Shown: piece after piece, positions 1 through 64,000 of the stretch
How positions within the stretch are numbered: position 1 is the first letter of the stretch
Layout of the letters: every line of letters starts with the position of its first letter
Assembly (NCBI GenBank): GCA_027459625.1
Contig: DAIDHP010000016.1
Location: forward strand, 1 to 64,000
Source: Chthonomonadales bacterium
GTDB taxonomy: Bacteria > Armatimonadota > Chthonomonadetes > Chthonomonadales > CAJBBX01
Length of the DNA: 64,000 bases
Reading direction: 5' to 3'
The notes under the pieces: model-generated
What the model saw: the letters and a program-made list of their open reading frames with translations, nothing else
Database searches by the model: none
What the model was told of the DNA's origin: nothing
Translations under genes and position numbers: made by a program

Positions 1-693
1 GGCAATCTTTATGGAACCACCTATGATAGCGGGGTTAATGACGATGGCACCATTTTCAAAATCGCTCCTGGCGGTATTTTCACCACCATTTACGACTTTC
101 CAGTTATGCATGTAGGAATTCGTTCTGGTATGTATGTGGATGCACAAGGCAATCTTTATGGCACCACGGAAGCTGGAGGTCTCTATTGGTTTGGCGACGT
201 GTATGAATTGACACCCAATGGCGTCATCAAGATACTGCACAATTTTAACGCGACGGACGGAGTCTACCCAGAAAGAGGTTCCCTTACAATGGACGCACTG
301 AACAACCTTTACGGATGCGCCAGCCACGATGGAGCGTACAACAGAGGGGTTGTTTTCAAATTGACTCCATCCAATGGAGCATACACCGTTCTGCACAGCT
401 TCAACGGGACGGACGGAGCCTATCCTCTTAGGGTATCCATACTCCTTGACAGTCAAGGCAACCTCTACGGAACAACTGAAGAAGGCGGGGCTTATAACAA
501 AGGGGTTGTTTTCAAGCTGACTCCTAACGGCGCATACACCATCCTGCACAGTTTCGATGGAACGGATGGTTGGGAACCCTCATCCGGTTTGACCATGGAT
601 AGCCAAGGGAATCTATACGGGATCACAGAGGTTGGCGGAGCGAATAATTTGGGCACGATATATGAAATCAAAGGGGCCGTGAGCTCACCTTAG
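1..693 (+). CDS. GloVer tandem-repeat protein, 5' end cut by window
   Basis: The frame is open from base 1, so the gene starts upstream of the window. It holds five copies of a roughly 40-residue unit that begins NLYGTT, continues with a glycine pair and a VFKLTP-NG segment, and ends with a LHSFNGTDG-type segment. This is the GloVer-type repeat found in secreted, probably beta-propeller-like proteins of environmental bacteria. The last unit is shorter and the protein ends nine residues after YEIKG. No anchor or sorting signal is visible at this C-terminus. No enzymatic residues can be named. A strong hairpin terminator follows within 75 bases. Function is unknown; a surface or secreted binding role is an inference from the family. 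Confidence 0.8.
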   Translation, partial: GNLYGTTYDSGVNDDGTIFKIAPGGIFTTIYDFPVMHVGIRSGMYVDAQGNLYGTTEAGGLYWFGDVYELTPNGVIKILHNFNATDGVYPERGSLTMDALNNLYGCASHDGAYNRGVVFKLTPSNGAYTVLHSFNGTDGAYPLRVSILLDSQGNLYGTTEEGGAYNKGVVFKLTPNGAYTILHSFDGTDGWEPSSGLTMDSQGNLYGITEVGGANNLGTIYEIKGAVSSP

Positions 694-1110
694 GTCGAAT
701 TCACGCTCCGCCATCAAGTCATTTAACGAAGGGGGGGGGACGGAACACCTTCCCCCCTTCGTTTTTAATCCTATTACCTCCCTTGTATGGTCAGCATGTT
801 GTATGCGCCGATGGGAAGATTGTTGTTCGTCTGCACCTTGGATGCTTCCATCATCGCCTGTTCGGATTGCGCGGTGCTTTGGGACGGTGCCCATGAGAGT
901 GAGCCTGTTGTTCTCCACTTTTACGGTGATGCTCGCCCCCTTGAGAGCGGGGTCGGCGTTGATGGAGTCCTGAATGAGCTTCACCGTGGCGTTATCCGGA
1001 ACGGGTGCGCTGCTCCCTGCCACGACGCCGTCATTGTTATGCGAACTGCACCCCGCCAGAAGAATTAATCCCGCCAGACCGCAAAGGGAGATAATCGATT
1101 GAATTCTCAT
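685..1110 (-). CDS. BON-domain lipoprotein, probably frameshifted
   Basis: The start ATG at 1110 is preceded by AAAAGGAG. Residues 1-21 are a lipoprotein signal with an LLAGC lipobox, so the mature protein would be attached to a membrane through Cys21. Residues 37-75 look like the first half of a BON domain (phospholipid-binding or osmotic-stress type), ending in LTLMGTV. After that point the listed frame turns into basic, low-complexity sequence and runs through the terminator at 727-765. Dropping one base in the GGG run at 881-883 restores a sensible C-terminus (VQSTAQSEQAMMEA and then NNNLPIGAYNMLTIQGR) ending at a TAA at 774-776, just before the terminator. I therefore think the true product is about 112 residues and ends at 774, and that the gene is either a recent frameshift mutant or carries a sequencing error. 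Confidence 0.65.
   Translation of the reverse strand: MRIQSIISLCGLAGLILLAGCSSHNNDGVVAGSSAPVPDNATVKLIQDSINADPALKGASITVKVENNRLTLMGTVPKHRAIRTGDDGSIQGADEQQSSHRRIQHADHTREVIGLKTKGGRCSVPPPSLNDLMAEREFDLR
727..765 (+). terminator. Rho-independent terminator, convergent genes
   Basis: A G-rich arm (GAAGGGGGG) and its complement (CCCCCCTTC) form a stem that is followed by GTTTTT on the plus strand. It terminates the GloVer gene. The minus-strand lipoprotein gene also appears to end just before it (see that entry), so the hairpin may serve both directions. Confidence 0.75.
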
Positions 1111-1208
1111 ACACGCTCCTTTTCAAAGAGAATAACACTCAATTTATTTCAAACGGACTTTCCCGGACGCCCGCAAGGAGCGCCGGAAAAGTCCGTCGAA
1201 CTAAGGAC

Positions 1209-1937
1209 TTACTGTCCGCGCATGGTGTATTGGAAATAGTATCCGTTATAACCCTTCTGCTGCAGTGCGCCCAGGCTCATCGCCTTCACGTGTCCGTCAC
1301 ACCAAAGTACGTTCGTCATGTTGTTATGGCGGGCAACGGTGCATCCCTCCGTGCCGTTCGCAGGCACGAACCAGCCTAATTGTTCATATCCTGCGTCGTT
1401 CCAAAAAGGCGGATCACCATTCGGCCAGTCAACCTGGTAGGTTCCGTTGCCGTCCGTTACCCATATCGTGGAGGCGGGATTCATGAGGCTAGATAGTGTG
1501 TATCCACTCCCACCGTTGCTGTTGCCTGGGCCTAAATCGGGATATCCCTGTCCCCAATAGGAGGAGTTCATGGCGTAGCTGCCATAGTGGTGATTATCTT
1601 GTCCGGTAAGTTGATAATATGGGATATAAGTGGGGCTTGCGCCGTAGAGTCCGCCATCATCCGGACAAGTGAAGATTTGCGTTGACTTGGCATATGGAAG
1701 TACCTCATCCATCCATTTCCACCCGAAACCTACGGATGGAGGGGCGGACCAAAACGGGGTCCCCATCCACGATTGTGGAAGATGCTCATCGTAATCCTGT
1801 GAGTACTGCATGCAAGCCAAACCGATCTGTTGCAGATTGCTTGCGCATGAAATTTGTCTCGCTTTTTCTCGCGCTTGAGCGAAAACAGGAAATAGAATTG
1901 CCGCGAGAATCGCTATAATGGCTATAACGACAAGCAA
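1209..1937 (-). CDS. Prepilin-like protein with H-X9-DG tail
   Basis: The N-terminus is a type IV prepilin or type II pseudopilin signal ([19 protein letters not shown]), followed by an [18 protein letters not shown] segment typical of DUF1559 proteins. The C-terminus has the processing-associated H-X9-DG motif (His in ARHNNM, DG in WCDGH). Such proteins are exported, cleaved by a prepilin peptidase and occur in many paralogues; their role is poorly known. The start is odd. The signal clearly extends upstream to about base 1967 ([10 protein letters not shown]), but between the in-frame stop at 2001-2003 and the signal there is no ATG, GTG or TTG. Only an internal TTG at 1937 is available, which would cut off the cleavage site. 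A mutated or non-canonical start is likely. Confidence 0.75.
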
Positions 1938-2480
1938 TTCAATTAATGTGAAACCAAATTGATGTTTTGCTTTTAATGTATGATCCTTTCCAACCTTAAT
2001 TTAAATATAGAGACGGCAGGGAGCTGAAAGCCAACTCGTTGACGGATTACACCTTACAGTTGTCACTTTTACATGTGAATTCGGCAATAAAGCAGGTTGA
2101 ACGGGGTTATCAATCAACTGATGTGAAATAGGCAGACTGTGGAATTACACTTGCCTCGCGTACCATACCAACACCGTCCGCATGCCTCACTACGCTTGAA
2201 TTTAGGCATACTCTGTTAAATTCATTATTCAGAGGTAATTGCAAAATTCAGAAAATGAGGCTAATATCGCTCATTTCATGCTCGGCGAAATACCTGGAAA
2301 GCGAATTTTGCAATTACCTGTTCAGTATATCGGAATTTCGACCATCATGTCAATTGATCAACACACACAAGCTATTATGGATAAATAAATGGGGGATACG
2401 GACGGATTACGTTGCATGCATGACGGAAACGTTATGTGTAAGTGTCGGAACGTCGGTTGGATCCATTTGAGCGGGACGGG
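1938..2480. other. Intergenic region with a palindromic element
   Basis: No convincing gene is seen. The stretch holds the upstream part of the prepilin-like gene and, at 2233-2319, one copy of the palindromic element described separately. Confidence 0.6.
2233..2319. repeat. Palindromic element copy 1 (about 87 bp)
   Basis: Two perfect 17-base inverted arms, AGGTAATTGCAAAATTC at 2233-2249 and its complement at 2303-2319, enclose 53 bases. An inner hairpin (AAATGAG and CTCATTT) sits in the left half of the spacer. Elements with the same arm sequence and the same total length are found at 43672-43755 and 53515-53599. All lie between genes. It could be a MITE or REP-like element or a structured RNA. 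Confidence 0.65.
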
Positions 2481-2507
2481 AAAAAGCCCCGCTTCATGCG
2501 GGGCTTG
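2481..2507 (-). terminator. Terminator of the repeat barrel gene
   Basis: On the minus strand AAGCCCCGC and GCGGGGCTT form a tight stem with a short ATGA loop, followed by TTT and a further T. It lies directly after the stop codon of the 2522-5929 gene. Confidence 0.85.
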
Positions 2508-2521
2508 GATTTTCCATGTTA

Positions 2522-5500
2522 TTAAAATATGGATTTATACTCCACATTCGTTTGCAGGTTGTAGTAAGAGGTGGCGTGGTTGGTCATGTAATTGGTGGAG
2601 AGTGTTAGGTAATGATCCGAATCCAGCTTGGTATCATACGCCAATTGGAAATTTTCCGTGTCCGCAGGCTGTCCCACCACTTGATGACTTAAATCCACAT
2701 TGTATCCGACCTGGATCGTACTCAGTTTATCTATGTTCCCTTGAAGTCCGCCACCGAACATATTGGTGCCTGTATTCAAAGTGACGTTCTTCGCCATGGT
2801 GTAGTTAATATTCATCTTCAAGGTTTTATCCAGTTGCTGATTGAAGGCGAAAGTGGACGCTTTGGTTTGCTGCACCACGCCCACCGGAGTGGATGGCAAT
2901 GAATTGTATGTCCAAGCAACCGAGGTAAGCGCACCCAGTTTGTAGTCCGCCGAGTATGTGCGAGATAAAATCAACTGGCCGAAATTCACGTTCATGGCGT
3001 TGTACAATACATGCATGTGGAACGGCAGTTTCTGATTTGGATCGCTCGTAAACTCAAAGGAGCGTGAAATCAGTCCGGTGTTGTTAGCATTGAGCGTTCC
3101 GCCATAATTCAATGAAATGAGATTTTTCATGAACATGCCGCTGATTTTGCCGCCTGTTTGGTTGGTTTGATGTCCGGAATTAATCGACGTAGCCATGTTC
3201 GCGGATATCACCAGGTTCTTAAAACCAAGAAAATTCATCGGCTTGGCGTTGCCCAGCGAATAATCAAGCACTTTATTGATGGGCTGGTTTGTCTGCCGGA
3301 TCAGGGCGTAGTTGCAGGAGACGTTCAAATCCCTTCCGACGGGGCTTGACGCTCCAAAACCTTCCGAGTTGATGATCGCACCCGTATTCTGATCCCAAGT
3401 GTTGCCTTGATTGGCATTCAGCTTCAGGGTTTTGGTGACCATGGAATCGATTTTAATGAAATGCGCCAACTGGCTGGTTCCGTTATTGGTATTCACCATG
3501 GCGAAAGCGCTGTTGAGATTGAACTTGGGGCCTGCCTGCCAGTTATAAAGGATGTTGCTTGTGTTTTGGTCGTTCCAAACCCCGTTCGCCCCTTGGTTAA
3601 GTTGCTCCTGCGAGATATTCAGATCCATGGTTTTATTTGGATGGATATCCATATTGATGAGATTATGCACGTCCCCGCTCTGCACCTTGGAGTCTTGGAA
3701 GAAGTTATTTCCCTCGGAAAGCATGGTGACATGCATGCCGGGGCCGTCGGACCAATTCAAGCTATGGTTCCAGATGCTTCGCGACATTTTCGCTGTTGGG
3801 TTATCGGCGTTGTAGATACTACTGGATAGATTCAGGTTTTTGACACTTGTCAAATTAAGTCCGAAGTTGTACCGGTTGAAACCGACTTCGGAGGCGATGC
3901 TCTGCTTTTCTGCTTCCGTGATCCCGGACAATCCCATCGCTTGGTTGAAATTCGGCGACACATTGGATGTGCCGAATTGCAGATCCAACCCTTTCATGGC
4001 GTAATGCAGATCGTTGCGTTGCAGTCCGTTGTTATCTCCTTGAAGACTTAATCTATCAAAAGTCAACGAGGATCCCTTGCCGATTGTCCATTGAGTATTC
4101 AAGTCCAAGCGATGCAAACCCCGCTCCGCCGCCACATCCTGAATATCCGCAGGGGTCATTCCCCCCAAATCCATCGCACGGGTGAAATTTGCGTCCGTGT
4201 TTGCCATTTTCAAACCGATTTGAAAATTCTTCGCCCCGTAATCCAACGATTGCCGCGTCAATCCGCTTTGCGAATCGCCCACGCTAAGATTGGTGAAGTT
4301 TAACGACGAAGTTTTATTCAGTACGAGTTTCATTCCCAAATTGGTGGTGTGCATGCCCGCTTCATTGCCCAGTTGCGCCTTTTCGAAGTTATCTAGCGAT
4401 GCAAGTCGGTTGAACCCCTGGCTGATATTCTGATCCATATAGTTCAGAGTAAGATTGGCAAGGTTGATGTCCATGGAATTGCGCATGACTCCGCCCGTGC
4501 TATCCCCGATATTGGCGAAATTAAGTGTCATGGCTCCTTTTTTGCCCAAAGCGGTTTGGACGCTCATCAAACTGCGCGACAATCCGCTGTCTCCGGCGAG
4601 TTGAACCTTGTCCAAGGGGGTCACAGAGTTGGCGGCTGCGTTCGGGTCGAACTGCTGATGGATTGCAAGCGCCAAATTGCTCTTCTCGGCGTCAGTCATA
4701 CTTGTAAAACGATTGAAGGAAGAGCCCGCTTGACTCTCGAAATAACTGACCTTGAACCCCTTGGAACCGTACTGGACATTTTGTTGCGCCAAAGCGCCGG
4801 AAGCATCACCCATGGTTGAACTGTTGAAATTCAAGTAACTCGATTTTTCCGAGCCGAACCCCATGGAGATGTTGTTTCGCGATACTCCCTTTTCCAAAGC
4901 CAATTGCCCGGCGTTCACATTGGACAAATTTCCAAACGCATTGAAGGTATTTCCCACCATCTGATTTGACATATTCACATGAAAGGCTTTGCCCGTATAT
5001 CCCACGCTTTGCTGAAGTATTTGACCCGTCTTATCGTGAATCGTGTTCCAGTCGAAGGACATCGCCCCGCCGCCGGTCATTTTCAATCCCCCGCCGAAAC
5101 CCAGCCTTTGGATGCCTTTCTCCTTCTCCAAAGCGGCCAACTGCGACTGTTGCGTGGAGCCGCCTTGAAGCATATTGTAGCCGGCGAAGTTCGATCCAAC
5201 ATCCTGGAAATTCGCATGGAAGGAGGCGGCCCCGGCATTCAGGTTCAGGTTTTGCAGGATGAGATGATCCGACTTGGCGTTCGGTGCGAGTTGCTTCAAG
5301 GCTGCCGGTTGTGTGGGAGCGAAACCTTCCTGCACCATGTTATTAGAGTTCATTCCCGGCGTGCTGAAATAGACCATGCTGTTCAATCCGCCGGATCCCA
5401 TCTTACTGTTAATATTCATTCCGTAGGTGTTGAACGTCTGAGAATTGACCGAAGCGATCCCCGCCCTGAAGTTCATACTTGCGCCCGCCACGTTTAGCGC

Positions 5501-5929
5501 CAGGATGCCAAGGGGCGAGGCGGTGGCGGCGGGGGCGGCGGCGTCGTAAGTATAAGTCACACCAATCGTATCAAACCGCAGTATCGGCTGTGAGAAATAG
5601 ATGGAACCGGTCGCGTAATCCACGAAATAGCCCGTGCCATTGATTAACGGCAATCCGTTTTTCGTAACGCGAATGGTATCCGGAACAATGTTACCGTGGC
5701 TCAGCATATAGCCTGCGTTGGTTCCATTACCAGGCAACTCCTCACGGCAGGTTTGTGGCTTCACGGGTTTTGCGGGAGTTGCAGTCGTGGCGGCACTCGA
5801 ACCGGTACCAAACCCGGCCTCCTGGATTCCCACCGTCTGGGCAATGGACCCCGACAAAACCAAAGTGAGAGCCGAGAGCGAGATCACTGTGTGAAGCAAT
5901 GTTCGGTTGTAGAGATTAGTGCGTTTCAT
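2522..5929 (-). CDS. Large repeat-built outer membrane beta-barrel candidate
   Basis: This 1,135-residue protein has a signal peptide (about residues 1-30, ending SGSIAQT). A short domain at about 60-130 follows (IRVTKNGLPLINGTGYFVD and IYFSQPI), resembling a beta-sandwich linker. From about 220 to 730 there are six imperfect repeats of 85-90 residues. Each has an amphipathic beta segment with a D-x-x-G turn, a Y-x-x-K-G segment, an NFN or NFT followed by a short helix with an acidic EK or AEK, and then a G-hydrophobic-R step. The C-terminal part is rich in alternating polar and apolar strands and the protein ends in Phe (VEYKSIF), as outer membrane barrels do. It lies 35 bases after an anti-sigma-like gene on the same strand, so the two are probably co-transcribed. 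I do not recognise the family; barrel topology is an inference. Confidence 0.75.
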   Translation of the reverse strand: MKRTNLYNRTLLHTVISLSALTLVLSGSIAQTVGIQEAGFGTGSSAATTATPAKPVKPQTCREELPGNGTNAGYMLSHGNIVPDTIRVTKNGLPLINGTGYFVDYATGSIYFSQPILRFDTIGVTYTYDAAAPAATASPLGILALNVAGASMNFRAGIASVNSQTFNTYGMNINSKMGSGGLNSMVYFSTPGMNSNNMVQEGFAPTQPAALKQLAPNAKSDHLILQNLNLNAGAASFHANFQDVGSNFAGYNMLQGGSTQQSQLAALEKEKGIQRLGFGGGLKMTGGGAMSFDWNTIHDKTGQILQQSVGYTGKAFHVNMSNQMVGNTFNAFGNLSNVNAGQLALEKGVSRNNISMGFGSEKSSYLNFNSSTMGDASGALAQQNVQYGSKGFKVSYFESQAGSSFNRFTSMTDAEKSNLALAIHQQFDPNAAANSVTPLDKVQLAGDSGLSRSLMSVQTALGKKGAMTLNFANIGDSTGGVMRNSMDINLANLTLNYMDQNISQGFNRLASLDNFEKAQLGNEAGMHTTNLGMKLVLNKTSSLNFTNLSVGDSQSGLTRQSLDYGAKNFQIGLKMANTDANFTRAMDLGGMTPADIQDVAAERGLHRLDLNTQWTIGKGSSLTFDRLSLQGDNNGLQRNDLHYAMKGLDLQFGTSNVSPNFNQAMGLSGITEAEKQSIASEVGFNRYNFGLNLTSVKNLNLSSSIYNADNPTAKMSRSIWNHSLNWSDGPGMHVTMLSEGNNFFQDSKVQSGDVHNLINMDIHPNKTMDLNISQEQLNQGANGVWNDQNTSNILYNWQAGPKFNLNSAFAMVNTNNGTSQLAHFIKIDSMVTKTLKLNANQGNTWDQNTGAIINSEGFGASSPVGRDLNVSCNYALIRQTNQPINKVLDYSLGNAKPMNFLGFKNLVISANMATSINSGHQTNQTGGKISGMFMKNLISLNYGGTLNANNTGLISRSFEFTSDPNQKLPFHMHVLYNAMNVNFGQLILSRTYSADYKLGALTSVAWTYNSLPSTPVGVVQQTKASTFAFNQQLDKTLKMNINYTMAKNVTLNTGTNMFGGGLQGNIDKLSTIQVGYNVDLSHQVVGQPADTENFQLAYDTKLDSDHYLTLSTNYMTNHATSYYNLQTNVEYKSIF

Positions 5930-5964
5930 CTTAACAACTCATTTAAGGTACATAGATTGGCGGA

Positions 5965-6954
5965 TTAAAAATTGCTTTTTAGAAGATCCACCCGTATTTC
6001 GTGATTGTCGGTGCGAACGGATGCAGGCACGCTCCACTCGCTGTTTTGTTGTCTCAAAGAGTTTTTCAAATTGCTTAGCGTCGCCATTTGCTCCGGGTTA
6101 ACAGCCGATGGCATGGAAGCCAGCACGATGTGAACCGGCTCACGATCCACTTGCGGCGTCGGCGGAACAGTTGCGACGGGAGGAGTGATGTTTGTAACGG
6201 TTGTTGACACCGAAACCGACGGCTTGGTGACGGTGGATGGAACCACTGATGTTGTCGGCGCTGTGGCTATGGATGCGGAAGCGATATCGTCGGAGGACGG
6301 CGCCTTCATCCGCATTTCGCTCATTGAAGCCCCCCCGATATGCGAAAGCCTGATCTCCTGGGAGGGTTTACGTCGGTTCGTCTCCTCGCGGGGAGCCCAT
6401 GTAAAGCTCATTTTGGGCGCCAATCGTTTTCCTTCAAAGGAGCGTTTCGTCACGGAGCGCGGGCTCTTCACGGCAACTCCGACAATCGGAGATGGAAGAG
6501 CGCTTACGATTGAGTTCTCCTTTTTATTCAAGGCGGGAGGCAGCCCGGGAAGATTAACCGACAGAGGCGCCAACTGAGCGATAACCGGATTTCCGCTTGG
6601 CTGTGGTTGATGATGGTTCAAAGCGATGACGCTCGCAAGAAGCAGAGATGCCGCCACCAAACCCATCGCCCGCATCGGCATGGGCACGGGAAGCGATTGC
6701 CAGGCGGCTCGCAGCCGACCGATGAGGGTGGGACGGTTCACCGTGGCGTCCAGAATGAGCCGATGAAGCTCCAATGGAGGCTCCACTTCGGGCATCTGGG
6801 AAAGGATTAGTCCGCTTCCCTTGAGAAAGCTAGCTTCCGCTCGACAATGTTCGCAGCTCCGGAGATGCTCTTCAACGATTCTTGCCTCTTCCGAGGAGGC
6901 TTCTCCATCTGACCAGACCGAGAGCAAATCCCACATATCATCGCATTTCATCAT
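5965..6954 (-). CDS. Zinc-finger anti-sigma factor-like membrane protein
   Basis: The start is placed at 6954 because GGAGGAGG lies five bases before it. Residues 1-60 form a zinc-binding anti-sigma domain: MKCDDMWDLLSVWSDGE, then the HLRSCEHC motif (His and two Cys). A transmembrane helix lies at about 97-113 (MGLVAASLLLASVIAL). The remaining 210 residues are outside the cytoplasm: proline- and threonine-rich with a folded C-terminal piece (EPVHIVLASMP to the end). Members of this family hold an ECF sigma factor at the membrane. No sigma factor gene is adjacent, since the upstream neighbour is the PafA/Dop enzyme, which is unusual. The likely partner in output is the repeat barrel protein encoded just downstream. 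Confidence 0.75.
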   Translation of the reverse strand: MMKCDDMWDLLSVWSDGEASSEEARIVEEHLRSCEHCRAEASFLKGSGLILSQMPEVEPPLELHRLILDATVNRPTLIGRLRAAWQSLPVPMPMRAMGLVAASLLLASVIALNHHQPQPSGNPVIAQLAPLSVNLPGLPPALNKKENSIVSALPSPIVGVAVKSPRSVTKRSFEGKRLAPKMSFTWAPREETNRRKPSQEIRLSHIGGASMSEMRMKAPSSDDIASASIATAPTTSVVPSTVTKPSVSVSTTVTNITPPVATVPPTPQVDREPVHIVLASMPSAVNPEQMATLSNLKNSLRQQNSEWSVPASVRTDNHEIRVDLLKSNF

Positions 6955-7205
6955 TTTCCCCTCCTCCTTATTGGAGGTTGCCAAGCATATGAATTAGTGA
7001 ATTATGAAAATACAATGAATGAGACAACTTGGAGAGGAAAATGTTGCAGGAAACCTGAAAAAATTTTAAGTTTTTTTTCCCAGTGATGACAAAAACAATT
7101 CCGAGGGTGTCGGTGGGTCAAACGATGCGTTCACGGCACCCCTTTTTACCTCCCCTCCGCGCCAAGGGCTCCCTCCGTTCTTGACGAGTGGCAAGAGTCG
7201 CGTCA

Positions 7206-8672
7206 TTACAATTTAATGAGACGCGCCTCCCTTTCGTAAGTATGGAAGGGGTTTTTCAAGTCCATCTGACGGTTTTTTTCAAGATAGATCGCGTCCCAGT
7301 CGATAACATAGCGCGTCGAGGGATTGGCGAGCAGTTTACTCACAACCATGCCTCTTCCAAAGGCGCGCGTATTGTTCGGAGGATTGACCACGGCGTATCC
7401 GACGCTCTTCTCCTCCGTCACGCGCGGCATCATCCCCGAATCCTCCAGCGCGGCGTGTATGCTCACTCTCGGATTGAGGTTGTGATACTCCAGATCCAAG
7501 CTCTGCAGCGAATCATCCTGCCAGGAGATATTCTCCTCGTCAATGTACTGCTGATAGAGAACCCGTTTCGCAGACCAATCCAAACGATCCGAAGTTGAAA
7601 GGGGATCGCGCTCAAGATCATCCAATATTTTCTCCCATTCACGCAGGAGACGGTCCGTTTTGGCGTCATGCCCGCCCATTTTCTTCAGGGAGGCTTCCAA
7701 ATAGAGCCTTTGGATATCGACGGCGGAAATAGTGCGCCCGTTACGCAAGCGGACGATCCAACGGTAAGACGGGTCTCGTGAAACGGAGCGCAAAGTATCG
7801 ATGGGATCCAACAACTCGGTGTTCCGAGGTGCGCAATTCTCTTCGATCAGATCGAGGACAAGGCTTGTCGTGCCGATCTTGAGATAGGTGGCGTATTCAC
7901 TCATATTGGATTCGCCGAAGAGAATATGCAACCGATGCAGATTGGAATAGTTGTAATAGTTATCCCACTTGGGATTGATGATGGCTCGATTAAACCGAAC
8001 GCGCGAGGAAATGGTTTTCACGATGTGGTCGGCGCGCTGAGAAAGCTGAAAATTGACTGTCGGGTCGATCTCCACACCGTAAAAATTGCTCACCCACACG
8101 TAGTCCACTTCATGCTCGCCCAAGGTCATGATATTGGATTTGCTGCTCGGACGCGTAAGCCGATGCCCTCCCACACGTCCCGCTCCGGCGAAAATCTGAC
8201 GGGTCGCTAAAAAAGGAAGGAGGTCGGAGAGCGCATCGGTGAAGAAACGGTCCTCAATCTGAACCAGGTAGTTTTCGTGACATCCGAAAGTATGCCCTCC
8301 GAAGTGATCAATCGCGTTATTATGGAAACTGACCGCTTCCGTGATACCCATGTCATCAAGGATGTTTTGCAGGAGTTCCCTTCCCGCCCTGTCATAAAGT
8401 ACGATATCGTCGAAATCCAGGCACTCCGGCGTTGCGTACTCCTCATGACTGCCCACGGCGTCGATGTAGAGCCTGCCTCCGTTACGCAGGAACCCACCCG
8501 CTCTTGCGGGCTCGAATGCGTAATCCCTGGCGTGCAGATCAATCACCCCAAGGCGTCTATTGCAAAATGCATGGTCCTTGACCTTTTCCACGACCTCCTC
8601 CACGGAGCCTAAGGAAGGGTCTCGCACCATGCATCCAAATTCCGTCTCAATTCCGAAAATTCTCTTTTCCAT
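7206..8672 (-). CDS. dop: Pupylation enzyme, PafA/Dop family
   Basis: The protein shows the glutamine-synthetase-like fold of the Pup ligase PafA and the Pup deamidase/depupylase Dop. MEKRIFGIETEFG opens it, so the start is put at the ATG at 8672; an upstream TTG would add 18 residues without family support. Further motifs are GCHENYL, FQLSQRADHI, GESNMSEYATYLKIGTT, SRDPSYR, WEKILDDLERDP and NPPNNTRAFGRG. The last four resemble actinobacterial Dop more than PafA, whereas the N-terminus and GCHENYL resemble PafA. I therefore call the family with confidence and the exact member only tentatively as Dop. In the family the enzyme either attaches Pup to lysines using ATP or processes and removes Pup. 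No pup, prcBA or mpa gene is in this window. It lies about 160 bases after the sugar kinase gene on the same strand. Confidence 0.85.
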   Translation of the reverse strand: MEKRIFGIETEFGCMVRDPSLGSVEEVVEKVKDHAFCNRRLGVIDLHARDYAFEPARAGGFLRNGGRLYIDAVGSHEEYATPECLDFDDIVLYDRAGRELLQNILDDMGITEAVSFHNNAIDHFGGHTFGCHENYLVQIEDRFFTDALSDLLPFLATRQIFAGAGRVGGHRLTRPSSKSNIMTLGEHEVDYVWVSNFYGVEIDPTVNFQLSQRADHIVKTISSRVRFNRAIINPKWDNYYNYSNLHRLHILFGESNMSEYATYLKIGTTSLVLDLIEENCAPRNTELLDPIDTLRSVSRDPSYRWIVRLRNGRTISAVDIQRLYLEASLKKMGGHDAKTDRLLREWEKILDDLERDPLSTSDRLDWSAKRVLYQQYIDEENISWQDDSLQSLDLEYHNLNPRVSIHAALEDSGMMPRVTEEKSVGYAVVNPPNNTRAFGRGMVVSKLLANPSTRYVIDWDAIYLEKNRQMDLKNPFHTYEREARLIKL

Positions 8673-8832
8673 GACAGCCAAACACTTTCTTGTATCGAAC
8701 ATTCCGCAAGCGACCGGATGACGCAATTCATATGGGAATACTCATCAAAGGCTGTAATGGTTCCTTCCCTGCCTCCTTCCAACCATAAACATGGTATGAA
8801 ATCACGCGAATGGAAAGGAATCTATTTCAACT

Positions 8833-9777
8833 TCACTTCCGCATCAACCCACCGGCGGCGATGAAAGTTTCTATCTCCTCCAATGGTTTCATCCCGCCTG
8901 TCGCCCCCAAAGCCATGACGGAGAAAGCCCCGGCGGCATTAGCGAATTTCGCCGTTCGTTCCATGTCCCATCCCAGCATCAAGCCCGCCAGAAAACCTGC
9001 GTCGAAAGCATCTCCGCTTCCGGTGCCGTCCACGACGGGAACGGAGAACGCCGGAGACTCCAACTCCATATCCCGCCCCTGAATGTAGCATCCTTTTTCC
9101 CCGAGTTTCAGAACCACGGTTTTCACTCCCGCATCCCTCAAAGCTTTGGCGACATCCTTTGGATCCTGCATTCCGGTGATCTCCTGAGCTTCGGAAAGGC
9201 TCGGCTCGAAATAATCGGTCCAGGGAAGGCAAGGCTCAAGCGTTTTCATCCATTTCCCCGTGGCATCCCAAACCGTGTCAAGGGAGGTGATCTTGCCTCT
9301 TTTCTTCGCCTCCTTCAAGGTTCTCGCCATCGGGTCTCCATCGAATTGGGGCATAACCAAAGCCCCGGCGACATGCAGAATCCCGCATTCATCAATCACA
9401 TCCCAGTTCACATCCGTCTCGAAATATCTCGCATTGCCTCCAAGATAGTGAAGGAAGGTCCGTTCGCCGTCGGCTCCCACCAGCACCATGGATGCGGACG
9501 TGCCTACGGTGTCGTCCCTCGCCAATCCTCTCGTGTCCAGTCCGTGTCTTTCCAACACGTTGACAACAAAATCCCCAAGCCCGTCTCGTCCCACTTTACC
9601 AAGCACGGCGGTGTCGATTCCCATCTTCCGCAGATCAATGCCGGTATTCGAAGCGCATCCCCCGATATGGAGGGACATCTCTTCCACAAGCCCCAAACGC
9701 CCCCTCGGAGGTAACTGATCAATAGGTCTGCCAAGCAAATCCGCAGTAAAAATTCCCAGACAGGCGATTTTCCGCAT
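8833..9777 (-). CDS. PfkB-family sugar kinase
   Basis: This 314-residue protein is a ribokinase/PfkB-type carbohydrate kinase. The N-terminal signature GGCASNTGIDLRKMG and the C-terminal signature DGTGSGDAFDAGFLAG are both present; the Asp of GDAF is the catalytic base that activates the sugar hydroxyl. GKVGRDGLGDF and KLGEKGCYI are further family landmarks. The start has GGGAG seven bases upstream. The gene is third in a minus-strand operon after a TIM-barrel isomerase and a GH38 alpha-mannosidase, which suggests that it phosphorylates a sugar released by, or isomerised within, that pathway. The substrate cannot be read from the sequence. Confidence 0.88.
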   Translation of the reverse strand: MRKIACLGIFTADLLGRPIDQLPPRGRLGLVEEMSLHIGGCASNTGIDLRKMGIDTAVLGKVGRDGLGDFVVNVLERHGLDTRGLARDDTVGTSASMVLVGADGERTFLHYLGGNARYFETDVNWDVIDECGILHVAGALVMPQFDGDPMARTLKEAKKRGKITSLDTVWDATGKWMKTLEPCLPWTDYFEPSLSEAQEITGMQDPKDVAKALRDAGVKTVVLKLGEKGCYIQGRDMELESPAFSVPVVDGTGSGDAFDAGFLAGLMLGWDMERTAKFANAAGAFSVMALGATGGMKPLEEIETFIAAGGLMRK

Positions 9778-9895
9778 AATCTTCTCCCTAAATCAGGCGA
9801 TGGCATCAAATCCATACTCAGGCAACGGATTTCATCGGTACTGATCAGGCATCCGAGTGAAAATGGAATTGATGTGATTGCCAATATCGATAATA

Positions 9896-12502
9896 TTAAA
9901 GTTCGAACTCAACGGTAACAATTCTTCGTGAAGGCACATCCATATGGAAAGTGTCCCCCTCCGTCCAATCCTCCAACGGATCTTCATTCATATTCACCAG
10001 CCGGTGTCGTTTCGCGCCTGGCAAGGATATCCGACCTTTTTTCATCTCCTCATCCAAGATATTGTAAAAGCGAGCGATCAAATTTTCCCCGTCCTCGGCG
10101 CCTTTGATGGCAGTCACGATGAGAGTAGCCGGATCCGCACGAACGAAGGTGCGCAGAGTCGGGGCGGTTGAAGGCGGATTGCCCTGTACCGCCATCATCG
10201 GAACATTAAACTGGTGCGCCTGCTTCCAAACCATTCCCCCCTTCCAACAGCCTTGGCTGATGGTCCATGCATAGCGGAAATGGTTGACTCCCTTACATTG
10301 GGCATCGGGAGTGGAGATACCGGGGCCATCACCCCGCCCGCTCAACTGTCCCACGCATCTCAGCAGAGTGACGGCAAGTGATTGAACCCCTTCGGAGTTG
10401 CTGTAAACCTCGTATTCCGGCAGACCTCTATTGATGATAGTCATCGTCTGTTCGGTATTCTCAGCACTTTCCATCGTCTCATTACCCGGCTCATCGCCCA
10501 CCAAAGCCGTCCAAAATTGCTGTGGATGGAACGGGGCTCCGTCGAGATCACCGTAGGGATTCTCGATGGGTCGCTCCACAACATCATATTGCCCCTCCGC
10601 GTAGGAATAGGGTCTGAACTGCAACCCATACGCATTTTCAAAGCGCACCCTTAGGCGGTGGTCCTCCGCCTGGTTGTCAATCCGGGTCTCGAACTCCACC
10701 CTCGGGATATCCGCCCATTTGGTCATGCGGGTCGTGATTCGGCAGGCGACTCTCTCCGCGCTTCTGGAACGTCCGTCCTCGGTCTTGCTCTTTGGGAGTT
10801 CCCAGTCCTGGGTGTAGACAAACGTGCGTCGAACGGCGTTGGTCTCCTCGGAATAGGATGATCCCCCCAATCGAAGATGATAAAGGGAATCGTTCATGGG
10901 TTTTCGATGGAGATACTCGTCACCAACCTCCCCGCAATCCTCGAAGACGACAGGATAGGCGGAAGGCATTCGCTCCTCGGACTGGATCGGATACATCGGC
11001 ATGGTGTTTTCAATTTGAATCTTATAAGCCGCGTATCCGCAGGGAGGAATTTCCTTTGTTATGAACTCAATCTCATACTTCTGAACCCACTGATCCAAAG
11101 GCAATTCACGGGGATTCAGCACCATTTTGCAGTAGACTTCCGTGTTCAGCACTGCGAAAGGAGTTTCTGTTTTTCCGTCCGGCGCAATCAGCTTGAAACC
11201 CCTCACCATGCGGGATAGGTCCTTCGTGGGATTGCCCCGGGCGGGCTCTCCAAGAGGAAATTCCAAAGTGGCGCGAACGGGATCCGTGCGACTCCAGTTC
11301 AAGGGATTAAAAACCGTCAATGTGAGATTGTCACGTTGCGCCCCCTTGGTTTGATCGTATCCCGCTAATCGGTTCATCGCCCGCTCGGCCATGTCATCCG
11401 CAACTTGCTTCGCCTGACGGAATCGAGGGATCATATCCCGATGCGTTTCATCGGTGGAACAGCCGCAGATGGAATCGTGAGGATGGTTTTGCATGAGCAA
11501 TTTCCAAGCAAAACGAAGCGTCTCCAATGGATACTTTTCACCTTCGATCCTGGCGAATGAGGCGAACCGCTCCGCGTATTGCTCCAAGGATATTTGAGCG
11601 GCGTGGTTCATCTGCTTCAAATACATGCGGGCGGAAAGCGTGCCGGCGAGACAGGCGCCATGCCGGTCCTCCCTCAACTCCCCTTTCCATGTCTCCAAGG
11701 CACCATCTTGTATTTCGACTTCTCTTCGAACCAAAGTGATGTAGTTGGTGAGAGTGTCGTGCACCACGGAATCCCCGGAGGATTTGGAAAGCAGCGGTTG
11801 GATTTTTCTCAGTATCTTACCAATATCCGGCTGAGCCTCCAAGTGATCCACACCGTTCATCAGGAGAAGATGATGCGTCAGGGAGTGTGGCGCCATCCTC
11901 TGTTTGATTTGTTCCGCATATTGAACCGCCTCCACCGTATCGGAAGGAAAGGTCTGGGCGTTGTTGTACCAGAAAGCCATCAGACTGGAGAGCACTGCGG
12001 AGCCATCTGGGGCGACCCAGTCAAACTCCATCTTCCTGCCGTCCGTCAGTTGATAACCCCTGCCCATGATGGCGTTATCAATTCCGAATCCTCGAAAAAT
12101 CTGAGGCATCTGGGAGATATTGCCGAATTGATCCGGCAGATAACCGATTTTTTGCACGGCGCCGAACTGTTCGGCGATTCTGTGCCCCTCCAATAGACTG
12201 CGAACGGTGGATTCCCCGCTCACGAGAAACTCATCATTCAGTTGATACCAGGGGCCAATGGCGATCTTTCCTTCTCGTATGTATCTTTCCAGACGCGCAC
12301 GGTTGGATGGGCGCAACTCCAGGTAGTCCTCGAGAACGATCGTTTGAGCGTCAAGATTGAAATGAACAAAGTCAGGATCGGTGTCCAGAATATCCAAGAG
12401 ATGATCAATCAAATCCACGAGTCTTAGACGAAACCTTTGGAAGGGAAAATACCATTCCCTGTCCCAATGGGTGTGCGACACGACATGCAAAGTATAAGAC
12501 AT
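9896..12502 (-). CDS. GH38 alpha-mannosidase
   Basis: This 868-residue protein is a family 38 glycoside hydrolase that removes alpha-linked mannose with retention of configuration. The N-terminal HTHWDREW carries the zinc-binding His and Asp. YLPDQFGN holds the Asp expected to act as nucleophile and to bind zinc. QNHPHDSICGCSTDETHRD supplies another zinc-binding His-Asp pair. The middle and C-terminal beta domains follow from about residue 390. No signal peptide is seen, so it probably acts in the cytoplasm on imported oligosaccharides. It starts 30 bases after the stop of the isomerase gene and precedes the PfkB kinase by 118 bases. Bacterial homologues include MngB, which cleaves 2-O-6-phospho-mannosyl-glycerate, but I cannot assign that substrate. 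Confidence 0.9.
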   Translation of the reverse strand: MSYTLHVVSHTHWDREWYFPFQRFRLRLVDLIDHLLDILDTDPDFVHFNLDAQTIVLEDYLELRPSNRARLERYIREGKIAIGPWYQLNDEFLVSGESTVRSLLEGHRIAEQFGAVQKIGYLPDQFGNISQMPQIFRGFGIDNAIMGRGYQLTDGRKMEFDWVAPDGSAVLSSLMAFWYNNAQTFPSDTVEAVQYAEQIKQRMAPHSLTHHLLLMNGVDHLEAQPDIGKILRKIQPLLSKSSGDSVVHDTLTNYITLVRREVEIQDGALETWKGELREDRHGACLAGTLSARMYLKQMNHAAQISLEQYAERFASFARIEGEKYPLETLRFAWKLLMQNHPHDSICGCSTDETHRDMIPRFRQAKQVADDMAERAMNRLAGYDQTKGAQRDNLTLTVFNPLNWSRTDPVRATLEFPLGEPARGNPTKDLSRMVRGFKLIAPDGKTETPFAVLNTEVYCKMVLNPRELPLDQWVQKYEIEFITKEIPPCGYAAYKIQIENTMPMYPIQSEERMPSAYPVVFEDCGEVGDEYLHRKPMNDSLYHLRLGGSSYSEETNAVRRTFVYTQDWELPKSKTEDGRSRSAERVACRITTRMTKWADIPRVEFETRIDNQAEDHRLRVRFENAYGLQFRPYSYAEGQYDVVERPIENPYGDLDGAPFHPQQFWTALVGDEPGNETMESAENTEQTMTIINRGLPEYEVYSNSEGVQSLAVTLLRCVGQLSGRGDGPGISTPDAQCKGVNHFRYAWTISQGCWKGGMVWKQAHQFNVPMMAVQGNPPSTAPTLRTFVRADPATLIVTAIKGAEDGENLIARFYNILDEEMKKGRISLPGAKRHRLVNMNEDPLEDWTEGDTFHMDVPSRRIVTVEFEL

Positions 12503-12532
12503 TCCCTCAAGCTCCCTTGTAAGTGAATTCCG

Positions 12533-13330
12533 CTATTCCATCATTCTTCTTAAGTAGCTCACGCTCTCCGGCAACACCTTCTCCCCCGGACCGCTCAATC
12601 CGCATTCGAACGCCATGTATCCCTTGAATCCAACCTCCTTCAAGGATTTGAGGATTGAAGCGTAGTCGATGCTACCGCTTCCTGGCTCCAAACGGGTGTT
12701 GTCGGCAAGATGGACGTGGCTGATGACATCCCCGCATTGCCTTATGGTGTCCGGAATGGAACGCTCCTCAATGTTCATGTGAAACACATCGGACATCAAT
12801 CTCACGCCGGGACTATTCAATTCCCTGACGACTTTAGCGCCATCGCTTTGATGGGGGAGCGAGTTGGATTCATATCTGTTCAACGGCTCCAGAAGAATTG
12901 CAACGCCGTTTTTCGCCGCGTGATCCGCAATATCCTTAAGAACGCACACAAGCAAATCATGCTCCAACTCACAGCGACTCTTCCAAGGGGAGAGATCCGG
13001 CAAACGATCATTATGATTGAAAATGGGTACCACGATCGGCCCTAACGCCCCCAGCTCGGCGGCGTAATCCAGAAACCTCCTGATTCCATCCACGCAAAGT
13101 TGTCTTCGATGCTTATCGGGATGAACTAGTTCCGCAGGATACCCGCCGCATATGGAGGACGCCTTCAATTGGCTATCCTTCAACACCTGTCGACGCTCGG
13201 CGAACATCTCGCCGTTGTTCAAATGCCCCCCGTTCAATTCAATGCCGTCAAATCCGTATTTTTCCAGGTTCGCAACCTTCTCCGCAAAGGATTCACCGGG
13301 TGCCAAACCCTCCTGACATGATAACTTCAT
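12533..13330 (-). CDS. Sugar isomerase/epimerase, xylose-isomerase-like TIM barrel
   Basis: The ATG at 13330 is chosen because AAAGGAGGGG lies just before it; a weak start 21 bases upstream contains the ribosome site itself. The 265-residue protein is of the AP-endonuclease-2 or xylose-isomerase-like TIM barrel family. Metal-ligand candidates are the Glu of LLEPLNRYE, the Asp-His of SDVFHMNIEE, the His of HVHLADN and the Glu of YMAFECGL. Such enzymes isomerise or epimerise free or modified sugars and cyclitols in the cytoplasm. As the first gene of the operon with the alpha-mannosidase and the PfkB kinase, it probably processes the released sugar. Exact chemistry is not readable. Confidence 0.85.
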   Translation of the reverse strand: MKLSCQEGLAPGESFAEKVANLEKYGFDGIELNGGHLNNGEMFAERRQVLKDSQLKASSICGGYPAELVHPDKHRRQLCVDGIRRFLDYAAELGALGPIVVPIFNHNDRLPDLSPWKSRCELEHDLLVCVLKDIADHAAKNGVAILLEPLNRYESNSLPHQSDGAKVVRELNSPGVRLMSDVFHMNIEERSIPDTIRQCGDVISHVHLADNTRLEPGSGSIDYASILKSLKEVGFKGYMAFECGLSGPGEKVLPESVSYLRRMME

Positions 13331-13561
13331 CGTTCCCCTCCTTTGTAACATATGCGTAATTAATTCTATCCGGAATTAAGCAAAACACACCCATGATCAA
13401 TTGCGCGACAGCGAGTTACCGCATCGCCACATACAGGTAATGAGAATATGTCCGTACGCCGTTTTGTGAATGGTTCATGGAACAATAGCTCATTGTAACT
13501 TTGAAGAAGTATGTCACATTGTCATCCCATGCACCGCATCCTGAAAGGTGCGCAGGTTCCA

Positions 13562-14818
13562 TCACCATCGAAACATCTCCGCGTCGCCCGGTGCCAGATT
13601 CACCTCAACGTGCTGGTTGCCGTTCTCATCCGTATGAACCGGAATAAAAACCCATTTATCCATTTTTTTATCCAGATACTGTGGTTTATTATCGTAGATG
13701 TAAAAAAGAGCGGTCGTTTTAACGGATTGAGTCCAGCTGCGATTGGAGATAATGACGTACAGATGGGTGTCCGCCCTGAAAAGACCCGCGTTCACTGCGG
13801 CTTGGTCCGCAAACGAAACGGGCAAATTCGGCTGAGGTCCCTGCGCATCCGATTCGGGTGCGCCGTTTTGGAAAGAGCTAACCGATGCGGAATCGACAAG
13901 GTATTTACCCATCATTTGCGCCTCCGCATTCGCTTTTTGCACCATGGAGTATTGAAGAGTCTTTTTCCCCTTATCGTCGAAAAGCCCCGGCCCCCAATCC
14001 CCTCCCTGACCCTTGAATGGCCAGCAACCATTATAGATGATTCCCTGAGCGCCGTAAGTGAGCGATTGCATCACCTCCCATAATATTTGAGACTCAGTCA
14101 ATTCGGGATGCGTGGCGTCGGGGGAGAGCTGGATAATCTGCCAGAATGGGATGTAGGAGTCTTTCCAAGCGTGTTGCATGGATATCAGATTTCCATAAAA
14201 ACCGGTCTTCTCATCCTCCTTTAGGAAATAAAAATGCGAATTGCATAAGACAGGCGGATGCACTGCGCGCCAATATTGAGAGAGATATTCATCAAAGGTG
14301 TCCGTGCCGATGCTCTCCGGGGAATAGTCATCCGAAGCCAGATTGATGAATACGAGCCTTTTCGGATCCTTTATCGTTAAATACCGCACCGCCTCCGCCA
14401 GCGAGCCATATTGCGCGGGAGTGGGGACGTTTGACAAGCAATACCCCATTAAATTGGAATAATGGGAATAATCGGAAAGGAGAGTATTGAGCGTTTTGTC
14501 TCCGATCGTAGAGGCAGCCAGAGAGGACAAAATTCCGGGGTCTTGGATGAAAACCTTAAGGTTGGCCGTTTTAGCGCTCTCCAGCATCTTATCGTTCAGT
14601 TGAGCGTTGGAAGTGAAATCGCTCGGAGGCATAATAAAGTTCACTCCCGATTCCTTAATGCTCTTGCAAATATCCGAAGACAGTAGCGGATCGGCGGGGT
14701 TAACAATGCAACCAATCGGGTATGTCTTCACAGGCGACTTGGCGAAACAGGGCGTCTGCGTCAATAAAACGCTCAACGCAAGAAACAACGAGGCATACAC
14801 TTTCCAAACGCAATTCAC
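13562..14818 (-). CDS. Secreted glycosidase-like TIM-barrel protein
   Basis: This 418-residue protein has a signal peptide (about residues 1-26, ending TPCFA). The mature part reads like a (beta/alpha)8 barrel: IGCIVNP, then GVNFIMPP, LKVFIQD, LMGYCLSNVP, RLVFINLAS, PVLCNSHFYF, IPFWQIIQ and AQGIIYNGCWPF. It ends with a beta-sandwich-like tail (LYVIISNRSWT to the end). This order is seen in GH42/GH2-related and uncharacterised hydrolases of environmental bacteria. I cannot point to a catalytic pair with certainty. Its start codon overlaps the stop of the upstream gene by four bases (ATGA), so the two products are translationally coupled and probably work together. Confidence 0.7.
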   Translation of the reverse strand: MNCVWKVYASLFLALSVLLTQTPCFAKSPVKTYPIGCIVNPADPLLSSDICKSIKESGVNFIMPPSDFTSNAQLNDKMLESAKTANLKVFIQDPGILSSLAASTIGDKTLNTLLSDYSHYSNLMGYCLSNVPTPAQYGSLAEAVRYLTIKDPKRLVFINLASDDYSPESIGTDTFDEYLSQYWRAVHPPVLCNSHFYFLKEDEKTGFYGNLISMQHAWKDSYIPFWQIIQLSPDATHPELTESQILWEVMQSLTYGAQGIIYNGCWPFKGQGGDWGPGLFDDKGKKTLQYSMVQKANAEAQMMGKYLVDSASVSSFQNGAPESDAQGPQPNLPVSFADQAAVNAGLFRADTHLYVIISNRSWTQSVKTTALFYIYDNKPQYLDKKMDKWVFIPVHTDENGNQHVEVNLAPGDAEMFRW

Positions 14819-16614
14819 TTCTTTCCTCCCGAACCCAATCTCAAAGCCATATTCGCCCTTTTATCGTAAACGTTCGCTTCGTAAACGGAGCGAACGTTCG
14901 GCGCAGCTCGGTTCCATAAATCGATGGCTTTTTGCGGTTGTGAGGCGATCAATTCCTCCTCCATCGCCATATCCAACCCGCGTGCATCCATTTCACGATT
15001 CATAGGAAAACTATCGATAAGCTTTAATGCCAGAGCATGATTGCCCGTCCACCTCGCCCTGCTCATCTCATTATCCCACTGAGCCACGGAGATGAATTTT
15101 GGGATCGGTCGTTTGCCATATTCCCTTGGATAGAGATTTATCTCCTTCGAACTGATCAGTGTCCCCTTGAAATCCACCTTTGTCACCGGTTTGCGCCGAA
15201 GACAGAATTGCGGATCGCCAATCGCCATAAGGCGCCAAGGTCTGCCGAGTATCTTGACTCTTCGAAAAGCTCTAATCCAAGATTCCCCTGCGGCGATTCT
15301 GGGAGCGAAAACGGCGGAAGGTTGAAAAGCGTTCAAATATGGCTCCGCCACCGAACCGAAATAGAGGAAAGCGCCTCCCCATATCGCTCTGCCCGCCAAC
15401 GTATTGGGATCATAAGGATTGGCGCAGGATCCGGAATGCGTGACATGCATCGCCACGGGACCCCCCACGGGAAAATCATCCGTATTTCCGCCGCCGCCTC
15501 TCGCCGACCAACCAGTGGCTCCGCCTGTGGAATTGATAATGATCACATTGAAACGATTCCATGGAAAAGTGCGATCCCGAAATTGCGCTATCGTTCCGAA
15601 AGTATCGTAATCATAGATTACCTTCATCCAACGGCTAAAAGCGTTCTTGGCGTAATCCAGACTGTACATATTCCATATCGTGCCCGGAGCCGTGGAATAA
15701 GTATTAAAAAGATAAGCCGCGGATGGTTTGAGAAAAAGGGAGCAGGCGGCTTGATAGGCGCTCTCGGCATCGCTTCCGATCAATCGGCTTACAATCGCGA
15801 TTCTGCTCCCATCCGTGAGCCGACCCAAATCATCATCAAGCGCATAAACCTGACCTGATTTCGCATCCCCGTAACGATATGGGTAAGCCCCTGCAAGGGT
15901 TACAAATCCAAGATCGTTTAACTTCCCGATATTCCATCCGCGCAATTTCGCCAGTATGGCGTCGTTCATCATTCCTACGGACTGTTTCGAAACCACGGAT
16001 TGAACGATCCCTTGGTAGGTGTCCACCCCCTCGGGGATTCCTTGGGGTTTCAGGTCTGTGATGGGTTGAAACCTTCCCGCAGCCAATTCCAATCCGCCCA
16101 TTGTCTCCCCGGATGAATCATCTGTGAAGACCTCCCCCTGAGGTTGAATTTTGATTTCATGCAGGAGGTTCGCCAGTTTGTCGCGGCTCGCCCGATTACG
16201 TTCGGAATAGGAGATTTTGTGCGAACTCCAACTGTTGTATAAAGCCCACCGCAAGGAGGACATATCCAGCTTGTTTGATACGCCACTCGACCGAAGCAGA
16301 ATTATTCGCGCCGGCTTCCACGCCGCGATAAAACGCGGGGCGTAAAAATCATCCTGAAACAATACTGGAAAGAATGTGTGATCATTCCACTTGGATATGG
16401 CTTCCATAAATGACATCCTATCGGCAGCCAGAACCACGACATTTAACGCTTTGCGTTTCGCCCAAGGGCTGAGGAGAGGGCTATTCGGCGATATGGATAA
16501 TTTCGGTGAGGCGTGAGCATAAGAAGAGGACGAGGGCGTCCGAGAGCAGAGTCCGCATAGCGACAAAGATATCAGCAACCCTATTAACGAACTGCGAAAA
16601 AAGCATTTGATCAT
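14815..16614 (-). CDS. Secreted protein with a C25-peptidase-like C-terminal pattern
   Basis: This 599-residue protein has a hydrophobic leader at residues 1-24, then a Ser/Pro-rich linker. LNVVVLAAD and ARIILLRSS suggest Rossmann-like strands. In the C-terminal half the order of motifs (NSTGGATGW, MHVTHSGSC, then AFLYFGSVAEPYL, then MAIGDPQFCL) recalls caspase-fold clan CD peptidases such as gingipains, with a His and Cys in the THSGSC segment and a GDP motif near the end of the domain. No published family can be named from reading alone, and the His-Cys assignment is a hypothesis. The gene is followed, with a four-base overlap, by the TIM-barrel protein and preceded by a small secreted protein. 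Confidence 0.65.
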   Translation of the reverse strand: MIKCFFRSSLIGLLISLSLCGLCSRTPSSSSYAHASPKLSISPNSPLLSPWAKRKALNVVVLAADRMSFMEAISKWNDHTFFPVLFQDDFYAPRFIAAWKPARIILLRSSGVSNKLDMSSLRWALYNSWSSHKISYSERNRASRDKLANLLHEIKIQPQGEVFTDDSSGETMGGLELAAGRFQPITDLKPQGIPEGVDTYQGIVQSVVSKQSVGMMNDAILAKLRGWNIGKLNDLGFVTLAGAYPYRYGDAKSGQVYALDDDLGRLTDGSRIAIVSRLIGSDAESAYQAACSLFLKPSAAYLFNTYSTAPGTIWNMYSLDYAKNAFSRWMKVIYDYDTFGTIAQFRDRTFPWNRFNVIIINSTGGATGWSARGGGGNTDDFPVGGPVAMHVTHSGSCANPYDPNTLAGRAIWGGAFLYFGSVAEPYLNAFQPSAVFAPRIAAGESWIRAFRRVKILGRPWRLMAIGDPQFCLRRKPVTKVDFKGTLISSKEINLYPREYGKRPIPKFISVAQWDNEMSRARWTGNHALALKLIDSFPMNREMDARGLDMAMEEELIASQPQKAIDLWNRAAPNVRSVYEANVYDKRANMALRLGSGGKK

Positions 16615-16649
16615 CGGAGGGATATCCTTTGATGCGGGAGATATAAAAT

Positions 16650-16682
16650 GGAAGGGTTGCCCAAGCTTAAGACAACCCTCCC
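16650..16682 (-). terminator. Terminator of the small secreted protein gene
   Basis: On the minus strand AGGGTTG and CAACCCT form a stem with a 13-base loop, followed by TCCATTTTATAT. It lies just after the stop at 16693. Confidence 0.5.
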
Positions 16683-16692
16683 CGAGAAGAGA

Positions 16693-17121
16693 TCACAATT
16701 TAAAATCTATGATGGCGCTCACACCCACGCCATTCACGCGGCGGATGTTTGTGGCGCTCTTTGTGCTCACGGGAATCAACGCACGCAACCGAACCCCTCC
16801 AAGACCATGGAAATCGGTTTCAAGTTGCACGACAGCTTTCACCTTGTCCACTGCGTATTTCGGACCCGCGACCTGCACCGCTCCGGCGTATCCGCCTTTG
16901 CCAAGTGAGAGGATTGGGACGACCTTGGTGGCTCCCTGATAAGCGACATGGCGAGAGCCCATTAATGAGTTGATGGCGTTATTAATCTGTCCGCCAAACT
17001 TGTCCACCGCGACTACGATAAGACCACCCTTGATAAGACCTCCAAGTTGCGCTCCGGCCATAACTCCCGCAGACATAAACATGAGGCCAACAAGGGCGAA
17101 AATTTTCCATGATCGTTTCAT
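16693..17121 (-). CDS. Small secreted protein of unknown function
   Basis: This 142-residue protein has a signal peptide (about 1-23, ending GVMAGA). The mature part is small and glycine- and valine-rich with a GKGGYAGAVQVAGP segment, and ends with VSAIIDFKL. The YSC84/SYLF lipid-binding family has similar glycine-rich strands, but the match by eye is weak. It is preceded by a clear AGGTATG-type ribosome site. No function can be given. Confidence 0.6.
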   Translation of the reverse strand: MKRSWKIFALVGLMFMSAGVMAGAQLGGLIKGGLIVVAVDKFGGQINNAINSLMGSRHVAYQGATKVVPILSLGKGGYAGAVQVAGPKYAVDKVKAVVQLETDFHGLGGVRLRALIPVSTKSATNIRRVNGVGVSAIIDFKL

Positions 17122-17337
17122 ATCATACCTCCATACATTTAGATATCGAACGTCTTAGGTCCCAAGAATACCCGCCACACATTATCAGTATACTAAAAAA
17201 ACGCTTGATACGTCCCTCTTTGAGCTTAAGGGTAATGGGAAAAACCGCACGCATCGTCGTGGCCCGCTTCGTATCCGTCGATGATCATTGCCGACGCCCA
17301 AATTGCAAGGGTGAGAAATGCGCATCTCTTAAATGAA

Positions 17338-17373
17338 ATCGCCTCCGTGCAGCCGAAGTTGCACGGAGGCGTC
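17338..17373 (-). terminator. Terminator of the SLH porin gene
   Basis: A perfect 12-bp stem (CGCCTCCGTGCA and TGCACGGAGGCG, 17340-17351 and 17360-17371) with an eight-base loop is followed on the minus strand by ATTTCATTT. It lies 25 bases after the stop codon at 17396. Confidence 0.75.
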
Positions 17374-17395
17374 CATCTTACACGGAAGCAGTCTC

Positions 17396-19291
17396 TTAGT
17401 ATTTGACTATGACGCTGCTGGTGAAGGTGTTGTAGTTGGCTGAGTTCAAACCAGACGTGTAATCCGATAGCAGATTATGTCCGTTGAACATACCCAACTC
17501 GTAGCCGAGTTTCAACATCGTGCTGCTGGTGAGGTTCACACCAGCTCCGATGCGGAAATACTGCTCGGTGGGAGTAACGCTGTATCCGGACGGGATGCCT
17601 AAGGCATCGCCGCCGCCAAAGTTCCAGAACACGCCCTCATAACCCAAGGTGGTAACCAGGTTCTTGTTCGGGTTCCAATGCATTCCCGCCAACACCTGAT
17701 AGATGCTGTCGTTGGTGCTCAAGTTCCCGGGAAGATTTCTGGCTCCGGTGTAGTAAGCGCCGCCTACATTCACGCCCAAGGATGGGGTGAAGTCGTATGC
17801 CGCGTTAAACGTCGGTCCTTGAATGTTAGTCGGGTTGTACCAGTTGCCGAGTTTGCCCCAGTAACCGGGTGCATAGAACAAAGGATCGATGTAGCGATAT
17901 CCGGCATCGAGATTCAAAGCTCCGGCCTTATATCCCACAGTGGCGTTGTAAGCGTTGTCCAAGTGATTGACTCGGGTGGAAAATCTCCCCGCGCCAAGCA
18001 CGGATGCAGCCCATTCGCCCTGAAGGGTGATACGATCCGTAAGCTTCATATCCAAACCGGAACCGTACACGTAAACATTGTCCCCGCCTGCATAGGTTGC
18101 CATCGAAGGATCATTGCTGTTTCCGCTCAAATCCATCACGGTGCCGCGCAGGTGGATACCATGCATGACAGGTACGTTCACGCCCATGTTCAAGCCAACG
18201 ACTTTATCCACCTGGATTGCGCCAGGCATGATGCCTGCAGGCTTGATGCCCTTGCCGTTGACGGCTTGGAGCAAACCGGTGGCCATGGTGTCGGTCATAC
18301 CGGCGGTGGGAGTGACAATCTGCCCGGTCACGTTGACTGTTTGACCGGCGACGAGGTTCACATTCAAGCTACCGAAGTTGGTGTTGACTCGAGCACCATC
18401 CATGTAATACTGCCCATCGTTCAGGCTAGGATCAGACAGATAGGTGTCGAAATTCGGCTTTTCGAAAGTGAGAGAGCTAATCTTCTCACCGAAGCGACCA
18501 ATGGTGAGCGAGCTATCGCGACCAACCATCTTAAGAGGAGCGTTTAACTCCAACTTTTGAAGATACGTGTCGTTAGCGATGCTGCCATTGGGGCCTACGC
18601 CGATGGTTTCATAGTTCTTGTAGTTGCCGGTGATCATTTCGCCGGTCAGGGTTGCGCCGTTGCCGAGTTGAGCATGTACGCCAAGAGCCAAATCCTCCAC
18701 AACCACGTTGGGAGCGAAGGTGAGACCGTCGGCGTCCACTCCATGGATGGTACCGCTGTCATTGCGATAACCAATGAAAGCGTGTCCATAGATTTTCGGC
18801 ATTCGATTGAGTTCGGCCTGGATGGTGGAGACTCTCTTCGAGAGATCGTCGAGCCGTCGATCGATGGCGTTGACGTTGTCTCCGAGACTTGCCAATTCGT
18901 TTTTGAACTCGTCAGCCAGTCTGCGAAAAGTATCCAGTTCCTCAGGGGTCACTCCGGGAGGTCCTTCGGGACCAGCCGGTCCGACATCGCCCTGGGGGCC
19001 TTGCGGGCCCTGCTCGCCCTGCTCGCCCTGCGGGCCCTGAATCACGCCGATGCTTTTCAAAGCGCGATCAAGAGCCACAGCGAACTCGTAGCGAGTGAGG
19101 GTGCGTCTGCCCTTAAATGTCCCGTCGGGATAGCCGATCAGGATACCCTTGGCTTGCAGTGATTTCACCGCATCATAAGCCCAGTGGCTAGGATCGACAT
19201 CTCTGAACATGTCCGGGGCTTGCTGAGCCTGGGCCATGCTTACGGATGCGAGACAGAGGGCTGTACATAGAAAGGTAATAACCTTTCTCAT
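17396..19291 (-). CDS. SLH-domain, collagen-like, coiled-coil outer membrane porin
   Basis: This 631-residue protein starts after AGGAGG. Residues 1-22 are a signal peptide. Residues 28-80 form one SLH domain (MFRDVDPSHWAYDAVKSL, GYPDGTFKGRRTLTRYEFA), which binds modified peptidoglycan. Residues 84-113 are a collagen-like Gly-X-Y stretch (GPQGEQGEQGPQGPQGD and onward). Residues 115-165 are a coiled coil with heptad spacing. The rest is a beta-barrel of the SLH-porin type ending in VIVKY. Such proteins (OmpM or SlpA type) tether the outer membrane to the wall in diderm Terrabacteria such as Cyanobacteria, Deinococcus and Negativicutes. The collagen segment between SLH and coil is uncommon in this family. 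A sigma-70-type promoter lies about 260 bases upstream, giving a long leader. Confidence 0.9.
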   Translation of the reverse strand: MRKVITFLCTALCLASVSMAQAQQAPDMFRDVDPSHWAYDAVKSLQAKGILIGYPDGTFKGRRTLTRYEFAVALDRALKSIGVIQGPQGEQGEQGPQGPQGDVGPAGPEGPPGVTPEELDTFRRLADEFKNELASLGDNVNAIDRRLDDLSKRVSTIQAELNRMPKIYGHAFIGYRNDSGTIHGVDADGLTFAPNVVVEDLALGVHAQLGNGATLTGEMITGNYKNYETIGVGPNGSIANDTYLQKLELNAPLKMVGRDSSLTIGRFGEKISSLTFEKPNFDTYLSDPSLNDGQYYMDGARVNTNFGSLNVNLVAGQTVNVTGQIVTPTAGMTDTMATGLLQAVNGKGIKPAGIMPGAIQVDKVVGLNMGVNVPVMHGIHLRGTVMDLSGNSNDPSMATYAGGDNVYVYGSGLDMKLTDRITLQGEWAASVLGAGRFSTRVNHLDNAYNATVGYKAGALNLDAGYRYIDPLFYAPGYWGKLGNWYNPTNIQGPTFNAAYDFTPSLGVNVGGAYYTGARNLPGNLSTNDSIYQVLAGMHWNPNKNLVTTLGYEGVFWNFGGGDALGIPSGYSVTPTEQYFRIGAGVNLTSSTMLKLGYELGMFNGHNLLSDYTSGLNSANYNTFTSSVIVKY

Positions 19292-19554
19292 CGTTTACCT
19301 CCTTCTACATGTCACATGGATGCATTCGTTTCCATCTCATTGTGGGAGTCTCGCGTGAGTTCCGCCTTGTCTTGCTCGCCTGAATGCGTTAGTTTGCCCT
19401 GTTACCTAATCGCATGTCGGTGAACTGTCACTCGGTTTCACGCCACGCTGCACTCATTATTGAGAAAGTCGATGCATCGTTGTTGGGTTTGTTAACAGGT
19501 CAGGAAGGGTCTGTGGGAATCCTCCTGCACTGTCAGACTTTTTCCCTATCTGCC
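19292..19554 (-). other. Long 5' leader of the SLH porin gene
   Basis: About 260 bases separate the porin start from the likely promoter. No gene is seen. The region may carry post-transcriptional control of this probably abundant protein, but I find no named riboswitch in it. Confidence 0.4.
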
Positions 19555-19584
19555 AAGATAGCATAAGGAGTGCTCGTTTGTCAA
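19555..19584 (-). promoter_or_regulatory. Sigma-70-type promoter of the SLH porin
   Basis: On the minus strand a consensus TTGACA (19584-19579) is separated by 18 bases from TATCTT (19560-19555). It points towards the SLH porin gene. Confidence 0.65.
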
Positions 19585-19718
19585 GGAGAATGTTAAAATC
19601 ATGTTAAAAAAGTTTGTCGGATTAAAATCCGCAAACACTCCTTCCTTATTTAATACGCATCAAATGAAAAAAGAGTGGCGGATAATTCAGAACATTTCAT
19701 CCCTTGGCCCCTATGAAT

Positions 19719-20831
19719 TTATCGCAGGAAATATGGTTGACAAGCCATGGCGGTAACCGTTTCAGAGATGATGGATTTTATTTTGCTTATGAACACTTCC
19801 TTGTCGAACTGCATGGAGTGAAGATGAATTTGCAAGGGGTTCAGCCTCATGCCATCCAGTCGGCGAATAGCGTCGCACAAGGATTCATCCGTCGGCTCCC
19901 AAAAGAAGGCTCCTGTGACACCTTCCTCCTGCGTTTCAAGCGATCCCCCGGCGGCGTAAGCTATTACCGGAACCCCGGCGGCATTGGCTTCCAACGGGGC
20001 GATACCGAAATCCTCCTTACCCGGCACGATTAAAGCCTTCGCCCCGGCAATCAACTTTCTGAGCTTGTCCTCGCTTACACGCCCGGTGAAGACGGTTTTG
20101 GCCCCAGCCATCTTTTCCAAATCCTTTTTCTGCCGCCCTCCTCCGACAACGTAACAGGGAAGGTCCATCTCTTTCATCGCCTTCAACGCCAAATCGATTC
20201 GCTTGTATGGAACGAACCTTGATACGATCAGATAGTAATCTTCTTGACTGGATCGTACACAATAATCACCGGCGTTCACCGGTGGGTACACAACCTCACT
20301 CTCCCTGCGATAATAACGCATCGCCCGGGCTTGCACCTCCTTGGAATTGGAAATGAATCTATCCACTCGATGACTGCAGGATACATCCCACATGCGCATC
20401 ATATGCAGGACGCACTCCAATGCAGGACGAACCGGTGCGGCTATTCTCTCGGTAGTTAAGTATTGATGGGCGTCCCAGGCAAAACGCATCGGCGAATGCA
20501 AATAACATATATGCTTGCTGCAAGAATCTGGAATCACCCCTTTGGCGAATGCGGAGGAGGAGCTTATGATTACATCAAACTCCTTTAGGTTCATGTTTTC
20601 AAACGCCAACGGATATAACGGTAATGCGAAACGGTGCCATTTGGCGGAGAAGATTGTTCTTTGCAGAAAACTCACGCGGATGTCCCAGTCCTTCATCATG
20701 GAAGGCATCGCATTTGGTTTGTAGATTGAAGTGTAAATAGGAGCGGACGGGAAAATCGAGTGTAAAACCTCCAAAGTCCTCTCCGCTCCTCCATATTGCA
20801 CCAGATAATCATGGACAAGAGCGACACGCAT
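19719..20831 (-). CDS. GT4 glycosyltransferase
   Basis: This 370-residue protein has the GT-B fold of family 4. The N-terminus MRVALVHDYLVQYGGAERT has the glycine loop, VSRFVPYKRID opens the nucleotide-sugar domain and EDFGIAPLEANAAGVPV is the E-x7-E donor-binding motif. No membrane segment is seen, so it is likely a cytosolic or peripheral enzyme that adds a sugar to a lipid-linked glycan. It lies 18 bases after a Wza-like export gene and belongs to the same polysaccharide cluster. Donor and acceptor cannot be read. Confidence 0.88.
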   Translation of the reverse strand: MRVALVHDYLVQYGGAERTLEVLHSIFPSAPIYTSIYKPNAMPSMMKDWDIRVSFLQRTIFSAKWHRFALPLYPLAFENMNLKEFDVIISSSSAFAKGVIPDSCSKHICYLHSPMRFAWDAHQYLTTERIAAPVRPALECVLHMMRMWDVSCSHRVDRFISNSKEVQARAMRYYRRESEVVYPPVNAGDYCVRSSQEDYYLIVSRFVPYKRIDLALKAMKEMDLPCYVVGGGRQKKDLEKMAGAKTVFTGRVSEDKLRKLIAGAKALIVPGKEDFGIAPLEANAAGVPVIAYAAGGSLETQEEGVTGAFFWEPTDESLCDAIRRLDGMRLNPLQIHLHSMQFDKEVFISKIKSIISETVTAMACQPYFLR

Positions 20832-20849
20832 ATCAGCACCTCCGGCAAA

Positions 20850-22013
20850 TTAATGGAACAGCCTAACCCCGAGCACATTCAAAGCCGTGAGCGGAGCGAG
20901 TATATCCTCCCAACCCAATCTGCGGTTCCCCTTCGGAGGTATATATAAGATATCCCCTGCATTCAGAACCCTGACGCCGACATATTTTTTGCCTGATAAC
21001 AAATCGCTGAGATTTATTTTCACAACAACCGACTGATTAGCCTGGTTACGGATGAGAATAGCCTTGGATAGATCTGAGGATGCAGTGGGACCCAAAGCCT
21101 CCGCCAACGCATTCATGATGGGAACTCCCTTGGGTGAAGAGACGGGATACAATCCCGGCTTGCCTATTTGCCCGATCACCGCGAAGTTATTTTGATTTTT
21201 CGGAACAACAACCAAATCCCCGTCTTCGAGAACAAACCGTCTCGCGGCGTTCATCCAATTTTCATAGTCCGTATTTTCTGGCAGCGCGATCATCTTTTCG
21301 CTCCCGCGCCATACCACGCTGGCGCCGAGATCGGCAGAGACAGTCGGTCCACCCGCCTCGGAGAGAAGCGATGCAAGTGTGCAATCCCGTTGCATTTCGA
21401 ACACTCCTTGGTTCAACACCTCCCCAATGATATGGACACGCACCTTTTTATCCGGAACCTCTTCCAAAATAATCAAGTCCCCTGTTTTGAGGATTGGATT
21501 GGAATCTCCCACAGGCTGGAGCATCGCCTGCGCCAGATCCAAATCCAAAACGATTCCATTCCCTCGAACGAGCTTCCCAGTAACCTCCTTTTGAGTGGTG
21601 AGAAAGCCACCTGAATTGGCGATGGCGTCTAAGAGCCGCATTCCCCGCCTTAATGCGAGTTCCCCGGGTTGTTTCACATTCCCTAACACACGAATCAGAC
21701 GAGAACGCAACTCTTTCAAATTAACATAGACGACCGCATTATTGAGTTTTTTATTCAGTTCCCGGCTAAGGTTCTCTTGAATTTCGGCGTCCGTAAGCCC
21801 TGATGCGGCCATTGAGCCGCATCCTTTCACCACGATACATCCATCCGCCAACACCGTGAGGATTTGGTCGTATTCAGGATGATTGATTACGCTTAACTCC
21901 AAAACATCTCCCACACCCACCGTCTCTTTTTTATCGGCGCTCGCATTCCCCGAGAAAAAAAACAATAGGATGATCATCACAGCAATTTGAAGCAACCATT
22001 TCGTGGTTCGCAT
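20850..22013 (-). CDS. Polysaccharide export protein, Wza/SLBB family
   Basis: This 387-residue protein has a signal peptide (about 1-26, ending GNASA). A Poly_export domain comes first (VGVGDVLELSVINHPEYDQ), then three SLBB-like beta-grasp repeats: IRVLGNVKQPGELALRRG, VHIIGEVLNQGVFEMQRD and FAVIGQIGKPGLYPV. The LYIPPKG segment near the end is typical. There is no lipobox Cys; the C-terminal GWEDILAPLTALNVLGVRL could be a membrane-inserting helix. Wza-type proteins form the outer membrane exit for capsule or exopolysaccharide. It stands between the Wzz-like gene and the GT4 gene. Confidence 0.88.
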   Translation of the reverse strand: MRTTKWLLQIAVMIILLFFFSGNASADKKETVGVGDVLELSVINHPEYDQILTVLADGCIVVKGCGSMAASGLTDAEIQENLSRELNKKLNNAVVYVNLKELRSRLIRVLGNVKQPGELALRRGMRLLDAIANSGGFLTTQKEVTGKLVRGNGIVLDLDLAQAMLQPVGDSNPILKTGDLIILEEVPDKKVRVHIIGEVLNQGVFEMQRDCTLASLLSEAGGPTVSADLGASVVWRGSEKMIALPENTDYENWMNAARRFVLEDGDLVVVPKNQNNFAVIGQIGKPGLYPVSSPKGVPIMNALAEALGPTASSDLSKAILIRNQANQSVVVKINLSDLLSGKKYVGVRVLNAGDILYIPPKGNRRLGWEDILAPLTALNVLGVRLFH

Positions 22014-22264
22014 TTCTCACCTCTTTTACCGCTCGATATCACGATCTGTCCGACTTCGAAGCCGCATCGTGTCTTGACGCTGAATTTGTCAAATATGAGC
22101 AGAGCGTACTGCGATCTAAAACAAACAATGGAAACAACAAATCAAATGGTGTTTTTATTTCGCCATGCAAAATGTGATTTTTTTTCAAATAGAATCCTCG
22201 CCTTTCCTTCCTATTGTTCGGATGAAGATCGGATGCAATTCTTTTATCAGTGCGTATTAATGCG

Positions 22265-24109
22265 TCATGTAATAGGGGTGCGATTGTAGATTAAAATCAG
22301 TCGATCAGAAGGCAAGGAATTTAACATTGAGTAAGACCGTGTTAGGTCCCTCGGGGTATTCCTCGCATGAGAAACAACAAAACAGATCAGACCAGACCAT
22401 TCCGGGATTTCATTGTTACGCCAAAAAGTTTCCAGATTCCCTCCCTCCTTGAGGATATAGGAGACATTGGCGCATATACTTCTTGCCGAATCCACCCGTT
22501 TTGTTTGGAACCGCACGGTTCTAATATGGGATCCCATGTTTATCTCCACCTCGGCATCGTATCCTTGGTCGTTCAACACCTGACAGAGCTTTTCGGAAAC
22601 ATATGATTTGCCGCTTTTTCTGTTCCATGAGATGAAATTCAATTCGAAGCCGCTCGTAACCTTGGAACAACCTCCGCCTGTTAGGTTCAGCAGTTTGCCG
22701 TAGAGCTGACGAAAACCATGTACACTTTCATAGGAAGAGCCGGAATATTGAGGAATGATCACGCAATCAACCACATGAAAAAGACGCATCGCTTCCTCGG
22801 GGGTATCCACGCGGTGGAACCACTTTTCACCGGTCAGTATGATCATCGCTGAGAAGAGAGCGCTTAAGAAAATGACGCCTATGCCTTCACGAATCAGATG
22901 AGGGGATGACGAAGTCACCTCGGGTTTTTGGGAAACCCTTTTCAAAGGATTATGTATGGGCTCCCCATATAACTCAAGGGCGGATATGGCTCTTTGAAGG
23001 CGTAAGTCCTCCTCTTGATACGCGGACAGATCGGTTTCGACATTCTTCAAATCCCCCGCCATACCTCTTCTCTTGCGTAGAATTTCCATTCTCTCGCCAT
23101 CCATACCTATGACGGATTGCGATTCCCGTGTTAGACGCGCCATTTCGAACCGCTTTTCCAACTCTCTTTCGCGGAGATATTGATAATGCGGGTTGTCCGA
23201 TTTTTTTGATTGAATATCATACGGGGACATTTCGGACAGTTCACGCTCCATCGCTGAGATCGAGGAGTCCAACTGTTGAATCCGCACATGCTCAGGCTTA
23301 TATAAAATGAGCAGGCTCGCCCTTTCCCGCTTACTCTCCTCTATGCGTTGCTTCAGAGTGCGGTAATTAGGATTATCCTCTTTTTCCAGAATGGTCTTAT
23401 ATGGATGCTCATTGACAAGCAACGCCACCAAGGTTTCATGCTCCTGACGCGCTGAAAGCATTCTCTCTCGCAATATTCGCGAGTTCATTTCCCATGAGTT
23501 TGGATCCCACGCCCCGGGCTGCAGGTTTGTGGTGTCCCCTGATTGCTGGGAAAGGAATTCATGGCGATGAGCTAAAACATCCATACGGTGTTTTACCGTT
23601 TGTTCTCGCCATCTAAATACTCCCAACTCCCTTGCGCATTCGGATCGAACCGTATTAGCGACCACATAGGAAAAAACCTCAGGCAGAGTTACCAGCCACC
23701 GCTTTGCGGCACCTTCCGAAGGAGCGGTGACGCTAACGGTGGTGATGCTTTCCTGGGGATTGGAAATGCAATGCACGGAGATATCATCCCGTGGAATTCG
23801 CGATGACTTGCAGACTTTACCGATTACCCTTTCGCTCATGAGAAGGGTGGTCAAGGAATCAACATCCGCATCCGAAAACGCCACGGAGGGATAGGCGGTC
23901 CCTTCGCTCACTGGGAGATGGGGTATGACCTTATACCGAGCGGACATTTCTATTTTGGAAGGCTCCCGGTCAATTCTCCACACCCCAATCAAGATGAAGA
24001 CACCAAACAGGATTAGAACCCACTTGAGCTTGCGATGGATAATCCGCAGCGCATTCGCCAGGGGTGTCTCTTCGTTTGAGGTTTGCGATGTCATCATGAA
24101 CACGCCCAT
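22265..24109 (-). CDS. Wzz-like polysaccharide co-polymerase with degenerate kinase domain
   Basis: This 614-residue protein has a first membrane helix at about 30-46 (WVLILFGVFILIGVW), a periplasmic part with long coiled coil (about 165-365) and a second helix at about 400-420 (IGVIFLSALFSAMIIL). The cytoplasmic tail corresponds to a BY-kinase-type P-loop domain. It keeps SGKS (in WNRKSGKSYVSEKL), but the Walker A' Asp-x-Asp strand reads EVEINMGS and there is no tyrosine cluster at the end. It is therefore probably a chain-length regulator whose kinase activity has been lost. A gap of 251 bases precedes the Wza-like gene. The start is uncertain; no good ribosome site is seen. Confidence 0.75.
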   Translation of the reverse strand: MGVFMMTSQTSNEETPLANALRIIHRKLKWVLILFGVFILIGVWRIDREPSKIEMSARYKVIPHLPVSEGTAYPSVAFSDADVDSLTTLLMSERVIGKVCKSSRIPRDDISVHCISNPQESITTVSVTAPSEGAAKRWLVTLPEVFSYVVANTVRSECARELGVFRWREQTVKHRMDVLAHRHEFLSQQSGDTTNLQPGAWDPNSWEMNSRILRERMLSARQEHETLVALLVNEHPYKTILEKEDNPNYRTLKQRIEESKRERASLLILYKPEHVRIQQLDSSISAMERELSEMSPYDIQSKKSDNPHYQYLRERELEKRFEMARLTRESQSVIGMDGERMEILRKRRGMAGDLKNVETDLSAYQEEDLRLQRAISALELYGEPIHNPLKRVSQKPEVTSSSPHLIREGIGVIFLSALFSAMIILTGEKWFHRVDTPEEAMRLFHVVDCVIIPQYSGSSYESVHGFRQLYGKLLNLTGGGCSKVTSGFELNFISWNRKSGKSYVSEKLCQVLNDQGYDAEVEINMGSHIRTVRFQTKRVDSARSICANVSYILKEGGNLETFWRNNEIPEWSGLICFVVSHARNTPRDLTRSYSMLNSLPSDRLILIYNRTPIT

Positions 24110-24275
24110 TCGTCGAAAAGATTGGTGAAGACTTAACTAACACAGGTTATCTGCATATCGCATGCCAATTCAGCATCGAATGCAAAAGCGCAAACGAGAG
24201 GGGGTGTATTTTTCCGCTAAATGCGTCAAACTATTCAATATGACTTCTCCACTCCTTGGAAAGGAGGATGGCGCG

Positions 24276-25388
24276 ATGAAAATCAAATACTTGCCTGTGG
24301 CGATGATAGCAATCCTGTTTGGTGTTTCGCTTGCATTATTATCCAGGATCGCCTACTCCCAAACACCCATCCAGGCGCTTTGGGCCGGGCCATATCTTCA
24401 GAATGTTCAACCGAATCAGGTCACTCTCTGTTGGATCACGAACAAGAAAGTATCGGGGGCGGCTTCTTTCTGGCCGGCGGATAAGCCTTCGAAAAAAAAA
24501 CAGGTTGCCGACCAGACCTTAACTGAATTTCATCGCATCCATCTCAAGGGGCTGATTCCGTCCACATTCTATCGTTATCGCATATTCGGTTCCAACCGAA
24601 ATTATGACGGGGAGTTCCGCACATCGCCTCCAACCGGCTCAGCGGCGCCCATACAGTTCGCTGTCTACGGGGATAACCGCACGCAATACAACATTCACGC
24701 CGAAGTAATCAAGGCAATGACGAAGTATTCCTACGATTTCATTCTGCACACCGGTGACGAGGTGGCGGACGGCTCCAATCTGAAAGAGTGGGGGCGGTTT
24801 TTCTCCACGGCGGAGCCGTTACTTCGGAACACCCCGTATTTCCCCGAACTAGGCAACCACGAAGGGGAAAATCCCGCCTATTTTAGATTTTTCAATGTTC
24901 CACGCAATTACTCCTTCAATTATGGCGACATACACTTCATCGCTCTCGACACCAACGCCCCCGCTTCCGAAAATAGCCGTCAGGAGAGTTGGCTGCGCAG
25001 AGATTTGGCGGAACATAAGAACGCAAAGTGGAAGATCCTTTTCTGCCATCATCCGTTCGTCACCTGCACGGCAATTCGCGGCAGGCGTGAGGAGGCTTCA
25101 AGATTGCTCGCGCGCTTAGGTCCAATCCTTAAAGCGGGAGGAGTGCAGTTGGTATTTTCCGGTCATGACCATAATTACCAGCGACATGTAATCAACGGGA
25201 TTACCTACATCGTAACGGGCGGAGGAGGAGCTCCCCTCTATCCCGTAAGGATGGACACCCCCTATGTGAAAAAGGCGGTATCGGTGTATCATTTCTGCAA
25301 AGTGGATATAAAAGGGGATACCCTCGATATGAGCGTATTCACTCCGGATGGAAAGATGATTGATAAGACGGAGATAAAAAGCAGGTGA
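24276..25388 (+). CDS. Secreted metallophosphatase, purple acid phosphatase-like
   Basis: The ATG at 24276 is chosen because AAGGAGG lies eight bases before it and a signal peptide follows at once (MKIKYLPVAMIAILFGVSL). Residues 32-118 are a fibronectin-like domain as in purple acid phosphatases. The calcineurin-like core has GDNRTQ, HTGDEVADG, LGNHEGE, FCHHPF and SGHDHNYQRH, which supply the metal ligands for a dinuclear centre. It hydrolyses phosphoesters outside the cytoplasmic membrane; the substrate is unknown. The stop overlaps the GTG start of the diguanylate cyclase gene by four bases. Confidence 0.88.
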   Translation: MKIKYLPVAMIAILFGVSLALLSRIAYSQTPIQALWAGPYLQNVQPNQVTLCWITNKKVSGAASFWPADKPSKKKQVADQTLTEFHRIHLKGLIPSTFYRYRIFGSNRNYDGEFRTSPPTGSAAPIQFAVYGDNRTQYNIHAEVIKAMTKYSYDFILHTGDEVADGSNLKEWGRFFSTAEPLLRNTPYFPELGNHEGENPAYFRFFNVPRNYSFNYGDIHFIALDTNAPASENSRQESWLRRDLAEHKNAKWKILFCHHPFVTCTAIRGRREEASRLLARLGPILKAGGVQLVFSGHDHNYQRHVINGITYIVTGGGGAPLYPVRMDTPYVKKAVSVYHFCKVDIKGDTLDMSVFTPDGKMIDKTEIKSR

Positions 25389-27307
25389 AATCGAATGATT
25401 CCGCTTTAATTCCAGAGAAGGAACCCCGTCAAAAGAGCCGTCTGCTTCCTTTGGCGCGTCGAACGCTCGCTTGGACGGGAGCCGTAGCCCTTGCGATAGC
25501 GTGCGTTCTGGATATTCGCCTCGCCATTAATTCCGGATATTCAATCCTCTATGTCTCCGCTCTGGTCCAAGTGGCTGCGATTGCATGGCTATGGATTGTC
25601 GGCGCACGTCCTCTCTCGGATAACAGTTCCACATTGCAAACCAGAACCGTTGAAGACATGGAGAGACTGACTGCGGAAATGGAGGATCAAAATCGCCTGC
25701 TTCGTTCCTCGTGCCACGAATTAACATCCGCAGCGCGCGAGCAGAAGGGGCGGCTGGATGATTTACAGCTTTCGACGGAAACGCTTGTGTGCTCACTCGA
25801 AGGGGACGACCCGGATAAGCAGTCCGAAAAACTATTGCGGTTCATCATGACGGAATTCGATGCGGGAACGGGGGCGATATGGATATGGTATCCCGAGGAG
25901 CGACGAATGCTGCTTCGCACAGCGATGGGCGCGGTCGCAATCCCCATTCTCCAACAACAAGCCATAACTGCATCGGAAAGCATGCAGCCTTCGGACATTC
26001 GCAAGGAGTGTTGCCGAAGCCTTTTAAGTGTTACTCAGGGATATTCGAACGTGGAGATGGAGGAGGCGGAGGCGAACGACACGTTGGTGTCGATGATTTT
26101 ACGCAACCGCTCGGATGAGCCCGCAAGCAGATCCACAGCACCCATTCAGGATACACTTGTCGGCGTGATTGCGCTCTGCACTCCTCGAACCGGTCGATTT
26201 CAACCCGCGATCAAGGAGAGGATGAAGACGCTGGAATCCTCTCTTTCCCGTGCGATTGACGGTTTGGAGCAAAAGCGACAACTCAAACGCAAAAACTGTG
26301 AAATATCCAGTCTGCATGAGATGAGCAAAATGGTTCAAAACGCCATGGACATGGATCAACTCTATAATGGAGTGTTGGATGTGGTAGGCAGGCTGGTTCA
26401 CTACGAGAACTGCACGATATTCATCCTTGAGCAGGATAAAAACATACTGGCGCCACGCGCCACACGGGGACGCGCCGTCAATTTGATAGATCACATCCCG
26501 TTCGAGCATGGCATGGGAATATCGGGCTGGGTCGCCCAGAAGCGAAAACAGTTAATTATCCATGATCTCAGCAAGGAGCCAGGTTTGCTGCACGTGGAAC
26601 TGATACCGCAGGATATTCGCAGTTTCATCTCCGTTCCTCTAATTGTTGAGGAGAACGTGATTGGAGTTATCAATATAAGCCACTCGAAACCTTACGCCTT
26701 CACTCCGGAGGATATGCAGGTTTTAAGCATTCTCGCAAGTCAAGCCGCTATCACCATCGCGAGAAGCGAGATGGTGCGATCCTTGGAGCAGATGGCCATC
26801 ACGGACGCTTTGACCGGGCTGTATAACCGACGTTACTTCGACATGAACCTCGACAACGAGATCAAGCGCTCAAATAGATACTCCACGCCTATGTCGCTTT
26901 TCATCATAGATATTGACCATTTTAAGCGTGTGAACGATACATATGGTCACGGAGTTGGCGACATGGTTTTGGCGGAGACCGGACTGAGAATAAGGAAATC
27001 ACTGCGCGAGACGGAGATCGTGGCTCGTTACGGTGGCGAGGAGTTCGCAGTGATTCTCCCGCACACACGCATAGAGGAGGCTGCCATCGCGGCGGAGAGA
27101 GTGAGATCGGTAATGGAGAGCAACCGGATACTTATTGATGAGTCTCGTTCGCTCCACATCACCATCAGCATTGGCGTCGGCGCATTGTCGGAGAACGACA
27201 AGGATCGAAGCAACCTCGTGGAGAGAGCTGACTTAGCCCTTTATCAAGCCAAACAGAATGGAAGGAATTGCATTCATTTTGTTGCCCCTAATGTTTCGGA
27301 AGCATGA
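25385..27307 (+). CDS. Membrane diguanylate cyclase with GAF domains
   Basis: This 640-residue protein starts with GTG in the GTGA overlap. Two membrane helices at about 28-47 and 53-73 form a hairpin anchor. A coiled coil (90-130) leads to a divergent GAF domain (about 135-290) and a standard GAF domain (about 312-465, with GMGISGWVAQ and SFISVPL). The GGDEF domain follows (470-640): DALTGLYNRRYFD, the Mg-binding IDIDHFKRVND and the active loop GGEEF at 550-554. The inhibitory RxxD site is RETE here, so product inhibition may be weak. It makes cyclic di-GMP in response to a ligand or redox signal. Coupling to a secreted phosphatase suggests a shared cue. Confidence 0.9.
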   Translation: MKSNDSALIPEKEPRQKSRLLPLARRTLAWTGAVALAIACVLDIRLAINSGYSILYVSALVQVAAIAWLWIVGARPLSDNSSTLQTRTVEDMERLTAEMEDQNRLLRSSCHELTSAAREQKGRLDDLQLSTETLVCSLEGDDPDKQSEKLLRFIMTEFDAGTGAIWIWYPEERRMLLRTAMGAVAIPILQQQAITASESMQPSDIRKECCRSLLSVTQGYSNVEMEEAEANDTLVSMILRNRSDEPASRSTAPIQDTLVGVIALCTPRTGRFQPAIKERMKTLESSLSRAIDGLEQKRQLKRKNCEISSLHEMSKMVQNAMDMDQLYNGVLDVVGRLVHYENCTIFILEQDKNILAPRATRGRAVNLIDHIPFEHGMGISGWVAQKRKQLIIHDLSKEPGLLHVELIPQDIRSFISVPLIVEENVIGVINISHSKPYAFTPEDMQVLSILASQAAITIARSEMVRSLEQMAITDALTGLYNRRYFDMNLDNEIKRSNRYSTPMSLFIIDIDHFKRVNDTYGHGVGDMVLAETGLRIRKSLRETEIVARYGGEEFAVILPHTRIEEAAIAAERVRSVMESNRILIDESRSLHITISIGVGALSENDKDRSNLVERADLALYQAKQNGRNCIHFVAPNVSEA

Positions 27308-27339
27308 ACGGATTCGGCGTGGTCGGTGCCGAATCCGTT
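27307..27339. terminator. Convergent hairpin terminator
   Basis: A perfect 12-bp stem, AACGGATTCGGC and GCCGAATCCGTT, with a nine-base loop lies between convergent genes. There is no strong T run on either side, so efficiency is uncertain. Confidence 0.55.
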
Positions 27340-27348
27340 CCAATCGAA

Positions 27349-28020
27349 TCATCTCCTTCTGAAAACAAACCCTAACGCCCCCGCGCCTGCGCTAAGTAGA
27401 TACGCTAACGCACCGGGTTCCGGCACAATGGGACGACCCGAAGGATTCACCTGCCCCGTCACTAGCAGGCTTGGCGGCCCAGGTGTGATACTCGGTTGCT
27501 GCGGGTTGAAATCATTACCCGCCACATCCGAAGCGCTGACCTCGAAATCCAGGCTGGCGGAGTGAACCTGTCCGTCCGCAGGGAGGGATAATAGATAAGC
27601 GTAGGGATCAAATGATCCCAAGTTCACAGTCTCGTTGATCCCTGGAGAGATCGTATCGCCCCACCAAATCGGAACGGAGGGCGTATCAGGCGTGGTCTCC
27701 CCGTTCCATGTGAAATAGGGTTGTCCATCGACGGATCCCTGCAGTTGCGCCGAGGAGACTCCTAAATTCGACAGAACCAGATCATTGCCGGGGGCGTTAT
27801 CCGCCGAGTTGGCGACCACTCCATTTATATCTATCGGAGCAAGCATGGGGATCGCCCCCTGCGAAACGGGATTTAACATCACCTCCAAAGTGCCCGCCAC
27901 CGGATTGGACCCGGAATCGAGCATGATGAAGCTCCACATCTGCGCCTGGGACAGACAAGGCAACGCCAACGCCATGCATACAACTGTGATACGCATTAAG
28001 GATTTCAATTTAAGTGACAT
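27349..28020 (-). CDS. PEP-CTERM sorted exported protein
   Basis: The ATG at 28020 (MSLKLKSLMRIT) is chosen because AAAGGAAGAG precedes it and a signal peptide follows, ending CLSQAQ. The mature domain of about 170 residues is beta-rich with no recognised catalytic motif. The C-terminus is a PEP-CTERM signal: VPEPGALAYLL, a hydrophobic helix and FRRR. In known systems such proteins are handled by an exosortase and go to the cell surface or an exopolysaccharide matrix. No exosortase is in the window. It lies 76 bases after the stop of the large multidomain protein on the same strand. Confidence 0.8.
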   Translation of the reverse strand: MSLKLKSLMRITVVCMALALPCLSQAQMWSFIMLDSGSNPVAGTLEVMLNPVSQGAIPMLAPIDINGVVANSADNAPGNDLVLSNLGVSSAQLQGSVDGQPYFTWNGETTPDTPSVPIWWGDTISPGINETVNLGSFDPYAYLLSLPADGQVHSASLDFEVSASDVAGNDFNPQQPSITPGPPSLLVTGQVNPSGRPIVPEPGALAYLLSAGAGALGFVFRRR

Positions 28021-28095
28021 TCTCGTTCTCTTCCTTTCGTTATGAGATTGGCGGGGTCGAAAGCATAAGGACGCCTTCGACCCCATCGGGTCTTA

Positions 28096-31000
28096 TCATG
28101 GAGCCATGACAGTAAGCATCACGGACTTGGAATATGGAGTGCCTCCCGCATTTTGGAACTTCGCTTTGAAACCCGTTGCAAACGTTTTCAACGGGTTGTT
28201 CGCAGTGACATTCCATTTCAAAGTGAAGACCTGAATTCCGCCCGCCGCGATATCCGGCACCGCGACGTTCGCAGGATTGGCGGAGATAACTCCTTTGTTG
28301 CAAATGAATCCGCTGAGATTAAGATTCTTGGCGGAGCCGCTCCCCGTGTTCGTCACTTGGTAGTTCACCGTCATTATTCCATTGGCGTCCGGTTGGCCAT
28401 GTCCGGTCACCTTGAAGCTAAGGATAGGAATTCCAACGGGAAGAAGTTGGAAGGTTGCGTCCGTGGTGAACACGGAGACGTTGCCTCCAATGGAGGAGAC
28501 ATTCACGCTATAGTGAACTATTGATAGCGGCGTCAAACCCGTGAGAGTGATATCGTGATGCGACCCTTGGATTGAATCCGTGAGACTCGAACCGTACGCC
28601 GAGGTCAAACCGTAATAGAGTATCGCCTTGGTGTTGACAGGACCGTTGTCGTCGAACGTATCGAAGCTCACCACCGCCGTGGTGTCCGTGATATTGTGAG
28701 CATAGAGATTACGCAGAATGATCTTTGCGGGCGGAACGCTATTGTTTGGCAAAAGATTTATCTGCTTGTATATGGTTGCGGTGTTCGGCGGCATGCCGTT
28801 CACTTGCATGATATTGGACATCACCCGCAACCCGACAAGTATGGAAGGCGGCAGGTTATTAATATCCAAATGGAATGTGAAGGTATTGGAGCCCGTCTTG
28901 GAGGCGGGATTGAGATTGGGATCGTTGGCGATGGTTCCCTCGTCGAAGAGCATCGGGTCTTCCGACAATCCGTTCGGCGTGACCGGCCACTCCCAAGCGA
29001 AGGAGCTTATCCCGTTGGCGTTTCTTGGAGCCGTGACGCTGGAGACATCAGGGTTATAGGATTGGGAGCCATCCAGTTGGATGGTGACGCTTCCATCCGG
29101 CAGCACACCCACGATGTCTCCGCTTTGGCGCGACCCAACGGCGCTGAATGCGAGCACCGCGACAGGAGGATACGGAGCAGGGATCGCATGCACCGTGATG
29201 GTGGTGGAGTTCGATTGCCCCTGATCGTCCGAAACAGTCAGCTTTACATCATAATCACCGACCGCTCCGTAGTGATGCAGAACGGTGTCTCCGGAGGGGT
29301 AGACCGCCGTGTTGACGGGAACCTTTCCGCCTACGACACCCAAAACCGGCAGATTGTATTCCACCGCACTGGTCCCGTCGCCAAACTCCCATCGCACATG
29401 TACAATTCTTGCGGATGGATTCAGTTCGAACGAGTTACCCGGATCGAATTTGGCGTAATAATCCACCGTATTCACCTGTACCGGTATGTAGATTTCGTTG
29501 GATGCGGTGTCTGGATGCGCGATCACCGCCACGGGAGCCGGCGTGAACACCGTTGACTGCATGATGGCGATATCCCACGCGGTAACGAGATAGGGTCCAG
29601 CGCTGTCGTCAGATGAGCCTACACGCCATTCCCCTTGATTGAACGGTGCGATTGCGGTTTTGCGAGTCCCAGTCGGTTCAAAATGACCATCGTTGGCGGA
29701 GGACCATACGTGCGAAGACAATGTCGCATTTCCCTGCCAAGACTGATGACCAAGGTCCGTATCGGATTTTCCTGCAATAAAGTCGACCAATACGCCGAAC
29801 CAGTCAATTGGGGTGTTGTTGAATCCATCCATCGTCTTCCCGCCGCTCCCGTTGGGATCGGTAATGGATTGCTGGGAGTACCCCGCCTCCAGCAACCCCT
29901 TCAGGGCATTGTACATCCCGTAAGAATCGCGGGAACTGCTCCACCAGGCGGAGGTATCGTAGGTGTAAAAGTAACGATAGAGGTATCCCACCGCGGCTTT
30001 CACACGCGGATCGGTCTTATCAGCTCCGGCAAACATCAGGGCGACCAAGCCTCCTCCGGTCTTACCGAAGTTCTGCCAGTAAATATCGGTGTAACCCATT
30101 CCTCCGTAAGAATGAAAATCGCGGTTTTGACCGGTATGTCCGTTTGCAGCATCATCCAGATAGTCCACGGAGCCAAAAACGTTGTTCACTCCTTTGTCCT
30201 GGGCATAATTCAACCAATACCGGTTCAACGCTGTTTTGACATAATTAGCCACAGTGATCGGCGCATGGGATGGGTTCGGAGTGAGTGTGCTCGCAACCTC
30301 GGCGGCGCGCAGTCCGATGCAAGCCCAAGCCACGGCGGAGCCGTCGGAATCACCGTACTTGAAGTCATAACGCCACCCTCCCTCGCTCCAACCGGACGGA
30401 GATTGTGAATACTGGAACCCGTCCACGAAATCGCCGATGAGATCATAGTAACTGGCGTATTCCGGACGGTTTGGAACGGGTGCGTCCGTAAAACCCGCCT
30501 GAGCGATGGCTTGCAGATGCATTCCTCCCTCATAGATCGGGTATCCGTTGGAATAGAGAGATATCCCGTTGGGAACGCCATTCGGCCCATGGGTGTCCAC
30601 ATTGCAGTCGCCGATACCTTCATAGGTTTTCACTTGGGGTGAAGGTGTTGTCGCAATAAGGTTTCCGCTATCCGTCAGAAAATTGATCGCACGGTTCAGA
30701 TCATCCACATAGGCGTCCTTGCTTGGATTGTTGCTTATGTTCTTACCGCCCGTGATTGAGTGACCGGTGTTCTCCAAACAGACAGCATACATCGCCGTCT
30801 CGGATATGGGATACTGTGTTTCGATGTATCCAACTTCCACAAATGGCCCGGTTTTGTTGCTATTGTATCCGTCATTTCGCTGCATCCGCGTGTGCAGATA
30901 CCATAGCCCTTCGTCCGTGGATCGGGCAACTCGCTGCGCCGCCACGCTCGGATTGCCCACGATCATGTAGTAGTATCCGACAGCGACGTTCCCTGAACTG

Positions 31001-31662
31001 TCCGTTACCCTCACAGTGGCTTTGATCGGCGTACCGACGGATTTGTTGTATGTCCATAACATCGCTCCGTCATTGTAACCATTACCGGTGTTGATTGGGC
31101 TCTGGGGATTCCCATCGCTCTCGGGATCCCACACCACGCTGTATGGAGCCAAGCCTCCCTTTATAACAACCTTGAGTCGCGTGCGCACGTTATTGAAAAT
31201 GACATGCATGCTTGCGAAACTCGGAGGGGAGTTGGCGAAAGTGGAGTCCGCCACCCATGGAACGGGCAATATTTGCAGGGTGGAAACGTTGTTTGTTACG
31301 CCCGCAACTTTCACCTTGGGTGATTTCGCCAATTTTATCAACAGTTCCGCAGTGGAGGGCTTCTTCGCCAAGGCGAGATCCGTATCCACCACGATAAGAT
31401 CGTCATCCGCCTTGATCTGGTACCACCCCTCTTTCAAGGGGCAGGGGATTTTCACCTTCGAATCCACTTTGCCATACCAAGCTCTTTTGCCGGACTGATC
31501 GTATATTTCCACCTTGACCGGCGGACCGTAACCGAGTAAAACCACGCCGGATTTGGTGTACAATTTTTGGCGCGTCTGCATCTGCGCCATCGCGCCGCCT
31601 GAGATTCCCGAGAGAACAATCAGGATCGCCGTGATCGACAACATGTATTTCCTGAGTGCCAT
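28096..31662 (-). CDS. Large secreted protein: alpha/alpha toroid, PKD and FN3-like domains
   Basis: The ATG at 31662 has GGAGG eight bases upstream; the product is 1,188 residues. A signal peptide ends at GGAMAQ. An N-terminal beta domain (about 30-110) is followed by a further Ig-like domain (VVIKGGLAPYSVVWDPESD). Residues about 240-680 are helical, with repeated G-x-x-Y or AVAWACIGLRA units like the prenyltransferase/squalene-oxidase toroid. Then comes a PKD domain (VRWEFGDGTSAVEY and GDYDVKLTVSDDQG), a second PKD-like stretch, an FN3-like domain (AVVSFDTFDDNGPVN and LTGLTPLSIVHYSV) and a C-terminal CARDB-like adhesion domain (VNYQVTNTGSGSAKN). No catalytic residues stand out. It is probably a surface glycan-binding or lyase-like protein. 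Confidence 0.75.
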   Translation of the reverse strand: MALRKYMLSITAILIVLSGISGGAMAQMQTRQKLYTKSGVVLLGYGPPVKVEIYDQSGKRAWYGKVDSKVKIPCPLKEGWYQIKADDDLIVVDTDLALAKKPSTAELLIKLAKSPKVKVAGVTNNVSTLQILPVPWVADSTFANSPPSFASMHVIFNNVRTRLKVVIKGGLAPYSVVWDPESDGNPQSPINTGNGYNDGAMLWTYNKSVGTPIKATVRVTDSSGNVAVGYYYMIVGNPSVAAQRVARSTDEGLWYLHTRMQRNDGYNSNKTGPFVEVGYIETQYPISETAMYAVCLENTGHSITGGKNISNNPSKDAYVDDLNRAINFLTDSGNLIATTPSPQVKTYEGIGDCNVDTHGPNGVPNGISLYSNGYPIYEGGMHLQAIAQAGFTDAPVPNRPEYASYYDLIGDFVDGFQYSQSPSGWSEGGWRYDFKYGDSDGSAVAWACIGLRAAEVASTLTPNPSHAPITVANYVKTALNRYWLNYAQDKGVNNVFGSVDYLDDAANGHTGQNRDFHSYGGMGYTDIYWQNFGKTGGGLVALMFAGADKTDPRVKAAVGYLYRYFYTYDTSAWWSSSRDSYGMYNALKGLLEAGYSQQSITDPNGSGGKTMDGFNNTPIDWFGVLVDFIAGKSDTDLGHQSWQGNATLSSHVWSSANDGHFEPTGTRKTAIAPFNQGEWRVGSSDDSAGPYLVTAWDIAIMQSTVFTPAPVAVIAHPDTASNEIYIPVQVNTVDYYAKFDPGNSFELNPSARIVHVRWEFGDGTSAVEYNLPVLGVVGGKVPVNTAVYPSGDTVLHHYGAVGDYDVKLTVSDDQGQSNSTTITVHAIPAPYPPVAVLAFSAVGSRQSGDIVGVLPDGSVTIQLDGSQSYNPDVSSVTAPRNANGISSFAWEWPVTPNGLSEDPMLFDEGTIANDPNLNPASKTGSNTFTFHLDINNLPPSILVGLRVMSNIMQVNGMPPNTATIYKQINLLPNNSVPPAKIILRNLYAHNITDTTAVVSFDTFDDNGPVNTKAILYYGLTSAYGSSLTDSIQGSHHDITLTGLTPLSIVHYSVNVSSIGGNVSVFTTDATFQLLPVGIPILSFKVTGHGQPDANGIMTVNYQVTNTGSGSAKNLNLSGFICNKGVISANPANVAVPDIAAGGIQVFTLKWNVTANNPLKTFATGFKAKFQNAGGTPYSKSVMLTVMAP

Positions 31663-31934
31663 TTCAATTCCTCCTATATCGCCTCCCATCGCAGAGAGAC
31701 GGGATCCGTTTTGAAACATACTTCAAGATATGCTCCAAGGAATCGGAACAAACGCCGATCCGACGTCTTCACTTGTCTTCCTTGGGCAATGGCATTGGAA
31801 TAAATATAAGGAATGAATCTCTTACCACCTGGTTATTAAAGTCAGACAACCGTCGCATTCCCTCTTCCGCGTCTGTGGACTATTCGCGTTCTTCAAGTGA
31901 ACGGCATTTGTATTTCACGGCTGCCTTGAGACCT

Positions 31935-32594
31935 TCAATTATTTCCTTTCTTTTTTTCATATTCGGCGAGGATCGTCTTACTTCCCCTCCATTTGGTTCT
32001 CACCGCTTGAAGAACGTTCTCGTAGACCGGCTCGCACATCCATTTTCTCTCGCCGGATTCGGGTTTTGGTCCGAACGCTCGCAAGTCCGACCTTCCCGCC
32101 ACGGAGATGACGAATCTGCCGTAACGCATTATCGCTCCCTCCATCATCGTCACAGGCTTACCGCTATCGTTTAGCGTTATGCGCCGATACTGTTTGCCTT
32201 CCTGTCCATCGGGGATTTTTGTCCAGGATATCCTCACATTCCTGGCGGGCGTAAGCATGCAAAGGGAGAGAAAACGCTGGTGCGCCTGAACCGCGTTTTG
32301 GAACTCAAGAACCCTGTAGCTCACAAGAGCCCCCTTGCTGATGATGAAGCGTCCTCCCAGGCTGACACGTCCGTATTGCTCCATCGCATAGGCTCGCGGC
32401 AGATCGTCATTGGTACCTTCGTATTTCCACCATTTGTTAGGGGTGAAGAGGGATTTGGAGACCATCAAAGCTTTGATTTCGGGTTGCTGTTTGATCTTGG
32501 TGAAGTCATGCTCCTCCTCTTCGGCATAGGCTACCGAGCATGCAAAAGCTATGATGCAGATAATAGCAAGCGGATAGTGATGTTTGACTTTCAT
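31935..32594 (-). CDS. Exported protein of unknown function
   Basis: The ATG at 32594 has GAGG before it. Residues 1-24 are a signal peptide ending SVAYA, followed by an acidic stretch (EEEEHDF). The 195-residue mature part is rich in strands (YGRVSLGGRFIISKG, YGRFVISVAGRSD) and resembles no family I know. It lies about 50 bases after the prepilin-like gene on the same strand and may be its partner. Confidence 0.6.
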   Translation of the reverse strand: MKVKHHYPLAIICIIAFACSVAYAEEEEHDFTKIKQQPEIKALMVSKSLFTPNKWWKYEGTNDDLPRAYAMEQYGRVSLGGRFIISKGALVSYRVLEFQNAVQAHQRFLSLCMLTPARNVRISWTKIPDGQEGKQYRRITLNDSGKPVTMMEGAIMRYGRFVISVAGRSDLRAFGPKPESGERKWMCEPVYENVLQAVRTKWRGSKTILAEYEKKKGNN

Positions 32595-32647
32595 GTTAAT
32601 CACCTCGTGATGTCGTTGGACTCATGGCAGCGAGTCGGAGTGCGTTT

Positions 32648-33301
32648 TCAGTTGTTAGGGATCTGATAAAGCGAAACGATCTTACGATAGTCCCCGGGGG
32701 TTAGTTTGATATGTCCGTCCACGTATAACACGTTTTGAGCCCCTAGTACCCCTCCCATCCCGTTGTTAAAGACCTGCTCAGTGGTCAACCCAACGTGCTC
32801 GCCCAGCCCATCGCATATGATCATAGGCTTCTCAGATGAGCGGGAGATTGATGCGAGGGGGTGGGAGCAGACTCCCTCCGTGTCGTTGTCGAAGCCGGAG
32901 AAGAAAGGCAAGGCGGCCCATCCATGCACGCATAGATAGTTGTAATCCGTTGGGTACTCCGCAGCGCGATTTGGCTGGGCGCGCATGGTGGGACAGCGCC
33001 AAACCTCCACGTTACGGACGTAGGGATCCAAAACCGTTTTCAGTGAGACGTGATGAATGGGGGGCGGAAAGTTTAGCAGATTATCGCTGAAATCCGCCAC
33101 GGGGAATCGCTCATCCATATCCTGCAGATACATCATCATTCCCTGCCCGAGTTGATGAAGATTGGAGGAGCATGCGGTGCGGCGCGCCATCTCTCTCACT
33201 CGGGCGAACACGGGAAACAGTATCGCGGATAAAATAGCGATAATTGTTATTACGACAAGCAATTCGATGAGTGTGAAAGCCGATTTGGGTCGATGATTCA
33301 T
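32648..33301 (-). CDS. Prepilin-like protein, paralogue A
   Basis: This 217-residue protein has a clean prepilin N-terminus: a short basic leader (MNHRPKSA) and [19 protein letters not shown] with Glu at +5. [16 protein letters not shown] and [11 protein letters not shown] are DUF1559-type landmarks. The tail ends [19 protein letters not shown]; the VDG is kept but the His of H-X9-DG is missing. It is closely related over its whole length to the protein at 34834-35502. It should be exported and processed by a prepilin peptidase. Confidence 0.82.
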
Positions 33302-33854
33302 TTTCTATCTCCAGCCGGGGAGTTATGCGGGCTATCAATACCCGCCTTTATTGAAGCATAGATGGATTCCATACGAATGGCACATTTCGGACTCCGCCAA
33401 ACATTGGCGTGAGGGAAGTCCATTGTCCGCCCAATACGTCCATCTACAAAATGGTAAGGTGCAAATTCCGTGCCAATCCGGCTCTTTGGTGCAAAAATAT
33501 TCGGGGTTTTTTCAACACAGTTTCATCGCCAGCCGTAAAATCCCATCCTTCGGGGGTTCCGAATTGTTTTCCTCAGCAGCAGAGGCGCTCCTTGAGGTGT
33601 GAGCGCTGATGGGTTCTAAAACATAACAGATTAAATATATTCAATACATCTTTTTTATATTATTTATATGGCATGTATTATGCAGTATCGCATATTACAT
33701 CAAACTCTTTCTTTAAGTGGGGTTAACAGAAAGGAGGTCGAAAAAATACTTATAGACAGGTCATTTCCGCCTTGATCTATTACAAAAGCTGTTGCAAGAA
33801 TGATTTACCGCATGTTGTAACAATCATCGAAAGATACTTAGAAAGGAACTTTCC
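33302..33854. other. Intergenic region between divergent genes
   Basis: No gene is seen. The last 200 bases before 33855 are AT-rich and probably hold the promoter of the PEP-CTERM gene. Small hairpins occur at 33396-33410 (CGCCAA and TTGGCG) and 33584-33607 (GGCGCTC and GAGCGCT). I could not match them to a named RNA. Confidence 0.5.
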
Positions 33855-34715
33855 ATGAAAAACTTGATGCGTAACATGTTTGTTAGTATGGTGGTAATAT
33901 TGCTCTGCCTTGGAGGGATGACCACTTCTCACGCCCAAGCGATGTATAACCTGGGGGGATTTCAAACCTACAATCTTCCCGCCAACGATGATAGATCCAC
34001 CAGTGCCATAAGCATTACATCGGCGTTGGGAATGAGTTCTCTGAACTTTTTTGGCAACAACTACACCCAGTTCTATCTTAACAACAACGGAAATATAACC
34101 TTCACCAGTCCATAAGCCTCTTATACGCCCACCTCCTTATTCAGTTTGGGAGTGCCAATCATCGCTCCCTACTGGGCGGATGTGGACACCGCAGTGCCGG
34201 GATCAAACATTCTCACTTACGAATCCGTAACCAATTCACCGCTTTTTAACGGGCAACAAGCCTGGGGCGCGGACTGGAACGGCGTTGGATATTACGCATC
34301 CGGGGATAAACTCAATAAATTCGAGATGGTCTTAGTGAATCGATCTGACATTGCTCCCGGGGATTTTGACATTATCTACAATTACGACCAGGTTCTATGG
34401 GAGACGGGTAGCGCTTCCGGTGGTGTCGACGGACTTGGAGGAGTTTCAGCATCCGTAGGCTATACGAATGGCAATGCCGCCCAAACTTAAGTGCTTCCAG
34501 GATCGATGATTCCCGGATCCTTCCTGGATAGCAATACGAACACAGGCTTGATACACAACAGCCTGAACTCGAATGTTCTTGGAAGATATATATTCCAAGT
34601 AAGAAACGGGAATGTCATTAACACGAATGTTCCGGAACCAGGCGTGCTGTCGATGCTCATGGGGATGGGGATTCCATTCTCATTCCTGCTGAGGAGGCGC
34701 AGAAGGTTGGCGTGA
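33855..34715 (+). pseudogene. Nidogen-like PEP-CTERM protein gene with two in-frame stops
   Basis: The start has AAAGGAAC upstream and a signal peptide (to SHAQA). One reading frame runs from 33855 to 34715 and encodes a 286-codon protein, but it carries TAA at 34113-34115 and again at 34488-34490. Sequence on both sides of each stop is family-like. Before the first is NNGNITFTSP; after it come ASYTPTSLFSLGVPIIAPYW, a nidogen-type domain (FEMVLVNRSDIAPGDFDIIY, WETGSASGGVDG) and GYTNGNAAQT. After the second stop come VLPGSMIPGSFLDSN and NVLGRYIFQVRNG and a PEP-CTERM tail (NVPEPGVLSML, helix, RRRRR). No frameshift is needed. It is most simply a recent pseudogene. A terminator follows at 34780. 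Confidence 0.75.
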
Positions 34716-34779
34716 ATTGAATACGAAGCTTACCCACTATTCTTCCAATCGAGTGTGTAAGCTGTCGGATCTAACCATA

Positions 34780-34818
34780 AAAGGGGATGATAGGTTGCAA
34801 AGTCATCCCCTTTTTATT
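34780..34818 (+). terminator. Terminator after the PEP-CTERM gene
   Basis: AAAAGGGGATGA and TCATCCCCTTTT form a 12-bp stem with a 12-base loop, ending in a T run on the plus strand. On the minus strand the A-rich arm gives T residues as well, so it may also stop transcription from the prepilin gene at 34834. Confidence 0.8.
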
Positions 34819-34833
34819 TGTTGGAATGGAGGG

Positions 34834-35502
34834 CTAATTATCCGGCAGTTGATACAGCGAGACGATCTTCTGGTAGGTCCCCGGTGTGAGTTTCACATGC
34901 CCGTCCACATAAAGCATGTTCTGTCCGCCTAAAACCCCTCCCAATCCATTATTGAAAACCGCCTCGGTGGTGGTGCCCATATGCTCTCCCAAACCGTCGC
35001 AAACAATCATCGGCTTTTCGGCTGTACGAGAGATCGCCGCGAGGGGATGGCCGCAAACCCCTTCCGTATCGTTGTTAAAACCGGTAAAATAGGGCAACTC
35101 GCTCCAGCCGTGAACGCAAAGATAGTTGTAATCCGTGGGGTAATACTTGGCCCGATCGGGCTGGGCGCGCATCGTGGGACAATACCAAACATCAACGTTC
35201 TTCACATACGCCCCGATCGCCTGCTTCAAAGACCAATGGTGCACGGGTGGAGGATAGTCGAGGAGATTATCCGAAAAATCCGCTACGGGGAATCTTTCAT
35301 CGTAATCCTGAATGTACATCATCATTGCGAGGCCTAATTGACCAAGGTTTGAGGTGCAAGTGGTGCGTTGTGCCAAGGCTTTGACCTTGGCGAAAACCGG
35401 AAAGAGAATCGCCGCAAGTATCGCTATTATTGCGATAACGACTAGAAGCTCCACAAGCGTGAACCCACGCATGCATCGCCTGACACGTTCATTTCCCTTC
35501 AT
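34834..35502 (-). CDS. Prepilin-like protein, paralogue B
   Basis: The ATG at 35502 is chosen because AAAGGA lies eight bases upstream. A basic leader ([13 protein letters not shown]) precedes [19 protein letters not shown]. The remainder matches paralogue A at 32648-33301 almost line by line ([72 protein letters not shown]). It also lacks the His of H-X9-DG. It starts 13 bases after the stop of the P-II gene on the same strand, so the two are likely co-transcribed, an unusual pairing. Confidence 0.83.
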
Positions 35503-35515
35503 ATTCGGATTCCTT

Positions 35516-35854
35516 TCATATCGCCTCGTCCCCTCGATCCTCCGTCCGAATGCGGATGGCGTCCTCCAAGGGCTGGACAAAGATCATTCCGTCACCGGGT
35601 TCCCCGGTTCTCGCATGTGTAAGAATGGTCTCAACGATATCCTCCGCCTCCTCGTCCCGCACGATCATTTCAAGTCGGACCTTGGATGGATAATCAATCA
35701 CATATCCCTCTCCGAGGAAATTCTCCCTAATGCCGCCCTGGCGCCCGGCGCCTCGGACATCATCCACAGTCATGCCTGTGACTCCGGATTCTCCAAGGGC
35801 GATTTTCACCTCTTCCAACTTCATGGGTCTGATAATGCATTCGATCTTTTTCAT
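35516..35854 (-). CDS. glnB: P-II nitrogen regulatory protein
   Basis: This 112-residue protein has all P-II landmarks: [35 protein letters not shown], the T-loop ending [11 protein letters not shown] with the Tyr that is uridylylated in proteobacteria, [13 protein letters not shown] for ATP/ADP binding and [12 protein letters not shown] senses 2-oxoglutarate and adenylate ratio and binds partner proteins through the T-loop. The first T-loop part (GIRENFLGE) departs from the usual consensus. No amtB, glnA or glnD is nearby; the next gene is a prepilin-like protein. A perfect palindrome lies 18 bases upstream of the start. Confidence 0.92.
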
Positions 35855-35871
35855 GTATTACGGTGCATTTT

Positions 35872-35889
35872 CGACCGTCCGGACGGTCG
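35872..35889. promoter_or_regulatory. Perfect 18-bp palindrome upstream of glnB
   Basis: CGACCGTCC is followed directly by its complement GGACGGTCG. It lies between an AT-rich TATATTAT-type box (minus strand) and the glnB start, where a repressor operator would sit. No T run follows, so a terminator is less likely. Confidence 0.45.
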
Positions 35890-35914
35890 CTGTCCCTTTC
35901 CGATAATATACAAG

Positions 35915-36634
35915 CTACTGTGCAGGCGGTAGATCCGTCCTGCCGTTGGGGAATCCCCCGTTCCAGTTATAAATCTCATCGCCAAGACATCCGTAAATGG
36001 GGTTGTGGTTGATACGATCATAGTGCTCCACCTTCACGGCTGCTGCGTGACCATCAGCGGCTAACACGCACATCTTGCCCGCATGAGGGGAGGGGTAGAT
36101 GTTGCCGAAATCTGCGGTGTCCCAATAGACGCAAGCCGCTCGATTCGACGCCGGCGGAGCGAAGGGTCCGTTGCGCCTCTCCCCTCCCGCCTCCACCAGC
36201 ATCGCCGTCTCATAGGGGATATCTAGTTGCGTGAGAGGGAACGGACCTTTCATAAAATAATTGTCGAATCTACCGTTAATCGCGTAACTGCATGGATATG
36301 GCAAGCCGTATCTTCTGTCCACGTCGCCTTTAGCGGAATTGTCGGGACAATTGAATACGTTTCCTCCTCCATCCAAATAGCCGGCAATGAGGCTAATCCA
36401 GAAAATCCGTCCGCCATGCCTCGCACTAACCGAAGGGGGTGGAAGGCACTCCTCGTAATCCTCCGCATATAGCATGAGCGCAACCCCCAGCGTCCGTTCA
36501 TTGCCGAGGCAACTAGAGCGAGTCGCCATTTCCGAGCGAAATACCATCGCGGCAAAAACACCAACTCCGAGAGCCAGCAAAACCGGCACAAGCAAAATCC
36601 ATATCAATATGTTGCGGTTAAGGATCGAATTCAT
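35915..36634 (-). CDS. Divergent prepilin-like protein with H-X9-DG tail
   Basis: This 239-residue protein has an N-terminal membrane helix (ILIWILLVPVLLALGVGVFA) but lacks the GFTLIE cleavage motif. SCLGNERTLGVALMLYAEDY, YEECLPP and FNCPDNSAKG match the DUF1559 pattern, and PSPHAGKMCVLAADGHA has the H-X9-DG motif. It probably stays anchored by the helix. The start is four bases after the stop of the upstream small membrane protein, which suggests translational coupling. Confidence 0.75.
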   Translation of the reverse strand: MNSILNRNILIWILLVPVLLALGVGVFAAMVFRSEMATRSSCLGNERTLGVALMLYAEDYEECLPPPSVSARHGGRIFWISLIAGYLDGGGNVFNCPDNSAKGDVDRRYGLPYPCSYAINGRFDNYFMKGPFPLTQLDIPYETAMLVEAGGERRNGPFAPPASNRAACVYWDTADFGNIYPSPHAGKMCVLAADGHAAAVKVEHYDRINHNPIYGCLGDEIYNWNGGFPNGRTDLPPAQ

Positions 36635-36638
36635 CGTG

Positions 36639-36857
36639 TTATCGAACCGTCGTGCGTTTTCTCGATCCGCCGCTTTTTTTTACGGGGGTCATTTTGGATG
36701 TTGGCGTCTTTTTCACGAAACGGGTGCGTTTCTTCGGAGGGGAGATCATTCCCACGCGCATAAGAGATTCACGTCCTCGATCCGAACGCCCCCAAAGTAT
36801 GTATCCGATGAACAGTCCAATTATAACAATTGCAATCGCTTGTCCCAGAATATCCAT
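36639..36857 (-). CDS. Small membrane protein with basic tail
   Basis: This 72-residue protein has one membrane helix (about 5-22, GQAIAIVIIGLFIGYIL) and a cytoplasmic tail of some 45 residues with many Lys and Arg and several Thr and Pro. It ends four bases before the divergent prepilin-like gene. GGAAAGGGG stands directly before the ATG. The function is unknown; support is the tight coupling and the sensible membrane topology. Confidence 0.55.
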   Translation of the reverse strand: MDILGQAIAIVIIGLFIGYILWGRSDRGRESLMRVGMISPPKKRTRFVKKTPTSKMTPVKKSGGSRKRTTVR

Positions 36858-37049
36858 CCCCTTTCCATTGTCTCAATGACATATTACATCATTTAATTGC
36901 GGAATGCACGCCAAAGTCATGATGCAAACGCGCAACATGCCACAAAAAAATACGCGCTAACCGCGTGGATTTCATTCCTCGGAACCGATGGTGGCATGAT
37001 GATCAATTTACACAATGCGCGAGGCATTCAACGACACTCACCCAGGGAA

Positions 37050-39839
37050 TCAATGCTCGTAAGCCTCCAACTCGGAAACAAGCGTTTTGCTATCCGTGTA
37101 GTGGGTGGCGTGGGAACCCATGAGAATTTTCATCCATTTTCTATTCGTTTGCCATCCATCGTTAATACGATCAATCACAAACCGTATTGCGGACGCCTCC
37201 GTCGACGGAAATGTCGACATAAACGACCATCCATACGCATTCTTCACGTTTTGAACCATCCTCCATTTTCCGTGCATTAGGATTTGAAACTGATAATCCC
37301 TAGGGGAGGCGTTGACCGCCGGAAGATAGCAGAGTGCGATAATACGGTCGATGCGTTTCGGGGCGGGGAATCGGATATCCAACCAATCCGGGCGTTTGGC
37401 GGAGGGATTCGGAATTGCGCTTTGCCACGCGGTTCTTCCTTGCAAACCGGGGGCGTTCTCCCATAATTGCCACAATCCGTCATTCGCGTAGGACGGGGGA
37501 TGCTTTGCATCGGAGGAGGACGCCGTTGCTACGGCGCCGTGAGAGGCTAAAGCCAAATCCGAGCCAAAGGGATGGTTTAAAATCCTTATCCCGCCACCCG
37601 TCGCCAAATGGATATAGATTGGCTCCCCGGAAATTTTCACGAAGTATACGGCATGAGAGGCTACGGTCACATGCACAGGCTCTCCCATCATGTTATATGC
37701 ACCTTCGAACTTGGGGATTCTCAATTTTAAAGTGTAAGGGAAATCGAATGTCCAGGCGACAACCACATCCCCCGCACCTCCGTCAAATCGGGATAAAAAT
37801 ACCCCCTTGTACAATCTCGGGGGAACATCCCCGACATAATGGCGTCCGTTCAGTTGCTCCGCCAGAAAACGAAGCGCGGCGCCGGACAGAGTGAGAGAGT
37901 GTTCGTCACCCGCCTCGCCTCCGCCGGAAAGGTACCAATCCTCAAAACCATTCCATTGCGGGTAGAAATAGTATTGGTGATACGGAGATATCCCAAGCCT
38001 CGCTCCCTGCATAAATTGTCGAACGGTGTATCGAGCCGACTGAATTTTGGGGGAGTTCTCCCACTCATATCCCTGTTCAGTCTGCCATATCTCTTTTGCT
38101 CCATCCCCGTTTGCATTCATCCAGCTTCGCAATTCCCTAATCATTGTCGTGTTGCCGAACTGAGACCAGCTTTCGCCGGGGCCAGGATAGGTGTGAGTGG
38201 ATACGGCGTCCAGCCATTTATTCGCCTTCTCCTTGTATATCACTTGCATGAACTGCAGAGTCTCCTTCACCCCTACGCAAGCGGGCCCCATCACAATGCA
38301 GGAGGGATCGGCTCGATGTGCGCCCTTGGAAAAAGGTATCAGGGCTTGATTGATATAGTTTTGAGGGGAATAGGAAAAATTAGGCTCGTTTTCGACCTCC
38401 CAATCATGGCACAGGGAATGGTACCGGGTTACGAGCGCATACGCCATCGCTTCGTAGTTGGCGGGTGTGGCGTAGGATGGACGGGAATTCGCCTGGAAGA
38501 AATAGGGGATGCCGTATCTCTCACTTTGGCTTGATGCATGGGAGAATAGCGTATCCAAATCGCTGACATGCATCCAGATGGCGGGAGATGTCCCAGTAAC
38601 AGGCTGCCAATGAGGCGCTTTTTGTGGTTGCGTGGAGAAATAATCGCCGATATTGTGGCTTTCCCGCACGGCTCCAATTCCGATCATCGCCATCACATCA
38701 TAATCATCCAGGGAGCCATTTTTCAAGTCATCCAAACGATTCACCATTCCAGTCACGCGATGGATTAATGTGCATCTTGTGAGGAAGTCGCTGCGAAGCA
38801 TTCGCCCTTTGGGATCTGACAAACTGAAAAGCAGGCTGTAATAGCCGGAATCCGGGAGACGCATGAAGATGGGTCGGATGATATCCATGTCAGGTTTCAA
38901 ACTTGCGAGGGAAAGCCGAGCCCCCCCTTTCGCCACCATCCGATCATGATAGTTGAACGCCTTCCAATGCAGTGTCAAGAAATCAATCCCTGTGTTGCGG
39001 AGATACCGGGAGGCTTGAGGCGCGCCTAAATCGATATCCCACTTACATGGAAAGTTGGAATAGTAAAGCCCCGCTGTCTCCGTGGCGCGTGGAACGAATG
39101 GCAAAGCGGGGAGTTTTGCGGGAAAGGGTGATTTCCGGAAGATGAAATGAATGGAGAAGGGCTTATTGGCGTCCAACAGAGGTCTTCCCCAGTGATAGTT
39201 TTGAATTGACCCCGCCGATTCGTAATTGAACGGAGCACCCCAAGCCACAGTGTACGCCTTCATGGAGAATCCGGGGAACAGGAACCGCACCATTTGGTTG
39301 CTTGAGGAGGATATGGCGGGCACGCCTCGTATCTCCCCGTTTCGCACAAATGATGTCGCCTCGCCTCCTTTTGTCAGTCCCTTGTAATTCAGAAGTTCCA
39401 CCCCAAGCAGAGCTTTTGAGGCGTGAAAGGAGAATTCGGCGTACCCTCCGCCTTTCCAAGTTGACACGATTGTCATTCCGGAAGGAAGCAATTGGTAGTC
39501 GATCGTGGCGTTTTCCTTTCCGTTAGCCAGGCTGATCAGCAATCCTTCGGGCTCCTTCACAACCCCGGTCTCCGTCAGCTTCGCCTGAGGCTGATAGGAA
39601 AATGGTTCTCCAACCGTCTCCTCCCCTTTGTATTTCAGGGAATCGAGATAACCCTCGGAGTTGATGTGAACTGATATTCCATACCCATTAATGCTCCATC
39701 CGTTGGAGGAGGATTGGGATATGGGCGAACCGCTAGATTGCGCACACGCGGATGAGGAGAGCCAGATCGTGAGTAGGAGGCAATGGGTAAGGATAATGCA
39801 AGTACGTAAGGAGGTGTTTTTCATGATCATATGACCCAT
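37050..39839 (-). CDS. Secreted GH39-like glycosidase with C-terminal discoidin domain
   Basis: This protein of up to 929 residues has a signal peptide ending SACAQ. Starts at 39839, 39830 and 39824 are all possible; none has a clear ribosome site. Residues 45-250 form a beta-sandwich. A clan GH-A TIM barrel follows at about 400-690, with the acid/base Glu in WEVENEPNF (about residue 485) and the nucleophile Glu in IWQTEQGYEW (about 588). A small beta domain then leads to an F5/8 type C (CBM32-like) domain at about 765-925 (ASSSDAKHPPSYANDG and WLDIRFPAPKRIDRIIAL). The active-site pattern is closest to GH39 or related families. It should cleave a plant or microbial polysaccharide outside the cell. 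Confidence 0.78.
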   Translation of the reverse strand: MGHMIMKNTSLRTCIILTHCLLLTIWLSSSACAQSSGSPISQSSSNGWSINGYGISVHINSEGYLDSLKYKGEETVGEPFSYQPQAKLTETGVVKEPEGLLISLANGKENATIDYQLLPSGMTIVSTWKGGGYAEFSFHASKALLGVELLNYKGLTKGGEATSFVRNGEIRGVPAISSSSNQMVRFLFPGFSMKAYTVAWGAPFNYESAGSIQNYHWGRPLLDANKPFSIHFIFRKSPFPAKLPALPFVPRATETAGLYYSNFPCKWDIDLGAPQASRYLRNTGIDFLTLHWKAFNYHDRMVAKGGARLSLASLKPDMDIIRPIFMRLPDSGYYSLLFSLSDPKGRMLRSDFLTRCTLIHRVTGMVNRLDDLKNGSLDDYDVMAMIGIGAVRESHNIGDYFSTQPQKAPHWQPVTGTSPAIWMHVSDLDTLFSHASSQSERYGIPYFFQANSRPSYATPANYEAMAYALVTRYHSLCHDWEVENEPNFSYSPQNYINQALIPFSKGAHRADPSCIVMGPACVGVKETLQFMQVIYKEKANKWLDAVSTHTYPGPGESWSQFGNTTMIRELRSWMNANGDGAKEIWQTEQGYEWENSPKIQSARYTVRQFMQGARLGISPYHQYYFYPQWNGFEDWYLSGGGEAGDEHSLTLSGAALRFLAEQLNGRHYVGDVPPRLYKGVFLSRFDGGAGDVVVAWTFDFPYTLKLRIPKFEGAYNMMGEPVHVTVASHAVYFVKISGEPIYIHLATGGGIRILNHPFGSDLALASHGAVATASSSDAKHPPSYANDGLWQLWENAPGLQGRTAWQSAIPNPSAKRPDWLDIRFPAPKRIDRIIALCYLPAVNASPRDYQFQILMHGKWRMVQNVKNAYGWSFMSTFPSTEASAIRFVIDRINDGWQTNRKWMKILMGSHATHYTDSKTLVSELEAYEH

Positions 39840-40069
39840 TCACACAGGATTGAGTTGGAACAAAGTATACTGCAACTGAAGCATAATTCTCAAGCTGCCG
39901 TCAAGTGCCATCAACATCCTGGCGCGAACGTCATAAGCGAAGGAATGAAGGTAATATCATGTCGATGTGTGATATATATTTTTGCCATTAATCATTTTGC
40001 GAAATACATGACAGCGGGTTTTCGAATGATACAAGGCATCTCTTGACGGTAAGGGAAAGGATGGTTTCA

Positions 40070-40423
40070 ATGGCTGAATTATTAATCTCAAAATTCGATG
40101 CATCGAGGCTTAGCGAAGCACACGGGGGGACGATTCTGGCGCACGGCGGTCTTCCGGAGCACCCTCAGATGAAATTCGGGTCCGCATGGGGTTGCCTGAA
40201 ACCTGGAATGACTCAGGAAAAGCTCTCAGAGCCAAATATCGCCAAGATATATGTGGCGATACAAGGCGCCGTGAAAATTGTCGCTGATGGGAAGGATTAT
40301 GATCTACGCGCGGGGGAAGCCTGTTTCTTTCCTGCGGGGATCGAACACACCGTGACCCAGATTGGCGAGGAGGATTATGCGGGGTTCGCCATGTGGTGGG
40401 AGGTGAAAGACGATGAGAAGTGA
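40070..40423 (+). CDS. Single-domain cupin protein
   Basis: The ATG at 40070 is chosen with AAGGATGG just upstream; an ATG at 40061 is possible. The 117-residue protein is a small RmlC-like cupin: MKFGSAWGCLKPGM, KIYVAIQGAVKIVADG, then RAGEACFFPAGIEHTV. The first motif lacks the usual HxH, so metal binding is uncertain; Glu and His of the second motif are kept. Its last 11 bases overlap the oxidoreductase gene, so the two are co-expressed, probably in sugar metabolism. Confidence 0.78.
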   Translation: MAELLISKFDASRLSEAHGGTILAHGGLPEHPQMKFGSAWGCLKPGMTQEKLSEPNIAKIYVAIQGAVKIVADGKDYDLRAGEACFFPAGIEHTVTQIGEEDYAGFAMWWEVKDDEK

Positions 40424-41414
40424 TAGAATCCGCATGGGACTGATCGGATGCGGGGGCATCAGCCGCGCTCATAGGGACGGGTATCTCGCTTTGTCGGATC
40501 AAGTGCAAGTGGCGGCAACATGCGACACGCAGCTGGAACTGGCTGAAGAGCGGCGCATCGAACTTGAAGCGGACCGCGCATATCGGGATTATCGGGACAT
40601 CCTGGATCGTAAGGATATCGACGCGGTGGACATCATGTTGCCACATGACCTTCACAAGGAGGTGACGATTGCAGCTGCGCAAGCCGGCAAGCATATTCTT
40701 TGCGAGAAGCCCATCGCCAGCGACGAGACATCGGCACGTGAAATGATCGAGGCGGCGAACAACGCAGGCGTTTTGCTGATGATAGCCTACTGTGAGCGTT
40801 ACGGCAACGCTCATCAGGAGATGAAGAGGCTGGTGGAATCCGGAGCGGTCGGGGATCCATTTCTGTTGCGTATCGACCATAGCCAATGGGTGCATATGCC
40901 TGCAGGACACTGGATCAATGACCCATCCAAGTTGGGCGGCGGAGTGGTCGCGGGATCGGGAACGCATCGTTTGGATCTGTTGCGCTGGTTCGGTGGCGAA
41001 GTGCGTCGCGTGGCGGCGCGTTTTCTTCACACCGGTTTGACTCCTCTTGGCGGAGAGGATACTGCAGTCATCTCCGTTGAATTCGCCGGCGGCGCCATTG
41101 GAGAGATGGTTTGCACCTGGTCCGCCCAACGCGCGCCATGGTATGAAACGCTAATGGTGCATGGCTCCCGAGGCGTGGTGCACAATCTGGATGGAGTGAA
41201 AATAAGCCGTAATGGAGGCGATTTTGAGGGAGTAAGCTTATCTCATGACGATCCTTACGGGTTCAGAGAGGAGATTCGCCATTTTCTATCCTGCGTTCGC
41301 AGCGGCGAAACTCCTCTCACAAACGGCAACGAAGCGCTCAAGACACTCCGGCTCGTGAACAAGGTTTACGAAGCCGCCAATTCCGAATGTTGGATTGAGG
41401 TTACAAACGAATAA
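40413..41414 (+). CDS. Gfo/Idh/MocA family oxidoreductase
   Basis: This 333-residue NAD(P)-dependent dehydrogenase has the Rossmann motif GLIGCGGISRAHRDGY at the N-terminus and the CEKPIA segment with the conserved Lys. The C-terminal domain has GGGVVAGSGTHRLDLLRWF, whose His is the usual catalytic residue. It oxidises or reduces a cyclic polyol or sugar. It overlaps the upstream cupin gene by 11 bases. A short hairpin (CGGGA and TCCCG) followed by TATTTT at 41418-41440 may end the transcript. Confidence 0.88.
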   Translation: MRSDRIRMGLIGCGGISRAHRDGYLALSDQVQVAATCDTQLELAEERRIELEADRAYRDYRDILDRKDIDAVDIMLPHDLHKEVTIAAAQAGKHILCEKPIASDETSAREMIEAANNAGVLLMIAYCERYGNAHQEMKRLVESGAVGDPFLLRIDHSQWVHMPAGHWINDPSKLGGGVVAGSGTHRLDLLRWFGGEVRRVAARFLHTGLTPLGGEDTAVISVEFAGGAIGEMVCTWSAQRAPWYETLMVHGSRGVVHNLDGVKISRNGGDFEGVSLSHDDPYGFREEIRHFLSCVRSGETPLTNGNEALKTLRLVNKVYEAANSECWIEVTNE

Positions 41415-41574
41415 AGTCGGGACATAGGTTCCCGTATTTTCGGGAGGTATGCTCCAATGCACCGGGAATCGATGTTATCCAAAATCTTGACGCCCTGTTT
41501 CGATATCGGTTATTGTAATTCTCCCATTACCGAACCACACGTTATCCGCCAATATACACAGCGAAGCCTTCGGA

Positions 41575-43221
41575 TCATCCGACACCCAACGCTTGGTTGA
41601 CAATGACCTGTGCCTCCTCGAAGATGCGTTTCAAATGCTCCTCGCCCTTGAAGCTCTCCCCGTATATCTTGTAAATATCCTCGGTGCCGGAGGGTCGGGC
41701 GGCGAACCATCCGCTTTCGGTGGTCACTTTCAAACCACCGATCGGTGCGTCGTTTCCCGGAGCGTTAGAGAGAATCCCCGTGATTCGCTCTCCCGCAAGC
41801 TCCTTGGAATACACTTGGGATGGGGAGAGTTTCGATAGTTTCGCCTTCAACTCCGTATTGGCTGGAGCCTCCAAACGATCATACACCGGAGCGCCGAACT
41901 CATTGGTCAGGTCTTCGTAAAGCTCACCAGGATCACGTCCTGTTTTGGAGGTGATCTCCGCCGAAAGCAAGGCGAGTATAATCCCATCCTTGTCGGTGGT
42001 CCATACGGAACCGTCTTTTCTGAGGAACGCCGCCCCCGCACTCTCCTCCCCGCCAAATCCAAGAAATCCATCGAACAGCCCATCCACGAACCATTTGAAC
42101 CCCACTGGAACCTCGTATAGTTTTCTGCCGATTTTCACGCAAACGCGATCTATCATCTGACTACTAACGAGTGTTTTGCCGACCGCCGCGGTCTTCGACC
42201 ATCCCGGGCGATTGCCGAAGAGATATTGAATCGCCACGGCGAGATAGTGATTGGGCGGCATCAAACCCGCGCTTTTCGCGACGATCCCATGGCGATCATG
42301 ATCCGTATCGCAAGCGAAAGCGATACGATAACGATCCTTGAGGTTGATCAGACTGCTCATGGCGTAAGGGGAGGATGGATCCATGCGTATTTTGCCATCC
42401 CAATCCACGGTCATGAAGCGAAATGTGGGATCCACCTCCTGATTAACAATCTTCAGATTTAAACGATAGCGATCCGCGATTGGACCCCAGTAATGCACCC
42501 CCGCGCCGCCCAGCGGATCCACCCCGAGGGCGATATTCGCACCTTTGATGACATCCATGTCAATTACATTTTCCAGATCGGGCACATAGGCTTGTATATA
42601 GTCATGGATATGCGTCGTCGAGGCGCTCACCGCTTTGGCGTATGCAAAACGGCGCACTCCGCTGAGATCGCCTTCAATGATTTCATTCGCTCTATGTTCA
42701 ATCCAATCGGTGGTGGATTTCTCCGCAGGACCGCCCGAAGGAGGGTTGTATTTGAACCCCCCGTCGCAAGGGGGATTATGTGAAGGAGTGATGACGATTC
42801 CATCCGCTAATCCGCTCTTCCGTCCTCGATTATAGGTTAATATTGCGTGAGATATGGCGGGTGTCGGCGTATATTCCCCGGCGGGCGCTATCATCACCTC
42901 CACTCCGTTCGCCGCCAGAGTCTCCAATGCGGTGGCGTGCGCCGGCGTGGAAAGCGCGTGCGTATCCATACCGAGGTATAAAGGTCCGGTAATGTCCTGA
43001 GCCTTTCTATACTCGCAAATCGCCTGGGTGATGGCGAGAATATGAGCCTCGTTGAAGGATCTGTTAAATGAGGATCCCCGATGCCCCGAAGTGCCGAAAG
43101 CCACTCGTTGCTCCAAGATGAGGGGATCCGGAGACTCGCAGTAATACGCCGTCAACAATGCCGGTACGTCCACCAATATCGAATGAGGTGCGGGTTTACC
43201 CGCCAATGGGTTGATATCCAT
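41575..43221 (-). CDS. pgm: Phosphoglucomutase (alpha-D-glucose phosphate-specific)
   Basis: The ATG at 43221 (MDINPLAGKPAP) fits the family; a start 33 bases upstream is weaker. The 548-residue length matches E. coli Pgm (546). Motifs are FGTSGHRGSS, the phosphoserine loop TPSHNPPCDG, the magnesium loop CDTDHDRHG, the sugar-binding FGGEESAGAAF and the phosphate-binding RPSGTEDIYKIYGE. It interconverts glucose 1-phosphate and glucose 6-phosphate in the cytoplasm. It lies alone between two convergent or divergent neighbours and links polysaccharide building with glycolysis. Confidence 0.93.
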   Translation of the reverse strand: MDINPLAGKPAPHSILVDVPALLTAYYCESPDPLILEQRVAFGTSGHRGSSFNRSFNEAHILAITQAICEYRKAQDITGPLYLGMDTHALSTPAHATALETLAANGVEVMIAPAGEYTPTPAISHAILTYNRGRKSGLADGIVITPSHNPPCDGGFKYNPPSGGPAEKSTTDWIEHRANEIIEGDLSGVRRFAYAKAVSASTTHIHDYIQAYVPDLENVIDMDVIKGANIALGVDPLGGAGVHYWGPIADRYRLNLKIVNQEVDPTFRFMTVDWDGKIRMDPSSPYAMSSLINLKDRYRIAFACDTDHDRHGIVAKSAGLMPPNHYLAVAIQYLFGNRPGWSKTAAVGKTLVSSQMIDRVCVKIGRKLYEVPVGFKWFVDGLFDGFLGFGGEESAGAAFLRKDGSVWTTDKDGIILALLSAEITSKTGRDPGELYEDLTNEFGAPVYDRLEAPANTELKAKLSKLSPSQVYSKELAGERITGILSNAPGNDAPIGGLKVTTESGWFAARPSGTEDIYKIYGESFKGEEHLKRIFEEAQVIVNQALGVG

Positions 43222-43793
43222 AATGCATTTTCCTATCCTGGATGACGCGGTCAAATATCCTCGGCAAATGCAAAAACCATGAAATCAGGCAAAATGAGAA
43301 TATCCCGTGTTTAATGAAACATCTGAAAGCGACTTTTGAATCACCCGATCTTACACAATCCTTTCGCCCTTTTCAAGATTTCGAGCACGGCTTTGGGTGT
43401 GTGAATCATAATCCGCCTCAAACACATTTAAGGTGAATACCACACAATACTCCAAGCGCTGTATAATCCTATACGTTCTCATGTGACATTAAGGCGCAGG
43501 AAGCTTCAATTCAAAGACGACATTTGGACTACTGATACGCCACAATGAACAAACACACCCCTCCTTCACGGAACGCCCTCGCGCTCCAGCGACGATACAC
43601 ACGATATTATAGTCGATAACTCCTCCCACCGAACGCTTCCGTTTACCAATAGGGGATATAATACCTATATGAGGTAATTGTAAAAATCGCGTTTCAGGGA
43701 TATCATTAAGCCTAAGGTGCGTTATCAAATCAAATGCGAAATAATACAATTCACCTTTTCATACATATTAATGGACCCGGGATCAAGCAAACG
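43222..43793. other. Intergenic region upstream of chrB-like gene
   Basis: No gene is supported. An 86-codon minus-strand frame at 43489-43749 has no ribosome site or family likeness. The palindromic element copy 2 lies at 43672-43755, close upstream of the ChrB-like gene. Confidence 0.55.
43672..43755. repeat. Palindromic element copy 2 (about 84 bp)
   Basis: The left arm AGGTAATTGTAAAAATCGC (43672-43690) and the right arm GCGAAATAATACAATTCACC (43736-43755) are imperfect inverted repeats and match the arms of the copy at 2233. The total length is also nearly the same. The interior is different in sequence. Confidence 0.55.
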
Positions 43794-43800
43794 AAGGAGG
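43794..43800 (+). promoter_or_regulatory. Ribosome binding site that fixes a TTG start
   Basis: AAGGAGG lies seven bases before TTG at 43808. No ATG or GTG gives a full-length product, so the ChrB-like gene starts with TTG. Confidence 0.7.
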
Positions 43801-43807
43801 AACGGAT

Positions 43808-44242
43808 TTGAAATGGATTACGCGTGAAAACGGCAATGTGGATCGAATCGCATGCCCCTGGCTTATCAAGCGTTTTATCGATCCGGAAGCGGAATTTCTA
43901 TTCGCCCCTAAGGATGTGGTATTAAAGCTTGCCGAGGAGCATGGCGCAATACCGTATGATATCCCCAGTGTTGAACTGGGGCATGTTGAAGGACGATGCT
44001 CCTTCGAAAGTATCATCAGAAAATACGGACTGGAGGATAACCGTGCGTTGGCGGTGCTGGCGGGCATCGTGCATGCGGCGGATGTCCAAGAGGATTTGGA
44101 TTCAGTCCCCGAGGGGAGGGGATTGAAGGCGATAGCGAGCGGTTTCGCCATACTATTCGGAAAAAACGATCAACAAAAGATTGAACTCGAAACTCCGATG
44201 TACGATGCACTATATGCATGGTGTGAAAAGAATTTAATGTGA
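43808..44242 (+). CDS. ChrB-like chromate resistance domain protein
   Basis: This 144-residue protein is the C-terminal type ChrB domain: KWITRENGNVDRIACPWLI, KRFIDPEAEFLFAP, VELGHVEGRCSFESII and GLEDNRALAVLAGIVHAAD. In proteobacteria ChrB senses chromate or helps its resistance. The N-terminal regulatory half of long ChrB proteins is absent. No chrA chromate pump is adjacent; instead an MFS transporter follows 96 bases downstream on the same strand. A role in oxyanion or metal handling is an inference. Confidence 0.82.
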   Translation: MKWITRENGNVDRIACPWLIKRFIDPEAEFLFAPKDVVLKLAEEHGAIPYDIPSVELGHVEGRCSFESIIRKYGLEDNRALAVLAGIVHAADVQEDLDSVPEGRGLKAIASGFAILFGKNDQQKIELETPMYDALYAWCEKNLM

Positions 44243-44338
44243 ATGTGAAATCAAGCATATATTCCCCGCCGGCGTACGAGCACGGAGTGAGTTCGCTGGA
44301 GCGATAATGCAAACACCCAAAAGGAAGACCCCTAAAAA

Positions 44339-45598
44339 ATGACTTCAAACTCATCAGGATCGCAAATATTACGTTCCCTCTCCAGAGACGGACGTCTCTT
44401 ATTCACCACCAGAATCTTACGGCTCTTCGCCTATGGATTCCTATCGGTCATTTTGGCTCTCTATCTCGCTCAAGTGGGGCTGTCACTAAAAAGCATTGGG
44501 TTGTTGTTAACGCTCACCTTGGTGGGTGATATGGTGATCTCTTTGTGGATCACCACCCATGCGGACCGCATCGGCAGGCGAAAAATGCTCATACTCGGAG
44601 CGATGTTGATGCTCTTCGCCGGGGTGGTTTTCGCGTTCACCAATAATTTCATCTTGCTAGTCGCCGCTGCAATGATCGGTGTGATTAGCCCGAGCGGCAA
44701 TGAGATAGGGCCGTTCCTTTCCGTGGAGCAGGCGTCGCTCACCCAAACCTCGCCCGGAGAGAAAAGAACGCACATATTCGCTTGGTATAACATGGTTGGC
44801 TCTTTCTCCACCGCCACCGGAGCTCTTATCGGAGGATGGTTGGCGCATTTTCTGCAACGTTCGGGGATGTCCGTTCTTAGGAGTTACCAAGTGGATGTGA
44901 TCATCTACTCCGGCATCGGATTGCTGCTTGCGTTCATTTTCTCCATGCTCTCCCCCGCAGTGGAGGCGAAAAACACAGTCAAGCCTGAGCCATCCGTCGA
45001 CACCCCTAAAACCCAGTTCGGCTTGCATCGTTCCAAGGGGATCGTGGTGAAATTGTCGGCGCTTTTCGCACTGGATGCATTCGGCGGAGGGTTTGTGATT
45101 CAAAGTTTCGTGGCATATTGGTTCTTTAAGCGCTATGGAGTTAATCCCGCGATCCTTGGAAGCATCTTTTTCGGCGCAAATGTGTTGGCGGGAATATCCG
45201 CCTTGGCAGCGGCGCACGTGGCGGAGAAGATCGGACTGATCAACACCATGGTTTTCACTCACATCCCTTCAAATATCCTGCTGATTCTGGTGCCGATCAT
45301 GCCAAATTTGCCTCTCGCCATCACCATGCTTCTTTTACGGTTCAGCATCTCTCAAATGGATGTGCCCACGCGGCAATCCTACACGATGGCGGTAGTGGAG
45401 CCGGACGAACGTTCCGCCGCGTCCGGTGTCACGGCTGTGGCCCGTTCGGTAGGCGCCGCCATATCCCCCGTCATCGCGGGGCCATTGCTGGCGAGCGCCA
45501 CTCTTTTAAGTGTGCCGTTTTTCCTATCGGGAGGGCTGAAGATCATCTACGACCTGCTCCTCTACCGAAGCTTTAAAGCGACGCAGCACCTGAAGTAA
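44339..45598 (+). CDS. Major facilitator superfamily transporter
   Basis: This 419-residue protein has about 12 membrane helices. The loop 2-3 signature reads THADRIGRRKMLILG, and MAVVEPDERSAASGVTAVAR is like the loop 10-11 segment of MFS drug and metabolite exporters. A hydrophilic middle loop (EAKNTVKPEPSVDTPKTQ) separates the two halves. AAAGGAAGA precedes the ATG. It follows a ChrB-like gene, so it may take the place of ChrA, but this link rests on position only. Confidence 0.85.
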   Translation: MTSNSSGSQILRSLSRDGRLLFTTRILRLFAYGFLSVILALYLAQVGLSLKSIGLLLTLTLVGDMVISLWITTHADRIGRRKMLILGAMLMLFAGVVFAFTNNFILLVAAAMIGVISPSGNEIGPFLSVEQASLTQTSPGEKRTHIFAWYNMVGSFSTATGALIGGWLAHFLQRSGMSVLRSYQVDVIIYSGIGLLLAFIFSMLSPAVEAKNTVKPEPSVDTPKTQFGLHRSKGIVVKLSALFALDAFGGGFVIQSFVAYWFFKRYGVNPAILGSIFFGANVLAGISALAAAHVAEKIGLINTMVFTHIPSNILLILVPIMPNLPLAITMLLLRFSISQMDVPTRQSYTMAVVEPDERSAASGVTAVARSVGAAISPVIAGPLLASATLLSVPFFLSGGLKIIYDLLLYRSFKATQHLK

Positions 45599-45663
45599 TG
45601 GCGCTGATCGATGTGGCGGTTTGAATCCGAGGGGATTTTTCCGTGAAGCGCTTTCACTTTAAT

Positions 45664-45693
45664 TTGACAACACCCGCATTCCTGGGTTATAAT
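45664..45693 (+). promoter_or_regulatory. Promoter of the tRNA operon
   Basis: TTGACA (45664-45669) and TATAAT (45688-45693), both perfect consensus hexamers, are 18 bases apart. The first tRNA begins 12 bases downstream. Confidence 0.8.
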
Positions 45694-45705
45694 ATCGTCT
45701 GGCTT

Positions 45706-45776
45706 GCGGGAGTAGCTTAATGGTAAAGCTCCTGCCTTCCAAGCAGGTGACGCGAGTTCGATTCTCGTCTCCCGCT
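45706..45776 (+). tRNA. tRNA-Gly (TCC)
   Basis: The acceptor strands GCGGGAG and CTCCCGC pair fully, the D region has AGCTTAATGGTAAAGCT, the anticodon loop is CTTCCAA with anticodon TCC, and the T loop is TTCGATT. The CCA end is not encoded. Confidence 0.95.
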
Positions 45777-45789
45777 CATATCCCCTCAA

Positions 45790-45862
45790 GCCTCCGTAGC
45801 TCAGCGGATAGAGCAGTTGCCTTCTAAGCAATTGGTCACAGGTTCGATTCCTGTCGGGGGCG
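45790..45862 (+). tRNA. tRNA-Arg (TCT)
   Basis: Acceptor arms GCCTCCG and CGGGGGC pair with one G-T pair. The D arm is AGCTCAGCGGATAGAGCA, the anticodon loop CTTCTAA gives anticodon TCT, and the T loop is TTCGATT. CCA is not encoded. Confidence 0.95.
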
Positions 45863-45873
45863 CATACAGTCGT

Positions 45874-45951
45874 GGCGGCTGTAGCTCAGTTGGTTAGAGC
45901 GCCAGGTTGTGGCCCTGGAGGCCGTGGGTTCAAGTCCCGTCAGCCGCCCCA
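45874..45951 (+). tRNA. tRNA-His (GTG)
   Basis: The encoded extra G at position -1 (45874) faces discriminator C73, the identity mark of tRNA-His. Acceptor arms GCGGCTG and CAGCCGC pair, the anticodon loop TTGTGGC gives GTG, and CCA is encoded at 45949-45951, unlike in the two tRNAs before it. A T run (CCTTTTTTG) follows and may end the transcript. Confidence 0.95.
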
Positions 45952-46707
45952 TTCCTTTTTTGTCCCCCGCCATGTATGTTTTTCATATCGCGTCTCCTTT
46001 CGCGTATCGAATTCACCCATGCCTCATCATCCCATCCGCACATATCCATTCCCGATTACTGTTGATTTTGGCGGATAATCAAGAGAGGAATGAAATAATG
46101 CTGAGATCGTATGGAACGAATTGCGCCGTGAATGACATGGGGGCCACTGATTTGCATCCTGAATGAATGGCATGAATATATTGAACCACATCACCGAATT
46201 GCAAAACACATGATTTCCATGAATAGAACGAAACGTGTCTTCATCTCAACCGTATATTTGCGGGGATGAGAATATAACGGGCTTTTGGATAACTTAAAGA
46301 TAGACGGGTGGGTTCCTATCTGATCGAAAACCAATAATAATGAGTCACCACCTCCCAGTATGGCAGGGAATGTTTATAAAAGACAGCTAATTGCGGAAAA
46401 CGTTCGCCATGTGCATCTCAATGCGTATCATGCGTGATCTCAGCCTCGTTATTCCGTGTTTTGCCAATACCTCTCATAATCCGTGAATTTTATAGGCGAT
46501 ATAGAAGCGACTTCACACCCCCCCCCCTCACCCCGAGTTACAGCGTGAACCTTTTTCTTAACATATTCGCTATCACATATGTTATAATGAGAGGAAATAT
46601 CGAATACGATGAAAATGCCGGAATTTGATTGTCGCATTCGTACTTCATAGTCAAATGATATATTCTTCTTTAGCCTGTGGAACTGAATTCAAATCGGTTG
46701 ACTTTTT
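45952..46707. other. Intergenic region upstream of the H-NS-like gene
   Basis: About 750 bases without a supported gene, AT-rich towards the end. It contains a degenerate palindromic element at 46385-46474, a C10-type run near 46518 and one copy (46281-46305) of a short direct repeat, TTTTGGATAAC-TAAAGA, whose second copy is at 47204-47220. Confidence 0.5.
46385..46474. repeat. Degenerate palindromic element, possible copy 4
   Basis: AGCTAATTGCGGAAAACG at the left and GTTTTGCCAATACCTCT at the right are imperfect inverted arms about 90 bases end to end. Both arms recall the AGGTAATTG and CAATTACCT ends of the clearer copies. Confidence 0.3.
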
Positions 46708-46726
46708 TTTTGAGAAATTCTCAAAA
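46708..46726. promoter_or_regulatory. Perfect palindrome upstream of promoter, likely operator
   Basis: TTTTGAGAA, one central A and TTCTCAAAA make a 19-base perfect palindrome. It ends four bases before the -35 box of the gene at 46788. Confidence 0.55.
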
Positions 46727-46730
46727 TATC

Positions 46731-46760
46731 TTGACATTTAAACGGATTATGATTTATGAT
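46731..46760 (+). promoter_or_regulatory. Sigma-70-type promoter
   Basis: TTGACA (46731-46736) and TATGAT (46755-46760) are 18 bases apart. The start codon at 46788 lies 28 bases after the -10 box. Confidence 0.7.
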
Positions 46761-46787
46761 ATTTTCATCTTCAAAGGAGGAAGGGTT

Positions 46788-47108
46788 ATGGAATCTATTA
46801 AATTTGAATTACCGCTATCTCCAGAAATATCCAAGTTGATAGGGCGTGAGCGTAGAAGACTTTCTTTTGAGAATGACAGGGATTTCACTGACGATGAGAC
46901 CGCCAAGATTCTCTTCCAAGAGTTCGTTAAGGAAAAGTCCAAAACGCAGGGAGGCGCCAAATCAAGCGGAAAATCATACGGAGAGCCGAAGATCAAAGCG
47001 AGTGACTACAGGGATTTATGGGAAAAGAACCCCGAAGGTGAAAAACCGTACACAGGAAGAGGCCCCATACCCGAATGGCTTAAAAATATGATCGCCGACG
47101 CGAATTAA
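46788..47108 (+). CDS. Small protein with an H-NS-like C-terminal motif
   Basis: The ATG at 46788 has AAAGGAGG seven bases upstream. The 106-residue product starts with MESIKFELPLSPEISKLI, a possible beta strand and helix, then a charged helical part, a Ser/Gly/Lys-rich linker (KTQGGAKSSGKSYGEPK) and the tail DYRDLWEKNPEGEKPYTGRG followed by PIPEWLKNMI. The tail resembles the H-NS DNA-binding domain, which reads Y-R-D, then W-x-G-x-G-x-x-P-x-W. A silencer or nucleoid protein of AT-rich DNA is therefore a reasonable guess. Its own promoter region carries a palindrome, which would fit autoregulation. No family assignment beyond the tail motif is possible by eye. Confidence 0.6.
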   Translation: MESIKFELPLSPEISKLIGRERRRLSFENDRDFTDDETAKILFQEFVKEKSKTQGGAKSSGKSYGEPKIKASDYRDLWEKNPEGEKPYTGRGPIPEWLKNMIADAN

Positions 47109-47160
47109 TGGGATTTTAACGAGAATTAATCCTCTGTACAATTAACTATTGCATGAGTAT

Positions 47161-47206
47161 ACGGGCGAACGACGCAGGTAGGTCGGATTAACGCCCGTTT
47201 TTTTTT
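47161..47206 (+). terminator. Terminator of the H-NS-like gene
   Basis: ACGGGCG and CGCCCGT form a seven-base stem with a large loop (24 bases), followed by nine T. The rest of the 47109-47418 gap holds no gene that I can support. Confidence 0.65.
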
Positions 47207-47418
47207 GGATAACATAAAGACGGCTTCACCAAACTCAGTGCGTGGCTTGTAACGGGATATCGGAGCGGTATGATATAAGACGTTTTGTTAATTCATGAAC
47301 TACAGCCTTCACAAACTCCCTATGGAGATATGAAATCCATCGTCATAAAGGGAAGCCCTTGAACGGTTCATGATGTCCAAGAGCTCTCTTTACGAATGTG
47401 CAATCCCAAAATCAATCC

Positions 47419-49071
47419 CTATGATTTTTCAAGCTTAAGGGTTATCGTGGGGGAATCGCATACTTCGGACGGGCCGAAATACTGTATCGGGCCGGGAAAC
47501 ACATAGCAATCATTAAGTGCCCAGTTATCACGATTGTCAGCCAACTGCTTAAAGGGCTTGCCGTTGATATCCACCAAGGCTTTTTTAATTACCGGAATGG
47601 GTTTGCCTTTGCGCACCTCCATATTGAGCATCATCGTAACAGGCGTGCCACCCGCAATCCATTCATCGGAGGATTTAATGCTATTGCGCACATTGACGGT
47701 AAAGCCAGTTAATTTCGCACGAATTAATTGCAATGCGGCGAAACCGAGCGAATAGCAGTAATCAGCATCGAAATTCGAAGGCGCGGCGCATCTGCCTTCA
47801 TAACCAAAAAAGTGAGATAACGGGCTGAATTTCGCGTTCGTTTTACCTTCCGCCTTCAACACCCGGATTCGCTCCGTCACCAAGTCCATCAGCAGACGCT
47901 CGGTTTCAATTTGGGAAACGGGAACGTTGCCATGGCTGTCTCTGGAGAGAAGCACTTCGCGAATAGCCCCTGGCAGGCTTACATATACTTCGGCGCTCGC
48001 CTTGCCGAGCCTTTTGGTCACATGCTGAATGCGCTCCTCATGGCTTCCCATGGATTTCAGCGTCTCCTCGTCCTGACCCAAAACAGCGCTTAATTCATCA
48101 ATCATTGTTTTAATATCCGAGATGAACTCCACCAAGCCCTCCGGCACCAGTAGAACGCCGTAATTTTTCCCTTGCGCTGCGCGCTTCACCACAACATCGG
48201 TGATATAATCCACAATCCTCCCCAAGGTTGAGCCTGTTGCGGATACCTCTTCTGATATCAGCGTGATGTTCGGATGAGTTTGCAATGCGCACTCCAAGGT
48301 GACATGACTCGCCGCTCGCCCCATTAATCGAATGAAATGCCAATACTTTACGGCGGAGGTGGCGTCTCTGGCGATATTGCCTATCAGTTCCGAGTAGGTC
48401 TTGGTGCAGGTGTCGAAACCAAAGGAGGTTTCTATCTGCTCGTTCTTCATATCGCCATCTATCGTTTTCGGCACACCCACAATGGAGACCGGGCAGCCAT
48501 TGGACTTCATATATTCCGCCAACATGGCGGCGTTGGTATTTGAATCGTCTCCCCCGATGATCACCAATCCGCTAAGCCCAAGGCTCTCCAGATTCTTTTT
48601 ACATGCGGCGAGATCTTCCGGCTTTTCGATCTTATCTCTCCCGCTCATGATCATATCGAATCCACCGGTATTCCGGTATTTGTCGATATAATCAGAAGTC
48701 AGTTCACGATAATCCCCTTTGATCACGCCGATGGGTCCTTTCTTGAACCCGAACAGTTGGCTCTCGGGATTGGCTGTTTTCAACGCATCAAACAAACCGG
48801 CAATGACATTATGTCCGCCCGGAGCCTGTCCTCCGGAGAGAACCACCCCCACTTTAATCGGTTTGTCAATAAGATCCCCCTCTCCCTCCTCAATGGTGAC
48901 CGTAGGCTGTCCATAAGTGGATGGAAACAGTTTTCTTATCTCCTCCCGATCCGTGGCGGGTTCGGTGGGAGATCCGTAGGATATCATAATTTTATCACCA
49001 CGCAACGCCTTTGGCAGTTTCGGTTGATATGTTGCGCGTGCTTTCTGCAAAGCGGATGTTTGTGTTGTCAT
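47419..49071 (-). CDS. pfp: Pyrophosphate-dependent 6-phosphofructokinase
   Basis: This 550-residue protein belongs to the long PPi-type phosphofructokinases. GGQAPGGHN binds the phosphoryl donor. VIIGGDDSNTNA carries the second Asp in GGDDS that marks PPi use rather than ATP. PKTIDGD contains the catalytic Asp, and MGRAASHV the substrate-binding Arg. It converts fructose 6-phosphate and PPi reversibly to fructose 1,6-bisphosphate in the cytoplasm, saving ATP in glycolysis and allowing gluconeogenesis. AAAGGGGGA precedes the start. It is monocistronic by position. Confidence 0.93.
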   Translation of the reverse strand: MTTQTSALQKARATYQPKLPKALRGDKIMISYGSPTEPATDREEIRKLFPSTYGQPTVTIEEGEGDLIDKPIKVGVVLSGGQAPGGHNVIAGLFDALKTANPESQLFGFKKGPIGVIKGDYRELTSDYIDKYRNTGGFDMIMSGRDKIEKPEDLAACKKNLESLGLSGLVIIGGDDSNTNAAMLAEYMKSNGCPVSIVGVPKTIDGDMKNEQIETSFGFDTCTKTYSELIGNIARDATSAVKYWHFIRLMGRAASHVTLECALQTHPNITLISEEVSATGSTLGRIVDYITDVVVKRAAQGKNYGVLLVPEGLVEFISDIKTMIDELSAVLGQDEETLKSMGSHEERIQHVTKRLGKASAEVYVSLPGAIREVLLSRDSHGNVPVSQIETERLLMDLVTERIRVLKAEGKTNAKFSPLSHFFGYEGRCAAPSNFDADYCYSLGFAALQLIRAKLTGFTVNVRNSIKSSDEWIAGGTPVTMMLNMEVRKGKPIPVIKKALVDINGKPFKQLADNRDNWALNDCYVFPGPIQYFGPSEVCDSPTITLKLEKS

Positions 49072-49306
49072 GTTGGGTTCCCCCTTTAAATATTATCTTT
49101 CAGCGCTTTTTCGCAATCGTCAATTTCAATGAACAATCTTGCCTGCTTTTTACGGAACCGATTTCCACAATGAAAGCGAAATCACCGATTACTCTTCTTT
49201 TGAATTATGACATATTCCGAGGGGTTCCGAAACCCATGACGCATCCGAAGCGGCTAGGATACGGGGAGACGCATTCGGCGAATTGTACGCATTCGCTATC
49301 ATTAAC

Positions 49307-49336
49307 TTGACTTTTTCAGCATACAAAAGATATACT
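49307..49336 (+). promoter_or_regulatory. Promoter of the ffh operon
   Basis: TTGACT (49307-49312) and TATACT (49331-49336) are 18 bases apart and point into the ffh-rpsP-khpA-rimM-trmD-rplS run. Apart from this promoter, the 49072-49488 gap shows no gene. Confidence 0.7.
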
Positions 49337-49488
49337 GTTTGGAGTGTTTCCCGCCTTTATTGGAATAAGAGCGGTTTGTCAAGGCAATTGTCGGAACGCG
49401 CCCGATTTCACTCTCACCGTTCATGGGTTTGAGAAGTGCGTCGGGCGTTATTGCGCAGTCGGAAGAGCCGGTGTCGAATGGAGCGATG

Positions 49489-50820
49489 ATGTTTGAAAGC
49501 CTGAGCGATAAACTTCAAGGCGTCTTTTCTCGATTGCGAGGAAAGGGAAAGCTAACGGAGCAGAATGTAAACGAGGCTCTTCGTGAAGTGCGCATGGCTT
49601 TGCTGGAAGCGGATGTAAACTACAAGGTCGTAAAGGATTTCATCGCACGGATCAGGGAGCGAGCCATTGGCGAAGAGGTGCTTGAGAGCCTCACGCCCGT
49701 GCAGATGGTCGTAAAGATCGTCAACGAGGAGCTTGTGAATCTTCTGGGGGGAGCAAATGAGCGTTTACAGTTCGCACCTCGCCCGCCCACCGTCGTGATG
49801 CTCTGCGGTTTGCAGGGGGCCGGTAAGACCACGACTTGCGCGAAATTGGCTTACTGGCTGCGGCGTCAGGGGCGAAATCCGTTACTAGTGGCTTGTGACA
49901 TCTATCGTCCCGCCGCAGTTCGTCAGTTGGAGACACTTGGCGAACAGTTAAAGATGCCTGTTTTCAAGAAGGAGGACGGCTCCGCTCCTCCGAGAATCGC
50001 GACGGAAGCGATCACGCACGCCAATCGCACGGGATGCGATGTCGTTCTTTTGGACACCGCAGGCAGGCTGCACATAGACGAGGCGATGATGCGCGAGCTT
50101 GAGGAGATCAAACGGCTCGCGGCGCCTACGGAGATTTTGCTTGTCGTGGATGCGATGACGGGACAGGACGCCGTCAATTTCGCCACGGAGTTTCACTTGG
50201 CGCTTGCCGTGGACGGCTTCATCATGACGAAGATGGACGGCGATGCGCGAGGCGGCGCGGCGTTATCCATTCGTCAGGTGACGGGTGCGCCCATTAAGTT
50301 CATCGCGATCGGCGAAAAAATTGAAGCGTTGGAGAGCTTCCATCCCGACCGTATGGCGTCTCGCATTCTCGGCATGGGGGATATGCTCTCCCTAATTGAA
50401 AAAGCAAGCGAGCAGATAGACGCTAAAAAAGCGATGGAGATGGAGAAGCGACTCAGAGAAAATCGCTTCGATCTAAACGATTTTCTGGATCAATTGCAAC
50501 AGATGCGCAGGATGGGGCCTTTGGACCAATTGATTGGAATGATACCAGGCATGAGTTCCATGAAAGGCGTTCAGGTGGACGAACGGCAGTTGGCACGCCA
50601 AGAGGCGTTGGTTCGCTCCATGACAAACGAGGAGAGAGGAGATCCCTCCATCCTGAACGGAAGCCGAAAAAAGCGAATAGCTATGGGAAGCGGGGTGAGC
50701 GTGCAGGATATCAATCAATTCCTCCGTTCCTTTGAACAGATGCGACAGATGATCCGGCAAGTAACAGGCGGAAAAGGCAAGCTTGGCAAAAAAAAGCAAC
50801 GAATGCATTTGCCTTTTTAA
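49489..50820 (+). CDS. ffh: Signal recognition particle protein Ffh
   Basis: The start [13 protein letters not shown] at 49489 is the usual Ffh N-terminus; GGAG lies just upstream, and an ATG three bases before is also possible. The 443-residue GTPase has the N domain, then the G domain with [29 protein letters not shown] and [11 protein letters not shown] methionine-rich M domain ([20 protein letters not shown]) binds signal peptides and SRP RNA. It delivers nascent membrane proteins to FtsY at the membrane. It leads the translation-related operon. Confidence 0.96.
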
Positions 50821-50896
50821 CCTGCGGCGCACCTTGAACGGTTCAACGGGTTTGAACGTTCGAACGATCAGTTATCAACTAAGAGGAGGAGTAACT

Positions 50897-51175
50897 TTGT
50901 CAGTCAAGATACGTTTGCGTAGGATGGGAGCGAAGAAGCATCCGTTTTATCGTATAGTGGTAGCCAACAGCACCAATGCACGAGACGGTCGATTCATCGA
51001 ATCCATCGGACACTACGATCCATGCACCGAGCCACCCATCGTCAAACTGGACGAGGAAAAGGCGATTCGCTGGCTATCCAACGGCGCTCAGCCCACGGAT
51101 ATCACCCATGCTCTCTTGAAAAAAGAGGGAATCTTCGACAAGCTTAACGCGTTGAAAGGGAAATCCGCGGAATAA
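50897..51175 (+). CDS. rpsP: 30S ribosomal protein bS16
   Basis: The start is TTG at 50897, fixed by GAGGAGGA six bases upstream and by the family N-terminus ([21 protein letters not shown]). The 92-residue length and the segments [14 protein letters not shown] and [14 protein letters not shown] are standard. It binds 16S rRNA during 30S assembly. It sits directly after ffh, as in many bacteria. Confidence 0.96.
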
Positions 51176-51256
51176 TCCGAAATTCCCGTCTCGGAACGCT
51201 TCAACACGTCCTAAATGGAGCGTGATCATCGTACGTGGAAACGGGAGGTACCATCC

Positions 51257-51487
51257 ATGGTGAAATTTATTGAAGAGGTTGTGAAAACCCTCGTCGACAA
51301 CCCCGATCAAGTTGTCGTCAACGTGATACAGGGCAGAGATGGCGTCACATACGATATTCATGTCGCCCAGAGCGATCTCGGAAAGGTCATCGGCAAGCAG
51401 GGGCGGATTGCGAACGCCTTAAGGTCGGTCGCAAAGGCGGCGAGCGTGAAGAACGGACAGCGGATATTCGTGGAGATCAATCCATAG
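51257..51487 (+). CDS. khpA: KH-domain RNA-binding protein KhpA
   Basis: The ATG at 51257 has GGGAGGT upstream. The 76-residue protein is a single type II KH domain with the RNA-binding loop GKVIGKQGRIANALR. KhpA binds small and messenger RNAs with KhpB and affects cell division in Firmicutes. Its place between rpsP and rimM is the conserved one. Confidence 0.93.
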   Translation: MVKFIEEVVKTLVDNPDQVVVNVIQGRDGVTYDIHVAQSDLGKVIGKQGRIANALRSVAKAASVKNGQRIFVEINP

Positions 51488-51559
51488 GGAAAGCGACACG
51501 TCACAATTCGGGAGTTTTAGAGTATGCAAGGATAACCACGGAGTCATCGAGGTAGGAAA

Positions 51560-52291
51560 ATGCCCGATAATTGGGATTGGATCATAGGTATGGTGCTTGG
51601 AACGTTCGGACGTATCGGCGAGTTGAAGGTGCGAGTGGAAACCGATTACCCCGAACGCTTTCAGGAATTGAAGCAGGTGTGCCTGCATAACCCATCTGGC
51701 GTTTCCGTTCTCTTTGATGTGGAGAATTCGAGGATGCACAAAGGACGGGTTCTCCTGAAGTTAAAAGGCTTGGATAGTATCTCCGATGCGGAATTGTGGC
51801 GTAACGCAACAGTTCGAACCCAGCGCCAGGAGAGACATCAGCTGGAGGAGAATCATTTCTACGTCTCCGACCTGATAGGCATGGAAGTAATCACGTCGAC
51901 GGGGGTTTTATTGGGGCGATTGGAGGAAGTCTTGCCATATCCTGCGCAGGATTTGCTTAAAATCGGCGAGGTGTTAATACCCATTGTCAAGGAGTATATC
52001 CTAGGCGTGGATTTGGAAAGGGAAAGAATTACGGTTCTCCTTCCCAAGGGTTTTTTGCAGGAGGAGCCTGATGAAACGTTTGGAGGTGGTGACGCTCCTC
52101 CCGGAGATGATCGAACAAGCGTTCAGTCACAGCATCATTTATCGGGCTCAAATCCGCGAACTGGTGCGGATCCGCACAGTGAACCTGCGAAATTACGCTC
52201 AGGATCGGCATCATACCACCGACGACACCCCTTGCGGAGGGGGCGGCGGGATGATACTCAAGGTCGAACCGATCGCAAGAGCTCTAGATGA
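51560..52291 (+). CDS. rimM: 16S rRNA processing protein RimM, frame runs into trmD
   Basis: The RimM part is complete by residue 170: GMVLGTFGRIGELKVRVETD for the beta-barrel domain, ELWRNATV, then FYVSDLIGMEVIT and the PRC-barrel end GVDLERERITVLLPKGFL. RimM binds uS19 and helps 30S maturation. The frame then continues for 73 residues of Gly/Asp/Arg-rich sequence, which is trmD read out of frame. One extra T in the T6 run at 52051-52056 would give a TGA at 52069-52071 that overlaps the trmD ATG (TGATG) and a product of family length. So the long form is probably an indel artefact, a recent mutation or slippage. Confidence 0.85.
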   Translation: MPDNWDWIIGMVLGTFGRIGELKVRVETDYPERFQELKQVCLHNPSGVSVLFDVENSRMHKGRVLLKLKGLDSISDAELWRNATVRTQRQERHQLEENHFYVSDLIGMEVITSTGVLLGRLEEVLPYPAQDLLKIGEVLIPIVKEYILGVDLERERITVLLPKGFLQEEPDETFGGGDAPPGDDRTSVQSQHHLSGSNPRTGADPHSEPAKLRSGSASYHRRHPLRRGRRDDTQGRTDRKSSR

Positions 52292-52805
52292 TCTGAAGTC
52301 CGAGGAGCCGGAACCTTTTGTGATACTGACCGATCCTCAGGGGGAGACATTCACTCAGGCTATGGCGCGCGAACTGGCGCTCAAGGAGCGTATCGTTATT
52401 ATCTGCGGCCATTACGAGGGTGTGGACGAACGCGTGAAGACTCACTTGGCGGATCAGTGTCTCTCAATCGGCGATTACGTTTTAACCGGCGGGGAGTTGC
52501 CGGCTCTGGTGATAGCTGACGCGTTGATACGGCTTCAAAGTGGTGTGTTGGGCGAAGAGGGTGCACCCGACAAGGATAGTTTTGCGGAGGAACTCCTCGA
52601 ATATCCGCATTACACTCAGCCTCGATTGTTTCGAGAGTGGGAGGCTCCGGAAATACTCTTTTCGGGGCACCACGCGCGAATTCAAAGATGGCGCAGATGG
52701 AATCAGTTGCAGAATACACGTCGATTAAGACCCGACCTTTGGAGGAGATTCATCCCAACAGCGGAGGATCTCAAATTACTTGATATGCTGGAAGACGAGA
52801 TTTGA
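52071..52805 (+). CDS. trmD: tRNA (guanine-37-N1) methyltransferase TrmD
   Basis: This 244-residue SPOUT methyltransferase has the deep trefoil knot. RNYAQDRHHTTDDTPCGGGG is the substrate loop, ILTDPQGETFTQ, IICGHYEGVDERV and SIGDYVLTGGELPALV bind S-adenosylmethionine, and the catalytic Asp sits in the flexible linker near APDKDSF. It methylates G37 of tRNAs and prevents frameshifting. AGGAGGAG lies before the ATG, within the end of rimM. Confidence 0.95.
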   Translation: MKRLEVVTLLPEMIEQAFSHSIIYRAQIRELVRIRTVNLRNYAQDRHHTTDDTPCGGGGGMILKVEPIARALDDLKSEEPEPFVILTDPQGETFTQAMARELALKERIVIICGHYEGVDERVKTHLADQCLSIGDYVLTGGELPALVIADALIRLQSGVLGEEGAPDKDSFAEELLEYPHYTQPRLFREWEAPEILFSGHHARIQRWRRWNQLQNTRRLRPDLWRRFIPTAEDLKLLDMLEDEI

Positions 52806-52993
52806 TCGGCTCTCTTTACGCCAAGCGGACTACTTCCTTATGAGGAAAGCGCATGACATGGAGGTGCCCGTCTGATACAAATCCATTTTTTACGGCATAT
52901 TCAGAGACCGTGGATACGGTCGTTATTGACGATGGCGGAAGACAGGGAGCCGCCCGCTCGCCAAAAGGAAACTTTCAAGGAGAAAAATAAACG

Positions 52994-53344
52994 ATGAATC
53001 CTGTCATTACTGAAATAGAAAAATCCCAGTTAAAATCCGAGTACCCCACCTTTAAGGCGGGTGACACGGTTAAAGTTTACGCCAAAGTCGTGGAAGGCGG
53101 CAAAGAGCGCATCCAGATGTTCGAGGGAGTCGTCATCTTACGGAAGGGTTCCCTCAACAGAGCCAGCTTCACCGTGAGAAAAATATCCCATCAAATAGGA
53201 GTGGAACGAACGTTTCTTCTACACTCTCCTCGCATAGATCGAATTGAAGTGGTTCGAAGAGGCTTAGTGCGAAGAGCGAAACTCTATTATCTGCGCAATG
53301 TTGTGGGTAAAAAGGCGCGTATTAAAGAAGATCGATCCGCTTAG
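52994..53344 (+). CDS. rplS: 50S ribosomal protein bL19
   Basis: The 116-residue protein has the L19 pattern: [60 protein letters not shown] and [25 protein letters not shown] lies ten bases upstream. It forms part of the bridge between the subunits. A gap of 188 bases separates it from trmD and may hold a leader, but I see no named structure. Confidence 0.96.
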
Positions 53345-53378
53345 AATGAATAACATTCCGTTGAGGCTGTTCCATTTT

Positions 53379-53413
53379 CCTCCGGGCCTTCGCCTTAAGA
53401 GTGGGTCCGGAGG
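53379..53413. terminator. Hairpin after rplS
   Basis: CCTCCGGGCC and GGTCCGGAGG form a nearly perfect stem with a 15-base loop, about 35 bases after the rplS stop. No T run follows, so its strength as a terminator is uncertain. Confidence 0.45.
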
Positions 53414-53514
53414 GGGCATTCACCCAATGGGGTAAAAAGCAATAGGATAGTCTATCCGCTTTACGCATTATACGGGATGGCTGTTGATTGGCGGAGATCC
53501 ATAAAAAATGCAGC

Positions 53515-53599
53515 AGGTAATTGCGAAGTTCGCTTTGCGAGGCGTTTGATTCGTTACGATATCCTACACCGGCCCGCATCATTGAAGTTTGCAATTTTC
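53515..53599. repeat. Palindromic element copy 3 (about 85 bp)
   Basis: Left arm AGGTAATTGCGAAGTTC (53515-53531) and right arm GAAGTTTGCAATTTTC (53584-53599) are imperfect inverted repeats that match those of the copy at 2233. The spacing is 52 bases against 53 there. It ends 16 bases before the start of the first signal peptidase gene and so lies in its leader. Confidence 0.55.
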
Positions 53600-53615
53600 A
53601 CAGAGGATTGTCCTT

Positions 53616-54353
53616 ATGTCACATGAGGTTGGCGCGACGGAATGGCTGGCTAATCTGAGTATCGGGTATATCGTACTATCCGTTTTCGTATTCACCGTCA
53701 TTCGATTCGCGTTGCATCCCAATCAATCCACCATCGCTCGTTCCATTTCCGAACTGGTGGAATCGCTGATCATTGCGGGCGTGTTGGTCTTCATGATAAT
53801 CCGCCCCTTCTTCATACAGGCGTTTTACATCCCGTCTGAATCCATGGAACCCACCTTAATGGGGCATAACGCCGGTGTATCTTCCTTCGGGGTGATTTAC
53901 AAACACACTATACACGACCATATTTTTGTAAACAAACTGATTTACCGTTTTGAAAACCCGAAACGCGATGATGTGGTTGTATTCAGAGCTCCCAAGGCCG
54001 CAGACAAAGAGGACAACCCCCCGGTTGAAAACACACTGATCAAACGGGTGATTGGCCTTCCCGGAGAAACGATACAAATCAAACCGGATTCCCATGGAGT
54101 GATCCATGTTTTCATAAACGGGAAACCTCTAACTGAACCATTTATCAAGGAGCCAATGGACATCCAACGTCCCGATGCGATCTACGGGGTGACGGCTCTG
54201 CTTAAACTCGGACCCAATCAGTATTTCATGATGGGGGACAACCGCAATAACAGTTATGATAGCCGTTTTTGGGGGCCTTTGAACCGAGATCGTATCATAG
54301 GCAAGGCGGAATTTATTTTTTATCCATTCAACCGAATGGGATGGATAAGGTGA
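53616..54353 (+). CDS. lepB: Signal peptidase I, first of a tandem pair
   Basis: The ATG at 53616 has AGAGGA nine bases upstream; the N-terminus MSHEVGATEWLANLSIGYIV matches that of the next gene. Two N-terminal membrane helices (about 13-33 and 50-70) are followed by the periplasmic catalytic domain: nucleophile Ser in PSESMEPTLMG, general base Lys in TLIKRVIGLPGE and box E GDNRNNSYDSRFWG. It removes signal peptides from exported proteins at the outer face of the inner membrane. It is 245 residues long and complete. Confidence 0.93.
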   Translation: MSHEVGATEWLANLSIGYIVLSVFVFTVIRFALHPNQSTIARSISELVESLIIAGVLVFMIIRPFFIQAFYIPSESMEPTLMGHNAGVSSFGVIYKHTIHDHIFVNKLIYRFENPKRDDVVVFRAPKAADKEDNPPVENTLIKRVIGLPGETIQIKPDSHGVIHVFINGKPLTEPFIKEPMDIQRPDAIYGVTALLKLGPNQYFMMGDNRNNSYDSRFWGPLNRDRIIGKAEFIFYPFNRMGWIR

Positions 54354-54363
54354 GGCAAAACTA

Positions 54364-55098
54364 ATGACTCATGAAGTCGGCGCAACGGAATGGCTGGCTA
54401 ATTTAAGTATCGGGTACATCGTGGTTTCCGCGTTTGTGCTCAGTATCATCCGTTTCGCATTCCATCGCAACCAATCCACCATCGCTCGCTCCATTTCCGA
54501 ACTAGTGGAATCATTGATAATTGCGGGCGTTCTGGTCTTTATGATCATACGCCCGTTCTTTCTCCAGGCTTTCTTCATTCCCTCCGAATCCATGGAGCCC
54601 ACCTTAATGGGGCATGACGCGGGAGAATCGAATACCGGGGTTTTTTACAAGCACACCATCCACGATCATATCTTTGTCAATAAACTGATTTATCGCTTCG
54701 AGAAACCGAAAAGAGGCGATGTCATCGTTTTCCTCGCACCCAAGCGAGCAGACGCCGAGGATAATCCCCCGAAAGAGCAGATATTCATCAAACGTTTGAT
54801 TGGTTTGCCGGGAGATACCGTGCAGATGAAACCAGATTCAAATGGGGTGGAGAGAATCTGGGTGAACGGTAAACCGCTGAATGAACCGTATATTAAGGAA
54901 ACCATGGACATCCCGCCAGGCGCGAAATTCGCCGTGGATGGCCCCCTGAAACTAGGGCCGGATCAATACTTTGTACTTGGAGACAATCGCAATCTGAGTT
55001 ACGATAGCCGTTTTTGGGGTCCATTCAAGCGTTGGAGAATCATAGGCAAGGCGGAGTTCGTATTCTATCCGTTTAATCGTATCGGCTTTATTCACTGA
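54364..55098 (+). CDS. lepB: Signal peptidase I, second of a tandem pair
   Basis: This 244-residue paralogue starts ten bases after the first gene and shares most of its sequence, including PSESMEPTLMGHD, IFIKRLIGLPGDT and GDNRNLSYDSRFWG. Both catalytic Ser and Lys are kept, so both copies should be active. Differences cluster in the region that follows the Lys and in the IPPGAKFAVDG loop, which could change substrate choice. The pair arose by tandem duplication and the close spacing suggests one transcript. Confidence 0.93.
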   Translation: MTHEVGATEWLANLSIGYIVVSAFVLSIIRFAFHRNQSTIARSISELVESLIIAGVLVFMIIRPFFLQAFFIPSESMEPTLMGHDAGESNTGVFYKHTIHDHIFVNKLIYRFEKPKRGDVIVFLAPKRADAEDNPPKEQIFIKRLIGLPGDTVQMKPDSNGVERIWVNGKPLNEPYIKETMDIPPGAKFAVDGPLKLGPDQYFVLGDNRNLSYDSRFWGPFKRWRIIGKAEFVFYPFNRIGFIH

Positions 55099-55296
55099 CC
55101 CGCCATCTTGGATTTTCCTTCCTACGGCGGGGAAGCGAGATTGCCTCGGATTATCCATTCATTTCGCGAAGCATCCGTCAATCGCGTCACGCAAGCCGTT
55201 TTCGGGCATCGAAACCATTGAAAAAATCATAGGGTCGACGTTCATTGTTTCCCCCTTCCCACGAAAATTGATGGAATTGTAAATCGGAGAGCAGCG

Positions 55297-56328
55297 ATGC
55301 CGCCACTGAAAAAAACGAAGAGGGATATGTGGAAGGAGGAGCGCGAGATCAGCGGCAAAGGTTCGCTCCTCATTGGTGGAATAGATGAGGCTGGGCGCGG
55401 TCCCCTAGCAGGACCTGTTGTAGCCTCATGCGTTATCCTTCCTTTCGAACACCCCGTGGAGGGGGTGGATGATTCCAAGAAACTGACGGAAAACCAGCGC
55501 GTGCAGGCTTACCACAAAATACTGGATTGCGCCGTAAGCGTGGGAATTGGGATTGTTCCCCCCGAACGAATTGATGAGATAAACATCCTGCGCGCCACTC
55601 GGGAGGCGATGATTTACGCAGTCGAGGACTCCGCCGTCAAGCCGGATGTCGTTCTTATTGACGGACTGCCCGTGAAGTCCTTCCCCATTCCCCAAATACC
55701 GCTGGTGAAGGGGGATTCCCGCAGCATGTCTGTCGCGGCGGCTTCCATTATCGCAAAAGTTACGCGAGACCGGATTATGCTGGACATGGATCATCAATAT
55801 CCGGGATACGGTTTCGGCAGACACAAGGGCTACCCCACCGCCGATCATCTTGAAGCATTGGAGCACCTCGGGGTCAGTGAAATCCATCGAAGATCTTACG
55901 CACCGGTGGCTCGTCTACTCGAATTCCCCTCCCCTCAATCAAATCCGGTTCAACGCTCGTTGTGGGAGGATGTGCATGAACTCGGATCATCCGGCGAATA
56001 CATTGCGGAGGAGCATTTGCGCCGAATAGGCTGGAGCATATTGGAGAGAAACTATCGCTCGAAGGAAGGCGAGATTGACTTGATCGCGATGGACGGTGAA
56101 ACGATAGTCTTCGTCGAGGTGAAGGCGAGAAGAGGGCGTCTGAGCGAACCAAGCGAGGCGGTGGATTTAAGAAAACGACGCAGAATATGCGTCACTGCGG
56201 AGGAATGGCTGGCGATCCACCATCGCAGCGAATCCCCCTGCAGGTTTGACGTGGCGGAGATACGCTTCGGGGAGAACGGGGAGGCGAGCGTGAACATAAT
56301 CCAGTCGGCATTCATGGCGGGAGAGTAA
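55297..56328 (+). CDS. rnhB: Ribonuclease HII fused to a YraN-type nuclease domain
   Basis: This 343-residue protein joins two usually separate proteins. Residues 25-212 are RNase HII: GGIDEAGRGPLAGPVVAS with the first acidic pair, DDSKKLT, LIDGL, KGDSRSMSVAAASIIAKV and GYGFGRHKGYPT. Residues about 227-343 are UPF0102/YraN: GEYIAEEHLRRIGWSILERN, then EGEIDLIAMDGETIVFVEVK with the Glu-Asp-Glu-x-Lys nuclease signature. The linker PSPQSNPVQRSLWEDVHEL is short. RNase HII cuts at ribonucleotides in DNA; YraN resembles restriction-type nucleases and is often encoded next to rnhB, so fusion is a natural outcome. It stands downstream of the signal peptidases. Confidence 0.92.
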   Translation: MPPLKKTKRDMWKEEREISGKGSLLIGGIDEAGRGPLAGPVVASCVILPFEHPVEGVDDSKKLTENQRVQAYHKILDCAVSVGIGIVPPERIDEINILRATREAMIYAVEDSAVKPDVVLIDGLPVKSFPIPQIPLVKGDSRSMSVAAASIIAKVTRDRIMLDMDHQYPGYGFGRHKGYPTADHLEALEHLGVSEIHRRSYAPVARLLEFPSPQSNPVQRSLWEDVHELGSSGEYIAEEHLRRIGWSILERNYRSKEGEIDLIAMDGETIVFVEVKARRGRLSEPSEAVDLRKRRRICVTAEEWLAIHHRSESPCRFDVAEIRFGENGEASVNIIQSAFMAGE

Positions 56329-56763
56329 CCATAAAAAAAGCGGGACAAAATAATAGGGACCGCGAAATCCCCCCAGCTCGCGGTCCCTCCTCTTCACCCA
56401 GGAGAAGTACATCCTCACTTTAAAACCGGGTAAAGATCCCTGATACTGTTTCCGCAATCCCCGCGGAATGCGGTGTCCTCATTAACCTTATAAACGCTAA
56501 TATCAAGAAATAAGTTCCCAGCCTTTCACCTTACATCCCGCCAATACAAGACCTCGTGAAACCAGCTCACATTATCAAAGATCAAAACCATGCATGACGA
56601 CCCTTTTCCTATCATAATGCGATTTACCGGGATTATAACTCCATCCAACCTACTCGAAATGCGTATCACACAGGAATTCGTTCCGTAATGCCATGGTTCG
56701 AGGGATTTGAGAAGGAAGCTTATGAAATGGAATACGTTAACCCTCCGGATTGAGCGGCGTGAT
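56329..56763. other. Intergenic region between convergent genes
   Basis: Over 500 bases lie between the rnhB-yraN stop and the hoxF stop. Apart from the two terminators listed, no gene, repeat or RNA is recognised. Confidence 0.5.
56355..56388. terminator. Terminator after rnhB-yraN
   Basis: AGGGACCGCGA and TCGCGGTCCCT make a perfect 11-bp stem with a 12-base loop, 27 bases after the stop. The plus strand continues CCTCTT; the T run is weak. Confidence 0.6.
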
Positions 56764-56795
56764 GAAAAATTGAGGGGCGAGTCAACTCACCCCCC
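56764..56795 (-). terminator. Terminator of the hox cluster
   Basis: On the minus strand GGGGTGAGT and ACTCGCCCC form a nine-pair stem (one T-G pair) with a TG loop, followed by TCAATTTTTC. It lies about 100 bases after the stop of the second hoxF. Confidence 0.7.
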
Positions 56796-56892
56796 AACAT
56801 AGCGCATGTCTTCAACTGCTTTTTTTTATCCCTTCCCGGTATACCGTCGCATATGGAAAGTGACTTCGAGGGAAGGAGAAACTTTGCATCCT

Positions 56893-58518
56893 TTATTTCG
56901 TTTTTTGACTGTTTCCGTTCAAGGAGACGTTCCGCTTGATGAACTCCATATACTCCTCCCGATAATACCTTAATGTGCTTAACACCGGGTTCGGAGCGGA
57001 CTGTCCAAGTCCGCAGAGGCTGCAGGTTTTGACCATATCGCAAAGGTCCTGCAGTTTCATGATGTCGTTCTCGGTTCCATGCTCTTCCCTTATCTTGGTT
57101 AGAATCCTGTAAATCTGCACCGTGCCCGCACGGCAGGGAATGCATTTGCCGCATGATTCATCCATGCAGAACTCCATGAAGAACCGCGCCACGTCCACCA
57201 TGTTGTTGGTGTCATCCATCACGATCATGCCGCCGGAACCCATGATGGAACCGATCTGACTTAGGGATTCGTAATCCACGGGCGTATCCAGCTTGGAATA
57301 GGGAATGCAGCCGCCGGAAGGTCCTCCAGTCTGCACGGCTTTCACCATGCCGCCGTCAGGCACGCCCCCTGCCATCTCTTCGACGATCACACGGAGAGGA
57401 GTGCCCATGGGGACCTCAATCAAACCGGTGTTTTTCACCTTTCCCGCGAGAGCGAACACCTTCGTCCCCTTGCTTTTTTCGGTGCCAATGGAGCTGAACC
57501 AATCCGCCCCCTTGCGGATAATCACTGGGATGTTGGCGAATGTCTCTACGTTATTTATTAGCGTGGGAGAGTGCCATAGTCCGCTTTCGGCTGGGAATGG
57601 TGGTCGAGGACGGGGAGTGCCTCTACGACCTTCGATGGATGCCATCAGAGCGGTCTCCTCGCCGCATACAAAAGCCCCCGCGCCGATTCGCAAGTCCACA
57701 CGAAAGTCGAATGACGTTTCGAAAATTCCGCTTCCGAGCAGACCGTATTTCCTCGTTTGGCGTATCGCCGTCTGCAATCTGCTGATAGCGAGCGGGTATT
57801 CCCCTCTCACATAGACGTATCCTTGGTTGGCGCCTACGGCGTACCCGGCGATCGCCATCCCCTCCAAAACACGATGCGGATCGCTTTCCAGTACCGATCG
57901 ATCCATAAACGCCCCTGGATCGCCTTCGTCCGCATTGCAGACCACGTATTTGCGTTCCGCATGCGTCTTTGCAACCATGCCCCACTTCAATCCCGTGGGA
58001 TAACCCGCCCCTCCGCGTCCGCGTAAACCGCTTCTGGTGACTTCGTCCACCACCGAGGCGGGTTTCATCTCATTCAACGCCTTTTGAAGAGCGAAATAAC
58101 CGTCACTGGCGATATAGGTCTCAATTTTTTCAGGATCCACCTTGCCACTGTTCTCCAGTACGATGGGCACCTGTTTTGTGAAGAACGGGTGGTTGATATC
58201 GCCTTTCTTGATATCAGCCGCTCCGCCCTTTAACGATGCGACAATTGATGTGGCATCCTCCGGCTTCACTTTCTCGTAGAGGATGCCATCCGGATCAACC
58301 TGCACCAAAGGTCCTTCGCTGCAGAGTCCCATACATCCCACACCTATAACCGCAACCTGATCCTCCATGCCGGCGTCTTTGACGGCAAGCTCAAGGTTCT
58401 CCTTAATCGATTGTCCGCCTGATGAAATGCATCCTGCGGCAAGGCAACATCGTAAATTAATCGGCTTCGCCGAGTTTTGCTCTTTTTCCTTTATTTCAAT
58501 TAGTTCATTCAGATCCAT
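56893..58518 (-). CDS. hoxF: NAD-reducing hydrogenase diaphorase subunit HoxF, second copy
   Basis: This 541-residue protein matches cyanobacterial HoxF in length and order. Residues 20-90 are a thioredoxin-like [2Fe-2S] domain (RCCLAAGC and [10 protein letters not shown]). The NuoF-type core has [16 protein letters not shown] for [17 protein letters not shown] and [13 protein letters not shown] for FMN. The C-terminal [13 protein letters not shown] and CSLCGLGQ hold the [4Fe-4S] cluster. It oxidises or reduces NAD(H) for the hydrogenase. It overlaps its hoxE partner by 14 bases. It is a close paralogue of the copy at 62241-63875, roughly three quarters identical by eye. Confidence 0.93.
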
Positions 58519-59047
58519 TGCTCATCAACCCTTTCACATAATCCCCAATGGACTCCTCGGTCTGCCCGCCAATCACCTTGCCATCGAGAACCGTGGCGGG
58601 AGCGATACCGCACGCACCTATACAGCGAGCGGTCATAAGTGAGAGAGAGCCGTCCTCCGTTGTCGATCCCGCTTTGATGCCCGCGAGGCGTTCGGCTTCC
58701 GATAGAATATTGGCCGCCCCTTTCACGTAACACGCTGTCCCCATGCAGATAACGCATGTATGCGCGCCTTTGGGTGCGAGGGAGAAGAAATGATAAAAAG
58801 TTGCCACTCCATAGACTTTGCTGAGCGGCAACTTCAGACTTTTTGCTATATGAATCAACATATTAATCTCAAGAAATCCGAAGAGTTCCTGAGCGGTGTG
58901 TAACACTTCAATCAGAGCATCCGGCTGATATTGGTGGCGTTTCATCGTGGATTCCAGTATTTTATAACGATTATCACCAGCCACGCCAGCCTTGAGAGCC
59001 GTCGTTGGAGTCTTTGAAGACTCAGCCATGGCAGTGCTGGATGTCAT
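58505..59047 (-). CDS. hoxE: Diaphorase subunit HoxE (NuoE-like), second copy
   Basis: The ATG at 59047 has AAGGAG upstream; the long open frame before it is unlikely to be translated. The 180-residue protein is a NuoE/HoxE-type [2Fe-2S] thioredoxin-like subunit. Four Cys ligands lie in [11 protein letters not shown] and [22 protein letters not shown] is a further landmark. It passes electrons between HoxF and the rest of the complex. It starts a hoxEF pair that lies 390 bases after hoxH. Confidence 0.92.
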
Positions 59048-59436
59048 GCTATTCTCCTTGTCTTTTGATTGTGACGCAAATGCAAAGGCGTCGATGTGTT
59101 TCCCTCTGCGCTCGCACCTTTGCGTCAATTTGAAAGAATTTCCGGGAGGTATTCCCATACGGGGAGGGATACGGTCATGCGGAACAAATACAGTCGAGGA
59201 ATTAAACATCTATGGAAATCGCAATCAAAATCACTGTGAATTATTTCACTCTACAGCAAATCCCCTGTTTATTCCTACTTTTACTCTACCTCTTGCGATG
59301 TTGATTAACCACAGGTATATAGTACTTTTTGCATGTACCGCAGTACTGTTTTTATTTACGGTATCGCTCTTGTCCGCGAATTCCCTATGGGGGGCGCGGG
59401 TCGTTACGCCCCCCTCTTTAGCGCATGTCCCGTTAA
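59048..59436. other. Gap between hoxH and the second hoxE
   Basis: No minus-strand gene is seen, so the second hoxEF pair may have its own promoter here. An AT-rich stretch near 59220-59370 would fit. A hairpin at 59389-59414 is listed separately. Confidence 0.45.
59389..59414. terminator. Hairpin after hoxH
   Basis: GGGGGGCG and CGCCCCCC form an eight-pair stem with a ten-base loop, some 23 bases after the hoxH stop. There is no T run in the hoxH direction, so it may act as an attenuator or as an RNA end rather than a full terminator. Confidence 0.45.
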
Positions 59437-60864
59437 TTAGTCACGTGTGATTGTACGAAGAACCTCCCCGTCTGAAGCAACCAACTCCACTGACAGAGGC
59501 ATCCTTCCAGCAGCGTGCGTGGAGCAGCTCAGGCATGGGTCGAAAGCTCTAATTCCCGCCTCGACTCGGTTTAACATTCCCTCGGCGATGTCCGGCCCCT
59601 TCACGAAGCGTTTGGCTATTTGCTCCACGGTTCGGTTGATCGCCAGGTTATTCTGCCCGGTTGCGATGATCAGGTTCGCGGAGAGTACTTTGCCGTCCTC
59701 GTCCAAATGATAGTGATGGAACAGAGTCCCTCTGGGCGCCTCGCTTACGCCGACAACATCCAGACGGTTGATCCCGGCTTCCGCCCTCAGGTGATGCGAA
59801 CATACATCATCATCCTCCAGCAATCGCTCGATGCCCTCTATCGCCGCAATAATCTCGATCATCCGGGCGTGATGATACAGGAACGAATTGTTGGCGACCG
59901 CTCCGCTAAGCATCTCACGATACTCCTGCAACTCACGATCCGCCAAAGGCGTGCCGATGCGATCGCACACATTCAAACGCGCCAAGGGTCCCACGCGATA
60001 GATGCCGCCCGGATAACCGAGTGGCTTAAAATACGGAAACTTCAGATAGGACCAGTTCTCGGAAGCCTCTCCGACAAAATCCTTGTAGTTATCCTCGCTA
60101 AGCCCATCCGCGACGCGATATCCAAGATGATCCACCACCCGCAGCGAGCCGCTGTAGTGCTCCCATTCCCCATTCGCGCCCACCAATCCCATATACAAAG
60201 AGGGAAAGTCACCGAAGCTTTCGGATTCGGCGGGATACCGCTCTCGCATGCGCTTGCATATCCCCAGAGCCTCTCGAGCCGTCGCGAGAGATTCCGGTAT
60301 TCGGGAGCGAATCTGTTCTCTCGACTCCTCCGTCAACGACTGACGCACGCCTCCAGGAACCGCCCATGCGGGGTGAACCTTCTTGGCTCCCAGAAGTTCG
60401 ATAATCTCCTGCCCCCACTGCCTTAGGCGAATCCCCTTGCGCGCCAACTCCGGATCCGCAGCAATCAATCCGAAAACATTACGCGTCGCGGGATCGGAAT
60501 CGAAGCCAAGTATCATATCCGGCGAACTCAAATGAAAGAAGCTCAGCGCGTGAGACTGTGTGAATTGACCGAGATTCATCAGCCTGCGCAACTTCTCCGC
60601 CGCCGGAGGGATTGAGACAGCCAAAGCCTTGTCACCGGTCTTCGCCGACGCCAGCAGATGGCTCACAGGGCAGATGCCGCAGATTCTCGCGGTGATCCCC
60701 GCCATCTCCCACAGCGTTCGCCCCTCGCAAAACTTCTCGAAGCCGCGGAACTCCGTCACATGAAAGCGAGCGGAGTTCACCTCTCCGGAATCATCCAAAT
60801 ATATGGAAACCTTCGCGTGCCCCTCTATACGGGTCACTGGGTCAATTATTATTTGACGAGACAT
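59437..60864 (-). CDS. hoxH: [NiFe]-hydrogenase large subunit HoxH
   Basis: The ATG at 60864 ([16 protein letters not shown]) is used; GGGGA lies seven bases before. The 475-residue protein has the proximal nickel motif [10 protein letters not shown] and the distal motif DPCLSCSTH, so all four Cys ligands of the NiFe site are present. A C-terminal extension of 25 residues after the last His marks an unprocessed precursor that needs a maturation endopeptidase. The arrangement with hoxY, hoxU, hoxF and hoxE places it in the bidirectional, NAD-linked group 3d. It catalyses reversible H2 oxidation in the cytoplasm. Confidence 0.95.
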
Positions 60865-60943
60865 AACCAAATCCCCATTTCCATTTCCCAGTGTCGCGGA
60901 ATGATCCGCGACGGATTGACATCAACATATCCTCGCTCGAATA

Positions 60944-61486
60944 TCATCCGAAACGGAGGTTTTCCCCGGTCAGATGAGTTTCGCCCATCTCAAGGAGGTT
61001 GGTAAGAGCCTCTTTAATCCGAGATGAGGATGGAGGACATCCCGGGATGAAGTAATCCACATCTATCTCCTCATGAACCGGGCGAACGCGATCCACTAAT
61101 TTCGGAACAATCCCAGCCTCTTTCGGGGCGATGGGATGTGTATCCGCTCGATCCACGTACACCAATTGGAGTATTTTCTCCGGATCCCCCAAAGGGTTGC
61201 GCATCGCAGGCACGTTACCTGTCACAGCGCAGTCCCCGAACGAGATCACCACTCGGCTCGCAGCCCGTATCTTATGGCACAACTCAACATGATCCTCGTT
61301 AGCGACCGATCCTTCCACCAATGTCACGTCAACCGATTCCGGAAACTCCTTCATATCCGCTATCGGGCTGTATACAACCTGTATCTTCTCGGCAAGGTCG
61401 ATCAGGAACTCATCCATGTCTAAAAATGACATGTGACAGCCCGAGCACCCTCCAAGCCATACCGTCGCCACTTTCACCCTATCCAT
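60944..61486 (-). CDS. hoxY: [NiFe]-hydrogenase small subunit HoxY
   Basis: This 180-residue subunit binds the proximal [4Fe-4S] cluster: [27 protein letters not shown] and [15 protein letters not shown] provide the Cys ligands. Length and motifs match cyanobacterial HoxY. GGAGAAG precedes the ATG. It begins inside the end of hoxU (13-base overlap) and is followed after 79 bases by hoxH. Confidence 0.95.
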
Positions 61487-62190
61487 TGCTTCTTCTCCCT
61501 AGCTGTCACTATAAATTCCAGACGAGTTCTATCCTTTTGCATCTCTCCGACTGTCGCTCCCTTTTGGAATATCGCACCCGTGGGACACGCCTGTACGCAC
61601 TTCCCGCACGACGTGCAGCTTGTGCTGTCGCCCCAAGGCTGATTCATATCCGTGATGACGAAGGACTTCGCGCCGCGCCCCGCCATATCCCATGTATGAG
61701 CCCCCTCCACCTCGTCACAGACGCGCACGCATCTTCCGCAGAGGATGCAACGGTTGTGATCCACCCCGAAACGTTGGTGTGTGATATCAACACGCTCCAC
61801 AGGATAGATGTAGTCGAAACGGGAGTGATCCACGCCGAGTTCCACCGCCATATCCTGCAGTTCGCAGTGGCCGTTCGAAACACAGACCGAGCAGACATGG
61901 TTACGCTCCGAAAGCAGTAGTTCCACGATCATCTTCCTGTATTTGCGAAGACGATCCGAGTTGGTTCGAACCTCCATCCCTTCCGCCACCTTCAGTACGC
62001 ATGCGGGTTGAAGCTTCGGTGAGTTCCCAAGCTCCACCAAGCACATACGACAAGCGCCAAGGTCGGAGACGCCGTCCAAGTGGCACAGAGTTGGTATATG
62101 AATCCCCGCCTCCTGAGCCGCCTCCAAAACCGTCTGCCCCTCCATCGCGCTCACTAATCGACCGTCTATGGTTAGCGTTTTTACCGCCAT
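61474..62190 (-). CDS. hoxU: Diaphorase subunit HoxU
   Basis: This 238-residue protein corresponds to the N-terminal part of NuoG. It holds a [2Fe-2S] ferredoxin domain ([20 protein letters not shown]), the His-Cys3 cluster ([15 protein letters not shown]) and two [4Fe-4S] sites ([13 protein letters not shown] and [15 protein letters not shown]). It wires the diaphorase to HoxY. GAGGA lies upstream. It sits between hoxF' and hoxY in the main hox operon. Confidence 0.95.
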
Positions 62191-62240
62191 GTTTTTTCCT
62201 CACTTTTCCGCACTGACACTACAACTGAGCTTTCAATAAT

Positions 62241-63875
62241 TCACTTCGCGGCTTTGACCGCGTTTTTGTTACCATTGCGTTTTGGATTCTTGTGAATACA
62301 TTCGATGTATTCATTGCGATAGTATCGCAATGTACTTACAACCGGGTTCGGGGCGGACTGTCCCAGCCCGCAGAGACTGCAGCTCTTCACCATCTCGCTG
62401 AGTTCCTGAAGTTTCGCGATGTCCCCATCCTCCCCCATGCCATTAAGTATTCTATCCAGTAAGCGATATATTTGAACAGTACCCGCACGGCAGGGGACGC
62501 ATTTACCGCAGGATTCATCCACGCAGAACTCCATGAAGAAATGCGCCAAATCCACCATGTTGTCCGTTTCATCCATGACGATCATGCCGCCGGACCCCAT
62601 AATGGCGCCGATCTGCACCAGAGACTCGTAATCCACCGGTGTGTCCAGCTTTTCCGCTGGAATGCATCCTCCGGAGAGTCCACCTGTGTAGACCGCCTTA
62701 ACCTTGCCTCCGTCCGGCGCCCCGCCCGCCATCTCATTCACGATAACGCGAAGGGGTGTTCCCATCGGCACTTCGATGAGACCGGTATGCTTAACCTTCC
62801 CCGCCAAGGAGAAGACCTTTGTTCCCTTGCTCCGTTCGGTCCCCATGGAACTGAACCATGCGGCGCCCTTCCTTATGATAAGTGGGATGTTCGCATAGGT
62901 TTCCACATTATTAATAAGGGTTGGAGAGTTCCAAAGCCCGCTTTCCGCAGGAAATGGCGGTCTGGGGCGCGGCGTCCCGCGACGCCCTTCGATGGACGCC
63001 ATCAACGCTGTCTCCTCGCCGCAAACGAAGGCTCCCGCACCGATGCGCAGGTCAACTCGGAAGTTGAAGGATGTGTCGAAAACCGCGCTTCCAAGCAATC
63101 CGAGATTCCTCGCCTGACGGATGGCGATTTGCAGTCGTTTAATGCAGAGAGGATACTCTCCGCGCACATAGATGTATCCTTGATTGGCTCCGACGGCGTA
63201 AGCCGCTATCGCCATGCCTTCGAGTACTCGATGCGGATCGCTCTCAAGAACGGAGCGATCCATGAATGCACCCGGATCTCCCTCGTCCGCGTTGCAGACC
63301 ACATACTTGCGATCACCGGGCGTTTTCGCGACCAACTCCCATTTAAGTCCGGTTCGGTACCCTGCGCCCCCTCGACCACGCAGACCGCTTTTCGTAACCT
63401 CCTCCACCACCTGTGAGGGATGCAATTCGTTGATGACGGTGTTGAGAGCCTGATACCCATCCCTGGCGATATAGGTTTCGATCCGTTCGGGATCCACTTT
63501 GCCGCTGTTTTCCAGAACAACAGGCACCTGTTTGGTAAAGAAGGGATGGCTGAGGTCACCGATCTTCGCAGTCGCCTTGCCGCCCTTCAACGCAGCCACG
63601 ATGGAGCGAGCGTCGGAGGGTTTCACCTTCTCGTACAAAATCCCATCGGGATCAACCTGCACCAGAGGCCCTTCGCTGCAGAGTCCCATGCATCCCACTC
63701 CGAGCACCTCCACCTGATCGGTCAAGCCCTCCTCCTCCAAGGCGTTTTCCAGAGCTTCCTTAATCGCTTCTCCTTCCGAGTAGAGGCACCCAGCCGCCAA
63801 ACAGCACCTGAGGCGTATGGGTTTCGCGGAGGCTATCTGCGCCTCCTTTATCTCCATCAATTCATTAGAATCCAT
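62241..63875 (-). CDS. hoxF: NAD-reducing hydrogenase diaphorase subunit HoxF, first copy
   Basis: The ATG at 63875 is preferred over a TTG six bases upstream. The 544-residue protein has the same order as the second copy: RCCLAAGC and [39 protein letters not shown], and the C-terminal [13 protein letters not shown] and CSLCGLGQ. All cluster, FMN and NADH motifs are intact. It overlaps the partial hoxE' by 11 bases and is 50 bases upstream of hoxU, so this is the copy built into the hoxE'F'UYH operon. Confidence 0.94.
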
Positions 63876-64000
63876 CCTCAATCCACCCTTTCAGTTGTTC
63901 CGTAACCATCTCCTCGGATTGCCCCCCGACCACCTTGCCGTCCATCACAATCGCGGGAGCGATGCCGCACGCCCCGATACACCGAGCGGTCATCAGGGAG
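63865..64000 (-). CDS. hoxE: Diaphorase subunit HoxE, first copy, cut by window
   Basis: Only the C-terminal 44 codons are inside the window. They read [21 protein letters not shown], with two of the [2Fe-2S] Cys ligands, and end GWIEDGF before a TAA at 63865-63867. The match with the second hoxE ([21 protein letters not shown]) is close. The stop overlaps the hoxF' start. Confidence 0.88.

Follow-up and report, generated by a model that had tools for sequence, protein, structure and literature searches.

The locus studied here raises the question of which sigma factor is held by an anti-sigma factor whose gene has no sigma gene beside it, and of why that gene is linked to the gene of a giant barrel-like protein. 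The window, i.e. the whole analysed stretch of 64,000 nucleotides, carries the anti-sigma gene (start ATG at 6954 or 6951) and, after a gap of 35 nt, the downstream barrel gene, just as a previous sequence-only reading had placed them (Table 1). The barrel gene and a Pup ligase gene are the neighbours at the anti-sigma locus. The absence of a neighbouring sigma gene, also claimed in that reading, holds: no sigma match was obtained in positions 1-12000 of the window, and none of the 22 sigma-region-2 matches of the genome lies on the contig of the pair. The reading somewhat favoured here is that the 329-aa protein is a genuine anti-sigma factor and that its sigma factor is encoded elsewhere, by the ECF gene between tamB and bamA.

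Table 1. Features of the anti-sigma/barrel locus, with positions in the window and the basis of each assignment.
Feature	Position	Strand	Basis or remark
ECF-type promoter-like element, TGCAAC-N15-TTGTC	7023..7048	-	~69 nt before anti-sigma ATG
Orphan membrane anti-sigma factor, 329 aa	5965..6954	-	zf-HC2, E 2.2e-8
Zinc-binding anti-sigma domain, C-x25-H-x3-C-x2-C, motif complete	6841..6945	-	sequence motif
Single TM helix, ~residues 94-112	6619..6675	-	hydropathy; helix 92-113 in low-confidence model
Low-complexity linker, residues 114-273, without predicted structure	6136..6615	-	sequence, low-confidence model
Small C-terminal element, residues 274-329, strand-helix-strand-strand	5968..6135	-	low-confidence model
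C-terminal strand EIRVDLLKSNF, Phe end	5968..6000	-	tail comparison among homologues
Very large protein of 1135 aa, probable outer-membrane barrel	2522..5929	-	strand peaks, Phe end
Signal peptide, residues 1-31	5837..5929	-	by eye from sequence
N-terminal beta-rich domain, residues 61-132, common to other barrel-like proteins	5534..5749	-	paralogue match
Six repeats, residues 248-735, each of about four strands plus connector by eye	3725..5188	-	leave-one-out HMMs
C-terminal strand ..NVEYKSIF	2525..2560	-	tail comparison

The two genes had been treated as a unit in the sequence-only reading, and the pair is conserved in relatives. The anti-sigma gene adjoins the barrel gene in all 59 testable barrel loci outside the genome family f14 and in 0 of the 28 f14 barrel loci. 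At locus L082 the anti-sigma gene was chosen by hand, as the barrel frame is split there and the distance is 613 nt. The search of genome contigs returned as sole relative the sister L032, which is 95% identical, and among viral contigs no relative was detected. Among the titles listed in searches of the open-access literature, none dealt with the pair.

The assignment as a zinc-finger anti-sigma factor was borne out by the zf-HC2 match, the complete zinc motif and one hydrophobic helix, which follows the cytoplasmic domain. The family profile matches the anti-sigma domain of RsiW (PDB 5wuq) with an E-value of 1e-11 over positions 14-80. Of 30 aligned members, none of them from f28, 29 gave a zf-HC2 match at E<=1, and zf-HC2 was the only match common to the members scanned. 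Among the same 30 no FecR-type anti-sigma match was found, and RseA_N gave insignificant matches in four (best E 0.022). The zinc ligands are lost in the f3 homologues; those of f28 have neither the zinc ligands nor the tail described below, yet their genomes keep the bamA-linked sigma gene. The sequence-only reading had also described a large outer domain. An outer part is indeed present, but it consists mostly of the low-complexity linker with a small C-terminal element, according to the sequence and to a structure model that is taken as a hint only (mean pLDDT 40). The length of this post-TM part is uniform across the family (198±27 aa), with a coefficient of variation of 0.14 compared with 0.56 in control zf-HC2 anti-sigmas. 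The last residue is Phe in 49 of 59 homologues versus 1 of 26 controls, and the tails share the pattern x[VI]x[VI]x[VIL][IV]xx[R/S]F. A reading of the tail as a standard BAM beta-signal lost ground on testing, since its hydrophobic phase (-9, -7, -5, -4, 0) differs from that of the f14 barrels (0, -2, ..., -10).

The lack of an adjacent cognate ECF sigma gene sets this protein apart from the usual zinc-binding (ZAS) anti-sigma factors. In 13 genomes, all 26 control zf-HC2 anti-sigmas had an adjacent ECF sigma gene versus 0 of 9 barrel-linked ones, and in the genome of the window an ECF sigma gene adjoins five of six zf-HC2 proteins, the barrel-linked anti-sigma being the exception. In the genomes of other families, 15 of the 41 best zf-HC2-like matches looked at were without a sigma neighbour, and five of these 15 had Phe as the last residue or adjacent to it.

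The sequence-only reading had proposed a distant sigma factor, and a candidate was found as an ECF gene next to bamA. In the genome of the window it lies at G000:C4 (locus L251, 4934-5605) in the Pfam-confirmed gene order tamB-sigma-bamA-ompH. The position between tamB and bamA was seen in two genomes, and overall a sigma gene precedes bamA in 45 of 56 genomes, including G038 and G052. It was present in all 28 testable genomes with the anti-sigma, versus 17 of the 28 without a detected anti-sigma; the other 11 were missing it, among them all 8 f14 genomes tested. Families with the sigma gene in which no anti-sigma was detected are f7, f9, f10, f11, f12, f15, f17, f20, f22, f23 and f24. The bamA-linked sigma gene is missing in 8 of 8 f14 genomes tested and in 2 of 2 f5 genomes, where no full-length anti-sigma was found in those searched. 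The eight losses in f14 all fall within a single clade, and the f5 loss is perhaps a second event. The distances of anti-sigma domain and bamA-linked sigma were correlated beyond those of BamA (partial r 0.30, p 0.006, 25 genomes). We infer that the bamA-linked sigma and the barrel-linked anti-sigma belong together.

The ECF-type element before the operon has the consensus TGYWAC-N15-KTGTC with fixed spacing. Of 59 anti-sigma loci, 27 have its strict form before the operon with this spacing, the pattern having been read off the same loci in which it was then counted. In a spacer scan of these loci the strict form was found 27 times with the 15-nt gap, once in all with the other 12 gaps and not at all on the opposite strand. 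The element in the window is the only strict match in its 64 kb, and the element is missing at the 28 f14 barrel loci. A wider regulon was also sought with this pattern in the genome of the window. Eight matches were obtained, below the 13 of a reversed control pattern, and seven of the eight were inside ORF frames, the window element alone being outside; no wider regulon is therefore indicated by the motif. None of the strict matches is at a sigma locus of this genome. A longer form of the element gave 18 sites in 18 genomes, 15 of them before the anti-sigma/barrel operon, versus 7 sites for the reversed control pattern. One of the three off-operon sites lies between the ECF sigma gene and bamA in genome G234. 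By number these three sites are no more than chance, and the G234 site therefore counts by its position only. G234 was the sole case of an element near bamA: none was found before bamA in the genome of the window, and a scan of 29 further bamA loci gave none either.

These data bear on the first alternative, that the anti-sigma controls another unlinked ECF sigma and that its link to the bamA-linked one is fortuitous, both genes being widespread. In its favour, 17 of the 22 sigma matches in the genome of the window, housekeeping ones included, are without a zf-HC2 neighbour. The bamA-linked sigma in 17 genomes without a detected member of the barrel-linked anti-sigma family, and the off-operon sites being no commoner than the reversed control, are likewise compatible with it. 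Also in its favour, three loci of f19 (L140, L142, L149) have another sigma gene divergently placed next to the pair, but this gene was set aside as partner because it has its own small zf-HC2 protein nearby in G234 and G246, and because no such neighbour of the pair was seen at the other loci. Against the coincidence stand the absence of any testable anti-sigma-containing genome (0 of 28) that lacks the bamA-linked sigma, the joint lack of sigma and full-length anti-sigma in f14 and f5 where searched, and the operon element adjoining the bamA-linked sigma in G234. This alternative is considered somewhat improbable.

The large protein probably is an outer-membrane barrel, judged from sequence features. 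It has a signal peptide, as judged by eye, and alternating strands, with 38 amphipathic strand peaks compared with 23.5 in shuffles (sd 4.1, maximum 35), and it ends in Phe (..EYKSIF), as had been claimed. Its f14 homologues carry a textbook Phe-terminal beta-signal with the alternation conserved in 85-96% of 27 distinct tails. A two-sequence AlphaFold2 model of the barrel had a mean pLDDT of 27. Searches of Pfam, NCBIfam and PDB sequences gave no significant match for the 1135-aa protein. In the barrel family, DUF2460 matched 6 members out of 14 with an E-value of 0.0042 at best and was set aside, as were the other weak matches. The N-terminal domain is also present in a paralogue at G000:C4:27644 (38% identity, E 7e-5), and a stretch of this kind in a 667-aa relative gives a weak SprA match (E 4.8e-4). 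The SprA/Sov profile TIGR04189 did not match the window protein and gave one weak match among 14 A1 members (E 5.5e-5). The six repeats of 85-90 residues described in the sequence-only reading stand in number, each unit being recovered by leave-one-out HMMs with 22-52 bits (the limits of the units were drawn by eye), but not in length, since their spacing is 76-101 aa. Their pairwise identity of 21% is hardly above the 19% of shuffled units (maximum 23%), and barrel homologues vary across this region by repeat-sized insertions. A paralogous barrel at L052 of the same genome has no anti-sigma-like neighbour.

The second alternative is cell-surface signalling, in which the barrel would itself act as receptor or transporter and, in the manner of FoxA, would signal the presence of a ligand or cargo through contact of its N-terminal domain with the anti-sigma. 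The conserved operon and the N-terminal domain preceding the barrel part would fit, and the architecture parallels that of FoxR/FoxA (PMC11637429). In the window barrel and 13 other A1 members, on the other hand, no TonB-dependent receptor, plug or STN domain was among the Pfam and NCBIfam families listed as matches, and a FecR-type match is missing from the anti-sigma. Furthermore, f14 keeps the barrel without anti-sigma, without promoter and, in 8 of 8 genomes tested, without sigma, and in G003 an anti-sigma with its tail is present while no barrel was detected in the genome. Because the f14 barrel lacks the signalling parts and the G003 anti-sigma is without a found barrel, it is at least as plausible that the system senses outer-membrane assembly as that the barrel signals from the surface. 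The pair of the sequence-only reading is retained as a conserved unit in which the barrel or its cargo may or may not be the sensor; signalling of the FoxA kind is regarded as unlikely. It is very unlikely that the protein is a regulator no longer, its anti-sigma domain being only a cytoplasmic anchor and the whole serving to tether the two membranes structurally to each other. The uniform outer length, the conserved tail, the lost zinc ligands of f3 and f28 and the lack of a sigma neighbour in the operon would speak for this; against it stand the zf-HC2 matches of the 29 aligned members (f28 not among them), the RsiW match across the whole of positions 14-80, the ECF-type element and the co-occurring bamA-linked sigma.

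The pairing of the barrel-linked anti-sigma with the bamA-linked sigma may be depicted as a sigma-E-like split switch for outer-membrane assembly, in which two gene halves may form one construction alarm. The anti-sigma would hold the tamB-bamA ECF sigma at the inner membrane, and its flexible outer part of about 200 residues would reach across the periplasm, where the Phe-ended C-terminal strand could dock on an outer-membrane assembly partner, either the operon's own barrel or the BAM machine. Faulty barrel assembly would then change the docking, upon which the anti-sigma might be cleaved or the sigma released. The freed sigma would transcribe the operon from the TGYWAC-N15-KTGTC promoter, and the resulting barrel and anti-sigma would provide negative feedback. 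In its boldest form, which is put forward tentatively, this is a trans-envelope alarm: a periplasm-spanning arm of conserved length would keep the Phe strand plugged into the barrel or BAM, sigma release would directly read barrel building, and the sigma would be encoded beside bamA and the inhibitor with its giant client barrel.

In our judgement, the sensing of outer-membrane assembly outside Proteobacteria is largely open. Much of a phylum, seemingly Armatimonadota, conserves a candidate sigma together with an inhibitor, a client barrel and a promoter-like element, and with these candidate parts in hand the question is directly testable. The Phe-ended tail of the inhibitor, on an arm of ruler-like length, suggests that the outer membrane is read out directly and physically. 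The case also illustrates how promoter and co-occurrence might be used to pair an orphan anti-sigma with a sigma encoded elsewhere.

Among the known systems, the SprA/Sov translocon of type 9 secretion resembles the barrel protein by its very large barrel and by the weak match in relatives, but the window protein itself has no match and there is no full-length similarity. RsiW/SigW shares the anti-sigma domain, as seen from the profile match to 5wuq, and an element of the TGYAAC..GTC type; the operon element presumably resembles Bacillus ECF promoters. The RsiW gene adjoins its sigma gene, whereas the anti-sigma described here is barrel-linked and without an adjacent sigma. FecA/FecR/FecI is a further cell-surface signalling system of the Fox type. 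With FoxA/FoxR/FoxI the locus has in common an outer-membrane barrel, an ECF sigma and a membrane-bound anti-sigma that has its contact part at the C-terminus; it differs from Fox and Fec by the zf-HC2 domain, by the lack of a TonB-dependent receptor with plug and STN and of a FecR-type anti-sigma, by the unlinked sigma and by a low-complexity arm instead of a folded periplasmic domain. The bamA, skp and lpxD genes of E. coli belong to the sigma-E regulon, and in that system cleavage by DegS/RseP follows the exposure of barrel C-termini. Relative to sigma-E/RseA/DegS, the genes for sigma (by bamA) and anti-sigma (by the barrel gene) are here apart, the anti-sigma itself has a strand with a terminal Phe, no significant RseA_N match was obtained and RseA domains with rseB and rseC in one operon were not found, no rseB being seen next to the pair. 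In E. coli the cue of the sigma-E response is the exposed C-terminal Tyr-X-Phe of barrel proteins, as described in PMC11642142. The likeness to this system lies in the barrel-assembly theme, with both sigma and anti-sigma genes tied to outer-membrane assembly genes, and in an ECF sigma that is here proposed to be held by a membrane anti-sigma.

The two genes lie where the sequence-only reading had placed them (ORF check), with 35 nt from the anti-sigma stop to the start of the 1,135-residue protein, and the pair, which that reading had suggested could be a unit, was found to be kept in relatives. Relatives of the large protein were detected in 47 of 61 genomes by tblastn (E≤0.001), many matches covering the N-terminal domain alone, and in 176 of the 291 genomes of the phylum by a profile search (E≤1e-20). 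The sample of 91 barrel loci (the window, L033-L051 and L081-L151) is a selected subset of these matches, one per genome and mostly one to three, at most four, per genus. Outside f14, a genome family with the barrel but without the anti-sigma, it holds 63 loci, of which L087, L132, L134 and L147 are cut off upstream. A same-strand upstream anti-sigma homologue was present in 59 of the 59 testable loci, mostly ≤140 nt from the barrel gene (272 nt in L045; 613 nt in L082, which has a split barrel frame and an anti-sigma gene chosen by hand). None of the 28 f14 loci has an anti-sigma upstream of the barrel, and in eight f14 genomes searched whole with the anti-sigma profile no match extends beyond position 222 of 325.

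Judged from its sequence, the 1,135-residue protein is probably an outer-membrane barrel. It has a signal peptide at its start (by eye) and a C-terminal Phe, and searches of Pfam, NCBIfam and PDB sequences returned nothing that names it. The six repeats held, each being found by an HMM built from the other five (22-52 bits); their length, earlier put at 85-90 residues, had to be widened to 76-101 with borders drawn by eye, and their plain identity is 21% versus 19% in shuffles. Amphipathic strand peaks number 38 in f1/f2 barrels against 23.5 (sd 4.1) in shuffles, 36 in f14 against 20.3 (sd 3.6) and, weakly, 37 in f19 against 27.4 (sd 4.0, maximum 38). The f14 homologues (27 distinct tails) display an alternating terminal strand, hydrophobic at positions 0, -2, -4, -6, -8 and -10 in 85-96% and in 4-7% between. 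Repeat-sized insertions distinguish the homologues from one another; in the alignment the window protein (2525-5929) has about one repeat more than its relatives in L034-L042, and further such insertions occur in f3. Its N-terminal domain is common to other barrel-like proteins (Table), and one of these, a 667-residue protein of G033 (f6) with a Porin_4 match and a weak SprA match, lies immediately before the anti-sigma.

The anti-sigma (329 residues) differs from most of the anti-sigmas otherwise encoded in these genomes. It contains a complete zinc-finger motif, a single hydrophobic helix at about residues 94-112 and a long outer part. The comparison set consisted of 36 zf-HC2 loci from 13 genomes (the best 30 of 116 matches and six more). 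An ECF sigma gene was directly upstream in 26/26 control loci, which are not beside a barrel, and in none of the ten barrel-linked loci (nine distinct proteins), and the protein was Phe-terminal in 1/26 controls and in all nine barrel-linked proteins (Fisher 1.4e-8 for barrel-linked versus control, uncorrected for kinship). Among the 59 homologues 49 are Phe-terminal, the common tail pattern being x[VI]x[VI]x[VIL][IV]xx[R/S]F; the others are four from f28 (tail lost), five of the seven from f29 (final Lys or Arg preceded by a hydrophobic residue) and one ending in Tyr. The tail is not called a BAM signal here, because its hydrophobic phase differs from that of the f14 barrel beta-signal. The part following the membrane helix measures 198 residues (sd 27, CV 0.14, n = 59), compared to 103 (sd 58, CV 0.56, n = 26) in the controls; it is of low complexity and weakly conserved despite its uniform length, which fits a periplasm-spanning arm. 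Against the RsiW domain the family profile aligns over positions 14-80, and zf-HC2 is recognised at E≤1 in 29 of the 30 aligned members (five f3 and no f28 in the set). By pattern, the zinc motif is lost in all 13 f3 and four f28 homologues, and nine homologues in f16, f19, f35, f36 and f37 carry a tandem pair of zinc fingers before the membrane helix.

Features of the window and of related loci (L numbers)
Sequence	Position	Strand	Feature	Remark
Window	2522-5929	-	1,135-residue probable barrel protein	
Window	5965-6954	-	zf-HC2 anti-sigma	
Window	7048-7023		promoter-like element	only strict occurrence in the window
Window	7206-8726	-	Pup ligase family protein (Pfam E 4e-126)	directly upstream of element; NCBIfam scores for Dop and PafA near equal, each under its cut-off
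Window	17396-19291	-	631-residue protein: SLH-like start (DVDPSHWAYDAVKSL...), collagen-like and coiled-coil-like part, barrel-like end	presumably an OmpM-like outer-membrane anchor
Window	56893-58518	-	HoxF/NuoF-like ORF (name by eye)	closely similar to 62241-63881
Window	59437-60870		hydrogenase large-subunit-like ORF (name by eye)	flanked by the HoxF/NuoF-like ORFs: duplicated module
Window	62241-63881	-	HoxF/NuoF-like ORF (name by eye)	
L217 (G003)	2292-3371	+	anti-sigma	tail ..EVRLDFIKTRF
L051	9183-11186	-	barrel-like protein	shared N-terminal domain
L052	5434-8730	-	barrel-like protein	shared N-terminal domain
L131, L133, L137, L138, L139, L140, L145, L146, L149			anti-sigma homologues	tandem zinc fingers

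Reading of the regions upstream of the 59 anti-sigma loci revealed that 27 share an ECF-type promoter-like element, TGYWAC-N15-KTGTC, on the strand of the operon. Since the pattern was derived from these same loci the count is descriptive and the spacing control is the test: twelve other gap lengths (9 to 21) gave 1 match in total, and the opposite strand 0. A relaxed form was found in 33/59 loci (3 matches at other gaps, 3 on the opposite strand) and upstream of 0/28 f14 barrel genes, and 4 of 7 f29 loci contain GGTACA-N16-GTCTAA, in which the TAC-to-GTC spacing is identical. The window's whole genome has 8 strict matches versus 13 for the reversed control, and the one in the window is alone in lying outside ORF frames. 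A longer form gave 18 sites in 18 further genomes versus 7 for the reversed control, and 15 of these precede this operon. The three off-operon sites are not above the reversed control in number; one of them (G234:C137) counts by its position downstream of tamB, with an ECF sigma gene on one side and bamA on the other.

The sigma of the window's genome closest to that of G234 (50% identity; next best 37%) is in the same place, in the order tamB, sigma, bamA, ompH (Pfam), with a lipA-like gene preceding tamB (by eye) and no zf-HC2 gene near the sigma. A bamA survey of 62 genomes (60 chosen, the window's own and G234) left 56 testable, without G125 and G046 (no bamA match) and G012, G031, G051 and G061 (contig ends). 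The sigma precedes bamA in 45/56, and in 28/28 genomes with the anti-sigma; the 28 genomes where none was detected, a class that may conceal diverged anti-sigmas, have it in 17 and lack it in 11, namely eight f14, two f5 and G058 (Fisher 2.9e-4, uncorrected for kinship; in G120 and G165, both f14, the anti-sigma was looked for only in the barrel upstream region). Across 25 genomes the anti-sigma domain distances track those of the bamA-linked sigma when BamA is controlled for (partial r 0.30, p 0.006) and those of BamA when the sigma is controlled for at 0.14 (p 0.16), a modest effect with BamA as the sole comparison. The best anti-sigma-like matches in other genomes had no sigma on either side within the stretch read in 15 of 41 cases. 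These include G046, G045 and G031:C80, in which Phe is the last or last but one residue, and G055, G072, G076 and G036, with Phe at neither position. In L140, L142 and L149 (f19) a second ECF sigma is divergent beside the pair, with a small zf-HC2 protein belonging to that second sigma close by in G234 and G246.

The most economical account is a split-form sigma-E-like switch for outer-membrane assembly, in which the distant sigma supposed by the sequence-only reading would be encoded beside bamA and its inhibitor with a giant barrel client. The apparent ECF promoter before the operon would be the sigma's own, giving feedback, and the inhibitor would span the periplasm and dock through its Phe-ended strand; we infer the sigma/anti-sigma binding, the promoter recognition, the docking and the signal. 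Against such a switch, the element near bamA was seen in G234 only, being absent from the window's genome and 29 other bamA loci scanned, and the sigma has a broader distribution than the anti-sigma. The co-loss in f14 is one evolutionary event, f5 perhaps being a second, and f28 has kept the sigma alongside a tail-less anti-sigma. G003, too, retains anti-sigma and tail although no barrel was found behind them or by either genome search (tblastn, profile); the bamA-linked sigma is present. Because the tail persists there without a detected barrel, the evidence leans towards a general assembly partner for the tail.

In E. coli, DegS is activated by barrel proteins whose Tyr-X-Phe end is exposed, this end serving as the cue (PMC11642142). 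In FoxR/FoxA, the barrel's signalling domain shields the anti-sigma from proteolysis when the signal is absent (PMC11637429). Either the DegS-type or the FoxR/FoxA-type readout is compatible with the anti-sigma/barrel system.
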